A DNA stretch of 64,000 nucleotides from contig OZ004586.1 in the NCBI GenBank assembly GCA_963924555.1, forward strand, positions 1,736,001 through 1,800,000. The letters run 5' to 3'. The notes below the pieces were generated by a model, which was not told where the DNA came from, made no database searches, and saw nothing but the letters and a program-made list of their open reading frames with translations. This DNA comes from Crambe crambe (Eukaryota; Porifera; Demospongiae; Poecilosclerida; Crambeidae). Positions 1 to 64,000 of the stretch are shown piece by piece (position 1 is the stretch's first letter; every line of letters starts with the position of its first letter). The position numbers were made by a program, and so were the translations under genes.

Positions 1-1127
1 AACTAAAAGAATACGAAACCATACAATACAGAATGTATCTTTTTTTTTTAAATAAATAGAATCAAGTTGCATGGTTTCTTTCTCACATCAATATATTCAC
101 TCACTGAATTCCATAGCTGGCAAGGAAGTTGGTACACTCTCACCAGCACAATTTACAGCAAAGATTGAGACATTATACTGCACATTGTGAGCAAAAGTTA
201 TATTAAAAGGAGAAGGGTGATATCTCATAATTCTACTGAAACCCATCATAGGTGCTGGTGTGACAGTGATCAAGTAGCTGTCTATAACTCTCTCTGTATT
301 GATCCCACGTGGCTGGTCCCAATGAAAAGTTAGAGTAGTCTCTAGTACCATGCTATATTCTTGTATAGTGGTGAAATTCAGTGGAGCATTGGGAGCTGAA
401 AAAAAAGTAAACATGCAAGGTCAAATAAATTGCATGCAACTAACTTTATAACAGCCTACCAGATGTGTTGACTGCAATTTTCTCCTGATCACTCTCATAT
501 CCAGCAAGATTGCACTCCAGCAAAGTCCCATTCACAATGGCGTCTCCCAAAACTGTCAACTTGATAACAGACTCTATGTATCCACTGGCTCTGAATTTGG
601 TCAAAGTAGCACTGACGTTCATGCCAAGATCATTGACAGTATTACGAATAGAGTGGGCATCGTAAGTGAATGTTATAGAGGAGTTCCCAGGGAAGGTGAC
701 AACCCATGTTAGTTGTAAATAGACAGCATTTGACACTATGCTGCAGTTGTATAATATAGTATCCCCGGGACATTCAATATCAGATCGAGAGTTGTTTCGC
801 TGAATAAAATCTAAGCTCAAAGAAACTAAAAAATTATATAATTATTGTGGACTTCTGAACTTATGGAATGCCTGTACCTCTAAGTTCAATACACAGAGTG
901 CTTGGATCTGGTTCCCATCCATAACTGAAGTTCTTGTAATTGCATATGATATCTATTGGACTGATTGGAGTGTATCCAGCGCTACACTGGATAGCCACAG
1001 TAGAATTTGTTGTGGTATTCACAATATTTTCAATGGCAGATGCGTTTCTAAGCAATGAGAGTGGGCTTTGACAGTCCACTATTAATATTGATGCATAGTA
1101 AATACAGATAATCTATATAATAATAGG

Positions 1128-1226
<99 letters not shown>

Positions 1227-4010
1227 CTACCCAACTACCTAGGTACAGAGCCTATGCAAATGTGGGGGTATTAGGGTTACATGCCCCACCCCCCCCCCCC
1301 CCCCCCCCCACAACTTTTAATCCCAGTAGTTAGTGCAGCCCCTCTTATTGGCTGTGCCCTCCAATGGAAAGTGCATTCCTACGTACATCTACAGGAGGTA
1401 TAAGGGCTTGAGAGGAAAAGTTCCATTTCCTCCTGGTCCATGTAGAGAGGTTCTAGGCTAGATATACCTGTTATTTCCAATCGAAAGCCTGTGGTAGCAT
1501 TAGCAGGAAGGGATGACCTGGACACTACTGCTTTGTAGTATCCATTATCATACACCTCTAAATTTTGAATGATTAAACGAGTGTTACCCTCCAGAAATGT
1601 AAAGTTTTCTCCTGACGTGATCCTATTGCCCCTGTGATCATACCACTGAATCTCATCAGGAGTCACAGGAGGATTTCCAGCAGTGTATACTTTGAGTGAT
1701 ACATTTCCACCTTCTGGACCAAGAAAATGTGGTCTTTCTGGTTGAACTGCTAAGGGACCTGTATACAGTAATAGAAGGCAGGGAAATAGCTATGGTCGAA
1801 GTATTTCCCTCTTAGGTTACATGTGCTGTTGACATAGAAACAACATAATACCTGTAGCTACACTTTACGTAGTTCATAACTGTATAGCCATAGATATTCT
1901 ACTGCTATGTTATAGATATTCTACTGCTATGTTGGCTGTGTAATTATGAATGAAGCACATTTAGTTGCTGAGGCTATTCTATAGGCATCCTGAAACCTGC
2001 ATGAAAACTTTGCCAGTCCTGCAAAAGAAGAAAGAGACTACTATTCTGCCCAGGCCATGTTAGCTACATGTTGCATGCTAGAATTGACAATTTGATAGTT
2101 TCTCCTTGGCAATTTGCCAAGGAGAAGCCGATCGAACTGTCCAATCAACCTAGTCGTTTATTGCCCAGCAGTGTACTTTCTGTATCTGGGGCAGATATAA
2201 ATCACAGTTTTCAATACCTGGGGGAGATATACGTACTAGCAACAGCTATAGCAATGGGATGTAATTGCCATAATTCTTACAGCACCATGCAATAACTCAG
2301 CATACAAACCTCCAGTGATATTGAGTGTAATCCTGTCTCCTCTTGAAGTGTCTCTGCATATATAAATTCCCAAATCTGAAGTTCCCACAGGAAGTCCACC
2401 AGCAGACATGTTCAGTAACAATCCATCCTCCACAGGATGAGTTGGAAACCTCTGTGAACCATTCTCTCTTTCCCATACCAAATTATCATTCCCATGAAAG
2501 CTTAGGCATTCGATAGAATGATACACTGATGGACCTTCTAGATCCAGTGCAGCCACAACTTCTACTTGTTTACGTGAGGTGAGCATATCCACCATACTTG
2601 TTCTCAGGTAGTAAAGTGTGAGTAATGCTGCATTTTTTTTTCATTGTTACATAAGCTAAGGACAGGATCACTTATAGATATATTATGATAAAGAACTTAC
2701 GCAAAATTTGGGCAGTGATTGAGATGTTTTGAGAGCCAAATTCATTACTGGCCATACATGTATAAAGGCTAGAAACTTCTGCATGGCTTACTCTCATTAT
2801 TGTTAACTCCATTCTGCTGCTATTAAAAGATAACAACAACTTTGGATTACTGGCCTCATTAAGAACCGATCCATTGTATATCCATTGCACAATTGAAGCA
2901 GGAACACCTTCATAATTGCAAGCTGCCATAAGAGTGCTACCAATACGAAGAAACTTAATTCTTTCAGTAGTGGAGATTTCAGAACCAACTACATAAATGA
3001 AATACAAAGAGTTTTGTGATTCCTAAAACCAGAAAGAATTAATCTTATACACAAAGTTTGGTAGCTACTGCTTAAAATTACATCCGTTCTTTTGTTGTTA
3101 TTTTTGTTTATTTGTTGTAATTGTTGTCGTTTTGGGATAATAGTTGAAACTTACATTGCACTGTAATATTGACAGGTTCTGAAAATAGTACATCTCCATC
3201 TGCAAAGTGAGTTCTACAGTAGTAAACTCCTGCATCATTCCTGCTGATACGTGGAAAAGAAAGTGAGTTATTTACTGAGGCAACATTCAAATTTGAGTCA
3301 ATGAAATCTGTTGCAGGTGATGCTTTTTTTAATCCAGTGTGGTTATCATCGGTACAGTTCACAAAAACTGAATCAGTTTCATTCACTACGATCACAGTAC
3401 TGTTCTGTATAACTGGATGGAGATGGGCTACAAGGAATAATAAGGGATGATGAGCATCATGCATGCTCACATTAGCTAGCCCATGAAACAATAAGTTGAA
3501 CATACCTGAAGATCTTATAATAGCTCTTAACTCAGGGTCTAATATGGTCACTTGGCAAATCACTGTCACTTCACTTGCTGGACTAGATTTTCCATCACTG
3601 ATGATGCGACTGACATTGAAGAACGTAAGGACTCCGTTAACATTTTGAATACGAGTTGGATCCCGATGACCACCATCATAATGAGGTATAGGAAAATTGT
3701 CCCTTGCAGGTTCTATTACTGAAAACAGACTGCCACGTGAACTAACACTACCCGCCCAAACACATTGAAAACAAACTGTTTCTAAGCTTGTGTTTACAAA
3801 GATAACATCATCATACTGTTGTCTTACTTTCACACAGTTATGAACAGCACCTAGAGTGAATCAAAATGTCAGAACATAATGGCCTGGGTGTCACACAGCA
3901 AGTGCATAGTGCAGTTGTGATATTCCACTAGCTTCAACTTATCTAGGTACTAGTTACTTACCAAACAAATAACAGAGTGCCAACACCGATAAAGAATTCC
4001 TTACCTCCAT
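1..4010 (-). CDS. Ig/Sushi/FN3 modular extracellular protein, 5' part of gene (3' end outside window)
   Basis: I do not recognise a specific orthologue. ATG at 4010 opens a signal-peptide exon (4010-3962, MEVRNSLSVLALCYLFG). Predicted further exons are 3850-3506 and 3427-3155 (Ig), 2988-2701 (Ig, with W and YTCMA), 2627-2310 (Ig), 1758-1468 (Ig-like without clear Cys pair), 1078-878 (67-residue Sushi/CCP module starting DCQSP), 825-460 (Ig-like) and 395-105 (FN3, with W near DQPRG). All have GT/AG borders, all junctions are phase 1, and every internal exon is a multiple of 3, which strongly supports the model. The 1078/1468 intron holds a GA microsatellite and a poly-C run. The product is probably a secreted or membrane adhesion or recognition protein. 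Whether a TM or kinase follows cannot be seen because the gene runs off the left edge. Confidence 0.75.
1131..1224. repeat. (GA)n microsatellite
   Basis: About 47 uninterrupted GA dinucleotides inside an intron of the Ig/Sushi gene. A poly-C run follows at about 1287-1309 in the same intron. Confidence 0.97.
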
Positions 4011-4039
4011 GACCTGTCGCTTAGCTACGTAATGATGCA

Positions 4040-4094
4040 CATGCGCATGCGCATATGCGTTGTTCTTTGGCTATTGCACATGCGCAGTACGGCA
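4040..4094. promoter_or_regulatory. GC-rich palindromic elements upstream of the Ig/Sushi gene
   Basis: The stretch contains ATGCGCATGCGCAT, which resembles the palindromic NRF-1 consensus, and then TGCACATGCGCAGTACGG. It lies 30-85 bp upstream of the ATG at 4010. Nearly the same second element (TGCACATGCGCAGTACGG) recurs about 190 bp upstream of gene C at 8005-8023. Binding by an NRF-1-like factor is inferred only from the motif. Confidence 0.4.
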
Positions 4095-4713
4095 AAAGCT
4101 AGCTACCCCGAGAAGAAAGATTCTCAACAATCGAAAAGGAATGCTTAGCAATTAAACTGGGCACCAAGATTTCCAGACATAGCTATTATCTAACTACTAG
4201 CTGGAGAGGCACCATTCACAACTGAATGGCTGGACAGAGTGAAGGAGAATAATGCAAGACTGACAAGGTTCCTCCAACCATAATATCAAGTGACATATCA
4301 ACCAGGAAGCAGGAACTGGAATTAATGCCGACAGGCCTGTTGTTGCCAGAGAAGGATGTAGGAGGAAGGAAATTATTATTTGTGTGTCTTGTGGATATGT
4401 TTTGGAGCTTTCCATGAACCTGCTGCATGTTCTAGAAATTTTCATTGAATAATGTATAAATAGGCCTTGAATCCCTTGATTTTTGTGTAGAGGAGTCTCT
4501 GTTTTTACTATCCTAACTTTCTTGTGCAGCATGTGAGTTCTTCACACATAGTACAGTAGCTAGTTTTTCAGAGCCACCCAGAATCCCCCCTCTGGAATTA
4601 CCCTGTTGGACTTATAACTACCACCTATGAGTATAAAAGAAACAGTCTTTCATAGACTTAGTCCATAGCTAGCTAGCTATTTTTTTTCTACTTTATTGTC
4701 ACACTATAGTAGA

Positions 4714-5028
4714 CAGTGGCATAGGAAGATGATTTTGAATTGGGGGGGGGGGGGGGCACCTAAGTTTTAGTTAAGACCACGCCTATTTTACGGGGGGGGG
4801 GGGGGTGGCACTACCGACTAGTTTTTAGAAAAAAAAAGACTCCAAAGTAGTTTATTCTTCTTTCAACTGTACAGTACTTCTTAAATTGATAAAGTGAAGA
4901 AAAAAGAGCATTCTGCAATAGCAATTATGCAATTAATAGCTGAACATAGGGGGGCCCTGCCCCCTGTCTGAAAATAAATAATGGGGGGGGGGGGCCTGGC
5001 CCCTGTGGCCCCTTGTTCCTACGCCAGT
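4714..5028. mobile_element. hAT-like MITE
   Basis: Starts CAGTGGCATAGGAA and ends TTCCTACGCCAGTG, imperfect terminal inverted repeats of the CAGTGGCGTAGGAA kind common in hAT-derived non-autonomous elements. Flanks share GTAGA, a possible partial target duplication. The interior has no coding potential and carries three poly-G runs (4742-4757, 4793-4804, 4984-4994). It lies between the Ig/Sushi gene and the end of gene C. Confidence 0.6.
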
Positions 5029-5183
5029 GGTAGAATATGCAGTTTCATGCAGATCATCTTTCTTAATGAATCAAAATTACCTCACAACAAGTTAGCTAGT
5101 TAGCTAGTATACATAACAATGCAGTAGAGCTATATTATATTAAAGTCACTCCACTTGAAATTATAGTAAACAGTTATAACAGT

Positions 5184-7816
5184 TCAGGGGCAAGTGGAAG
5201 GAGCAGCAGTACCCAGAATAGTTGGTGGGCAATCTTCAAAAATAGCGATTCTTCAGTTAATGAATAACCAATTAGCTATATTCAACAGCTTACCCAGAAT
5301 AATTGAATCAGACCAAACCCCATTGATCAATGCTGTCTTTACACGCACCTGTAATGGTAATCAACATGCAACTATTATGTCAGCGTGGCTCTCTGTCAAT
5401 ATCTATAGGTTACCTTTACATGTGTGTTTCCCTGCACACTCTCCAAATCTCCATCCTCCACAATGTGGAAGATTTCATCTCTTTCCTTCCTCACAACCAC
5501 ACTTTCGTTTTTCCCAGGAAGAAAGAATGAAACATCGTACCCAGTGATTGCACCATATGCTTTGGAGGGAGCCTTCCAGTGTACCACACAACGGAAAGAA
5601 CGAACAAAACAAGGAGCTTCAGCAGCTGTTGTGATTCAGATGTCAGCAATATGTAGCCATAGCTATAGCTATACTCTAGTAAACCCTGAATTTTGACCCC
5701 ATAACCCGAATTGGGTACCATTAATGTAACTCAGGCTGGATTCAACCCACATTCAGATGTGTGGTTAAAAGAGTTGTATCCTAGTAGCTAGCTATATATA
5801 CTTTGTGCAGTGTAGTGGGAAGACTGAATTTTGAATCTGTTGATTAAATCCTCATATAAACAGGGCTGACCTGTATAGTCATCGATAGTATACTAGCAAC
5901 TGTTATTATACAGTGATGAAAGATAGCCATGTCTTAGCAGTTGCATAACTTAGAACATGGGTGTGTGGCTAATTTTCCTTTCCACTGCATAACTTACATA
6001 TATTTCCTGAAGTAGCTGTTACTTCACACCACCTCTTCTCCTCCCCTGCAAGGTCCTGGTCACTCACTCCATTGTGCACTGTCACTCTAATGCTATAGTT
6101 GGTCAGAGGCCTCAGTCCTGATACAGTGTACTGCAAAATAGGAGAGGTGCTGATGTATGGATTGCTATTGTGTTTTATAAAGCTTCCTGGGCGGTCTGGG
6201 TTGCTATAGTGAATATTGTAGTAATCTTCCCTTCCTGTAATGGCAGGACGATTCCATTTCACAGTGATACTATTCTTGCTGGGATCCACTGTTAGGCCAG
6301 TACATGCTGATGGAGGTCCTGATAAAGAATTTATCACAGCCATAATTATTTCATGGCATATATCAAAGGCTTACTGGTGCAGGGGACATGGATGTCCTCC
6401 TGTGGACTCCTGTAGTATCCACACACACACTTGCACATCTCACTGCTCTCAAAAGTAGTGATGCTGTAGCTTGGACAAGGTATACACATTGAGTAGCTGT
6501 CACAAGCTCGTGAAATGTAGTGACCCACAGGACAAGCTGCATGATGGAGCATACAGTTATGATAAAAGAGAGAGGTGAGCAAATGAAATCTTCACTTGTA
6601 AGATCTCGTGCATCCTTATTGCCAACCACATCCCTCACGATGCAAGTGAATTTGCCAACAAAATGTAAAGCATCTAGAACAAAAAGGGTGTGCTGGTAAG
6701 TTGCAGAAGATCTATCAGTGATCATTTGGGATTGTGAGAAGTCCAAATTGTCTCCTGTGATCTCAACCCCATCTTTCATCCAAGTGACTGAGTCCACAGG
6801 TCCCCCACTGGATACACATGTTAGAGTCAGTGTAGCACGATCATAGTCAAAGGAGGTGATAGTAGGAATACCTGTACGTACAATATCACAATAATGATAG
6901 GGTCTAGCTGATAGCTAGCTATCCCCTTTTCTTACCCTATCATAAGCTAGATAGCTACTGCTGTGGCAGATACATAATGGCTAGATATACTTACTGCTGT
7001 GCTGCATCTAGCTACATAATTATGATGCAGCACAGTAGTAAATTAAGTACCAGTTATGGCAGTAGTAGTCACAGCATCAGTGGTGGTAGCAGGAGTGGTG
7101 GAAATGGTGGTAGGCCCATCAGTGGTCGTGGTGGAGCTACCTCCACAGAGGACATCAACATAAGGTTTGCGCCCAACATATTCACGACTACGAAATCGAA
7201 TACTTCTGCCAAAGGTATTTTCGTTCGATGCTGAAATAATTACACCATAGTTATTCTGTCCATTCTTCCAATTTCTAGCTGCATTGGTGATATTCCACTT
7301 GACATAGCCTGATGAATCACGGTTAGAAATTGTGAGAGTGTCATCAACATATGATTTAGCATCAGTATCATCAAGTCCGAGATATGATGTGCTCCATGGT
7401 GCAGAGTGAAACCTATTGTAACGAGTTGCTTGATTTTCAGTCCAACTCTTCAAAACTTGGCGCACTTGAAGTGGTCTAGGGATAAAGGGGGCTTGCTGTT
7501 CAGTCTGCCAATTTGCTTTGTGGGCATACCAGTAGTAGAGATACATGTGTGCCGATATAACTTGCTCACAAGAGGAAGGGATGTCTTCAAATTTCAGCAG
7601 GGATCGCTTCTTGGGATATTGAGGGATCAGTCCAACAATCAAAAAATTATTATAGTTATAATTACGTCCATTTTCCAATCATACGTCTGCAGTAACCTCT
7701 AATCGACAAAGATTTCCACCTGAAGAATTCGAAGGTATGCAGGTATAAGCAGAAGTTGTGTCCATCAGGAGTGCTACAAGCACCATGGCAACAACAGCTC
7801 GTGTTAACTTATTCAT
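5184..7816 (-). CDS. Gene C: secreted DNRLRE - Thr-stalk - Ig - Eph-type Cys-rich - FN3 - FN3 protein, with one in-frame TGA
   Basis: Exons: 7816-7051, 6871-6596, 6536-6375, 6318-5998, 5625-5414, 5348-5294, 5233-5184 (1842 nt, 614 codons including stop). The start is chosen because MNKLTRAVVAMVLVALLM..TSA is a clear signal peptide. A DNRLRE/CBM96-like beta domain follows (SLLKFEDIPSSC, WTENQAT, VKWNITNAARNW, FRSREYVGRKP), then a Thr-rich mucin-like stalk. Next come an Ig domain (C..W..FTC), an Eph-receptor-type Cys-rich module running across the splice into RPPSAC, two FN3 domains, and the tail DCPPTILGTAAPSTCP. No TM helix is visible, so it is probably secreted. The oddity is TGA at 7681-7679 inside the DNRLRE domain, in frame on both sides. 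It could be a nonsense allele, a sequence error, recoding, or an alternative 75-nt in-frame intron (7684-7610). The 3' block is paralogous to genes A and B. Confidence 0.65.
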
Positions 7817-7893
7817 AATCGTGAAAGAATAGTTCAACTTGTAAGAAGTATAGCTACTCCAACGATTATCGAACAACTAACGAGCTGCACTGC

Positions 7894-7943
7894 TAGTCTC
7901 GCGCACCAGACATACGTACAAGTGCGGCTTGCTAGCGAGACTA
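7894..7943. repeat. Short hairpin with TAGTCTCGC / GCGAGACTA termini
   Basis: Inverted 9-bp ends enclose about 30 bp just upstream of gene C. The same terminal word occurs in the larger foldback element at 62747-63094, so this is probably a minimal member of that family. Confidence 0.5.
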
Positions 7944-7980
7944 ATTGTACTATACTGCACAGCCAAAAATGAAACAGCCA

Positions 7981-8023
7981 CTGCGCATGTGCAGTACCTG
8001 GCTACTGCACATGCGCAGTACGG
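7981..8023. promoter_or_regulatory. GC-rich element upstream of gene C
   Basis: CTGCGCATGTGCAGTAC is followed by GCTACTGCACATGCGCAGTA, 165-207 bp upstream of the gene C ATG. The second part matches the element at 4072-4092 upstream of the next gene in the cluster. A shared regulatory module is plausible, but the arrangement could also be the remains of a repeat. Confidence 0.4.
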
Positions 8024-8602
8024 ACTTGCAATTGTGATTTGATGGTGTACTGTACATTATGCTAGTGTATTATGGCTACTTGAGTGGAAAAAAGCTATAG
8101 CTGGCTATTCCAATTATTTCAACTGGAATATTTAAAGTGTCTATGAAAGACCTGTTTCTGGTTTAGCTCATTGTTTAAATTGATCTCGTAGGCATATATA
8201 AGTGGGTTGATTCCAGATGGTGACTGTAGAGGACCCAGAGCAGGAGTTTGATAGTATACTAAATTTTAATTGGTACAATAACTGAACAACACTGACTAGA
8301 GCATAAATTCTCAACTAACTATACAGTTCAACTAAGCTCCTATTTATATTATAATTATACAAAAAAGGAAAAAAACAAGAAAAATATGCAATAACCACTA
8401 TCCCATTACATAATGCACAAATGGCAAATCATGAAAAAAAACCTGTCTCTAAAGGAGCACACACAGCACAAAGTAATTACTAATGAAATGATTGCACAAA
8501 CTAACCATCAATCCATCACAGTGACTTGGACATTAGCAATACACTACATATATTATAGCAGTAGAGTTACTGATTACTGTATGTATTTACAGTTATAACA
8601 GT

Positions 8603-11600
8603 TCAGGGTAGGCAAGTGGGAGGAGCAGCAGTACTCAAAATAGTCGGAGGGCAATCTTCAAAATAGAAAAGTATTATAGCAATTTCATAATAATTATTTA
8701 ACAGCTTACCCAGAATAATAGAACCAGACCAAGCTCCTTTGATTGATGCTGTCCATGCACGTACCTGTAATGGTAAAACCAATGTGTATAATTATAGGTA
8801 TATATTGTCAGTGTGGCTTGTGGCTGTCAGTCAATATATAGGGCACCTTTACATGTGTGTCTCCCCGCACACTCTCCAAATCTCCATCCTGCACAATGTG
8901 GAAAGTTTCATCTCTGTCCTTCCTCACAACCACACTTTCATTTTTCCCAGGAAGAAAGAATGAAACCTCATACCCAGTGATCACACCATATGCTCTGGAC
9001 GGAGCCTTCCAGTACACCACACAACGGAAAGAACCAACAGAACGAGGAGCTTCAGCATCTGTGTGGAGATTCAGATGTCAGCAATATAGCTAGCTATATT
9101 AGTAAGCCTTAGAATTTGACCTGGGATTCAACCCTGATTGGGTACATAAAACCAACCCAGGCAGGATTCAAGCAGCATTCAGATGTGGTTGAATCCTGTC
9201 TGAATGTGGGTTGAATCCTGTGAGTTAACCTCCATTCGGGTGTGGGTGTATCCAGATTAGCTGTGGTTTAGCTATATAGCTTCTGGATTAAGGATTCAAC
9301 CCACAGGAGATGTGGGTTGAATCCTGTGAGTTAATGATTCAACCCAAATAATCTTGTGAGTTAACCCACATTCAGGTGTGGGTTAAAACAGCTGTATTCA
9401 GATTACATGTGGTTTATAGCTTGATTGAGTGTTGAATCAGGATGCCCTCCCTGTTCACTTGAGGAGTTTTAATCCAGATTGTCTGCTCACTGCGCTGCAC
9501 TATAAGCATAGTATGATATAGCTAGCTAACCACAGCTAACCTGCTTTAACACAACCCACATCATCTGAATTCTGATTTGAAGTGTTAGCAACTGCTATTA
9601 ATGAAAGAGGGGGAAGATGTTGTTGCCTTAGCAGTTGCACAACTTAGAACATGGGTGTCAGAGGCAGATCCAGGAAGAACATGAAGGGTGGGGCTAGAAA
9701 TTTTTGTACAACCACACCCACTTTTGTGTAACAACATCCCATTTTGCTAAAACTCAATATACAGTAATAAATAAGAGTTCACTCCAATGATTGAGAACAA
9801 AAGTAGTAAAAGTGCTGCAAGGTTAGACTAGCAGCTTATGGTAGGAGCAATTAAATAGGAATCAAATCTGGGGGGAAGGGGGGCTAGAGCCCCCCCAGCC
9901 CCCCACTGAATCCACCCCTGGGTGTGTGGATATTCATTATAATTATCTTCCTTCTCACTGCAGGTAGCCATAACTTACGTATGTTTCCTGAAGTAGCTGT
10001 TACCTCACACCACCTCTTCTCCTCCCCTCCAGGGTCCTGGTCACTCACTCCATTGTTCACTGTCACTCTAATGGTGTAGTTGGTCAGAGGTCTCAGTCCT
10101 GATACAGTGTACTTCAAAAAATGGGAGGTGCTGATGTGGGGATTGGCATTGAATTTGGTGAAGTTTCCAGGGAGGTCTGGGTTGCTATGGTGAATGTCGT
10201 AGTAGTAATCTTCTCTTCCTGTAATGGCAGGACGATTCCATCTCACAGTGATACTATTCTCTCTGGTTCTGTCCACTGTTAGGCCAGTGCATGCTGATGG
10301 AGGTCCTGAGTTGAAAACACACACAGGATAGCTATTATAACAATCACAAATTTTAAAGGCTAACTGGTGCAGGAGACATGAAGGTCCTCCTGTGGACTCC
10401 TGTAGTATCCATGCAAACACTTGCACATCTCACTGCTCTCAGGACTAGTGAAGCTATAGCTTGGACAAGGCACACACACCGAGTAGCCATCATAAGTTGG
10501 TGAAATGTAGTGACCCACAGGACAAGCTGCATACATGATGGAGTAATGCATATGAGATATTGAGAGATATAGTTAACTGTCTACTTCACTTGTAAGATCT
10601 CTTGTGTCATTGTTGCCAACCACATCCCTCACAATGCAAGTGAATCTTCCCACAAAGTGTAACACATTCCTAACAGAAAGAGTGTGCTGGTAAGTGGCAG
10701 AAGATATGTCAGTGACGATTTGAGATAGTGAGAAGTCTGGATCATCTCCTGTGATCTCAACCCCATCTTTCATCCAAGTGACAGAGTCCACAGGTCCCCC
10801 ACTGGATACACATGTCAGAGTCAGTGTTGCACGATCATAGTCAAAAGAAGTGATAGCAAGAATACCTAGTGTGCATGGTATATACGTCACTGACAGGGCA
10901 TCCGAGTATAATAATAGTCAAGATGATCTTAGCAAGTATAACTTACGCATTTCCCCTGAAGTAGCTGTTACCTCACACCACCTCTTCTCCTCTCCTGCAA
11001 GGTCCTGGTCACTCACTCCATTGTGCACTGTCACTCTAATGGTGTAGTTGGTCAGAGGCCTCAGTCCTGATACAGTATACTGTAGAAAAGGAGCGGTGCT
11101 GATGTAAGGGTTGGTGCTAAATTTTGTGAAGTTTCCTGGGAGGTCTGGGTTGCTATGATGAATGTTGTAAAAGTAATCTCTCCTTCCTGTAATAGCAGGA
11201 CGATTCCATCTCACAGTGATACTGTTCTCTCTGGTTCTTTGGTGATCCACTGTTAGGCCAGTACAAGCTGAAGGAGGTCCTGACAAAGATTTGAAGAAAT
11301 AAAGTCATTCACACAACATGTTACTGTAACTACAATACTATTAGTTTATATATACACACATGCACTTTGCACCCATACAGAGTTGAAAATACTCACACAG
11401 GATATCAATATGATCACAAATTCAAGGCTTACTGGTGCAAGGGACATGGATATGCTCCTGTGGACTCCTGTAGTATCCATGCAGACACTTGCACATCTCA
11501 CTGCTCTCAGGACTAGTGAAACTGTAGCTGGGACAAGGCACACAAACTGAGTAGTCACCATAAGTTGGTGAAATGTAGTGACCCACAGGACAAGCTGCAT

Positions 11601-14600
11601 GATGGAGTCATGCAATAAATGCATTAAAGTAAGAAGCAAACTCTCTACTTCACTTGTAAGATCTCTTGTGTCAGTGTTGTTAACCACATCCTTCACGATG
11701 CAAGTGAAGTTGCCCACAAAGTGTAACACATTCCTAACAAAAAGGGTGTGCTGGTAAGTGTCAGAAGATTCATCAGTGATGATTTGAGATCGTGAGTACA
11801 TGTAGTCAGAATTTCCTTCTGTGATCTCTACCCCATTTTTCATCCATGTGACAGAGTCCACAGGTCCCCCACTGGACACACATGTCAGAGCCAGTGTGGC
11901 ATGGTTGTAATCAAAGGAGGTGATGATTGGAATATCTAGAGTGCATGGGATGCACAGTGATTTTATGTTATTGACAGCCTTGAGGGCATGCAGGTAGAGT
12001 CAAGCAATTATAATAATTTTCCTATCCACTGCAGTTAGCCATAACTTACGCATTTTTCCTGAAGTAGCTGTTACCTCACACCACCTCTTCTCCTCCCCTG
12101 CAAGATCCTGATCACTCACTCCATTGTGCACTGTCACTCTAATGGTGTAGTTAGTCAGAGGCCTCAGTCCTGATACAGTGTACTGCAAAATAGAAGATGC
12201 ACTGATGTAGGGGTTGGTGTTGAATTTAGTGTAGTTTCCAGGGAGGTCTGGGTTGCTATGGTAAATGTTGTAGTAGTAATCTTCCCTTCCTGTAATGACA
12301 GGACGATTCCATCTCACAGTGATACTGCTCTCTCTGGTTCTGAGATCATCCACTGTTAGGCCAGTGCATGCTGATGGAGGTCCTGATGAAGATATTAGTT
12401 ATTCATAATGCATGCAGCCAGACGTAATTCATACACATACAAAATACACACACTCACTTTGACCATATATAGCTAGGTACAGGGTTGAAAATAAGACTCA
12501 CTTACTATAATCACAAATTCAAGGCTTACTGGTGCAGGGGACATGGAGGTCCTCCTGTGGACTCCTGTAGTATCCATGCAGACACTTGCATATCTCACTG
12601 CTCTCAGGACTAGTGATGCTGTAGCTGGGACAAGGCACACATGCTGAGTAGTCACCATAAGTTGGTGAAATGTAGTGACCCACAGGACAAGCTGCATGAT
12701 GGAGTATAATGCATATACATAATATAGTTGCATTAAAGTAAGAGAGAGAAGGAGAGATACGTAAGCTAGTCTACTTCACTTGTAAGATCTCTTGTGTCAT
12801 TGTTGCCAACCACATCCCTCACAATGCAAGTGAATCTTCCCACAAAGTGTAACACATTCCTAACAGAAAGAGTGTGCTGGTATGTGACAGAAGATGCATC
12901 AGTGATGGTTTGAGATTGTGAGAAGTTTGAATCATCTCCTGTGATGTCAACCCCATCTTTCATCCAAGTGACAGAGTTCACAAGTCCCCCATTGGACACA
13001 CATGTCAGAGTCAGTGTGGCATGGTTATAATCAAAGGAGGTGATGGCAGGAATACCTATATATAAATGTAATAGAGTGCATAGGGTGTGCAACACTGCTA
13101 TAGCTATATCATTGTTTAACTACTTGAGTAGCTACACTGTAAAAATGTGTAAAAGCAACCCATTTTTAGGTTATATGAGTTCCAATTTGCAACCTGGATG
13201 ACTAAAAATGGGTTGTTTTTATAGTATAGCTACATACATACCTGAGTCCACTCCAATATACATAGTTCTATTTACTCCACTGGCATCAGGAACTCGACAT
13301 GTGTATATTCCAGTGGGTCCCATTTCATTTGCTTTGTGATTTAGGAGAACTACACTAGGTCCTCTCTCAATATAGAAACCACTACTATTGGAGTTATCAG
13401 GGACGTATCCATTTGACAGTATCCAGTGGCCAAGACCTGAGGACCCTGTGTCAGCAGATTGACAGCAGCTGGTGGAGTTAGTGAGACAGTAGAGAGCACC
13501 ACTGCCCTCTCTGATATCTGTCAAGGAAATCGCACTGTTGTTGGGGTATGATGCACCATTCAGATAGAAACCAGCAACTGCAAGAAGCATATTTTTATTA
13601 AACCATGCTAATTCAAAAAGAATCTTTACCTCGTGATGCTCCAGTGACTCCTGTCACATTGGTGTATAGTTCAGATGTGATGTTATCATCATATACAGCT
13701 GAGACTGTAAACACATACTTGGTTCTTGGAATGAGGTTGTTAGCAATAAAAGTTCTAGATTCAGCATCAGTGCCCTTTATATGGTGACTTTTTCTATTCA
13801 GCACACCACCAAGAGAAGTAGGATGATATGATACTTTAAATCCAGTTATATTATCAGTATTCCTATCAATGCATGAGACATGCTGCCACCTGATGGATAT
13901 GCTAGTGGCTTCAATGGAAGAGACCTCCAGAGACATGGGAGGAGAAGAGGGAGCTGCAGCAAATAATGAATGAACTCATCTAATTAGCTATTAAATAATG
14001 CACACATGAATCATACCATCAGTATTGGTTGAAACAATGATGAGTGTTGGTGTGGCATTCCCTACTCTATTCTGAGCTGTGATGGAGATGTTGTAGTCAC
14101 TGTTCTCCTGGAGTCCTGTCAGAGTGTACTCTCTGTAGTGGCCATTGTTTAAGCTGACTATACCATTGCCACCATCTTCAGGGCAGCCTCTGATGATGAA
14201 GGAGTATGTAATTAAGTAAGACTCAACCACATCCTCAGAAGACTGGTTCCAGGTCAGGGAGATGGCGGTAGGGAAGATGGAGATATTCAGAATGGAAGGG
14301 GGTGGAGCTGTGGATAGTGCAGATTGTCTGATTAAATCATTAATTTTAGTTATCTTTTACTTACCAATTGATAACAATGATATGTTTGCAGAGTGAATCA
14401 CTGAACCATTTCTTCCATCAGGTACTCTACAGGTGTACACTCCAAAAGGTGTAATAGCATTATTTCGACGATTCAGACGAACTTGTTGAGTAAAGCCACT
14501 CCTAGTGAAGTCACCATAATAATTATAATGAGGGACCATGGATCCATTAGGAAAGAACCATTCCCCCACATTGCCTCCATCACTGTCTCCACAGCACTGA

Positions 14601-17574
14601 GTATTGACATTGGCACTGATACACACAAGAGAAGATCCCACAGGAGAATAGCCACTACCTGTATACCCAATATCAGTGATCCTTAGTGTATCACCTGGTA
14701 GATATACAGTCCTATTGAACACAAAATACAGTCCAGTACTAGGGGCTGTGGCACCTGGAATGAAAAGAAGCAGTCATTTCTAATAATTGTACTGGTAAAT
14801 TGTGCTGTGCTGATTCATGCATGGCCCATCCGTGATTGTGTCATGCCCAGCCCAAAGATCAAAGAAGCCGCTCAAACTTTAAAGTCCGAGTGTGATTGTA
14901 GCCAGCATAAGAGGCAGAACTTCCAAGCTGTCTCACAACGTGGGCTGGCGTTTCGCATGCCAGTTTGCTCCTAGCTGCCCTGCTAGGTCAGCGTCCAACT
15001 GTGGCACTGTGCCCCCCGCCCTGCATGGGCAAGTTAAAGCACAGTGTGTGTTGAATGTGGAATGTGGTCAATGAATGTCATTATAAAGTGCACCGTGGTC
15101 AATGAATAACACACGTTTCAAACCCAACAAGCTTTTATGCAAGTAGCTAGTATAAAAGACAGAACATTCTAGTTGGTCAACAGCAAGCTGGTGTTTTGCG
15201 TGCCACCTTCTTTGATCTTTGGACTTGGCAGACACAAAATACTTATATCCCTCGTGCTCGGGAGTATCTGGATTTAAAGCTCTTGGCCCTTGGGTGCTGT
15301 GCACCCTCGAGCTTGAGCTTTAAACCGGATACATCCCTCGCACTCGGGATATAACTATTACTTGTAAACTTGCAGTATATTTAGGAAGAGGTTCATGTGA
15401 CTGAAGAACACTAGTACAGTGATTAAACTTATTCCTCCTGCTTCCTATACTAACAGGGAAATGCAAGCATTGTGGGGTGAGTGTGTGTGCATGCTCAGTT
15501 ATCCAAGGTTGTCACAAAAAAACTGCAAATGTTAGGATATAATACATAAATATATTTGTTCACCCCAATAAATGAGCAGTCCCTTAGCTGTACATTCTGA
15601 AAGAAGTCCAGACTTAATTTTTGTGGTCATGTTTTAACAACATGAAAATTAATCACATGAAAATTAACAACCAAAATAAATTAACATGAAAATTGTAAAC
15701 ATGAATTATTTAATATCTATAACCAAAATTTCCCAATTTACGGTATATAGCTCTATAGTGAGATCATGCAGTTGGGTGTTTCTCTATCATCAAGCATATA
15801 GCTGCTTACAGCCTCACCATTTAATAGTAGTGTTATATTAGCAGAGTGAATTATTGTATTGTTTCTTCCATCGGGTATTCTGCAGGTGTATACTCCAGGA
15901 GTTGGAATGCTATAGAAATCACCTGTCCTGCCATTCAAACGAACTTGTTCGACATAGACAGACTGCCAGAAATGTGAACGGTAATCCCTAGATCCATCAG
16001 GGTTGAACCACCCTGCTGTTATTCCAATACCACCATCACAACATATATTATTCACATTAGTTGTGATGCAAACAAGAGATGATCCCACTTCGGATCTATG
16101 AAGATAAGAATGATAATTATTACTCCCAATATCAGTGATTTGTAGCGTATCACCAGGTAGATACAGTGTGCCTTTGAATGCAAAAAACAGTCCCATACGA
16201 GGAAGAGTAGGACCTATACAGAAGTATTTAATCAAATTCAAGAGAATCAGTTACTCTTTGCATTTTACCTTTTAATGTTAGTGTTATATTGGCAGTGTGA
16301 TTCACTGAACTGTTTCTCCCATCAGGCACTTCACATGTGTATACTCCAATTGGAGATATGGTCTCATTAAAGCGATCCAGGCGTACTTGTTGAGTAAAGG
16401 CTGTCCTAGATATTACATCATTTGGCCTGTACCAGTAATGAGGTACTAAGGCTCCATTAGGAAAGAACCAGTCTCCTACTCTTCCTCCATCGACATCTCT
16501 ACAGCAGCGAGTATTAACATTTGCAGTGACACACACTAGAGAGCGTCCAGCATTGACCCCTGCTATAGAACTTCTCCCAATATCTGTGATTAATATACTA
16601 TCTCCAGGTAGATATACAGTGCTGTTGAATATGAAATACAGTCCAGTAGTAGGAGGTGTGGCACCTACAAAAAAACAAACAAAACAACAAACCTTATTGA
16701 GTTGTAAAAAGTGAAATAGCTACTAGCTAGTAAAGTTACCTCTTAATAATATGGATATATTTGCAGAGTGAATTACTGAACTATTTTCACTACGTACTCT
16801 ACAAGTGTACACTCCAAAAGGCAGTATTGTTCCACGATAGCGATTTAGATGAATCTGTTCATCATAGGCAGTTGTATAGAAGCCTGTATAGCGGTCATAA
16901 TCACGAGGGACCATAGATCCATCGGGGAACAGCCATTCACTTAAATTTCCTTTGTTGTTATAGCACTGAGTGTTTACATTGGTAGTGACACATACAAGAG
17001 AATGTCTATAATATGTATTCCTTTCAAAATCAGTCATAAATATACTGTCTCCAGGTAAATATGCAGTGGTGCCGATTATGAAATACAGTCCAGTAGGTGT
17101 AGCACCTAAAATAATAATAATAACATTGGTAGTGACACATGCAAGAGGTTGATAATATTCATAGTTGATATCAGATCAATATGCTATCACCAGATAAAAC
17201 CACAGCATTAAGAAATGTGTCAGGCCTAGGGTCTACAATAATGAAAATTAATAGTTTTCTTTGGGAGGAAAAGAAAGGATTTGAACATTTTTTTTTTGAG
17301 CAATAGCTAGCAAAAAATTCTCTAATTAGCAAGATTAGCACAGGGAAATATAACATTTAACATTTATCATTCCTAGACCAGAATGGTGGTTACTTCTTAA
17401 TACCTATGTACAGTAGTTACCTAAATATCAGATTCTGAGAAGAGCTAGCTAGCTACTTGCTTGCTATAATTATGCTCCAGCTAGCTAGCTATATCAACAA
17501 ACAGTAACTATACCTTGCCCTTGATTACATGTAACTCTCAAACCCAGCAAAACCAAACACACCAGAAATTTCAT
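8603..17574 (-). CDS. Gene B: secreted multi-Ig / FN3 protein with three tandem Ig - Eph-type Cys-rich - FN3 cassettes
   Basis: Exons: 17574-17514 (signal peptide MKFLVCLVLLGLRVTCNQGQ); 17105-16740, 16664-16269, 16213-15818, 14754-14365 (Cys-Cys Ig-like); 14307-14017 and 13953-13630 (FN3); 13577-13242 (variant Ig-like). Three Ig/Cys-rich/FN3 cassettes follow: 13055-12780, 12691-12530, 12382-12050; 11935-11654, 11594-11433, 11279-10947; 10865-10590, 10526-10365, 10305-9979. The end is FN3 9058-8847, 8764-8710 and tail 8655-8603 (DCPPTILSTAAPPTCLP, TGA). The total is 5193 nt, about 1730 aa. All internal exons up to the last FN3 are multiples of 3 and every junction is phase 1. The 10365 donor is GTTAGC instead of GTAAGC. 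No TM or kinase is seen, so a secreted adhesion or recognition protein is inferred. A broken Ig-like exon (17234-17115) is left out of the model. Confidence 0.7.
9115..9470. repeat. Palindromic repeat array in an intron of gene B
   Basis: Words such as GGATTCAACCC, its reverse complement GGGTTGAATCC, and ATTCAGGTGTGGGTT alternate in both orientations many times. A shorter relative occurs at about 5720-5780 in the equivalent intron of gene C, so the array predates or accompanied the gene duplication. No coding signal. Confidence 0.6.
9659..9920. mobile_element. hAT-like MITE inserted in an intron of gene B
   Basis: Begins CAGAGGCAGATCCAGG and ends ATCCACCCCTG, imperfect terminal inverted repeats. 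The flanks read ACATGGGTGT and GGTGTGTGG, while the paralogous intron in gene C (about 5955-5970) has the uninterrupted ACATGGGTGTGTGG. This gives an apparent empty site and a GGTGT target duplication. The interior is non-coding with G- and C-runs near the right end. Confidence 0.7.
13150..13221. mobile_element. 72-bp inverted-repeat element
   Basis: TAAAAGCAACCCATTTTTAG at the left and CTAAAAATGGGTTGTTTTTA at the right are near-perfect inverted copies separated by about 30 bp. It lies in the intron between gene B exons 13577-13242 and 13055-12780. Confidence 0.65.
14850..15360. mobile_element. Foldback/MITE-like element(s) in a gene B intron
   Basis: CCAAAGATCAAAGAAG near 14853 is matched in inverted orientation by CTTCTTTGATCTTTGG near 15207-15222. 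A second hairpin, with ATCTGGATTTAAAGCTC and GAGCTTTAAACCGGAT, lies at about 15260-15340 with CCCTCG..CTCGGG motifs on both sides. No supported coding. It sits in the unusually long 15818-14754 intron. Confidence 0.5.
15361..15817. other. Intronic, no gene seen
   Basis: AT-rich remainder of the long gene B intron. Repeated CATGAAAATTAA words occur around 15640-15700. Nothing codes here. Confidence 0.6.
17115..17234 (-). pseudogene. Broken Cys-Cys Ig-like exon in first intron of gene B
   Basis: After an acceptor at about 17235 the frame reads DPRPDTFLNAVVLSGDSILI and then a TGA. The intact counterpart, the second exon of gene A (26553-26188), starts DAMPPRPDTGLYF and runs about 120 codons. 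The copy lacks GLYF and everything after the A/B strand, so it is presumably skipped. Confidence 0.65.
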
Positions 17575-17603
17575 GATGTTCTGCATAGCTAATGGACTAT
17601 TGG

Positions 17604-17672
17604 TAATTGCTATGATGTCATCTTTATGTGTACCAATTCCTTTAATTAGAGAGCTAATGGAGTTGAAGTTTA
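17604..17672 (-). promoter_or_regulatory. Promoter-proximal block of gene B, conserved with gene A
   Basis: The block 30-98 bp upstream of the gene B ATG matches 26791-26860 upstream of gene A almost base for base. It includes ATTGCTATGATGTCAT (a CRE/ATF-like TGATGTCAT core), TTTAATTAGAGAGCTAA and GGAGTTGAAGTTTA. Conservation may reflect recent duplication or function. Confidence 0.45.
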
Positions 17673-17872
17673 GCTGTAGCAGCTGAACTCAAAATAGTTA
17701 TAGCATAATGAAATAATTGTAGCAATCATTAGTTAATAATAACACAGATCAAGAAAATGCCTTAGCTGTACAGTAACTAATATACTATGAAACAGAACTA
17801 GCTAGTTACATGGACAAAGATACTGACTATACGTAGTTATTGCAAAAACTTAATAGCTTAATACGTAGCTAG

Positions 17873-20800
17873 TTATGGCACTCCACAATCACAGGATGTA
17901 ACAGATCCGGGACAAGTAGGAGGAGTACCTGGAGTAGCTGGGGGGCAATCTTCAAAATAGAAAAGGAGAGGTTTTTAAATGTTTCATTCTAATTGAATGG
18001 CTTACCCAGAGCAATGGGATCAGACCAGGCTCCATAGGTTGATAATGTCTTTGCACGCACCTGTAATGGTAACAATCATGCACTTGAGTTTTTATCAAAG
18101 CATTGTCAGTATTAGCTATAGGTTACCTTGACATGTGCATCTCCCTGCACACTCTCCAAATCTCCATCCTTCACAATGTGGAAGATTTCATCACTTTCCT
18201 TTCTCACAACCACAGTTTCATTCCCTTTCCCAGGGAGAAAGAAGGAGACCTCATACCCAGTGATATATCCATATGCTCTGGATGGAGCCTTCCAGTACAC
18301 CACACAATGGAAAGAACCAACAGAACGAGGAGCTTCAGCATCTGTGGTGATTCAATAGCTAGCTAGTTACATACTTAGAACATGAGCATGTGTATGATGT
18401 GCACATTTTCCTATAGCTATAACTTACATATGTTTCCTGAAGTAGCTGCTACCTCACACCACCTCTTCTCCTCCCCTGCAAGGTCCTGGTCACTCACTCC
18501 ATTGTGCACTGTCACTCTAATGGTGTAGTTGGTCAGAGGCCTCAGTCCTGATACAGTGTACTGCAAAATAGAAGATGTGCTGATGTATGGGTTGCTATTG
18601 TGTTTTATGAAGTTTCCTGGGAGGTCTGGGTTGCTATGGTGAATGTTGTAGTAGTAATCTTCCCTTCCTGTAATGGCAGGACGATTCCATCCCACAGTGA
18701 TACTGTTATCCCTGGTTCTGCGGTCATCCACTGTTAAGCCAGTGCATGCTGATGGAGGTCCTGATGAAGATATTGTCATTCACATAATACTATGAGCTAA
18801 TCTACTGACATAATTCACACACACACATGCACGCACGCACGCACACACCACACTCTTGACCACAAATAGCTGTCTATGTACACACCTATGTAGATTTGAA
18901 AATACACATAGCTATAATCACAAATTCAAGGCTTACTGGTACAGGGGACATGGATGTCCTCCAGTGGACTCCTGAAATATCCACGTAGACACTTGCACAT
19001 CTCACTGGTCTCAGGACTAGTAGTGCTGTATCTGGGACAAGGCACACATGCCGAGTAGTTATCATGAGTTTGTGAAATGTAGTGACCCACAGGACAAGCT
19101 GCATGATGGAGTACCTGTATTAAATTGAGAGAGAGCTAGCTAGCTACATAGCTACTTCACTTGTAAGATCTCTTGTGTCATTATTGCCAGCCACATCCCT
19201 CACAATGCAAGTGAATCTGCCCACAAAATATATCACATTTTGAATAAAAAGTGTGTGCTGGTAAGTGGCGGAAGATGCATCAGTGATGGTTTGAGATTGT
19301 GAAAAGTCTGGATCATCTTCTGTGATCTTAACCCCATCTTTCATCCAAGTGATGGAGTCCACAGGTCCCCCACTGGATACACATGTCAGAGTCAATGTGG
19401 CATGGTTGTAATCAAAGGAGGTGATGGCAGGAGTACCTGTAGAGAGCAAATGCATGATTCTCTGGGTGATATTTAAACTACTGTATATTAAAATTATTTG
19501 TATAGTCCAATGCATGGGGAGATCAAAAGTGCCGGCACATAGCTACGATATATCAAGAAGACATAATTATATTCACCAGGAAGTGGCCAAAGGAATATAT
19601 ATATATTTCCCAGGAAGTAAAACCACTGGCTTATGATTAAACCAACCTCAGTTCTTAATGCTATTTAATTGTGCGCTTACAACTATACAAATAGCACAAC
19701 AGCAATCCTTTTTATGCTATCCATATTTCTTCAGTCTCATGGGTTTCAACTGGAAATCTCAGGAATTATAATTAGCTAAGACTTGAACATCGCTAAGTAT
19801 ACCATCAAATTCTTTTTCTGTCTTCCTTGCTGTATTGTTAATATTCACAATGAAGTTTTGTGGAGATTAAAGCTAGCTATCTATGTTGAATCTTCTTAGC
19901 AATGTTTTCCAATGTAGCATGAACAACATCATTGTTACTAAACAACTACTAGCTTCTGGTGGAAAAGAGACGGTGGGCAGGCATTTGGCTACAAGACAGT
20001 TAGAACACACCCCCTCGTGTTTTATGGGATATATTCGCCCTTGGGCTTGGACAAATATATCCTATACACCACTTGTGCATGGGTAGCTATGTTCTAACTA
20101 TTACAAGTACCTGAGTCTACTCCAATATACATGGTTCTCTTTACTCCACTGGCATCAGGCACCTGACATGTGTATACTCCAGTTGGTCCCAATTCATTTG
20201 TTTGGCGATTTAGGAGAACTACACTAGGTCCTCTCTCAATATAGAAACCATCACTACTGGAGTTATCAGGAATGTATCCATTTGATAGTATCCATTGGCC
20301 AAGACTTGAAGATCCTGTGTCATCAGATTGACAGCAGGTGGTAGAGTTAGTGAGACAGTATAAAGCAGTACTCCCTTCTCCAATATTTCTCAGAGACACC
20401 ACGCTGTTGTTGGAATTAAACACACCACTCAGAAGGAAACCATTATCTGAAAGATAATAACATGATAGCTAACTTGACAGCATGAGCTACTAAGGTGGGC
20501 ATGAAAATTTTTTTCTACAAATAATAGCCAGCTAGCTACTTACATAATAGCAGGGATATGCCGGCTGAGTGAATCACTGAACTGTTTCTTCCATCAGGTA
20601 CTCTACAGGTGTACACTCCAAAAGGTGTGACAGAAGCATAATTTTGACGATTCATAAAAATTTGTTGAGTGAAGCTGCTCCTTAAACTAGTGAAGTCACC
20701 ATTACTGCCATTAGGGACCATGGATCCATTAGGAAACAACCACTCCCCCACATTATAGACATTGGTACTGATGCACACAAGAGAAAATTGGGGATCAGTA

Positions 20801-23800
20801 ACAATATAATTGTATCTGTATGCAGACCCAATATCAGTGATTCTTAGTGTATCACCTGGTAGATACACAGTCTTATTGAATACAAAATACAGTCCAGTAC
20901 TAGGAGGTGTGGCACCTAAAATAGAAAGAAAAAGTAGCTTGTATGAATCAACTCTACAAAGTGGAAAGCTTGTATGAGTCAACTCTACAAAGTGGAAATG
21001 ATTTGCTTCACCATGCATGTAGGTGGTGTGGGTGTAGGTGGTGGGTGTGGGGACTTCTAGCTCCACCTGGCTACCTTCAGTCATAATCACAGTCTCCTGT
21101 AATTAACTTACCATTCAGTAGCAGTGTTATATTGGCAGAGTGAATCACTGAACTATTTCTTTCATCAGGTACTCTACAAGTATACACTCCAAGAGGTGCA
21201 ATAGCATTATTTTGACGAATCAGACGAATTTGTTGAAGGGAGCCTCCTCTAGTGAAGTCACCTCTAAAATTATCAGCATAACGGAGGACCATTGACCCAT
21301 CAGGGAAGAACCATTCTCCCACTCTCCCCCCATCCCCATCTCTACCTCTACAGCACTGAGTATTGACATTGGTACTGATACACACAAGAGGAGATCCAGG
21401 ACCGTTATAATAACTAGGAGACTCAATATCAGTGATCATTAGTGTATCACCTGATAGATACACAGTCTCATTAAAAACAAAATACAGTCCAGTGTTAGGG
21501 GGCGTGGCACCTAGAATGAAATGGAAATTTTAAAGTGGGTATAGCTATAGCTGTAGTATAAGGCTCACCTCTCAACAATATGGTTACATTTGCAGAGTGA
21601 ATCACTGAACTATTTTCACTATGCACTCTACAAGTGTATACCCCTAAAGGATTACTTATTGCTCGATAACCGCGATAAAGATTAATGTGTCCACTAGAGC
21701 CGGTAGTAAAGAAGCTTGTTAAGCGGCTGTAATCACGAGGGACCACAGTTCCATTGGGGAAAAGCCATTCACTTGAATTTGTTCCATCATTACAGCACCG
21801 AGTATTAACGTTGGTAGTTACACATGCGAGACGACCAATATCAGTTATCAGTATACTATCTCCAGGAAGAATCACAGCATTGTTCAATAAGAAATACAGT
21901 CCAGTGATAGGCCTAGGAGTCACAGCATCTATATAGGTTATAAAAAGGTATAGAGTAATGCTATAATTATTGCACACCAAGGACAATAAGCCCAACATAA
22001 CCTCATGCACGAAGAGGCTGATAATATTATGCTGGACCAATAGGATTGCTGATTTATGAGGTTGAAGTAGCTTAGTATCATGCCTGCATGTGGCAGTGTC
22101 AGCTATATATCAATCTCACTCTAAGCAATTTATCAACCTCAAATGCAGCAATTCCAAATTTCAAGCCAGCTTATACATATATAGGTCAGTATTTGGCCAA
22201 TGTGATTAAATTCATTGTTTCCTGTCAACCCCCCCCCCCCCCCCCCCCCCCCACATGTTAATTTGGTCACCGCATACTCGTTTATTATTATCTGCTAAGC
22301 AAGCTTGATTGACTTCTATACCAATTAATCAGTTGTATGGTGGTTTATCTATTATTGGACATTACACCTTCTTAAGTATGTAGCTGCTCTCCAACAGCAA
22401 AATTTTAACAGGTTGAGCTTGCTTGCTTCAAATATTGCACATTGCCCTAGTAAATAAAATAATAAAAAATAGCCTCCCACCCTCCCTCATCCAATTTGAG
22501 CAAGTGAAGGACAGGAAACAAGGCATTTAGTCACATTGGCCTTAGTAAAGAAGAACTGCATGCTGACTATACAATTCAAAACCACAATAGTGTCTTCTGT
22601 GATGCTCCATAGTTAGGGCACATGCATACACTGCACTGAACTAGCTGTATAACTGCTTAATTCACTTGTAAGATCTCTTGTGTCATTGTTGCCAACCACA
22701 TCCCTCACAATGCAAGTGAATTGGCCCACAAAATATAACACATTTCGAATAAGAAGAGTGTGACGGTAAGTGGCAGAAGACGTATTAGTGATGATTTGAA
22801 ATTGTGAGAAATCTGAATCATCTCCTGTGATTTCAACCCCATCTTTCAGCCAAGTAATGGAGTCCACAGGTCCCCCACTGGATACACACATCAGAGTCAG
22901 TGTGGCATGGTCATAATCAATTCGGAGATTAAAGGCAGTAATGGCAGGAATACCTAGTACACCAGATGTGTAATGACATCAGTTTAATCACTGATATTAG
23001 CTATAACTGTGTGTATAATTATTAAATATAGTTACATTATACCTGAATCCACTCCAATATACATGGTTCTCTTTACTCCACTAGCATCTGGCACCTGACA
23101 TGTGTATACTCCAATGGGTCCTGTTTCATTTGCTTGGCGATTTAGGAGAACTACACTACTTCCTCTCTCACTATAGAAACCATCACTACTGGAATTATCA
23201 GGAATGTATCCATTTGATAGTATCCATTGGCCAAGACCTGAAGATCCTGTGTCAGCAGATTGACAGCAGGTGGTAGAGTTAGTGAGACAGTATAAAGCAG
23301 TACTCCCTTCTCCAATATTTCTCAGAGACACCACGCTGTTGTTGGAATAAAACACACCTTTCAGAAGGAATCCATTATCTGCAAAGTAATATACATCTAC
23401 AATTTTATCAGAGCTATAGCTATAGCTATAATAATAGTTTACAGTGGAAACTCTGAGCTAGTATGTATGCAATCAATGCGACAATTTATTTGTCTCTACC
23501 TTCTATACAGGCTGGTAGCTCTGATTCTACAATTTTATACCTAGCCAGCTACAGTAGCTACTTACATAATAGCAATGATATGTTGGCAGAGTGAATCACT
23601 GAACTGTTTCTTCCATCAGGTACTCTACAGGTGTACACTCCAAAAGGTGCAACAGCATTATTTTGACGATTCAGACGAACTTGTCGAGTGAAGCCATGCC
23701 TAGTAAAGTCACCCCTAGGATTATATCTGTTACGACGAACCATGGATCTATCAGGAAAGTACCACTCCCCCAAATTCCCTCCATCTCTATTTCTACAGCA

Positions 23801-26773
23801 CTGAGTATTGGCATTGGTACTGATGCACAGAAGAGAAGATCCAGGATCAGTACTACCAGGACGTGTAGATCCAATATCAGTGATCATTAGTGTATCACCT
23901 GGTAGATACACAGTCCTCTTGAACACAAAATACAGTCCAGTACTAGGAGGTGTGGCACCTAAAATGAGTAGTAGCTAAGTCAGCCCTTACTGGTCGAAAT
24001 GATAGCTGAAATACATGCCCCATCTAGCCACATAGCTGCATCCCAGCATGCAGACGCAGTCCTGATTAGTAGTTATAAAACCAGTAAAATTTTAGGAATA
24101 CTTTAATTGCTCACTTGTTCACTGTCAACTGTTGCACATTGCCCTAGTTATACCATATTCATAGCCTCCTGTTATTAGCTTTGAAACTCACCTCTGTATA
24201 GTAGTGTTATATTAGCAGAGTGAATCACAGAACTGTTTCTTCCATCGGGTACTCTACAAGTGTACACTCCAGAAGTTGGAATGCCATGAAAAAAGTCACC
24301 CATCCTGCCATTCAAACGAATTTGTTCAACATAGACAGACCACCAGAAATACATGCCATTTTCTGGGACCAAATCTCCATCAGGGTTGAACCATCCTGCT
24401 CTTCTTTCCTCAAAGTCATGACAACACTGATCATCTACATTTAAAGTGATGCATGCAAGGGATAATTCCGGGTCAGCCCCTCCAATCATGTGAGATCTGG
24501 TACTATAAAAATCATTAGCTTTTCCTATGTCATCAATGTGAAGAGTAGCACCAGGTAAATACACTGTGCCTTTGAACACAAAATACAGTCCAGCGCTAGG
24601 AAGAGTAGGGCCTGCACAAAAAGTAAACAGCATTCAAATTTAAGAAAAAAATTAATATTTTTACCTTTTAATGTTAGTGATATATTGGCAGTGTGAATCA
24701 CTGAACCATTTCTTCCATCAGGCACTTTACATGTGTATACTCCAATTGGCAGTATGATCCCACTTCTGCTATCAAGACGCACCTGTTGAGTAAAGGCTGT
24801 CCTGGATATTACATAATTTGATGAGTTTGAGTAATGAGGTACTATGGTTCCATTAGGGAAAAACCAGTTCCCTACTCTTCCTCCATCAACATCTCTACAG
24901 CAGTGAGTATTAACATTTGCAGTGACACACACTAGAGATGATCCAGCACTGGGCTCCGCTATTCCATAGTTCCACCCAATATCAGTCATAAATATACTAT
25001 CTCCAGGTAGATGTACAGTGCTGTTAATTATGAAATACAGTCCGGTAGTAGGAGGTGTGGCACCTAAGAAGAAGAAGAAGAAGAAAAAGAAGAAGAAGGC
25101 AGAGGAGAAGAAGATTTACATACAAATGTAGCAAAATCAAAATATGTAGCTAACCAACTTCTCTACTTATAAGGCTACAATCACACTTACTTCTAACTAG
25201 AGTGGGAAATTAAATCAATTCTTTGTCAGGTAAGCTTGATCGTTTTACCATATAGCTATATTGGTGCTAGGTTTGTAGCTTTCTATGCACTTGCATAACT
25301 TAATAGCAAAATCTTCTGAGTATAAATTCATTGGAGCTAAATATCAGCTCTAGGATACTTGCTTTCTCACTTGCTTTAATTCAAATTAATTAATTTGCAT
25401 TATTAATAATTATTGTGTGATGCAAAATGTGAACAAAAACTTGACTACACAAAGATATTAACTCCTGATATTAAATCATGAAAGTCAAGAGTTAGGCACA
25501 TTGTTAACATACTACATGGCTGTCAAAATCTCCCCTAAGAGGCCCTAAAAAATTCCAGGCCCCTAGATGGTGTGCTTTGTTTGATATACACCCCCTTTGA
25601 AAAGTCTGCATAATTATGGGCTTGATCTACGAAGTGTCAATTTTTGCTTTGTGGTTGGCCCTTTTGGGGGGAACAACCAAAATTACATACCAAAAACAAA
25701 CAAACAAACAAAAATACAAAACTAAAAAGCAGCTAGTAGCTAAATTTACCTCTCAATGATATGGATATATTTGCAGAGTGAATCACCAAACTATTTTCAC
25801 TACGTACTCTACAAGTGTACACCCCAAAAGGTGTTGTTGTTCCAGGATAGCGATTTAGATATATTTGTTCATTATCAGCATATGTATAAAAGCCTGTGGA
25901 GAGGTCAACATTATGAGAAACAATAGATCCATTGGGGAAATGCCATTCACTTAAATTTCTCTCATCATTACAGCACTGAATGTTCACATTGGTAGTGATA
26001 CAGGCAAGAGAATGTTCATCCCTTTCAAAATCAGTGATAAATATATTATCTCCAGGTAGATATACAGTGCTGTTAACTATGAAATACAGTCCAGTAGTAG
26101 GAGGTGTAGCACCTACAGTATAATAATAAAAAGCTTATTGATTATTATTATTATTATTATTAGATGGCAGAATTTTAGTTAAGTCACCTCTTAACAATAT
26201 GGATATATTTGCAGAGTGAATCATCGAACTATTCTCACTACGTACTCTACAAGTGTACACTCCAAAAGGAATCTTTGCTATAGAGCGACGTAGATAAATT
26301 TCGTCATCGTAAAAAGTTGTATAGAAGCCTGTAATTGTAGAGCGGAAACGAGGGACCATAGATCCATTGGGGAAAAACCATCCACTCACATTTTCATCAT
26401 TACAGCATCGAGTGTTAACATTAGCAGTGACACATACAAGAGGAGTATATAAATATATGTTGATATCAGTGATCAATATACTATCACCAGGTAGAACCAC
26501 AGCATTGTTTAACAAGAAATACAGTCCAGTGTCTGGTCTAGGAGGCATAGCATCTACAATGATAAAATTAATGACATCATTATCAGCTTGATTTCCTTTG
26601 AGCAATACCTAGCTAAATTGTAGGTTAAAATATAGACATTGCACTCCTGAACCAGATCTAGTAGCTATAGGGCTAGTTGTACACTCCAGCTAGCTATATC
26701 AACAAACAGTACCTTGCCCTTGATTATATATAACCCTCCAAGCCAGCAAAACCAAACACACTAGAAATTTCAT
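17873..26773 (-). CDS. Gene A: secreted protein with many Cys-Cys Ig-like domains, Eph-type Cys-rich module and two FN3 domains
   Basis: Exons: 26773-26713 (signal peptide MKFLVCLVLLAWRVIYNQGQ); Cys-Cys Ig-like 26553-26188, 26112-25750, 25063-24665, 24611-24192, 23958-23566; variant Ig-like 23378-23043; Ig 22953-22666. Then again Cys-Cys Ig-like 21928-21569, 21510-21112, 20915-20544; variant 20446-20111; Ig 19436-19161; Eph-type Cys-rich 19098-18937; FN3 18760-18428; FN3 18341-18127; 18060-18006; tail 17949-17873 (DCPPATPGTPPTC.. ending VP, TAA). The total is 5211 nt, about 1736 aa, phase 1 throughout. Typical Ig-like exon motifs are VYLPGD, ITDIG, NVNTQCC, EWFFPNGS and GVYTCRVPDGRNSS. The order repeats after 22666 with no second signal peptide, which suggests two fused gene copies. 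It is also possible that 22666 ends one gene and an unseen promoter starts another. No TM seen. Confidence 0.65.
19480..20100. other. Gene A intron with repeat remnants
   Basis: Long intron between exons 20446-20111 and 19436-19161. It contains a small inverted structure near 19990-20095 (CCCTCGTGTTTTATGGGATATATTC and related inverted words). No coding exon was found. Confidence 0.5.
21928..22665. other. Probable fusion junction inside gene A, non-coding
   Basis: This 740-bp stretch separates an Ig exon, which should be followed by a Cys-rich exon, from an Ig-like exon that normally follows a signal-peptide exon. It holds a poly-C run (about 22229-22252). Neither a Cys-rich exon nor a signal-peptide exon could be found. 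Confidence 0.5.
25064..25749. other. Gene A intron, no gene seen
   Basis: AT-rich intron between exons 26112-25750 and 25063-24665, starting with an AAG-rich purine tract near 25067-25115. No domain exon is recognisable. Confidence 0.55.
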
Positions 26774-26790
26774 GATTGAGTCTGAGCACA

Positions 26791-26860
26791 TGAATTGCTA
26801 TGATGTCATCATCATGTACAACTTCCTTTAATTAGAGAGCTAAGTGGAGTTGAAGTTTAC
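26791..26860 (-). promoter_or_regulatory. Promoter-proximal block of gene A, conserved with gene B
   Basis: AATTGCTATGATGTCATCAT through TTGAAGTTTA lies 18-87 bp upstream of the gene A ATG and is closely matched upstream of gene B (17604-17672). The decayed copy at 31048 lacks it: satellite DNA starts about 30 bp upstream of that ATG. Confidence 0.45.
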
Positions 26861-27039
26861 TCTCAGACTAGAACCATTATTATTATTATTGCCTTATAGC
26901 ACAAGAGTGAAAAAAGGGTGACAGAATAAAGGTGACAATGAGTGCTAATTAAGGGACAGGCAACGCTAGCTGACTGCCTTGGCATGCATGTTAAAAAATT
27001 AATTGAAAAAAAAAACAAAAACAAAACAAAAACAAAGGA

Positions 27040-27314
27040 AACTAATGAAAAGTAGGTGTCAGTGGAATTGAGCTACAACTTGAACATGGACACTGATAAT
27101 GAAATGTGCAAGTGTTGGAAGGATCAAAATTCTCAATAAAATGTCTGTTTAACACTGATCTGAGTTCTTTACGAATGACTGACAATGAGGATGATTTCCA
27201 GTCTAAAGGAGGCAAAGAGTTCCATAGGCATGGTAACTGAACTGAAGTAGAAATTCTTGGAGATATTTGTAATACGTCGGGTATGACACATTTTTCCAGT
27301 GGTGAAAGTGCCAC
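27040..27314 (-). mobile_element. Possible 3' fragment of a non-LTR retrotransposon
   Basis: A minus-strand frame contains LPCLWNSLPPLDW, SSSLSVIRKELRSVL and a short Cys-containing end. The pattern LWNSLP..(S)L..(F/I)...L is typical of the C-terminal end of reverse transcriptases in CR1/L2-type LINEs. It abuts and truncates the Ig-like exon that starts at 27558. An A-rich tract follows at 27005-27040. No RT core is present, so the assignment rests on the tail motif only. Confidence 0.45.
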
Positions 27315-30300
27315 CTAAAAAGCGATGAGGTAGAATAAACCCATCAGGGAAGTGCCACTCTCCTACAGCTCTTCTGTCACTTCTCCTACAGCACTGAGTA
27401 TTGACATTAGTAGTAACACAAGCAAGAGATGATCCGATATGTCTGGAATGCCCAATGCTACCAATATTTATGATCAATAAAATGTCACCAGGTAGATACA
27501 CAGTTCCATTGAATATAAAATATAGAGTCCATGCAGTGCTAGGAGGTGTTCCTATCATGGAATATATATAGCATGATTATAATACAATGTTTCAAGGGCT
27601 CATATGCTGGTGTCCATGACACAATACTATGTGGGTACTTTTGGACAGGACTACTGGATATTGTTTAAAGGGCTTTGAGGATGTCTAAAAGTCAGCATGG
27701 ACACGTACCTTATCCTCATTTCAGTGGTCAAGTATGTAGCTATTTCTGGCCCAGGCTCTAAAATTATGCGGAGGCAGGGGTACCCACTGTTTGCGCATGT
27801 GCTAAAAATTTCACGCGAAATTCCCACCTATTACACTTTATGACAGTGTGTGATGTCACAGCATGTACGTAACTACACGTATGAGCATGCGCTATAAGAT
27901 ACCAAGAAAGGTATTGCAATGAAATTCTCTGGAGAAGAAAAGATAAAACTGGCACTTCTCATAAGTGGCAAGAATTTCAGCCGCTCTCCCTTAAATCCAG
28001 AGGAGATGCTCACAGCCTCAGCTCTGCACTATTACCCAATGAACAAACAAACGGAGAGAATTGCTTGCTGCTGCTCCTTGTTCAGGGTTGTCCCAGCTGA
28101 GAATAGGGCGTAAAACAAACACACCATCCATGAAGAAGAACTGGTGAACTAGAGCTCTGCTGCAGTGCTGATTCAGCAGTATTGCGTCATGCGTCACAGA
28201 AGATTACTGAGATATTACAATTTCTCCCAATCGGGGGGGGGGGGGGGGGGGGGATTGGCACATGCACAAGCAGTAGGTACCAGACTCTTTTGTCCACCTC
28301 CGCAAAATTTTAGAGCCTGGAGATGAGGCTACCTACTATGAAGTAAAACTTGACCACATTTATCACATTAATAATCAGTTAGCTACACGTACGTAGATAT
28401 CTCTGTGCATACCAATGACAAATATTGAATATACAAGTAACAAACCATTCAATATCAAAGAAATATTGGCAGTATGAATCCTTGAATTATTTTTTCCATC
28501 AGGTACTCTACATGTGTATACCCCAAGAGGTGTTTAGGGGCCATTCCAAATAGAGAGGCGAACTTCTTCTGTATAGCTGTTCCTACTATGAACTATCGAT
28601 TGATCAGGGAAAAGCCACTCTCCCACATTTCTTCCATCAGTATTGACATTGGTAGTGATGCATCTGAGGGAAGATCCAGGATCTGAAGCTCCTGGACATC
28701 CATATCCAATATCAGTGATCAGTACAGAATTCCCTGGTAGATAGGCAACACCATTCAGTATGAAATACAGTCCAGTGCTAGGAAGTGTGCCTACATCAAA
28801 GCATACAATGTATTGAGCACCAGCTACGATACTTATAGAGAGCCTATACAGTGGTACCCCCAGATTGGGAGGGCCTTGTTATGTTATACCTGCTGCTAAG
28901 AATCTTGCTCTTATAGTAGCAGGCCGACTGTTCCCCAATCTATTCTGGGCCATGATGGAGATGCTGTAGTCTCTATACTGCAGTCCTATTAGGGTGTAGT
29001 TTCTAGAAGAGCTATATCACTTAAAGTGACCGTGTTACTGCTGGTTGCTTCTCTACATCCCAATGAAGTGTATAAGTAGGAGTGAGTGATGAGAAAGGAG
29101 TCCACCATGACCTCGGAAGACTGGTTCCAGGTAAGGGAGATGGTATTGAAGAGAATAGACTTAGTTAGGATGGAAGGAGGAGCAGGCACTGTGTGAAAAC
29201 ATAATTATTTAAATACACACTATAATTACATGCACACCCAATTCTAATGCTTTGATTAGACTATAAAGCCATTAGTTATGGAGAGCTAGAGTATAATATT
29301 GTTATTCATGAACTCACACAGTAATAGGGATATATTAGCAGAGTGAATTGCTGAATCATTGCTTCCTTCCAGCACTCTTATTCTGCAGGTGTATACTCCT
29401 AAAGGTGTGCTGACATTATTTCGACGGTTCAAACGAACTTGCTGAGCAAAGCCACTCCTAATGAAGTCATCACCATTGAAACTGTTATGAGAGACCACAG
29501 ATCCATCAGGGAAAAGCCACTCCCCCGTACTCCCTTCGTCATTACTTCTACAGCATTGATATTAGCAGTTATACAAACTAGAGATAGTCCAACATCAGGA
29601 TGATCTGAATCTCTGTATCCGATATCAGTGATTGTTATAGCATCACCTGATACGTACACAGTTTTGTTGAACATAAAATACAGTCCAGTATTTGGGGGCA
29701 TGACACCTATAATGATGTGAAATAATGGCTTTAATTCACAGCTATTTTATGCAATATCTGCTCTCTTTGACAACCTCAATCCTAAGTGTATAGCTTGAAA
29801 CCTCCCTCCCTCCCTCCCTCCCTCCCTCTCCGCCCTTAATAGAGAGGTGGTCTCATTACAGGGTGGTCTGATCAGACATGAGGTTCCACTGTAAATGGAA
29901 TAGGTGCTGCTGGGACATGATGAAGTGCCCTTACAAGGTGGTATTATTAGACAGGTTTCACAGTAGCTGAAATAGGTACTTCTGTACCTTTTAATGCTAA
30001 AGTTATTTTGGCAGTGTGAGTCACTGAACTATTTCTCCCATCAGGCACTTCACACGTGTACATTCCAATCAGCAATATGGTCCCATTATTGCGGTCCAGA
30101 CGAATTTGCTGAGCAAAGGCCGACCTAGTCATTGCAGTGTTTGTCCTGTTTGGCACAAAGGAAAGAACCAGTCCCCTCATCAATGTTTGCAGTGACACAC
30201 ACTAGAGACAATCCAGCATTGGGTTTTGATATATGACTCCTTCCAATATCAGTGATCAATACAGTGTCACCAGGTAGATATACAGTGCTATAATCCAGCA

Positions 30301-31048
30301 ACAAAATAAACAAACAAATAAACAGACAGAAGTGGTAAAGAACTCTTTGTACCTACAGTAAAATAACACTAACAGCCACATTTGAAGTGGTAAAGAATGT
30401 CCTTGATGGTCAAAATTTTATAACTACTATTAGTATAAGTGTAAAGGCCATAACCTCTCAACAATATGGATACATTTGCAGAGTGACCAGATACTTCACA
30501 AGTGTACACCCCAAAAGGCATTATTGATCCATGATAACGATTTAGAGTAATTCGCTGATTGGAAGTATTGGTATAGAATCCCCTATAGCCACCATCATCA
30601 ACCATAGATCCATCAGGGAAGAACCATTTCCCTGAATCTCTTCCATCATTACAGCACCGAGTGTTGTTCACATTGGTAGTGACACATGCAAGAGAATGTC
30701 CATTCTCTCTAATATCTACCATCAGTATACTATCTCCGGGTAGAATCACAGTATTGTTCAACAAGAAATACAGTCCAGTAACTGGCATATCATCTGAAAT
30801 AATAAGAATCAAGCCATTACTATGAATATTATTTGAAAAGGATCGAGCTAGTTGAGGACTCTAGAGGAGCACTTCCACACATTATCTGTCTAGCCAGCTA
30901 CCTTTAATTTAGTATTGATAATGCTAATAACTATGCAGTTCTCTGTATTTACTAACTGGTAGCTAGCTATATAGCTACACTCCAGCCAGGTACCTTGCCC
31001 TTGATTGAATCTGACTCTCCAAGCCAGCAGCACTATGAGAAATTTCAT
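27314..31048 (-). pseudogene. Decayed fourth member of the Ig-like gene cluster
   Basis: The signal-peptide exon 31048-30994 (MKFLIVLLAWRVRFNQGQ) and first Ig-like exon 30793-30455 look intact. Downstream modules are broken. The 30313-29985 copy has lost the CC..EWFFPNG centre and changes frame. The 29701-29290 copy has a short deletion before GCTGTAGAAG that shifts frame. The FN3 at 29189-28890 carries a one-base shift after SDIALL. The 28790-28450 copy has an in-frame TAA after SIWNGP. The 27558 copy is cut at about 27314 by foreign sequence. No Eph-type Cys-rich block or tail exon remains. A short product from the 5' exons cannot be excluded. Confidence 0.7.
27751..28320. mobile_element. 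Inverted-repeat element (MITE-like)
   Basis: CCAGGCTCTAAAATTATGCGGAGG at the left end is matched in inverted orientation by CCTCCGCAAAATTTTAGAGCCTGG at the right end. The interior includes a poly-G run (about 28236-28254) and a 64-codon plus-strand frame starting at 27919 that resembles nothing I know. It is embedded in the decayed gene. Confidence 0.7.
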
Positions 31049-31080
31049 GGCTGAACCGGGATTGGAAACGCAATATACCG

Positions 31081-31400
31081 GTGTCATAGTCAGCGGTGAC
31101 TCCCCTCGGCGATGACTCCCCGGTCACTCCTGACTAGGCGTGGATGACTCCCGGTCACTCATGCCTAGGCGTGGATGACTCCCGGTCACTCACGCCTAGG
31201 TCTGGGTGACTCCCCGGTCATTTCTGACTAGTCTATAATGACTCCCCCCTGGAAAAAATGACTCCCCAGTTCCGAGCACTCTTGACTAGGCGTGGATGAC
31301 TCCCGGTCACTCACGCCTAGGTCTGAGTGACTCCCCAGTCATTTCTGACTTGTCTGCCCCTGAAAAAAGACTCACCAGTCCCAATTCATTGCATTGCTGC
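31081..31400. repeat. Satellite, about 31-bp period
   Basis: Tandem variants of GCGTGGATGACTCCCGGTCA followed by CTCACGCCTAG, with degenerate copies. It begins about 30 bp upstream of the decayed gene ATG, replacing the promoter block kept by genes A and B. Confidence 0.85.
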
Positions 31401-31479
31401 ATGCAAAATCATAATAAGTCAAGGATTTATACCATAGTTGCTTATGAAATTGAGTGAATGGAATCTTTTGTGCCTAGGA

Positions 31480-32120
31480 AGAAATTACTCCCTGAATCAA
31501 GATAGATGGACTCCCCCCATGCATGCATAGTTGGAGTCATGACAGCCATGGAAGGGGAGTCATTTCATCCTATAGCCAGGCATTAGGCAAGATTTTCAGG
31601 GAGTTATTGGATAAGGAGTCATTCATGCCTGTAGGATGTGTCGACTCCCCTTCCATGGCTATCATGACTGTCCAGTCATCTTAATTCATGGAGTCATTGG
31701 TGCCTAGGATGAAATGACTCCCCTTCCATGGCTGCACCATTCTGAATGGAAGGGGAGTCATTTCATCCTAGGAACCAATGACTCCTGAAGTCATTGGTGC
31801 CTCTAGGATGAAATGACTCCCCTTCCATGGCTATTATGACTCCAATCATGTAGTCTAACTATCTCAATTCAGGGAGTCATTGGTGCCTAGGATGAAATAA
31901 TTCCCTTTCCATGGCTATGACTCCGGTGTAGCTGTAGCTATAATTCGTGCCACTCCATGTACAAGTTCACTTCATTGTGAGTCATTCGTGCCTAGGATGA
32001 CTCTCCTATAGCTAGTTTGGCATGTATGTGGAGTCCATTTATCTCAGTTCAGGGAGTCATTTGTACCTAGGATGTATTCCATGGATATAAATTTTTCAGG
32101 GAGTCATTCGTGAAATAGCT
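31480..32120. repeat. Palindromic ATGACTCC/GGAGTCAT satellite, left block
   Basis: Repeated GGAGTCATTTCATCCTAGG and its complement CCTAGGATGAAATGACTCC, joined by CTTCCATGGCTAT-like spacers, in both orientations and at irregular spacing. Non-coding. Confidence 0.85.
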
Positions 32121-32286
32121 CCCATTCCATCCATGCATAGATTGGGGGACGAAATGATGTTTGCTTATAAAGGGGCAAATAACTCCCTGTGAATGCATTA
32201 ACGTTCATTCTCACACAGCTGATACAATAACAATAATAACGATAAGAAGATAAGCTAGCTATGATTGCATGAACGGCACAAAATTT

Positions 32287-32905
32287 TTTCACTATATATT
32301 GTCATAATCTACACAGTCTTGGTGAAACCAATTAAAACAATGTTCACATTCAACCATGTTGTGGCATAAGGCAGTCACAGTATAACTCCAGAATCCGACA
32401 GGGGAAGTAATTATCCCTATGCCCCCTTTCCCCCAACTTTGGAAAAGGAGAAAAAGTTTTTTTTCCATAAACATTTAGAAAGATGGCTCCTCATTTCTTC
32501 CTGCTGGAATTCAATCTCTCCCACATTTTCTCCTAGTGCTGCATGGACAGCAAAAGCTATTGCAAATACTCCACAATCCACAATACCACTTTGTTGCTGC
32601 ACAGGAGGAACATGTATGTATAGCATATTCCTGTATTCCATTATTTCATCATTTTCAGCATCCACTTCTTCCTGAGCATGAGAAAAACAAATTATAGCTA
32701 TAATAGCTACCTATGCATGTATGTACCTACGTATACGTATTGTTTCACCATTCTGAACTGGAATCAAGGCATCGTTTTGGCAGAGCAATGGTGACTGAAA
32801 TCCACCAATATTCGGAAATTGCATCTTCAAGATATGCTGAGCAAGGATGATATGTTCATCACAGATCCATTTCCCACCCAGCACTATATTTTTCATCTTC
32901 TTTGG
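32287..32905 (-). pseudogene. Fragmentary Ulp1-like protease / PHD-finger gene
   Basis: Minus-strand segments in order: GGKWICDEHIILAQHIL..FPNIGGFQSPLL (32875-32770), QSGIVDCGVFAIAFAVHAAL (about 32600-32540, with the DCG catalytic-Cys motif of Ulp1/C48-like peptidases), a conserved-looking EMRSHLSKC, and then a half PHD-type finger MVECEHCFNWFHQDC (about 32365-32320) reached through a frame change. The segment expected to carry the catalytic His is missing. I know this Ulp1-plus-PHD arrangement from invertebrate genomes, where it is often multicopy and transposon-associated. The copy looks non-functional. Confidence 0.55.
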
Positions 32906-33146
32906 ATCTTTCTCTACAATAATATATTATGGATTGGTAGCTATTATAGTTGACTATTGATTTTGAAGCGAACTGTAGCAGATAATCTGTTTTGAGGGGA
33001 AGTTGACGAGGATAATTACTAGGTACCTCCTTATTCTGCACAATCTTAGTATGTAGCACAATGGTCCATTACAATATCCTGACCTTTTGGGAACCAGTTT
33101 TGAGGGGAGATTGACGAGGCGAATTGCCAGGCATGAATTATCAATA

Positions 33147-33600
33147 GACATGGAAGAGAATCATTTCGTCCTCAGCATGAATGACTCCCTAAATGGAAGG
33201 GGAGTCATTTCATCCTAGGCATGAATGGCTGCCTGAAAAAAACTATAGCCATGGAAGGAGTCATTTCATCCTAGGCATATATGACTCCCTGAAAAATCTA
33301 TAGCCATGGAAGAGAATCATTTCATCCTAGGCATGAATGACACCCTGAAAAATCTATAGCCATGGAAGGGAGTCATTTCATCCTAGGCATGAATGACTCC
33401 CTGAAAAATATATAGCCATGGAAGAGAATCATTTCATCCTAGGCATGAATGACTCCCTGAAAAATTAATAGCCATGGAAGGGAATCATTTCATCCTCGGC
33501 ATGATTGAAGGGGAGTCATTTCATACTAGGCATGAATGACTCCCTGAAAATCTATAGCCATGGAAGAGAATCATTCCATCCTAGGCATGAATGACTACCA
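33147..33600. repeat. Palindromic satellite, 56-58 bp unit, about 8 copies
   Basis: The unit contains GGAATCATTTCATCCTAGGC, ATGAATGACTCCCTGAAAAA and TCTATAGCCATGGAAG. The core GGAGTCATT..CCTAGG..AATGACTCC is an imperfect palindrome centred on CCTAGG. Confidence 0.9.
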
Positions 33601-33659
33601 GAATATGCATGCATTAAAGTTCAAAGGAAGATGCATCACATAATTATAGTGCTTACACA

Positions 33660-33880
33660 AAGGACAGTTATAATAAAATATGCACAGTTTTGGTGAAACC
33701 AGTTCAAGCAATCTTCACATTCCACCATATCTCTGGCATCATGCAGGCAGTCACAATATGCAGAATCTGACAGGAGCAGTAAATCCATGACACCATTTTT
33801 GTTGCTAGCCAGCTATATAGCTATACATAAAAATTGTCCCACAGGTTCATCATCATCTTCAGCATCAACTTCTTCCTGAG
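33660..33880 (-). pseudogene. Second PHD-finger fragment
   Basis: The minus strand reads YCDCLHDARDMVECEDCLNW then FHQNC, a more complete CxC..CxxC..HxxC set than the copy at 32.3 kb. A separate EEVDAEDDDE segment upstream matches the acidic stretch of the first copy. It is evidently a duplication within the satellite block, with no complete gene. Confidence 0.55.
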
Positions 33881-33904
33881 ATAAATTAGCTAGCTACATG
33901 ATTT

Positions 33905-34145
33905 ATTGTGATCAGGCACCAAGGCAGGAATGACCGTGTGGGGAGTCATTTTCACCAGGGGGGAGTCATTTATGCCTTAGGCAGGAATGACTGGGGGAGT
34001 CATTTTCCGGGGGGAGTCATCCGTGACTTTGACACCGGTATGCCATTAAAATCTACCTTTGTGATCACATTTTTACCAGGGGGGGGGGGGGGGGTGGATT
34101 TACAGGAATGACTGGGGGGAGTCATTTTCCGGTGGGAGTTAGTCA
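33905..34145. repeat. Diverged G-rich satellite block
   Basis: Repeated GGAATGACTGGGGGAGTCATTTTCC-like segments with poly-G (about 34080-34094). It shares the GAGTCAT word with the satellites at 31-33.6 kb and ends about 130 bp before the next gene. Confidence 0.8.
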
Positions 34146-34272
34146 GGTTTCGCGGTTCGACTTTTTTGGCAAGAGGCCATAGTGGGTCACGTTTTGATCA
34201 CGTTAGCATCTAGCTAGCTAGCTAGCTGTCTATCTAGTTGTCTATCGCTAGCTAACTAACTGGATTCCCAGT

Positions 34273-37200
34273 ATGGGAATGCTAAGTGGTTATCAAGTTA
34301 TCTTAGTACTTTTGATTTTGATGCTGCTCTCCTACAAAGTGACCAAATATTCAGCTGAAGTGGTATTTATAAACGATGATGAAACTCTGGGAAAGTATCT
34401 CTGTCCTCCCAGTGGAACCATCTCTCCAAACACCAGCATGGTACTCAACCAATCCACTTTGACGATCAGAGGAAAGCAATTTTGTCATATCCAAAATACT
34501 TCCAATATAAGAAATGCTTCATCGCAAGATTTCAGTATAATTCAATGCTCTGATGGATCTGGTGGATTTGGGTTTTTCAATGTCACTAACCTCACTATCG
34601 AATCGATTTCATTTTCTGGCTGTGAGAATGTAATCCCAGCTCCTGCTGTGCGTTACATCAATGAATCGAATCACTTTATGTACTACAATGCTACAGAGAC
34701 AATACTTATCCTGAATCACTGCTACAATGTTAAGTTGTATGGACTCCTTTTTGAGTCCACCAATCTAAATGTCTTTAGCATTATCGGAATTAACTTATGT
34801 GGGCTGAACGAAATTGGTGAACTACTAACGTCTAAATTGAGTATCAGTATTGCTACTCTCAACTTGTTGTTTTACTACACCGACAGTGATATAACCTCAG
34901 TCGATTCAGAGTGTGCTTTGTATATAGAGTTTGACGCTTATCCCTGCTGTAAATCAATGCCACCATCCGTTGGAAATGTATTTGGAGATAAACCGAACCG
35001 TATTCCAGTGCCTCAAGTGAATGGGCTTGCAGTAATGCTAACACAGCAAAGGTTCGATGCAACTATTGATATGATCATTACGCCAACTTCTTCACTAAAA
35101 AAACTTTTCTTTGCAACAAAAGTCTCAGTGATGTTCATCAACAGTGTAACTGATTCTCACATCACTTTTCGAGGATTAGCTTTTGACTATTAAAGGATGA
35201 AAAAGTGCCAGAGAATGATTACCTTCCACTGCAAATGAATGTGATATTTTATGAAACTCCTTCTTTTAATATTTCAGTGAATGGTATTAAAAACTCGATG
35301 ACTATACGAAATACTTCACTTGTTCTCTACTCCAATTGTGGATATATAATATCTGGATATGATAGAGTGCTCTCTATAGAGAAGATGTCGGAGAAGATTA
35401 CACATCAAATAACAATGGATAAGGTATCTTGGTGCGGGAGAGAAGCACATGTCAGCAATTCTAACATCCTGAACCTTCAGTTCCTAACTCCACATTTGCT
35501 ACAAGCACGATCACTTCCTGCTAGTGGGCACTTGCATATAGAGATGACTGATATATTCTTGCAGTATGACAGCCAGTATGAAATCCTTCCACAAACCTCC
35601 CTCAGTTTCCTAAATTTCGTCAACATCGAGAATATAACCATGAGTGGTACTAACTACTTTGCAGCCAGTAATGGCGGGTCGTTTTTGAATGCTGTCTCCA
35701 GTAACTTGATCGTTACTGGGAATTTGACTGTCATTGGTGGTGATGGAATTCAAGGTGGGGGGGATCAGGCTCGAAAGATCCACTTTATATCTGATGGAAC
35801 CTCTTGAAGCTCAATTTCATAACAACACAGCCATTCAAGGAAGTGCTATATATTCGTCAGTCCTTGCACAACCGGAGTGCTCGATACAGATACTCCCAAG
35901 TCGAAGTTACTCTGTGAATAGCATATTTGATATTGAAATAGCACTTTACTTCAAAAATAACAGTGACAAAATGTCTGGCGCTAGCATTTCCTTGTTTGCT
36001 CCTCAATTTGGTTTTTTCTGCACTGAAACGTCTCCAAATTTCCAATTTCTAAACTCCACTTGGGACACTGCAGGTACAATATGCTTATACCTCGCTCATT
36101 GACACAATTTTCAAAGGGATGGATAAATTTGACAAGTATGCATCACTCTCCAATGGTATATGCTCACAGTTGCCCAGGCAGCCATGGAATTGCGAATATC
36201 TCGACGGAATGTATCGATACAAGCCTCTAACTGTTGTAAAATACACATCCAGCTTTCCTGGGGAAAGAGCAATTTCGTTATTCCAAAGAAGCAATGAAGA
36301 ATATACTGTGGCTGAAGTCATGTGCATTTTCCCATACCGAAGAGTCCAATCGGACTACAAGTATCACTTTTTAACGAGAAATGTCTCTACAGTATATCTC
36401 ACATTCCGTAATAAAGTGAGGAAAACCCCTTGTTTTCTCATCATTCTGACAAATACAGATATTCCAGAGCTTTCCCTCTCACTTTTTAAGGTCCAGTTGA
36501 ATGACGGTTGCCCTATTGGATTTTTTCTGTCACCTGAGGGCGTTTGTGGATGCTCAGGGCTGAGGAGCCGTGGATACACATGCAACATCGACACACGAAT
36601 CTTTTCCAGCCCTCCGGGTTACTGGACAGGCTATGGACTGGACATTAACCCTAGCTTTGCTAAAATCCTCTTTGCCAGGAATTGTCCACCTAACTACTGC
36701 GACCCTGATTTCACTCTGAATAACTCCATTACCGATCTATCCTGCCTCAACAACCGCACTGGAATCTTATGTGGTCAGTGCAAGGAGAATTACAGTGCAG
36801 TATTTGGATCTGATGTCTGCTATGACAACTGTACTGATCTCTATCTCTTCACTCTCCCAATGTATGCTATAGCCGGACTCATTCTAGTAGTACTTCTCTT
36901 TGCATTACGACTCACTGTAGCCACAGGCACTATCAATGGGATCATATTCTATGCTAACGTGTTGGGCCTACTTATGGATGAATTGACAAGAGGTTACTCT
37001 GGTACTTACCTGGCATTCTTTCGTATTGTTGTCTCACTACTCAATCTGAACCTTGGTTTTCCACTCTGCTTCTATAAGGGAATGACTACTACTGCTAGAG
37101 TAGGATTCCAGTTTATATTTCCAGTGTATCTATGGAGCATTATCATTGGGATGATCATCATATCGAAGTATTCCATAAGGGTTTTCTGCTTGATATCGAA

Positions 37201-37923
37201 ATCCTCAGTGCAAGTCTTGGCTACCCTTTTCTATCTTTCTTTTTCTAAACTCTTACAAACAGTGATCGATGTGGTTGTGCATTCCACACTTGACTTGGTG
37301 ATAAGTGATCCCAGTAATTTGTCACTTTATACTTCTTCGGAAAGGATTGTATGGCCCTTTAGTGGTGAAGATTACGGCCATGATATTCATGCTCTTTATC
37401 TAGCTCTTGCTGTTGCTTTCATTGTTTTATTTCTGTTACCTTATGCCATTCTCGTCACCTTCTCTTACTGCTTGGTGAGGTTCAAGCTGGTTAACAAATT
37501 CAAACCTATCATCGACGCTTATGGTGGTCCTTTCAAGGATAAGTTGAAGTTCTGGTTTGGACTCCATCTCTGGATTACCATCATCCTCTTCATCATCAGT
37601 GGCGCTCTGCAGGGAACTAACACTAACACTCTTTTGATCTTCACACTCGTAATTCTGCATCTTTTTATTCTATTTCAAGCTCTCCTGCACCCTTTCTAAA
37701 AACTCTTCATTGAAATACTAGATGTATTCTTCATGCTGAACTTCTGGCTTATACTTGGGTTTTACTTAGTTGCTCATTCTATCTTCCTTGGCGTCTACAC
37801 CTTCTTTCTGAGCTTAGCAATTCTTGCACTATTTCTGATACTGATTTTTCATTGCTGCTATGCAGTTTTGAGAAATTCAAGGATCTCGCATCGAATCAAA
37901 GCCAGGTTTTTTCAAGAGGCGTG
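34273..37923 (+). pseudogene. Multi-pass membrane protein with large Asn-rich ectodomain, frame-disrupted
   Basis: Start MGMLSGYQVILVLLILMLL is a signal peptide. A region of about 600 residues rich in NxS/T sites and beta-helix-like segments follows, then a Cys-rich linker (GCSGLRSRGYTC; NRTGILCGQCKENYS) and about ten hydrophobic helices, including TGTINGIIFYANV and VQVLATLFYLSFSKLL. It resembles an uncharacterised invertebrate membrane-protein family I know only by this C-terminal pattern. Lesions: frame change at about 35191-35200 (after GLAFDY), slip in the poly-G tract at about 35756-35762, frame change at about 36075-36085, and in-frame TAA at 37697-37699 after LLHPF, with homologous-looking sequence continuing to TGA at 37921. 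No introns are seen. Four lesions argue for a pseudogene, though errors in poly-G are possible. Confidence 0.65.
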
Positions 37924-37968
37924 AAGCAAGCAGGTAGCCAAAGGCTTGAAGAGGAGGACAGTTATGTA

Positions 37969-38145
37969 TGGAAGCCGAGAAGGGCAATTTTTCACCGATT
38001 GACGATCCCGACACTGAAATCCCGACGACGAAATCCCGACGACGAAATCCCGACAACGAAATCCCGACAACGAAATCCCGACAACGAAATCCCGACAACG
38101 AAATCCCGATAACGAAATCCCGACAACGAAATCCCGACAATCTAT
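37969..38145. repeat. 14-bp minisatellite with conserved flank
   Basis: About nine copies of CCCGACAACGAAAT (variants with GACG or GATA), preceded by TATGGAAGCCGAGAAGGGCA and CACCGATTGACGATC. The same unit occurs inverted at 43252-43375 and 43577-43668, the latter with the same flank. Confidence 0.9.
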
Positions 38146-38179
38146 AACCAAGAATTAGGACGGAGGATGGGAAGAATCG

Positions 38180-40113
38180 GGGTCTGACTAAAACACGGAC
38201 CGGACCGGACCACCGGACCACGATAAACTTTTGCGCACGAAGTCAAAAATGCGCATGCGCGCTTGATTGCAAAGATCTGGGACACAGCCTTGGACTTTGG
38301 CCAAAGAGGTACCAAGGCAATACAGTCACTATTCAAAGAAATGACCAGACCTGTGTTTTGGCAGCATCCCATGCAGCCTATGCAAGTCTACTACCCTATG
38401 TGAATGGACACATCCAAGGACAAGAGATGACCAAGGAAGATATCGAAAAGACCCTTCCTGGACCTTGCACCTATCATTGCCACCACACCCACCTGACGGG
38501 GGCAGTTTTCTCATTTTATCAACATTATGATAATAATAATTTCAATAAATAAATTACAATAGAAATTTATTCCCACCTTGCACTTGACTCCTGAGTACTT
38601 GACCAAGGAAGATATCAAAAAGACCCTTCCTGGACCTTCAGAGTCTAGGGTAGATCACTAAGTGAATGATAGGGTACATATGTTGTGTGCTGCAACATAA
38701 TTATAACAAATCTATATACAGTATGTATATATACTGTATGCAGTAGCTATATAATATGGTTTGCTCAGATCGTAGACTTCTACTTATTTTTGATTGCGGA
38801 AGAATGCAATAAGAAACTTGAAAATCGTGTCTACTGTGTGTCAACTTTTTTTTTATACAAGCTCCTACTTGGATGTTCTGAAGTTGAATCTTGGATTAAA
38901 GTAATTGATAAGATAGGTAGCTAACTTAAAACTAATAATTATAGGTGGATATAGCACAGTACAAGAAATTTATCATACCAATATTTTTGGGGTGTCATTG
39001 GATTCTCGATTTTGAGAAGTAGCTATGAGATCAGATAATGATTCATTATTGGGTGACAACATGAAATGCTTACAAAATGTGCAGTAAGTCAAGTAGCTAT
39101 AGCCATAGCTACTCTGTCTATACCACTAGAGGATAATATTTATGTCCACACAGCAAATATTAAATATATCATGACTAAACATCCTAGCTCAAAATGGAGA
39201 TTGTTCTGCTAAAGTGAGTTAAGCTAGCTAGTTGTATGTGTGGAGATCAGTACAGTGTGTTGCCATTAGCCAGTATAGCTATAGCTATTATGGAACTATA
39301 CTTTTATTTTCAAACATGGCCAATGATTGTGGAGTATTTTTGTGCTTAGTAAGTGTTACTAATAGTACAAGCTCTAGCTATAATTATGCATATTACTGTT
39401 ATGATAATAGTATGCACGCTACCAGGCTCTAAACTGGCCATTCACCTTCTCTCAGGTGGGTTGATTTAATAACCATATACTCAGATAACTATTATCATGG
39501 TCTCATTAATTTTATCTCATACAGAATGATATCCATTTGAAAAGGAAACAGATGCAATTAGAAATTGCAAGATTTTGATTTAATAATAATATTAACTAGT
39601 TCAGCAAGTGTGAACTGTAGCTAGCTATGTAGGCTAAGTGTTACAGAAGCAACTTCATTAGTGGTCCATGGTCTGTGATTTTGTCAGCCCCACCTGGCCT
39701 GTGGCAATTCCAATTCAATTCAAGTTTGAATAAGCCGCAGGAGCACAAACAGGTAGGAGTGAAATAAAAATGAGAAAACTGCCCCCGTCAGGTGGGTGTG
39801 GTGGAAAACAGTGCAATGATAGGTGCAAGGTCCAGGAAGGGTCTTTTCGATATCTTCCTTGGTCATCTCTTGTCCTTGGATGTGTTCATTCACATAGGGT
39901 AGTAGACTCGCATAGGCTGCATGGGATGCTGCCAAAACACAGGTCTGGTCATTTCTTTGAATAGTGACTGTATTGCCTTGGTACCTCTTTGGCCAAAGTC
40001 CAGGCCTATGTCCCAGATCTTTGCAATCAAGCGCGCATGCGCATTTTTGACTTCGTGCGCAAAAGTTTATCGTGGTCCGGTGGTCCGGTCCGGTCCGTGT
40101 TTTAGTCAGACCC
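38180..40113. mobile_element. Foldback element with inverted arms of about 340 bp
   Basis: Arm 38180-38520 (starting GGGTCTGACTAAAACACGGA) is repeated in inverted orientation at 39766-40113. Each arm carries the same frame of about 55 codons (ASHAAYASLLPYVN.HIQGQE then MTKEDIEKTLPGPCTYHC), on plus in the left arm and minus in the right. The spacer of about 1.25 kb is AT-rich and non-coding, with a partial duplicate of the arm near 38598-38640. No transposase is seen. Confidence 0.8.
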
Positions 40114-40167
40114 GAAGAATCCGGACGCTCGCGCGTTGCGATTGGGTGCGTTATTTAGAATTCTAGC

Positions 40168-41905
40168 ATGATGATGATGAAGAGGACTTCTAGTTGTGAT
40201 GAAAAAAAAGGGCTACAACAATTGAGTCCTGCCGAGTTGATCGATAAATTTATGTTAGTACTTCCTATATTGCAGGATATAAAATGTGGGAAGGTGAGAT
40301 TAGTTGAGTGACTCTGGACTGTTGCTATACATGTATACAATACAGATCAAATCTGATTTACATGATAATTATTCCCTAGGCTCATGCAGAGTGCGTAGTA
40401 AGTAGCTAGATATCTCCAGATATTCATGGTGTGCTTTATTTAAAATAACTTTACTCTGGCTATGAAGGGAATCTGATTGAGAGAGGAAGACAAATTCAGA
40501 AGAAGCTGAAGCAAAAGGAGCATGTTCAGTACAAGGTCAAGACTCGTGATGTTGCTGTAAGTAGCTACTAGTGAAAGATTGATTTCTGTAGCTATCAATT
40601 TTGTGCTCACCATAGGTCAACATGTGCAAGATGAAGATGGGGTACATATGTTAGGGATGGAATGTCAGTGGAAGTGATGGCAAAAAATTCAGATTCTCAT
40701 GATCAGATGATTGAACATGGGCGTTCTACTTTTAATGTTGATTATTCAATCCGTGGTATGGTGCTAGCTTTATTCACTATGTCTGGTGCTATGATACTGG
40801 CAGTCAAGGTTTTAACTCAAGTGAGTAGCATCAATCTGTGAAGGTATAAAATAATTAGTTTGGTTTATAGGAAGGATGTCAAGCTCTGGCTAGGTCTACA
40901 CAAATGCAATGTGAAGTATCTGCTTTAACACGGTATATATATATAGCAAGTTTCCTTATAAAATTGCACTTAAGCTTTTAATGTACGCAGCTTTCGTCAT
41001 CCTAACATTGTCCAGTTATGTGGCTTCTGTTCAAAACCGCCCTCTTTATTATATGAATATATGTGTGGTGGTAGCCTATATGACCTACTGCATGATTTTA
41101 AGGTACAGTAGATACTGTAAGTAAGCAAGTTTTACTGACATGTATTATACAGGACAGCCACACACCACTTTCATGGCAACAGCGTGTTACAATATTGAAA
41201 GATACCTGTAGAGGTATAGTTTATCTGCACAGTGCTGAACCACCTATGATACACCAGGATATCAAATCGTAAGCATTCCATTACACAATATTATTATTTT
41301 TGAGTTTCTATATGGCTTGTTAACAGAGCAAACATTTTACTGGATTCATCAATGACTGCTAAGATCTCAGACTTTGGTTTTTCTGTAGAGCTCCCAAATT
41401 TACTGCTACATGTATAGCCCGTACTGAGGGGTACTACCCATCTGAAATCAGTTCAGGGAGATTTAGTGATCGAAGTGACATATATTGCTATGGAGTAGTA
41501 AGTTATGAAGTTAATCCAGAGTGCATTTGTATAATAGTGTATATTGTTATAGGTTGTATTAGAGACGTTTTGTGGTCAGCTTGTTTTTGACCTCACAAGG
41601 CCAGATAAGAAACTTGTAAGGGTTGTAGGCTTGAAGCTAGCTATAGCTAATACAGTACAATTGCAATTTACAGGTAGACCACTTGGAAGAACAACTTCAT
41701 AATCATGATGATTTTCTCTCTCTGCATGACCCATACTTGTCAGCTGACAATTCATCAATGCTTTTCTATAAGGTTCAAAGGGAATGCTTAAGAAGCCATT
41801 CAAAGAGACCTTCTGCAGCTGAGGTCAATATCTTAAAGGAATCATCGTGATTATTATTGTCCTTTCAATTTTAGGTTATGAAGATTTGGGAAGCTGAAGC
41901 TTGAC
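40168..41905 (+). pseudogene. Pelle/IRAK-like protein kinase, degenerate
   Basis: Segments separated by introns of about 50 bp: N-terminal MMMMKRTSSCDEKKG.. (40168-40290), a charged helix (40460-40556), ILAVKVLTQ with the VAVK-type Lys (about 40790), RFRHPNIVQLCGFC and LLYEYMCGGSLYDLLHDF (40990-41103), GIVYLHSAEPPMIHQDIKSA then NILLD (41210-41350; HQD replaces HRD), DFGFS (about 41370), TEGYYPSEISSGRFSDRSDI (41425-41490) and a C-terminal LRSHSKRPSAAEV (about 41785-41825). The glycine loop is not recognisable. A stop (TAG near 41415) after ELPNLLLHV, with the homologous frame resuming one base off, breaks the activation loop. Confidence 0.6.
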
Positions 41906-42004
41906 TTTCATTCTGAATAATCACATTAGGAACAATCATACTTATATGGCTATCAAGTATCACTTGAATAAGAGTCACTTGAGTCATCATTAGACTGCAA
42001 TATT

Positions 42005-43150
42005 ATAGGCATGAAGGTGGCTGCTGTTGGCTCAAGATCAAATAGAGATAAGGAATTTCAGAGGGATGGATAGTACTTGCATCTCTGCCTAATATGTCAT
42101 TTGCCCACTCTTCAAATTCAGTTGGAAGGAATGGTGGAGGGGTTTCATTTTCATTTACCATTGCATGAATCCACACATTAACATCAAATGGTTTGGATTG
42201 GTCAGTGGCACCTGCAACAAAATATAACTTTAGCTATAGTTTACATAGCCTATACATGTCCTCATAAACAACATACCATACAAAGATGGAACCTCGTACA
42301 TCTCATTGGGGACCCCACTAGGTGATTGAGTCAATTTGTTCTTACGGATCAAATGTGAGTTCCAATAAATGACAAAGTCATTTAGTTCCTGCCTAAGACA
42401 TGGCAAGCTTGCAAATATCAAACAGTACTGTGAATAATACATTATTGCAGTTAATCATGCACACAAATCAATAAAAGTCTTGTATACCTATGAAACAAAT
42501 TTTTACGGTCCAGCAAATCAACTTCTTCAAGGTGCTAAAAAATAATTATAAAAAAACCAAAATTTTAGCTAGCTATTATAATAGTTACCTTGAACAGATC
42601 AATCCACCATGATGTTTTCCTTCTTTTAAGTTGGGACCACCAACCCTCTATTCTCTATGATAAGCAATAACAAGTTAAGAACAGCTTGGGGGTTCCATTA
42701 TAGGTACCACATTATGCTTTGATTGTCCATAAATAAAACTTTTCTCCCTTGCAAAGTTGTCCTGATGATTGTATCTCAAAGCCACTTGCACAGAAGCAAG
42801 ACTTTAGTTTTCTGTTCCATAATCTGACCTCAGAATTGCTGGACACACTATTATTATGGACAATTTTATGCATGCATGAAGTTATAGCAGCTTAGATAGC
42901 TACTTGCCAGCAAGCTCTTCCAATTTTTCTAAATAATAATGGCATATATATTTGGGATTATGGTTAGATGGAGCAAGTTTGAGCCATAATATCTTCCTGG
43001 AAAATCTGAAGAGTATAAACTAAATAATAGCCTGCAAAATCAATAGCTAAATAATAGCCAACTCACCCATCAACACAACCATGGATTGTTAATCCGTATG
43101 GAGAGTTTATCGTATCCATCCACATGCCATACATGGTTAGGGCCCTGAAT
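42005..43150 (-). pseudogene. Integrase-like (RNase H fold) transposon-derived gene, degenerate
   Basis: Minus-strand segments in order: GPNHVWHVDGYDKL (43143-43100), IHGCVDG in a shifted frame, FSRKILWLKLAPSNHNP (about 43010-42960), ILRSDYGTEN (about 42840-42805, immediately followed by a stop), RIEGWWSQLKRRKTSWW (about 42650-42600), NDFVIYWNSHLIRKNKL and PSGVPNEMYEVPSLYG (about 42380-42270), and a Pro-rich end. The DG, D-GTEN and RxE..W signature fits a putative DDE integrase-core family found in many animal genomes. At least one frameshift and one stop indicate decay. Confidence 0.6.
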
Positions 43151-43251
43151 ATCATACAGTATATATACCCTTGAAGTAACATATTATGAGATGCAGCTCT
43201 ATTTAATGTTCTTATACTTTACTCTTGGGGGGGCGGGTGTGCTAGCCTCGT

Positions 43252-43375
43252 CCGGGATTTCGTTGTCGGGGTTTCGTTGTCGGGGTTTCATTGTCGGGAT
43301 TTCGTTGTCGGGATTTCGTTGTCGGGATTTCGTTGTCGGGATTTCGTTGTCGGGATTTCGTTGTCGGGATCGGGA
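43252..43375. repeat. 14-bp minisatellite, inverted block 1
   Basis: Eight to nine copies of GTCGGGATTTCGTT, the reverse complement of the array at 38 kb, followed by CTCGGCTTCCATA. Confidence 0.9.
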
Positions 43376-43576
43376 CTTCAATCGGCCCTTCTAGCTCGGC
43401 TTCCATAATTCTGTCTACCATCCAGGTGTTTTTTGAAGCAGTGGGCTCAAATCTGGAGTCATTCTTTCATAACTATACTTGGTACTGCTTTGTTATGTTA
43501 TATACAAGACAGTTACATCCTGGAATCTACTCTATTCTAGCTATATAACTATGTTACTGGGCTGGCCGGGGTGTTG

Positions 43577-43668
43577 GCTGTCGGGATTTCGTTGTCGGGA
43601 TTTCGTTGTCGGGATTTTAGTGTCGGGATCGTCAATCGGTGAAAAATTGCCCTTCTCGGCTTCCATAG
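43577..43668. repeat. 14-bp minisatellite, inverted block 2
   Basis: Three copies of the unit followed by GATCGTCAATCGGTG and TTGCCCTTCTCGGCTTCCATA, which is the exact inverted context of 37969-38060. Confidence 0.85.
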
Positions 43669-43805
43669 TTATGACAGTGATGAAGATGTACAAGTATTCA
43701 AAGCAGCAGAGATGAGACCAAAGATAATGGCTTCTACATAATGATTTTTTTGGTGGAAAGTGGCATGTGTTGTTCATTATTATCATTGCTGTTATTGTTA
43801 TTGTT

Positions 43806-43806
43806 G

Positions 43807-43877
<71 letters not shown>

Positions 43878-43878
43878 C
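43806..43878. repeat. (TTA)n microsatellite
   Basis: About 24 tandem ATT/TTA units. It produces an artificial poly-isoleucine reading frame on the plus strand. Confidence 0.97.
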
Positions 43879-43899
43879 TATTATTAAATTGTTATAGAG

Positions 43900-45650
43900 T
43901 CTTATATAATACAATGTTAATCTACCTGATGTTTTTTGTTTATTTTGTTACTACTATTCAGTCTAATCGCCAGCGTGCATCCGGTTGTATTTACGCAATA
44001 CAATTTCATTTACATGCTCATCACGCAGAATATACGGACACTAGGATACTAGGAAATTTTCATGACCTTGTATCTCTGGATTCTGTCAACATAAATCAAC
44101 AAGACTTGGGTGGCAGTTTTAGGCCGGCACAGATGACCTTTAGTGTGAATTTGGTACACGTAGCTATTACCACTAGAGAGTTATCAAGCCATGTCTCAAT
44201 TTCAAGTGTATTGTTGGATTATAGGGCCATTTCCTGTAAACAAGTTATTTCATTTTGATACCAGGTACATTCTATAGAGGAATACTTACTGCATGTATAA
44301 ATCCAACAATCATTTCTGTTCAAACATAATAACACAGTATAAATGACACCACATCTTTGCCACAAATAAATCACAATACACACTATAATGACTACAGTCT
44401 TGACAGCTTTGTTTCTTGAATTTCTACTTCAGTGCCTGCAGTGATCAATGACAAGTAAAGTACATCAGAGTAAACGTGGCCCCTGCTACATTTGTGTCAT
44501 AAGGAGAGCGTGCAGTATACACATTCAGAGAATATGGAACAAATGTTAATTTTGGATCCAATGTCAAGCTTGCAATAACCGAGTAGCAGGAAATATAAAT
44601 TTTCACCCAGGACCGAAGGCCTAAACCAGTAACTACTGGTATATTAAACTGCAATGCAAAATAGGGTCTACAGGCATACTAACATAGCCACACCTTCTAA
44701 CAGGGAAATAACCGGTGGTGTTCACTGTGAATAACACTGTAAACACACTTTCAAGGAACACTACATTCAGGTTTACAGTACCTTGCAACTTGCAAGCTCA
44801 TAGGGAGTGAATGTGTATCAGATCCAACACAGAGAACAGTACTCTAAATATTGCCCATCACCCGACATATCAACCCTTATTTGAGCCAGATCAGCAATGA
44901 ACAGTCTACCCTATCAAAGTAGACATGAAAATTATTTGAGACAGATGAAAAATTCTAACTTGAGAATGATTCTAACACTGCTATGATTATACTAAACATA
45001 CACTTATATATACAAACATGGGCCATTTGCTGTAAAATGTAAGTATCAACCTAAAATATGGACATACATGTTAGAATACATACTGACTATATGTTTGTAG
45101 TAAGATAACTTCTGTTCATCTCTCTGAAGGGTCCTTAAAAACCATCTAAACTTCCATGACTCTCAACCACCATGGCTATTCTATGCTAAAAAGAGTTACT
45201 GTTTACTTACATAGCGGATAGTAAGGTAGAATAAGCCTATCACCATCTGTTGAGAACAAACCTACCACCTATAAAGTATCTAGTCTGATGAAAAGCCGAG
45301 CTCAAGAGATGTACCTCAGCGGCCATTTTCTCAAAAATTATGACGTCATCATGTAATACAAAAAGTATTGTAAATGTACGCTGGCGTGTAGACTGTATTA
45401 GCTAGCAATGTGTTATAATTCAAACTAAAAATAATCATCATGTACATAAAAGGGAGAGCTGTGTGGCTAGTTGATACCCATCAGTAATCGATGCTATCAC
45501 ACTTAAGAACACAAGCTTGTGTGCAAATCTCATTGCTATTTCATCTTCACGAGTATTAATTTTATCACAGTCGTGTGGTACTTGATGTCTGTAATGAGCA
45601 TTAACTTGACTTTATAAGTCGTATTGTATCCTTTCATAGCCTTGCACATG
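43900..45650. other. Intergenic, no convincing gene
   Basis: AT-rich DNA with short frames only. A plus frame extends after the TTA repeat to 44258, and a 69-codon minus frame lies at 44445-44654. Neither resembles a known family nor shows splice support. Confidence 0.5.
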
Positions 45651-45889
45651 CGATGGATTCCGGTTTCTGGGATTTGATATTGTCTTCGTTCTATACCACA
45701 ATGGTTGCGATTCACAAACAGAGACTTCAGTTTTTAGTTAAATACTTTGGAACAGTGAAGCCATTAGGTTTGGCATTTCCAATCAAGTTGGAGGATGATT
45801 CATGGAGAAAAAAGCATGGTAGAATTTGAAGCTTGCATATTTGTCAGCTTTGCTGCTGATGTTCTTAGTGGAATGGGTCCTAGGAAGTA

Positions 45890-46140
45890 TCATCTCATCA
45901 AGATCATCATATCGAAATATTCTATAAGGGTATCTAATTTAATATCGAAGTCATCAGTGCAAGTCTTGGCTACCCTTTTCTATCTTTCTTTTATAGACAG
46001 TGATAGATGCGATCAGTTCCTCCAACACTTCAGAAAGAAGAATGTGATTTAATACTGGTGAAGATTATGGCCATGGTATTCATGCTCTTTATCTAGGTCT
46101 TGCTATTGCTTTCATTGTTCTATTTCTGTCCTCTTTGAAT
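45890..46140 (+). pseudogene. Deleted second copy of the multi-pass membrane protein gene
   Basis: About 45905-45990 encodes IIISKYSIRVSNLISKSSVQ then VLATLFYLSF, nearly identical to 37155-37247. After a deletion, 46055-46135 matches 37365-37440 (GTGAAGATTATGGCCATG, HALYLGLAIAFIVLFL). Only two short islands of the approximately 3.6-kb gene remain. Confidence 0.8.
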
Positions 46141-46602
46141 CATCGCTGATGTCATTGGCTATAAAATAGTTTTCAAGTCTTTCAGCATACTCTTTCCAGT
46201 CTTCTTGGGCATTGTTGAACACTGACACCATACCGTGGCCATGCAGGCTCCAAGCTAGATCATGGTTGCTGAACAGTAGCTGAAATCAAAGATGGCAGTT
46301 CTTCTCTTTCCGGGAAGTTGGACTATTGTGCTCTGATTGGTCAGACATTGGCCAATAAGATTTACAGTCATTTAAATAACTATTAATTTCATTAATGAGC
46401 TCAAATAGACTAACACAACTTGCACATTTAACGACTGACAAAAGACACAATATAACATAAACTGTTTCCAATTGCACATTGGCGCAGTGCCCATAAAGTG
46501 TGGAATTGGCATGACTCATAAAAACACTACTAAAGTTCTCTAGAGTTATACTATCAGCCTATCAGCTTTATGACTACTAACATGTTTGAAGTTACAAAAG
46601 TA

Positions 46603-49600
46603 TCATTTTTTCCTTTTTTTATTCATTTTTTCATTCTTCACAGGATAATAAGATGTCATTATTCCTCCTTTCTCATCTTTCTTTGGTTCACTGAAATGTT
46701 TACAACCTTGGAATTCCTCATAAATAATTTGAGACCGTTGTTCATCAGGGTTGTGGTCCATGGATTTTTTGATTTTTCTATTTATGCTTGCATCACCAAG
46801 CCTTAGGTTGCCTGGTGCACTGTACAAGTACTTTTCAAGTTCCTTACGATCAGAATCGTTCTTCTTGTCAGGTTTAGAAAATGATTTTACAATCTCTCTT
46901 GCTCTGGAAGCACCCTTGATATAATTTTGATCATTCTTATATACGTTGAGGAAAATTTCTCGACCTTTGCTCTTATTAAAAATGGATCTTTCTTCTTGTA
47001 CATCTTCAATTGTAGGCAAAAAGAAGTTTACAAGTTTATTCAAAGAGTCGACTCCACCTCCATTGGTCTTCGAACCATCATTAATAATACTCAACATATC
47101 ATTCCAAGAGAGAATGTGACAAATGTCTAGATTCATGTATCTTAATCCACTTTTACCATCTGGATTAAAACGATTCCAATTCTCCAGGCCTGAAATCCCT
47201 TGTACCTCTTCTCCATATGCCTTTAAGAATGGGTATACAGGACTCCACCATTGTGGCCTTCCAGCTCCTATTAAGGCTATCTCCACATAGTTACGAGCAA
47301 TGCCACTTTTAATGTAATTATAACAAGGATGATTTCTATTTTTACATGCACTGGCTATCTTCTTTCTAATATCCAAGGCGATGTAATCAGTTTTACCAGC
47401 TCCTTTCATTGCAGCATGAATCAAGCAATCATTGCCATGTTGATCAAATGAAAATGATTCTCCGCCGGCAAAGAAATGCCCAGGCTGGCTGCCTTTTCTA
47501 GGAATAAACTTGATTTCAATTGGCTCACCAGTGACATGCTGTTCTTGCATATTAAGCAGTGGTTTGCCATCGTTACTGACAAGTTTAATACGACGACCAG
47601 TTATCATTTCAAGTGTTGGTATTGCATATGCTGGGCCAAGTTCAACACTGTGATGTTCTATCAAATGGGCAAAAACTTTAGGGCTATGTGTGCAGGACAT
47701 CAGCCTAATTAGCTTTCTTTCATATTTGGCAACTATTGAGTGATTTTCTTCATATCTTGCTGTTGATAGTTTACGTTCATATTTCTTGAGTTGTCTCATA
47801 TCCATGTGGCTTTTAATTTTGTGTATCACAATCTCCTTACCCCATATGATGGAATGTTTTTTCAGCTCTTGTCCCACTATCTGTAAACATGTAGTTACTA
47901 TTGTTCTTCCACGCTGGCTAATTCCCTGGCTCAAATATTGTTTCATTTCACTCAATTCTTTTTTTAAGATTTCCTTACAAGCTTTTGGATTAAGTAACCC
48001 TTTGTCACGCTCAGTAACTATATGTTGATCGAGTTCTTGTATCAGTTCTTTCTTAAGCAAATCCATCTTCTCCTTAACCAGGCCAATTTTTATTGTTTCT
48101 GTAATAAGTGGAGCGAAACGACTTGCATATCCAATACCTTTCATGAGTCCTTTGCCCTTAATCTTTTTGTTGGCCATCTGTAGGTGTTTTGAAGCACTTC
48201 CATATGCTTGAGTAGCTACATTTGCTCCTATTTGTAGTTTGCTTTCAATATAATCCCAAATTTCCAAAAATGTTTTTCGTTGCATCACACGTGTCAAGAT
48301 TTGGTGGAGACACTTCTCTGCCTTTTCTGTATTTTGTTTTGTTAAAAAAGCAGTAACTTTTCCTGTGAACTCTTCATCTTCAGTCATGTTATCAAATGAG
48401 TCAACAATACATTGGCTGAGGCCATCAATCGATTGTGACATTTCTTCAACAATCTTATTACATGCAAGATTTATTCCTGCATCTACTGCAGCGCCTGCAG
48501 CCTTTTTGACTATCTTTTTGCATACTTGTTTTGTCATTACTTTACCTAAGCTCTTCCCCGTTTGTTTAGCAGTAGACTTGGCCACTTCTTTATTAGCATT
48601 GCCAAAGGCTTTGTAAGCATACCTGGAAGCTTCAGTCCCCCTAGCTAAATAGGCACCAATTCCTGCAGTAGCTATTGTAATGGCCACACTCATTTTTTTA
48701 TGCTCAAAGTATTGCGACCAATTACAATGTCCTTGAACTAGGCCTTGAATTCCAAATATCATGTCCGATACTCCCTCACTAATGAGACCATTACATACGA
48801 ATGAGGCACTTCCAGGAGAAGCCACCAGCAAAACTGCCCCCACTGCAATTTGAGCCACTCCAATAGCAATGACACTCAGAGAAGTGAAGATGGATTTCCA
48901 AGACCACTTTTGTTCTGCTAGGTTGATAACAAGGTCACACTGATTGTCCGAGAACCACCCCAAAACATCTTGCTTGTCTTGAATACTATCTTCAAACACA
49001 TCGGCTAGCCTTCTCAGTGATATTTCTGGGGTCTCTAATTCCAGTATGGTGCTTTGCTGATTCTTAAGGGTGCGTGTGGCATTGCTTCTAAATTGGTTCA
49101 TCAACAGCACAAAGTTTTCCACCCCCAGTCTTTCAGTATCAGTCAAGAATTTGGTTGATTCAATCATTTTTTTATATTGTTCTAGAGTTAATTCCTGAAT
49201 TTTCTTATGTTTAAGATACTGGTTCAATATTTTCCTTTTAATTTTCAATTTACTGCATTTATTGTCAATTTCTTTACTAGTCTTCTTCATCTTAAACCCT
49301 TTGATTACTGCATATAGACATAAATCATCATGGAGAACATGGCTTTGATTTGAGGCAAGTACTCTGGGTGAGTTACTGAGTGTCTTAAAGTCCACTTCCA
49401 GTTTGAGCGTGAGAAATTTTCGCATCTGATCTCTATCCTCTGTAGGAAGTGAATCAGCTTTGAGTAGTTTGGATTCAATTTCTTCTATAGGCTTGCAGAT
49501 TTTGTATTTTCCATTGGTTTTGGCTTTAGACACAATATCCAATGATTCCAGCTTTTGCAGTTGAGCTTTACTTATCATGGGTACTTCTTTCTTGAAATCA

Positions 49601-52600
49601 ACAGAGTCGTCACTTTCCACCTGATAACTTGACTCAATAAATTCCTGTTGATGTACAATTGCTACAAAGTGGTTTCCTTGCTGCCATATAGCCACATGCT
49701 TCCCTGAAGTGAACCGTCCATCAGAAGTATCCCCATATAAGATAGGGCCATCACTTGATGCAATAAACCCTGACACCCTTCCTATTTCAGAGGAACACTT
49801 ATCATTTACACATGCAAGAACTTCACTTGCTATTTCATCATCACAGTGTAGCATGCCACTCAAGTCTAAGTGTGGATGCTTCTGTTTCACAGAATTTCGT
49901 ACAGTATTAGCTTCTTGGAAGTTTGGAGTATGGTAGTCTCGTTTAGCATGCTGGATCATGGCATTGATCATGCAGTTGAGTCCACTACCAGAAACATCTG
50001 TGGCTCTCAGGTTATTATCCATCAATTGCTCTCTGAACTTACCATTAAGGGCTTCAGTAGGAACATGGTCTCTAATATTTGGAAAATCTTCAGATTCTGG
50101 AATGAAAGCAGATTCAGGAGCAGATTCAATGATGTGGCCATGGTTAACCTCTCCTTCAGAGGATACATTGGCATTTGGATTGAGAGAGATGAGTACATCA
50201 ACCACAGAATTTTGGGTAGTTGCTTCATTGCTAGCATTAGAGTCAGAAAGTTCTTTTTCTGCATCAATTTCTGCACAGTCATGCAAATGATCAAGAATGA
50301 AACGATAAATAGTGTGATGCCACAGGGTATCCTTTATAGCTTTGTAATATTTCACACATGAGTCTTGTAGAGGTATTTCTAATGGCTTCACAAGGTCTAA
50401 ATCCATCAGTTGTCCTTCACTACTCAAAATGTGTTTCTCCTTCAATAGAGAGTAAATATGCTCTTTTTCCTCTTCTTTAAGCCCCTCTATCCAATCAAAT
50501 GAGTGAATGTCTAAACAATCCCAGGATTCTAATTGCACTTTGTCAATATCAGTTGATGGGTTCCAATAGCCAATCAATTCATCTCTTAAAGCTATACCTT
50601 TGGCTACCTCTTCATCTGATAGTGGTAAAACAGTTTTTGTTTCTCTTGTGATCAGATTTTTCTCCTTCAACAGGCTCCAGAATTTTTCCTTGTCAGGAAG
50701 AACTCCAATGAAATCATCTCTACTCACTTCCTTCCCTTCCCTTCTCAAATATTTAACCTTCTCTCTTATCTTGACTTCATATGTGAAGTAGGACTCATTG
50801 CTAGATAACAAACTGTCCAGTCTCTTGCAGTAATTTTTAGCAATGCGAGGATGTTTGAGGGAAAATTCCTCTTGTACTATCTTGAATAAAACCCAAGCCC
50901 CTTCTTCTCCCCAGTCAGTGTGGTCAAACATATTCAGAGTAATTTCTTTGCCAATAATATCCTGCATGCTAGAAATAAACTGGCTATATAGCTCTATCTC
51001 ATGTTGTTTCTGCTCTTGGAAATACTGAACATTTCCTGTTAAAGTTTGATTTTGGTGTCTGTTAGCTAGCTGAAGCATTATTGCATGAGTTTGGCATTGT
51101 CTTATCTTGTGTTGAAACAGAGGAATTATTTCATAAAAAGTTTGCTTGAGTGCTATTTTTCCTTTGTTGTTCGTATTTAGTTGAGCAGCTGCTAAGTAAT
51201 AAGATGCAAAAGGATCATTAGAAACCATGGCAGCTTGCTTGTACAAACTAACAGCCTTTTCAAAGTCAGGTTTGTTATTAGCATCCTTAAACTTGTTGCC
51301 TCTTTTCAATTCTCGTTTCATGAAAGTGTGTCCAACCTGCATTAAGCGACTAGGTGGCAGCTTATCTATTACGAAATCGTTCAACCTCATCTGTACTTCA
51401 TTCTTAAATGCTAGCAAGATTCGATCTTTCTCACTCTTGGCTTCATGATATGACTTCTTCGGGATAGATTCAATGGCATCAGTGTAGAGGTCCAAGAAGA
51501 AAGCCCAGCAATCCAGGCAGTAGTCTAATACAACCCTACACTCTGGCTCATCTTTATTTTTAAATCTTATTTCACAGTACAGATTCTTGAACTTTTGGAA
51601 AAGTTCTTCCTGGAATTTAATATTTTTAAAATAGTCAGCTTCTATTTCATCAATACGATATGCTTCAGACAAATTTCTCTTTTGTATTGCATTGTTCAGG
51701 TCACCTTCTTTATCGTGGAATATCATTCTACAGCTTCCTGGATCACCACAGCGTGCAGCTCGTCCATATGCTTGTAACTCTACCCGTACATTGGGGGGAA
51801 GGTATGATAAACAAACATGCAATCCACCATTTCGCCTCACTTCATCATTTAGTTTGATATCAGTCCCACGTCCAGCAAGATTAGTTGCAATAATAAGTTG
51901 CCTCGGCTTAAATCTGGCCCTTTCTTCAAGTTTCTCTTGGTGACTACTGAAATAAAGCACTGGGTTCAGATTTTCACCTTCAAAGTTTAAAAAATGATGC
52001 AAGTCTCTCGCTCCTTTAATATCTTCACATATTAGTAGAACTGCACGATTGTTTCGTAACTTCTCCTGAACATCTGAATACACAGCTTGTTCCCACTCTT
52101 CCTTAGTAGAGCAGCACACAGGTAGTTCAATTATCAACCTGGAGGGCTTGTTAGTGGGTATCTCCACTATCAGAGTGTTCTCATAAAGTTGTTTAAACAA
52201 TTTATGTTCACCCAATGTGCCTGTTACACCAATAATGTTCTTGTACCTCTTAAAGAATGAAATATTGGACATGTACACAGCTTTCAGTGATTCTGTTGAT
52301 AGACGCAAGTTGTGCTTCAGCTGCAAGAACTGGTGTAGCCCACTACCCCACTCAGACGACTCTTGTTCAACTCCAGTATCAATGTCCATGATGATAATCC
52401 TAGGGTAGCGATCGCTAGCTGACTCTCGGCGATCAATATCGATAATGTATTCTTTGTTATGGTGAAAATATTTTGCACAAACTGCAGAATGGATCCACGA
52501 CCTCAGGCTCTTCTTAATGAAAGGATGCAGTGCTTTTGGAATTCCCTGAATGAGTGGTTTTGCTTCAATGTGTTGCTGAATAATCATAAGAATCTCATTT

Positions 52601-55600
52601 CGGATGTGCTTTTCTCTCATAAATGTCTCAACACAATCCTTGATGGCAGTGAAATTTGTAGAAGTCAAACAATGATCATTACTATCAATGGTTCCATTTT
52701 TAACAAGAGATTCAAAAATATTTTCAGATTGTTTTTCACTGATCCCTGAAATTTCAGTAAATGTGTTAGGAGCTATAGCACCAAGTAACTTATGCCTCAG
52801 AGCAAAATACAACTCTTCCTGCTCTTGTTCTAAACCAAGGAAATCCTTGGCATTGACAAGTGACCATATCTCTAGGTAGATCTGATCCAAGCAATTCATA
52901 TCAGGCAAGGCATGAGGCAAGTAGAGCATATTTTGTCCCTTGTCAACTAGCATGCTGTCCACCTCATCAACAAACACATTGTCACACCTTCGTTCTGTTC
53001 TAATATCAAGGTCATAAAAATATGTCTCAAGAATGTCTCTTTGAAAGTGACTGATATCACCATAAACTATGTCAGCTTCATAAGCCTTGTGTCGCTTCGA
53101 GAGCTCCTCATGACAGCAATGTGATACACTAATATTGAACAATGCATAGAGTGGTTTTAGATCGGTAGCATCTCGAGTGGCCAAGACAGAAGAGCTGGTG
53201 ACAATATCAACCTTTTCACCAATTAGAACTTTGTAAATGGCCACCATACAAAGAATCATAGTCTTGCCTTCTCCAGTTGAGATCTGCTGCAGCAGTTTTG
53301 TGATATGAACCCCTCCCTGTGCTGAAAGGTTTTGAAAGAACAGAAGACTGGCTACCATTTGAGTGTCTCGGGGTGCTACTCCTTTTTCATTCTTTTCTGT
53401 CTCATAAAATAGAGTAACTCCTCTTCGCATCACTGCAAATGCTTCAATGAGATGAGAATTCTGCAATGATTTCCTACTAGAAACATCCTCTTTGAATTTA
53501 GTAGCCCAGTGACCAATATGATGCTTACTGTACTTATTTATTTTTAAGGAGTTCAATTCTTTTTTCAACTGCTCATCATCCACATTGAAATAAAATTGTG
53601 ATTTACTCTTTTCTTTTTCCTTGATATCAGCAATGTTTTCTTTGATTGCATCCAGTACAGAAAACAAATGCTCTTTAGATGGATGTTGTGACTTTATAGA
53701 CTCAATGATTTCTTCAGCTGTGCATTCCTTGTTTCGCTGTGCCTCCCAATCAAAAGAATGGAGATTATCCAAAGCTTGAAGCAAGGGAGAAACACTGTTA
53801 CCTTCATTGACTTGTTTGCTTCGTTCAATCTGAGAATTAACAATTGAGAAGATCCACTCTTTACTTGAGCATTTTGAGAATAAATCCACCAGTTTATCAC
53901 TGGAAATATCTCTTTGGCTCTGAGACCAGACTAGCTCGACAAACTCAAGTACTTTCTGTTCACCATAGTGTTTCTGCATTTGGTAGATATGGACTAGCAG
54001 CATATCACACACATCGTTATCACGACCAGTCAGTTGTAGAGTGAGTTGCAAATGGAGTTCTCCCAGTTTATGATTCCAGAGTGAAAGCTCTTTGCCAGAT
54101 AATTGGCCAATGCACTTTTGCATGGTGAAAACAGTTTTGAGAAAGAGGGCATCAACTTCTTGAGAGCTGCAGTATTGTTCAACTCTATGTTCAGTAATAT
54201 GTGGTAAAAACATACCAGTAGAGTCAATGATTTCTGAATCGATGAGGTCACTGAAAATATAATCAGCATCTTTTATCCCTATTTGTGTCATACCTTGTTC
54301 TGTGACTAGAGAGCAAAGGTTTTGATCAATGAATATAGAACACATTCTTTTCAATGCTTCCAAGAGATTCACTTTAAAGCTGGTACTCCTTCGGAAGGTT
54401 TCTTGCAGAAATTCCATGTAAATGGTGCAATAGAGTGACTTATCATAGCATTGTGATAAACCATCAATTTTTGTCTCAATTTTAGCAACAAAATTAGGGT
54501 CGTGATCATTATATTGTTTCTGTACTGTAGACAAAATTAACTTCTCCACCCAGAGAGAAGGAGGTTGGAATGAGAATACATCAAACTGAATATCCCTAGC
54601 TGTGCATGCTTGTTGCAGCAATGCAGCAAGTTGGTACTTATACTCATTCTTAGGGAGAGATACTTTATTAAGAAAATTTTTAATCTTTTTATCATTAATA
54701 CCCTTAATAAAAGTTGCTTCAATATCTTTCCATATGCTTTTTATATCAAGTTTGCTTATGAGGAGAGCTTCAGGAAAATTAATAGCTTTTCCATTTAGCA
54801 TCACTTCCAAATTCTGGAGGTTAATTTTGAAAGTATCATGCCTGGATATGACATGAACTTCATGTTCTCTTGGCAGATATTTAATATCTACTATTGGATA
54901 TGATTCTTCCTGGTAAAAGATGAAACCTCCCTTGTAAGAACCAAGTTCCTCTTTTTCTGAGAGGAAATTTTCACAGAATAAATTTTCTAGTTGTGCTCTC
55001 TCTAGTAATATTTTATTGAGCTTGTCTTGGATATAGGTCATGATGAACATAAGATCATGGTCACTGATCGTGCTATGATAAGCTTTGTACTCTCTTTCAA
55101 TAGCCTGTAATATATTGGGAAAATGAAATTTTCCATAACTCTTCTCATTTGCTTCATTGATGAAGACCATTAATATTTCAAGTGCTAATTTTGTCTGTGA
55201 ACTGAGAGGCAAATCAGCACTGCAAGAAGTTTCAAAACCTTTCAGAGGTTTTCTGAATGGAGATATTTTTAAAGATCTTGGATCTCCTTGAAAACATTTG
55301 GCAAATTGTTCATCAATATTTTCAATAGATTCTTGCGAACATAATTTGAGATAAACAGCTACAGCTTTTTTTTGGAACTTCTTATCTGAATAAGTACTGA
55401 TATTCAAAAGGTCTTGATGTGCTTGAGAAAGTTTTGACCATTCATATCTTGGTTTAATATTTTGCTTCATACTTGATATTTTGGTATGAAAATCTGGTCT
55501 GGGAGCTTTATTTTCTGCTATATGTAAGAGGTTAAGAGTGTTTTGAAGTGATTTCTTCCGATCCAGATGAATCAGAAAAATAGGGTTATATACACTCTCC

Positions 55601-57936
55601 ATTAGTTGATAGATATCTGGTAAATGGGTTACCAGTGAACGTGTAGATTCTTTTACAAATGCTTCTTCTATGAGGTTTTCCAATCTTGAGTACACCTCTT
55701 GTATTGAATCTTTTTCACTAATTTTTTCTTTGTCAGGCACTAATGGATTATCATTTATTTTAGCAATAATTTCAGATGGAAGGCTCAAGTCAGTCAATCC
55801 TAAATCTAATTTCAATATGGACTTTGCATTAGCATTAATAGAAAGGACAGGATTAGAGTCTGATGTGTCATCAAGCCTTTGTATTTGTTTATACTGCTGC
55901 TTCATGTAAGTTGTTTCAAGCTCCTCAAGCTTTTCAAGGAGGTTTCGTTGTATTTCTTCAAGGAATTGAATCAAACAAGAGTTATCTTGCACTTGAAGAT
56001 GCTCATTGGAAAAAATCAGGTATTCCATCTGAGTTTCTGCTTTATTGATAGACATTGATTTAGTTGAGTGAATCACTTCTTCTTCTTGTTCTTGCTCCTT
56101 ACCATCCTCAGCCCTTGAATTATACTTTGTTAGGCAGTAGGGAGGCCGTCTAACTTTAAAAAATTCAATGTAACCATCAGTCATAGTGGAATCAAAATAT
56201 TTGGCAACACTAGGGTCACAGTAATACCAGCCACGATCCAGCCTTGAACTATCTTTTCCAGTCTTTTTCCGGGCATCAATAAATCCAGAATATCTCAATG
56301 GTGTCTTCCAAAAACCATCAACAACCAGATAATCTGTTCTACTTTTAGCTATGTGTCTTTTTCCAGGCTTTCCGGGCTCACCTGCAGTACCATCACAGCC
56401 ATCAACTCGAGAAGACACATTAATTCTATGACTGAGGTTATGGTCAATACCATTCTTCATGAAAATATCAATATGTCCACCTTTTCCTCCACCACCTGCT
56501 CTACCCCCTTTACCAGCATTGCCTCCGTCAGCACTAACTCCATCTACCCCCCTTGAGTACAAGAAAGCATAATTAAATAATCTCTCCTTATAGCCTCTTC
56601 CATAAAGAACTTGGACGCCACCAATTGATTTTCCATATGCTTGACAATTATCCTTACTTTTCACGTTTGGATAGTTTGACTTAATTTTTTCAGTGCAGTC
56701 ATTCACTTCCCATGTAGTGATTAAGTCCAACTTATTAAAAACACCAAATCGGCTGAGATTATCTGATTTGCTACGCTTTGCCTTCCCATCCTGCCCATTT
56801 CCCCCATGTTGCCCATCCCCACCATCACCACCTTTGGAACACAGAGTCAAGAGTTCAGAGTTTTCAATCTCATCAGCACAAATCAGAATATTGCCCCCAC
56901 TCTCTCCTGGCTCACCAGACTTTCCATTCTTCCCATGAGCCCCTGATCCTTTGCCATCACTGGCACGAGAAAGGGTCCAGCAAGATTTTCCATCTGACCC
57001 AGAAACATCTATCTCTCGTTCTCCTGATACAATGAGTTTTGATGCAACAATTACCACATTTTTCACATTGCATTCACTGTAATGTATTGAGGCATCTAAG
57101 TAGAAGCACTCTTTGCACAAGAATTGGACTTCTTTATAGTTACCAGTGCCTAACCAATGAGTCTGATCAGATAAAGAAAGACTGGCTGCTGTAATAGTAA
57201 TAATGGGATGGTTTGACGAGCCTTTTTCTTTGCGCTGAATGATACCATAATGCTTCAAAAGCTTTAAGGCAGCTTCAATATTTTCATCTGATAAGCTATT
57301 CATTCCAATCAAACCTGCAAGGCCAACCTTTTCTGATTTATTTAAAGACCTTTCTTTGCCAATCTTGAGGTACTGAGAAATGTTTTCTTGCATAGATGTG
57401 AGTTTGCAGACCCATTCATATCTAGTGAGTCGTGTTTTCAAGAATTTTGTGAATTCATCTTCCATAGTTAATTCATTTTGCAATTCCTGAGCCAATTCTG
57501 CACACTCTGTCAATACTCCTTTTTTAAATGCAATCACCAAATCATTCACATCCAAATGTGTGGCTGAAGGAAGATCTTTGCACAGACCATTATCAAGATA
57601 TTCAGCTAGTTCTTTGTAATGTTGATAGGAAGGTAAGGAATAATTAATCACAGAAATGATTTTCTGGGAATACTTGCTGAAAAAAGATAGCAAGCTCCCC
57701 TTGCCTGCTATACGAACTACATCTGACATAAGAGAATGCAATTCTTTAACACGTGTATCATCAGAGCAGCTCTCTGTAGACACATGCTTCACAAGTAAAT
57801 GTGGTATCACTTTTGCTATGAGTAGAGACAACTTCCTAAAGTATTCAGAAATTGCAATGGATTTAACAAGCTGTGAATCACCTTCATGATCAGTAATGCT
57901 TGCCAGGGAAAGCTTGAAATCAGGAGTGTCTTCCAT
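46603..57936 (-). CDS. Giant single-exon protein: Gly-rich region, SecA-type ATPase, two Cys-protease-like domains
   Basis: 3777 codons without intron. ATG at 57936 has A at -3 and G at +4. Layout by residue: 1-270 helical; about 300-390 and 465-530 Gly-rich (GGDGGDGQHGGNGQDGK; GKGGRAGGGGKGG); 550-1500 mostly helical. A SecA motor spans about 1500-2090: PRDTQMVAS (about 1520), Walker A STGEGKT with K1558, VDEVDS with D1657/E1658, GVTGTLGEH (about 1903), TNLAGRGTD with G2022-R-G and GRAARCGDPGS from 2058. A short repeat-like helical part follows at about 2212-2260. A cysteine-protease-like domain has GLNCMINA (C2655) and GNHFVAIV (H2756). A hydrophobic Ala/Gly-rich segment lies at about 3025-3160, then a second GNDCLIHAAM motif (C3504). 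The tail ends KKRKK. Known: SecA drives bacterial and plastid export. Here the substrate, partner and location are unknown, and acquisition by ancient transfer is inferred. No TM signal anchor is seen at the N-terminus. Confidence 0.85.
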   Translation of the reverse strand: MEDTPDFKLSLASITDHEGDSQLVKSIAISEYFRKLSLLIAKVIPHLLVKHVSTESCSDDTRVKELHSLMSDVVRIAGKGSLLSFFSKYSQKIISVINYSLPSYQHYKELAEYLDNGLCKDLPSATHLDVNDLVIAFKKGVLTECAELAQELQNELTMEDEFTKFLKTRLTRYEWVCKLTSMQENISQYLKIGKERSLNKSEKVGLAGLIGMNSLSDENIEAALKLLKHYGIIQRKEKGSSNHPIITITAASLSLSDQTHWLGTGNYKEVQFLCKECFYLDASIHYSECNVKNVVIVASKLIVSGEREIDVSGSDGKSCWTLSRASDGKGSGAHGKNGKSGEPGESGGNILICADEIENSELLTLCSKGGDGGDGQHGGNGQDGKAKRSKSDNLSRFGVFNKLDLITTWEVNDCTEKIKSNYPNVKSKDNCQAYGKSIGGVQVLYGRGYKERLFNYAFLYSRGVDGVSADGGNAGKGGRAGGGGKGGHIDIFMKNGIDHNLSHRINVSSRVDGCDGTAGEPGKPGKRHIAKSRTDYLVVDGFWKTPLRYSGFIDARKKTGKDSSRLDRGWYYCDPSVAKYFDSTMTDGYIEFFKVRRPPYCLTKYNSRAEDGKEQEQEEEVIHSTKSMSINKAETQMEYLIFSNEHLQVQDNSCLIQFLEEIQRNLLEKLEELETTYMKQQYKQIQRLDDTSDSNPVLSINANAKSILKLDLGLTDLSLPSEIIAKINDNPLVPDKEKISEKDSIQEVYSRLENLIEEAFVKESTRSLVTHLPDIYQLMESVYNPIFLIHLDRKKSLQNTLNLLHIAENKAPRPDFHTKISSMKQNIKPRYEWSKLSQAHQDLLNISTYSDKKFQKKAVAVYLKLCSQESIENIDEQFAKCFQGDPRSLKISPFRKPLKGFETSCSADLPLSSQTKLALEILMVFINEANEKSYGKFHFPNILQAIEREYKAYHSTISDHDLMFIMTYIQDKLNKILLERAQLENLFCENFLSEKEELGSYKGGFIFYQEESYPIVDIKYLPREHEVHVISRHDTFKINLQNLEVMLNGKAINFPEALLISKLDIKSIWKDIEATFIKGINDKKIKNFLNKVSLPKNEYKYQLAALLQQACTARDIQFDVFSFQPPSLWVEKLILSTVQKQYNDHDPNFVAKIETKIDGLSQCYDKSLYCTIYMEFLQETFRRSTSFKVNLLEALKRMCSIFIDQNLCSLVTEQGMTQIGIKDADYIFSDLIDSEIIDSTGMFLPHITEHRVEQYCSSQEVDALFLKTVFTMQKCIGQLSGKELSLWNHKLGELHLQLTLQLTGRDNDVCDMLLVHIYQMQKHYGEQKVLEFVELVWSQSQRDISSDKLVDLFSKCSSKEWIFSIVNSQIERSKQVNEGNSVSPLLQALDNLHSFDWEAQRNKECTAEEIIESIKSQHPSKEHLFSVLDAIKENIADIKEKEKSKSQFYFNVDDEQLKKELNSLKINKYSKHHIGHWATKFKEDVSSRKSLQNSHLIEAFAVMRRGVTLFYETEKNEKGVAPRDTQMVASLLFFQNLSAQGGVHITKLLQQISTGEGKTMILCMVAIYKVLIGEKVDIVTSSSVLATRDATDLKPLYALFNISVSHCCHEELSKRHKAYEADIVYGDISHFQRDILETYFYDLDIRTERRCDNVFVDEVDSMLVDKGQNMLYLPHALPDMNCLDQIYLEIWSLVNAKDFLGLEQEQEELYFALRHKLLGAIAPNTFTEISGISEKQSENIFESLVKNGTIDSNDHCLTSTNFTAIKDCVETFMREKHIRNEILMIIQQHIEAKPLIQGIPKALHPFIKKSLRSWIHSAVCAKYFHHNKEYIIDIDRRESASDRYPRIIIMDIDTGVEQESSEWGSGLHQFLQLKHNLRLSTESLKAVYMSNISFFKRYKNIIGVTGTLGEHKLFKQLYENTLIVEIPTNKPSRLIIELPVCCSTKEEWEQAVYSDVQEKLRNNRAVLLICEDIKGARDLHHFLNFEGENLNPVLYFSSHQEKLEERARFKPRQLIIATNLAGRGTDIKLNDEVRRNGGLHVCLSYLPPNVRVELQAYGRAARCGDPGSCRMIFHDKEGDLNNAIQKRNLSEAYRIDEIEADYFKNIKFQEELFQKFKNLYCEIRFKNKDEPECRVVLDYCLDCWAFFLDLYTDAIESIPKKSYHEAKSEKDRILLAFKNEVQMRLNDFVIDKLPPSRLMQVGHTFMKRELKRGNKFKDANNKPDFEKAVSLYKQAAMVSNDPFASYYLAAAQLNTNNKGKIALKQTFYEIIPLFQHKIRQCQTHAIMLQLANRHQNQTLTGNVQYFQEQKQHEIELYSQFISSMQDIIGKEITLNMFDHTDWGEEGAWVLFKIVQEEFSLKHPRIAKNYCKRLDSLLSSNESYFTYEVKIREKVKYLRREGKEVSRDDFIGVLPDKEKFWSLLKEKNLITRETKTVLPLSDEEVAKGIALRDELIGYWNPSTDIDKVQLESWDCLDIHSFDWIEGLKEEEKEHIYSLLKEKHILSSEGQLMDLDLVKPLEIPLQDSCVKYYKAIKDTLWHHTIYRFILDHLHDCAEIDAEKELSDSNASNEATTQNSVVDVLISLNPNANVSSEGEVNHGHIIESAPESAFIPESEDFPNIRDHVPTEALNGKFREQLMDNNLRATDVSGSGLNCMINAMIQHAKRDYHTPNFQEANTVRNSVKQKHPHLDLSGMLHCDDEIASEVLACVNDKCSSEIGRVSGFIASSDGPILYGDTSDGRFTSGKHVAIWQQGNHFVAIVHQQEFIESSYQVESDDSVDFKKEVPMISKAQLQKLESLDIVSKAKTNGKYKICKPIEEIESKLLKADSLPTEDRDQMRKFLTLKLEVDFKTLSNSPRVLASNQSHVLHDDLCLYAVIKGFKMKKTSKEIDNKCSKLKIKRKILNQYLKHKKIQELTLEQYKKMIESTKFLTDTERLGVENFVLLMNQFRSNATRTLKNQQSTILELETPEISLRRLADVFEDSIQDKQDVLGWFSDNQCDLVINLAEQKWSWKSIFTSLSVIAIGVAQIAVGAVLLVASPGSASFVCNGLISEGVSDMIFGIQGLVQGHCNWSQYFEHKKMSVAITIATAGIGAYLARGTEASRYAYKAFGNANKEVAKSTAKQTGKSLGKVMTKQVCKKIVKKAAGAAVDAGINLACNKIVEEMSQSIDGLSQCIVDSFDNMTEDEEFTGKVTAFLTKQNTEKAEKCLHQILTRVMQRKTFLEIWDYIESKLQIGANVATQAYGSASKHLQMANKKIKGKGLMKGIGYASRFAPLITETIKIGLVKEKMDLLKKELIQELDQHIVTERDKGLLNPKACKEILKKELSEMKQYLSQGISQRGRTIVTTCLQIVGQELKKHSIIWGKEIVIHKIKSHMDMRQLKKYERKLSTARYEENHSIVAKYERKLIRLMSCTHSPKVFAHLIEHHSVELGPAYAIPTLEMITGRRIKLVSNDGKPLLNMQEQHVTGEPIEIKFIPRKGSQPGHFFAGGESFSFDQHGNDCLIHAAMKGAGKTDYIALDIRKKIASACKNRNHPCYNYIKSGIARNYVEIALIGAGRPQWWSPVYPFLKAYGEEVQGISGLENWNRFNPDGKSGLRYMNLDICHILSWNDMLSIINDGSKTNGGGVDSLNKLVNFFLPTIEDVQEERSIFNKSKGREIFLNVYKNDQNYIKGASRAREIVKSFSKPDKKNDSDRKELEKYLYSAPGNLRLGDASINRKIKKSMDHNPDEQRSQIIYEEFQGCKHFSEPKKDEKGGIMTSYYPVKNEKMNKKRKK

Positions 57937-59230
57937 TATACTGAGTTATAAAAGGTTATGCACTCCAGGGCCCCAGGCCCTAAGACGTATGGTACACACA
58001 CAGGTAGAAGAAAATGGGAAATTCTCAATCTGTTTTCGTTAGGCTGTCTTAACCTATTTATATATCTAGGATAGAAGAAGCTCTGAATCCAGCTGGCATT
58101 GACTATAGTATCGATGATGTATAAGCTGCAAGAGTAACTTGTCAATCATAGAATTCTCTACAGTTTCCACGATTATCTACAGGAAAGATGTAACAGCAAA
58201 CATTGTTACACAATTCACATATAAAAGTACTGAAACAATCATGCACTCTCTGAGATTAATCAATCTACAAGGGAAATTTCAGAGTTATAAATAAGCTAGT
58301 GTATCTAATGTAGACACAGCATCCTATAATGCTCTTAATGCAGTACTTGCTAGGAACCAAGCACATGTAAGAGCCGAAGGGTGCCTACGTAGGCGAGAAC
58401 AACCATTCGGCATGCCACTATGCCAGTTAGAGGTAGCACAGCAGTGAAGCCTAAAATACCCCTTGAACTCCCACCACCACCTTCTGGCCCAATTCATGTA
58501 TTTGAATATTGGCTCCATGAGTAAATAATTTAATATTTCATGATAAGTGAATATGATTAAATAAAGAGAAATGCAATCGTTCAGCGTGTGCTTGCACAGT
58601 GACAAACAACTAGTGGTCACTCTCCTTTAATGCTGATGTTTATGCCAGCAAAGAATCCAGGCCCAGAACGTGTCCAAGTAACCAAGTACTTAAACCTAAC
58701 ATAGATCTACTGTTCAATTGCCAAGTGTCCAATGCTTCTTGAATAATGTTTCCCATTTGTTGTTTATCTGGCAATGATATGCAATAGCTTTGGAATCATA
58801 ACTGGTTATTTGGTTCCATACTGGAACATCACCTTGGGCATTAGAGTCATGATTTGATCCTGCACATTTGAATCTAAGTGTATGTATTTTTGACTCTCCA
58901 CCTGATGATGGGCTAAGTGATGGAATTGGGGTATCATTGGGGTCAGACACACTAAATTCAGTTTCCTACGTATAATGGCATTTAATGATCTATGAAATAC
59001 TCTACATAGCGACGAGTGATTTCTGATTATCTTGTATGTCTTCTCTTCACCCTCCACTTGTAGCTCTTCACTTTCATGTCTCATTTCAATAGACAGAAAC
59101 TGGATGACGTATAAAAAAGGATCGCCAACAGACAGTATGATGAGAAGATCTCTCCAAAAAACGAATGGGAATGGCCATTTTATCCGCGTGTGCATAGTTT
59201 GCATTCCTACGTCACATGACTAAAGCAGTG
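57937..59230. other. Upstream flank of the giant gene
   Basis: Minus-strand frames at 59204-58806 and 58950-58714 (SDPNDTPIPSLSPSSGGES..) could be 5' exons or a separate small gene, but no domain is recognisable and splice links are unclear. I see no confident promoter. Confidence 0.3.
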
Positions 59231-59490
59231 TGTCCGACCCCCCCCCCCCTGTGTCAAATTCCTATACATGAGTGGTTCTGCACAGTCAGCAAAATTTGAA
59301 GTCTGATTGAATTTCTGACAAAATATTTGGCATACAGGTGGTTTGCAAAACATGCATACACACTCACATAATATTTAACATTGCATTCACCACCCAACAT
59401 AACGTCATGTGACGTAATTACTTAAAGTGTCCAAGATTTTCTTGGACATTAGAACCACTCATGTATAGGAATTTGACCAGACCCCACCCA
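59231..59490. mobile_element. Inverted-repeat element
   Basis: GTCAAATTCCTATACATGAG plus TGGTTCT (from about 59252) recurs inverted at about 59452-59478 (AGAACCACTCATGTATAGGA then ATTTGAC). Internal small palindromes include GTCATGTGAC and TCCAAGATTTTCTTGGA. A poly-C run lies at the left edge. Confidence 0.7.
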
Positions 59491-59861
59491 ATTAAAAAAG
59501 GGAAGAATGGGTGTGGCTTGCGAGACTAATCGATAGCGGCACTGATTTGCAAAGTAGAATCTTAGTCACAAAACAAAGATCAGTCTCTATGTACTGCTCT
59601 AACAGATGGCCATAACAGAACTGTGATAACTATAGCCAGTGAGTCAGTACCCCCGGTCCAGTTTTGGACCCGGAACAAAATTTTCGTGACAGGTCACAAT
59701 TGCATGTAGCTATGGCCTCACAACTTCAATTTTCCCTCTGACACCCCTACTACAGGTGCTCAAAAGCTGGGCTACAATCAATTACTATAGCTACCTACAC
59801 AGAAGAGGGAAGAATGTTTAAAAACTCAAAATTCATTCAATAACAAGAAGGAAAAAATCGA

Positions 59862-59894
<33 letters not shown>
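59862..59894. repeat. Poly-G run
   Basis: About 30 consecutive G. Similar runs occur at 28236-28254 and at the very end of the window (63985-64000). The 59.9-60.9 kb flank has no recognisable gene. Confidence 0.95.
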
Positions 59895-59895
<1 letters not shown>

Positions 59896-60937
59896 GGTTT
59901 CATGTGACATACCAAATACATTCCTGGCTATCAACTTTAAAGCTAGATTACATGTACTGACTTTGGACTTATTACCACTGATGTATGAGCTGGAATGGAG
60001 TCAGATAGAAAGGAGGATGAGCCACTATAAGATAATAGAGCACAATGTCTAGCTATGTCAATCCTTCAACAAAGAAATCCTTTATTTAACTAGCTAATAG
60101 ACATATCCAGTTAATATCATCACAATAATTATTGATAGTGTGTTAATGTTATTATAGCCTAGTGCATGATTCTTTTATCTGGAATACATGCCTATTGTAT
60201 ACAGTGAACAATATAATAAACATTATGTAATATCATTACCTCTTGTGAAATGTGTGTGAGAAAATAACACATCAAAGGTGTATGAAATTCTATAAAATAA
60301 ACAAACCATACCAAGTAGAAAAATTATTCTTACACACACTTTAGAGCTTCATTCTCTCTGTGACAATCATCTGGTAACATAACATCACATTCATTAATAG
60401 TTTTTCTCTGCGATGATCATCTGGTATATAACATATTACATCACATTACATTGCACATGTGCAAACTTGGACAACATAATTCAAAAACACAATGATAATC
60501 ATCCTACACAGTAAAATATATCACACCCAGAGCACAATTTTCTTCTCATGGAACCTTTGGCTTCAAAACAAACATCAGTCCATTCCAGCTTTCAATATGC
60601 ACATGAAGCAATCCAGCATGCACAACTAACATCAACCACATCGATTCAGATCATTAGGCTATGTTAATACCGGCGACCCTTACCACACATGCATAGTTCA
60701 GTGAGCTAGTCGCGGACAACAGCAGAGAGTCGTGTGGAAAATCACTATTCAGCTTATACGCTTGGAAATAATTATAAACTAACTAAGCTATCTTGGTACC
60801 TTGTTGCTCTTCTCTAGGCTTTAGTTCATGCTTCACAGCAAGAACTTGCATGCGCAGAACACTCTAAGAGATGGAGGACTATGATGCAGAATATGTGAGA
60901 AAGCTTTTTTGAATATGCAGGGAAATCCCCTGCACAC

Positions 60938-61098
60938 AGCCAGAAGGAGAACTTGTCTCCACTCAGATTTGGAGACAAGTTCCAAGAAGCATTCAAATAT
61001 GTTCACTTTATTATAACCTGCACAGTCTATTGATAATTATTTTTTGGTAGTTTGATACATTCATTGTGAAGCCATTTATCACTTTCTCCTTCTGGCTG
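60938..61098. repeat. Nested hairpins
   Basis: GAACTTGTCTCC / GGAGACAAGTTC form a perfect 12-bp stem with a 10-base loop (about 60951-60984). CAGCCAGAAGGAGA (about 60938) is inverted as TCTCCTTCTGGCTG (about 61085). Probably a degenerate inverted-repeat element. Confidence 0.5.
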
Positions 61099-61160
61099 TC
61101 TGCAGAGACAGTAGCTGAAGTTAAATCTTCTGTTGATTTTTGACATTTTTTGAAGGGAAA

Positions 61161-62006
61161 TAGCGTAAGCCACCGATTATCGACCATACTTTGCCCCTCG
61201 CACCATATCTCCCTAACCGACGGTCGTCAAAGTCTCAAACAACAACCATAGGAAAGATAATTTCATCCTCTATAACGTCATATAAATTATTTTTCTCACA
61301 ATTGGATAGAGATTTGCTATGCTGAATCTACTACGTCAACTAAAAAATCATTTATCGACCACCGACACCAATTTTCGATCACCCGTTGAAAATCATAATA
61401 TCAATCATCGTCCGTTCCATTCTTTCTTTCAGTTTTGCTCCACTACATGTTAGGGCCCTTAAAAAGATACTTTTATACTATTTTATGCTATAAAATACAT
61501 CATCATAATAAATTTTATAAAAAATGAACGAAGCATTTCTACCATAAACTGCTTCACAATTTAACGGTGGAATGGAACTGCTGCAGAAGCTCTCCTTTTT
61601 GTTGGATTCTGGTGATACTTTTCGGAGACAGTCTTCATTGGTCTGTGTTTCATATTCCTACAGAATCCAGTCATAATCTATCCATACAGTCCTCACTAAA
61701 CAATCACCAAATTCGACTTTAAGTCGATAGCTTTCGTACCTTATAAGCGATCTTCCAGAGCCATGGCGATAGGTAACGTGAGCTAGTAACTTACTTTCAT
61801 ACTGCAGTTGATAAATAAGTGCTGTTGAAGTCCTGTTTTCTCTCTAGAGCTTGTAAGTTTTTCCCATATATTTTTCAATGCAGCCATTTTCTTAAACTCC
61901 GTTTACGTTTGTTTACTACCGTAGACTGTCCGTATACTAAGTGGTCGATAATTGGTGCTGCCACGGTCGATAATAGGTGCTGGTCGATAATTGGCGGCTT
62001 ACGCTA
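61161..62006. mobile_element. TIR element with TA flanks (Tc1/mariner-like MITE)
   Basis: The left end TAGCGTAAGCCACCGATTAT and the right end ATAATTGGCGGCTTACGCTA are inverted. TA at both edges fits a TA target duplication. The subterminal word GGTCGATAATTGG/TAGG is repeated three times near the right end. There is no transposase frame, so the element is non-autonomous. Confidence 0.75.
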
Positions 62007-62139
62007 TACACAATGCAAATCAGTAGGTGACTGTGGAAAAGATTTTGATTACCATATGGCCAGAAATATTGGCAGAAGTTAAATTTGGCGGATTGCTCTG
62101 ACTCTCAATCGATCATAGTCTGGCATAGCAGTGACCCTT

Positions 62140-62653
62140 ACCAACCCAAGGGAAGGGAAAGGGTCTGGGGACATTAGCATCAATGACTTGTGTCTCACGT
62201 CAAGATCTTGACGCCACCAATCAGATTGCTTGATGGATAATTATTACATTTTTATGATGTATTCATGAAGTACAATAATGAACGCAGAGATAAGGGCTAA
62301 GAAGCTGTTCAAGATGATAGATTTATGTGCAGAAAATGCTATATCAAGGTATCTAGTCAAAGTTTTAATACATATACCAGAATTTGAGTAAGGCTCTTGA
62401 TGCCTTGATCCCTCAAGCTGCTGGGGTTACTAGGAAACGAGATCATCTTAGTGCGGACTATTTTCAACCTCCCCCATTGGGCCAACCAATTTTGCTTCCT
62501 CCTCCATTGTTCCTTTGATATATGCACGCAAAATCATGATTATACCGCGCACATGATAATCTGGATGAAAATTAATGTTCCTGGAATTCCAAAGTGACAA
62601 GTCGTTGATGCTAAAATTAATGTCCCCAGACCCTTCTCCTTCCCTCGGGTTGG
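62140..62653. mobile_element. Inverted-repeat element carrying a small exon-like insert
   Basis: Left arm at 62140-62191 (ACCAACCCAAGGGAAGGGAA, GGGTCTGGGGACATTA, CATCAATGACTTG) is inverted at about 62597-62653. The interior contains two exon-like stretches (see the next entry). Confidence 0.7.
62279..62519 (+). CDS. Small possible two-exon gene fragment inside an inverted-repeat element
   Basis: 62279-62351 reads MNAEIRAKKLFKMIDLCAEN then AISR up to a GTATCT donor. After about 40-45 bp the sequence encodes SKALDALIPQAAGVTRKRDH, LSADYFQPPPLGQP and a Pro/Leu end at TGA 62517-62519. The intron would be very short and acceptor phase is uncertain (AG just before TAAGGCT keeps the frame). It is not recognised and may be a captured gene fragment. 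Confidence 0.2.
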
Positions 62654-62746
62654 AAAGCTGTGTTAGGGGACATCATATCTACAAAAGTATCTGGATACCG
62701 GATTCTAGGACGATCCAGCTGTTGTTTCACTGCGTCACTAGCTAGT

Positions 62747-63094
62747 AGTCTCGCGGGCCAGACTCGATTCTTTCCTTTCTCTTGGGGGCGGGGGAAAGAA
62801 AGAGTCTGGCCAAACTGCATTGGACGTTTCGTTTGTGCTGACTCAGCATCATAGGGGTAGCGCGGGCGTTGTGTTTTGACTATGATGTACCATGACGAAA
62901 CATTGACGGCCGGCTGGCCAATAGAAAAATTAACTGCTACTGTGACGTATAGTGACGTTTAAAAATTCCCACGTGATTTCTGCGCATGTCCGCCACGATT
63001 TTTGTGGCATAGTACAAACGAAATGTCCGATGCAGTTTGGCCAGACTCTTTCTTTCCCCCACCCCCAAGAAAAAGGAGTCTGGCCCGCGAGACT
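62747..63094. mobile_element. Foldback element with AGTCTCGCGGGCCAGACTC termini
   Basis: Left arm of about 90 bp (AGTCTCGCGGGCCAGACTC to TTGGACGTTTCGTTTGT) is inverted at about 63012-63094, each with a CTTTCTTTCCCCC-type pyrimidine tract. The centre is 160-170 bp. Related to the hairpin at 7894-7943. Confidence 0.8.
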
Positions 63095-63099
63095 ATCTA

Positions 63100-64000
63100 G
63101 CTAGCTAGCTCAGCTCCAAGATCGATGATCAGCCTACGTATTATTTTCGGATTTGTAATGTTGACGACCTTTACCACACCTATGTAAAAACCTTACAAGT
63201 AACTGGTGTTGTTGATGATTTTACTGTTTCTGTTGGTGCTGCATGCATGTGTACTAAATCAATGGAAGTAACTGGTGTTTTTGATGGTTCTATTGGTGGT
63301 GCATGAATGCGTGCATTTCTGGCACAAGGAAGCTCCAACAGAAGCTAAAAGATAACATAGTGCAGATGATTTAGTAAGTTCATATTTCCAAGCTGAAAAG
63401 CCTGAGAAGAGGAGGAAGAAAGGATCCTCTGGAATGTTAGAGATACACATGATAAAAGGGCTGATATTCACGAGGATGGGGGCATGTCTCTTCCTTGTGG
63501 GTGCGTGCGATGACTAGAGCCATGCGTGCATGCTACACTAAATTCTGATCGGGGAAGAATTCGAGGCAGATCTTTGGTGTAGTGAGTGAGTGCACAGCCC
63601 ACTTGTTCAGTGTGGAGGCAGTAGATCAGCTTATTCCACTAAGTGCACGTGGTTATGTTTCAACCATGTTTCAAATTGTCACTCCTACAAAAAGTCAAGC
63701 AGGTAGCCTAGCTTCTCTGTAGCTACAGAAATAAGCACTTTCTATGGTGTAGCTGAAATAGTGTGCAGATGTGATAATTTGTAATGACATCATCTCATTG
63801 GTTCTGTCATTCTCCTGAAAATCTGAGCTGTCTGACCACTCTTTTTCTCCTCCTCCTCTTCATCTTCCTTTCTTAGCCCTCCTACTGCGTGTGTGCAACT
63901 AAGTATGCTTCATTTGGAGCCTTTACTCTGATTGCTATGAGGTTAGATCATGACAGTGAGTGACTAAGAGGTTTACAATCTACTGGGGGGGGGGGGGGGG
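63100..64000. other. Intergenic, nothing supported
   Basis: AT-rich DNA with only short frames. It ends in a poly-G run of at least 16 bases at the window edge. Confidence 0.5.

Follow-up and report, generated by a model that had tools for sequence, protein, structure and literature searches.

A giant SecA-like protein encoded by a single-frame gene in a sponge nuclear genome

The nuclear genome of a sponge holds an intron-free gene of 11 kb, open in a single frame, whose product carries a SecA-type motor, with the overall fold and both nucleotide-binding domains indicated by sequence and predicted structure and the ATP-site motifs intact. By its sequence relationships, the gene is a member of a little-studied giant SecA-like family common to animals and bacteria. 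SecA is taught as the motor of bacteria and plastids, and an intact SecA motor in an animal family that extends from sponges to insects and has been exchanged with symbionts contrasts with this textbook picture. The pairing of the motor with a hydrophobic module across bacteria and animals suggests a concrete and testable mechanism, that of a SecY-independent translocator. The protein is probably a conflict or defence protein, and not part of normal protein export.

The gene and its surroundings

The window, the whole 64,000-nucleotide stretch that was analysed (G000:C9:1736001-1800000), belongs to a genome of 143 Mb in 119 contigs. The single-frame gene of 3777 codons claimed by the first-pass annotation is present on the minus strand as one open frame (Table 1), a stop-free run whose probability by chance is about 10^-108 at the GC of the window. 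A long series of exon-sized open frames, resembling tandemly duplicated Ig/FN3 exons by their look, occupies 449-30860 on the minus strand, and short open frames of this appearance are numerous in the parts of the window that neighbour the SecA gene. The mobile elements reported nearby are borne out by a mobile-element-like repeat of about 2 kb at 38180-40113, with 301-nt inverted ends 98% alike and at least 157 matching pieces genome-wide (arms counted apart). Minisatellite arrays of 14-bp period lie in opposite orientation about 5 kb apart, at 37967-38168 and 43226-43667, and direct repeats at 37153-37436 and 45902-46129 show that parts of an open frame lying at 36-37.7 kb are found once more just 3' of the SecA gene.

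Table 1. Features of the giant SecA-like gene, with positions in the window
Feature	Position	Strand	Basis
Single-frame ORF, giant SecA-like protein (copy 1), 3777 aa	46603..57936	-	ATG start, one open frame
Putative TATA-box-like element TATATAAATAG, -128 to -118 from ATG	58054..58064	-	sequence only
Gly-rich module, residues 262-560	56257..57153	-	HMM match in 101/120 listed proteins (count partly by construction)
SecA fold, residues 1413-2205 (model positions 153-945)	51322..53700	-	predicted structure and structure matches
Walker A STGEGKT, residues 1553-1559, K1558	53260..53280	-	motif, alignment
Walker B / VDEVDS, residues 1656-1661	52954..52971	-	motif, alignment
GVTGTLGEH motif, residues 1903-1911	52204..52230	-	motif
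TNLAGRGTD motif, residues 2018-2026	51859..51885	-	motif, alignment
GRAARCGDPGS motif, residues 2058-2068	51733..51765	-	motif, alignment
Candidate cysteine-peptidase-like domain 1, residues 2641-2772 (C2655 ... H2756)	49621..50016	-	HMM, conserved Cys/His
Hydrophobic module, residues 2948-3170, TM-like stretch 3020-3038	48427..49095	-	HMM; also in bacterial long SecA-like ORFs
Candidate cysteine-peptidase-like domain 2, residues 3400-3550, His3487 before Cys3504	47287..47739	-	HMM, alignment

The SecA-type motor

Each of the five motor motifs quoted in the first-pass annotation occurs intact and exactly once in the 3777-residue protein; GRAARCGDPGS is helicase motif VI. Across a 39-row alignment, the columns of Walker A and B, GTG, TN.AGRGTD and motif VI are invariant or nearly so. 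In the Pfam profile search that had been proposed, SecA_DEAD (E 9.1e-35) and P-loop_SecA (2.6e-9) are both over cut-off. SecA_PP_bind (PPXD, the preprotein cross-linking or clamp domain) reaches 13.8 bits against a cut-off of 23.5; in the relative L022 the same model scores 26 bits, over that cut-off. A sequence search of the PDB gave 24 matches at E<=0.01, every one of them SecA, as are the top 28 matches listed between the predicted motor and solved structures, and the predicted SecA match extends into the helical scaffold region. The motor model has a long predicted helix (820-866) followed by helices 873-896 and 903-926, which may correspond to the wing domain and the two-helix finger.

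An ordinary eukaryotic helicase is ruled out by the SecA-only sequence matches in the PDB together with the SecA structure matches. Housekeeping SecA is ruled out as well, by a tree position outside the housekeeping clade and by scores far under the cut-offs of the curated NCBIfam SecA and SecA2 models, where all eight models listed fall below cut-off and the best reaches 191.4 bits against 862.

Residence in the sponge genome

The SecA gene belongs to the sponge nuclear genome, as indicated by host-like codon use, CpG depletion, a contig of 8.8 Mb and a tandem intact paralogue. The comparison of codon use with neighbouring frames, suggested at the outset, gave a host-like result, with a rank correlation of 0.89 between the SecA gene and the window's exon-like frames; for four giant SecA ORFs from bacteria the correlation is 0.58-0.73 against the same frames and 0.66-0.78 against the SecA gene. 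The CpG observed/expected ratio is 0.26 in the gene and 0.32 in the window. COX1, on contig C119 and with TGA read as Trp (table 4), has its best named relative in Demospongiae at 84%, which points to a demosponge-like host and upholds the earlier sponge label.

While the gene proved real as described, further copies were found beside it, one intact and one partial. Copy 2 (3670 aa, C9:1836359-1847371) lies on the same strand about 53 kb away, with homologous flanks and a protein 79% identical to that of copy 1, and lacks about 200 of the final 317 residues. Between the two copies, dN/dS is 0.46 overall and 0.28-0.42 over motor segments, values given without a significance test; it is above the motor values for residues 2611-2780 (0.69) and 3461-3777 (0.72), so that the parts holding the Cys/His domains may be under relaxed selection. 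The third copy (C9:1851680-1853803) is a 708-codon frame that keeps the N-terminal Gly-rich part and matches residues 1-663; a short match to 1799-1830 comes immediately after it, so that most of the motor is lacking. SecA_DEAD matches occur at two places in the genome by profile search. A SecY search of the same genome gave three exon-wise matches at one locus, which is exon-split and Sec61-like by sequence, and did not find a bacterial SecY partner.

Relatives and phylogeny

A protein search with the motor region, within length limits of about 2077-6610 aa, had 5293 candidates, of which 795 matched at E<=1e-3; 120 proteins are listed. The sponge-like set among them comprises P0001-P0025, in which P0002 is the sponge's own paralogue and P0003-P0025 (56-81% identical) bear the label through closeness to the query alone. 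Motor identity to the query is 56-85% in sponge-like rows and about 30-43% in the other listed relatives, whose alignment to the query is mostly confined to a Gly-rich block (262-385), a motor block (about 1270-2440) and a C-terminal block (about 2950-3450); all three also align with the listed Wolbachia relatives. The window protein is not an orphan: giant SecA-like proteins are present in insects, crustaceans, molluscs, rotifers, an echinoderm, a nematode and Wolbachia, the named relatives among those listed being insects, Artemia, an ostracod, Mytilus, bdelloid rotifers, a brittle star, Plectus and Wolbachia. A pike protein bearing SecA_DEAD (Esox lucius P0123, 2348 aa) was found through the C-terminal region query.

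In the GTDB genomes, 258 pattern matches were obtained; 232 of them encode a relative, and 80 were kept. These 80 loci and three viral contigs yielded 36 motor ORFs of at least 1100 aa and 49 shorter ones (47 loci). Sources of the long ORFs are Rickettsiales, Legionellales, Parachlamydiales, Bacteroidota and some further groups, Elusimicrobia and a Myxococcales bin among them; an intracellular life is common in these lineages. Two viral-collection contigs (L089, L090) carry SecA-like ORFs of 3.55 kaa that lie very near Neisseriaceae L037 in the tree and are possibly bacterial or prophage.

Two quick maximum-likelihood trees were built, with SH-aLRT supports. The first has 96 rows chosen from the 120 listed proteins and 83 loci; the second has 71 rows, after removal of 28 on account of long branches, near-duplication or thinning, with P0121 and P0123 retained as additions. 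Protist SecA-like proteins (Tetrahymena, Polysphondylium) are outside both trees. In both, the long SecA-like proteins are separated from housekeeping SecA with support of 99-100. The main animal clade, which includes Wolbachia, has 47 rows and support of 95 in the 96-row tree and 35 rows and support of 97 in the 71-row tree, and sits beside giant SecA-like proteins of bacteria. The phylogeny that the first-pass annotation had called for places the sponge-like rows with animal giant SecA-like proteins, as one group inside the main clade (support 100 in both trees). Wolbachia rows are nested among arthropods in both trees. The trees give no firm branching order for the sponge, mollusc/echinoderm and arthropod groups. 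The Lutzomyia, Darwinula and Esox proteins are placed among the bacterial rows, Esox on a long branch. A topology uniting every P row of the 71-row tree in a single clade (with Esox, Lutzomyia, Darwinula and P0121, the last not established as animal) is rejected (AU p 0.0002), which makes at least two acquisitions likely.

Modules outside the motor

A Gly-rich module and a His/Cys domain at the C-terminus are frequent additions in the animal members. Since the module HMMs derive from sequences within the set of 120 listed proteins, counts among these are partly by construction: the hydrophobic module matches 104 and domain 2 matches 94 of them, and outside P0001-P0025 (95 proteins) the numbers are 79 for the Gly-rich module, 83 for the hydrophobic module, 74 for domain 2 and none for domain 1, which is found in 21 of the 25 sponge-like proteins. 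The bacterial counts do not share this dependence. Among the bacterial and viral motor ORFs of at least 1100 aa, the hydrophobic module is found in 23 of 36, a number that includes L074 and L014 from a single contig, L016 and L017 with no difference in the motor, L048 (1123 aa) from the housekeeping SecA group, and several ORFs truncated where their contigs end. HMM searches found the Gly-rich module and both Cys/His domains in 0 of these 36, and any of the four modules in 0 of the 49 shorter ORFs. Beside the long SecA-like ORF of a Legionellales locus (L033:6294-7274), an adjoining ORF matches the animal Gly-rich module at E 1e-14, perhaps because a single gene has been split in two or because of a transfer.

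Within the hydrophobic module, a TM-like window is present in 108 of 127 module-bearing proteins, against 0.25 windows per 1000 aa elsewhere; none was found in Wolbachia protein P0029. A strongly hydrophobic start was not seen in the window protein, as judged without a signal-peptide predictor. A search of the open-licence PMC literature found no paper on this pairing of hydrophobic module and motor in animals and bacteria, or on the sponge gene.

The two candidate cysteine-peptidase-like domains were defined by conserved residues. In domain 1, Cys and His are both kept in 7 of 7 typed rows; in domain 2, the candidate catalytic residues are kept in 87 (Cys3504) and 76 (His3487) of 96 aligned rows, representing 95 proteins. 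Six pieces searched against Pfam at E up to 5 gave no match for either domain. PDB profiles gave no credible match, with one weak, unrelated-looking match to domain 2 (E 0.042) and seven to domain 1 at E 0.43-1.4. The predicted C-terminal model is weak (mean pLDDT 61) and has only middling helical structure matches; the matches listed fell on other parts, and the lack of OTU among them is not evidence of absence. An OTU identity for the two domains, suggested by motif order, was not confirmed by Pfam, PDB profiles or structure search. With residues 2930-3560 as query, in a search that could not find proteins below 2077 aa, all 21 proteins found (query included) carry SecA domains, and three of them are outside the sponge-like set.

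Eight relatives (L011, L013, L015, L022, L089, P0029, P0121 and P0123) were scanned with Pfam over their whole length, and three have a payload-like domain over cut-off. P0121 has Endonuclea_NS_2 at 2748-2840 of 2986, just over cut-off; L089 has a WHH/colicin-DNase domain at its very end; and L011 has an internal ADP-ribosyltransferase-like stretch (2245-2369 of 3274), over cut-off for Pertussis_S1 (22.0 against 21.3 bits) and under it for Scabin-like (23.0 against 27). The same scan gave no payload-like domain in L013, L015, L022, Wolbachia P0029 or pike P0123, and the window protein has no payload-like Pfam match. Polymorphic toxin systems have a variable payload at the C-terminus behind a conserved core; of the three domains over cut-off, the one in L011 lies internally. 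Precomputed domain tables add a nuclease (Endonuclea_NS_2) in P0116 and P0122 and UCH (PF00443) in P0097.

Possible function

The best explanation, to which we assign a probability of about 0.48, is a motor of the cytosol that pulls polypeptide and moves or displays a payload of its own in conflicts between host and microbe, by a mechanism that we infer; the estimate is slightly lowered by payload domains over cut-off in only three of eight scanned relatives and by a tie between C-terminal region and motor in just three proteins that are not sponge-like. The giant protein would be made in the cytosol, where ATP cycles of the motor would pull polypeptide through the clamp. The hydrophobic module could then anchor or insert the protein at a membrane, be it that of a bacterium-containing vacuole, of a host organelle or of the bacterial surface. 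At this site the peptidase-like payload of the C-terminus would be translocated or exposed and would cleave proteins, ubiquitin-like or other. The likely role would be defence against intracellular microbes, or that of a domesticated microbial effector. Counting against this reading are the lack of Pfam and credible PDB matches for the peptidase-like domains, the weak C-terminal model, the raised dN/dS of these parts, the residues missing from the end of copy 2 and the clamp domain under its Pfam cut-off. It is also conceivable, if quite improbable, that a single chain combining the motor, a membrane-inserting stretch and an enzymatic payload makes up a self-contained, SecY-free delivery machine, used by intracellular bacteria on their hosts, taken up by animals at or before the divergence of sponges from other animals and turned against intracellular microbes. 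No published function for the animal family with an intact SecA motor was found in the open-licence PMC literature; the sponge offers two close natural copies for testing.

A less likely alternative is a cytosolic protein-remodelling ATPase that unfolds or extracts tagged proteins like a segregase, its peptidase-like domains trimming the tags, with no link to membranes or microbes. The intact motor, the candidate Cys/His domains and the absence of a strongly hydrophobic start would all suit such an enzyme, but the TM-like module recurs with the motor, nuclease and ART-like domains are present in a few relatives, and there has been exchange with Wolbachia, according to the quick trees and the available text of PMC3639933. 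Another reading, rather unlikely in our judgement, is that of a selfish or conflict gene that moves between symbionts and hosts and is kept by repeated transfer and duplication without a fixed host function. Wolbachia rows nested within arthropods, the rejection of a single clade and tandem copies with a partial third lacking the motor are consistent with it; against it stand two intact 11-kb frames diverging at the overall dN/dS given above and one main animal clade that takes in the sponge-like rows.

A role in export at the ER, as a SecA motor partnered with Sec61, is very improbable: the SecA fold match does reach the helical scaffold and the genome has a Sec61-like gene, but the protein is outside the housekeeping clade, far under the NCBIfam cut-offs, and giant, with extra modules. 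An assembly chimera or contamination by symbiont DNA, which would agree with the ultimately bacterial origin of the motor, is ruled out for practical purposes by the long contig, the tandem paralogue with homologous flanks, the codon use and the CpG depletion; in addition, the nearest relatives listed are other sponge-like proteins, and the sole SecY-family locus found is exon-split and Sec61-like. The earlier proposal of a transferred motor remodelled into a new system is partly supported: the SecA motor is real, but the family is not new, having been described in 2013 (PMC3639933, available text).

Comparison with known systems

The available text of PMC3482391 lists SecA-like domains among Amoebophilus effectors, and that of PMC8195603 mentions them in giant actinobacterial toxins; the domain is held in common, whereas here it belongs to an animal gene. 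The phage WO eukaryotic association module holds SecA genes more like invertebrate than bacterial proteins, according to the available text of PMC5062602; the SecA domain is again shared, but those genes are located in a symbiont prophage and the present one is nuclear. OTU domains can be sequence-permuted, as in the deubiquitinase EschOTU (PMC7396840, available text), and the His-before-Cys order at residues 3400-3550 would fit a permuted OTU, although no sequence or structure match was obtained.

With bacterial housekeeping SecA and SecA2, the sponge protein shares the motor fold, the ATP motifs and its best PDB matches; it differs in its length of 3777 aa, its extra modules, its separate clade, its scores under the NCBIfam cut-offs and the lack of a bacterial SecY locus in the genome search. 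Giant secA genes were the subject of a 2013 paper on Wolbachia by Duplouy et al. Its available text (PMC3639933) describes giant secA genes in Wolbachia wBol1-b, among them wBol1_1092 of 11,829 nt, with full-length matches in insects, giant SecA-domain proteins also in Harpegnathos and Daphnia, and SecA-like proteins named in Tetrahymena and Polysphondylium; the eukaryotic secA clade is apart from prokaryotic secA, with little evidence of true introns. The sponge protein is the same as these giant eukaryotic and Wolbachia proteins in its length, single frame, SecA domain and position apart from prokaryotic SecA. Unlike them, the sponge branch has candidate domain 1, seen only in the sponge-like set.
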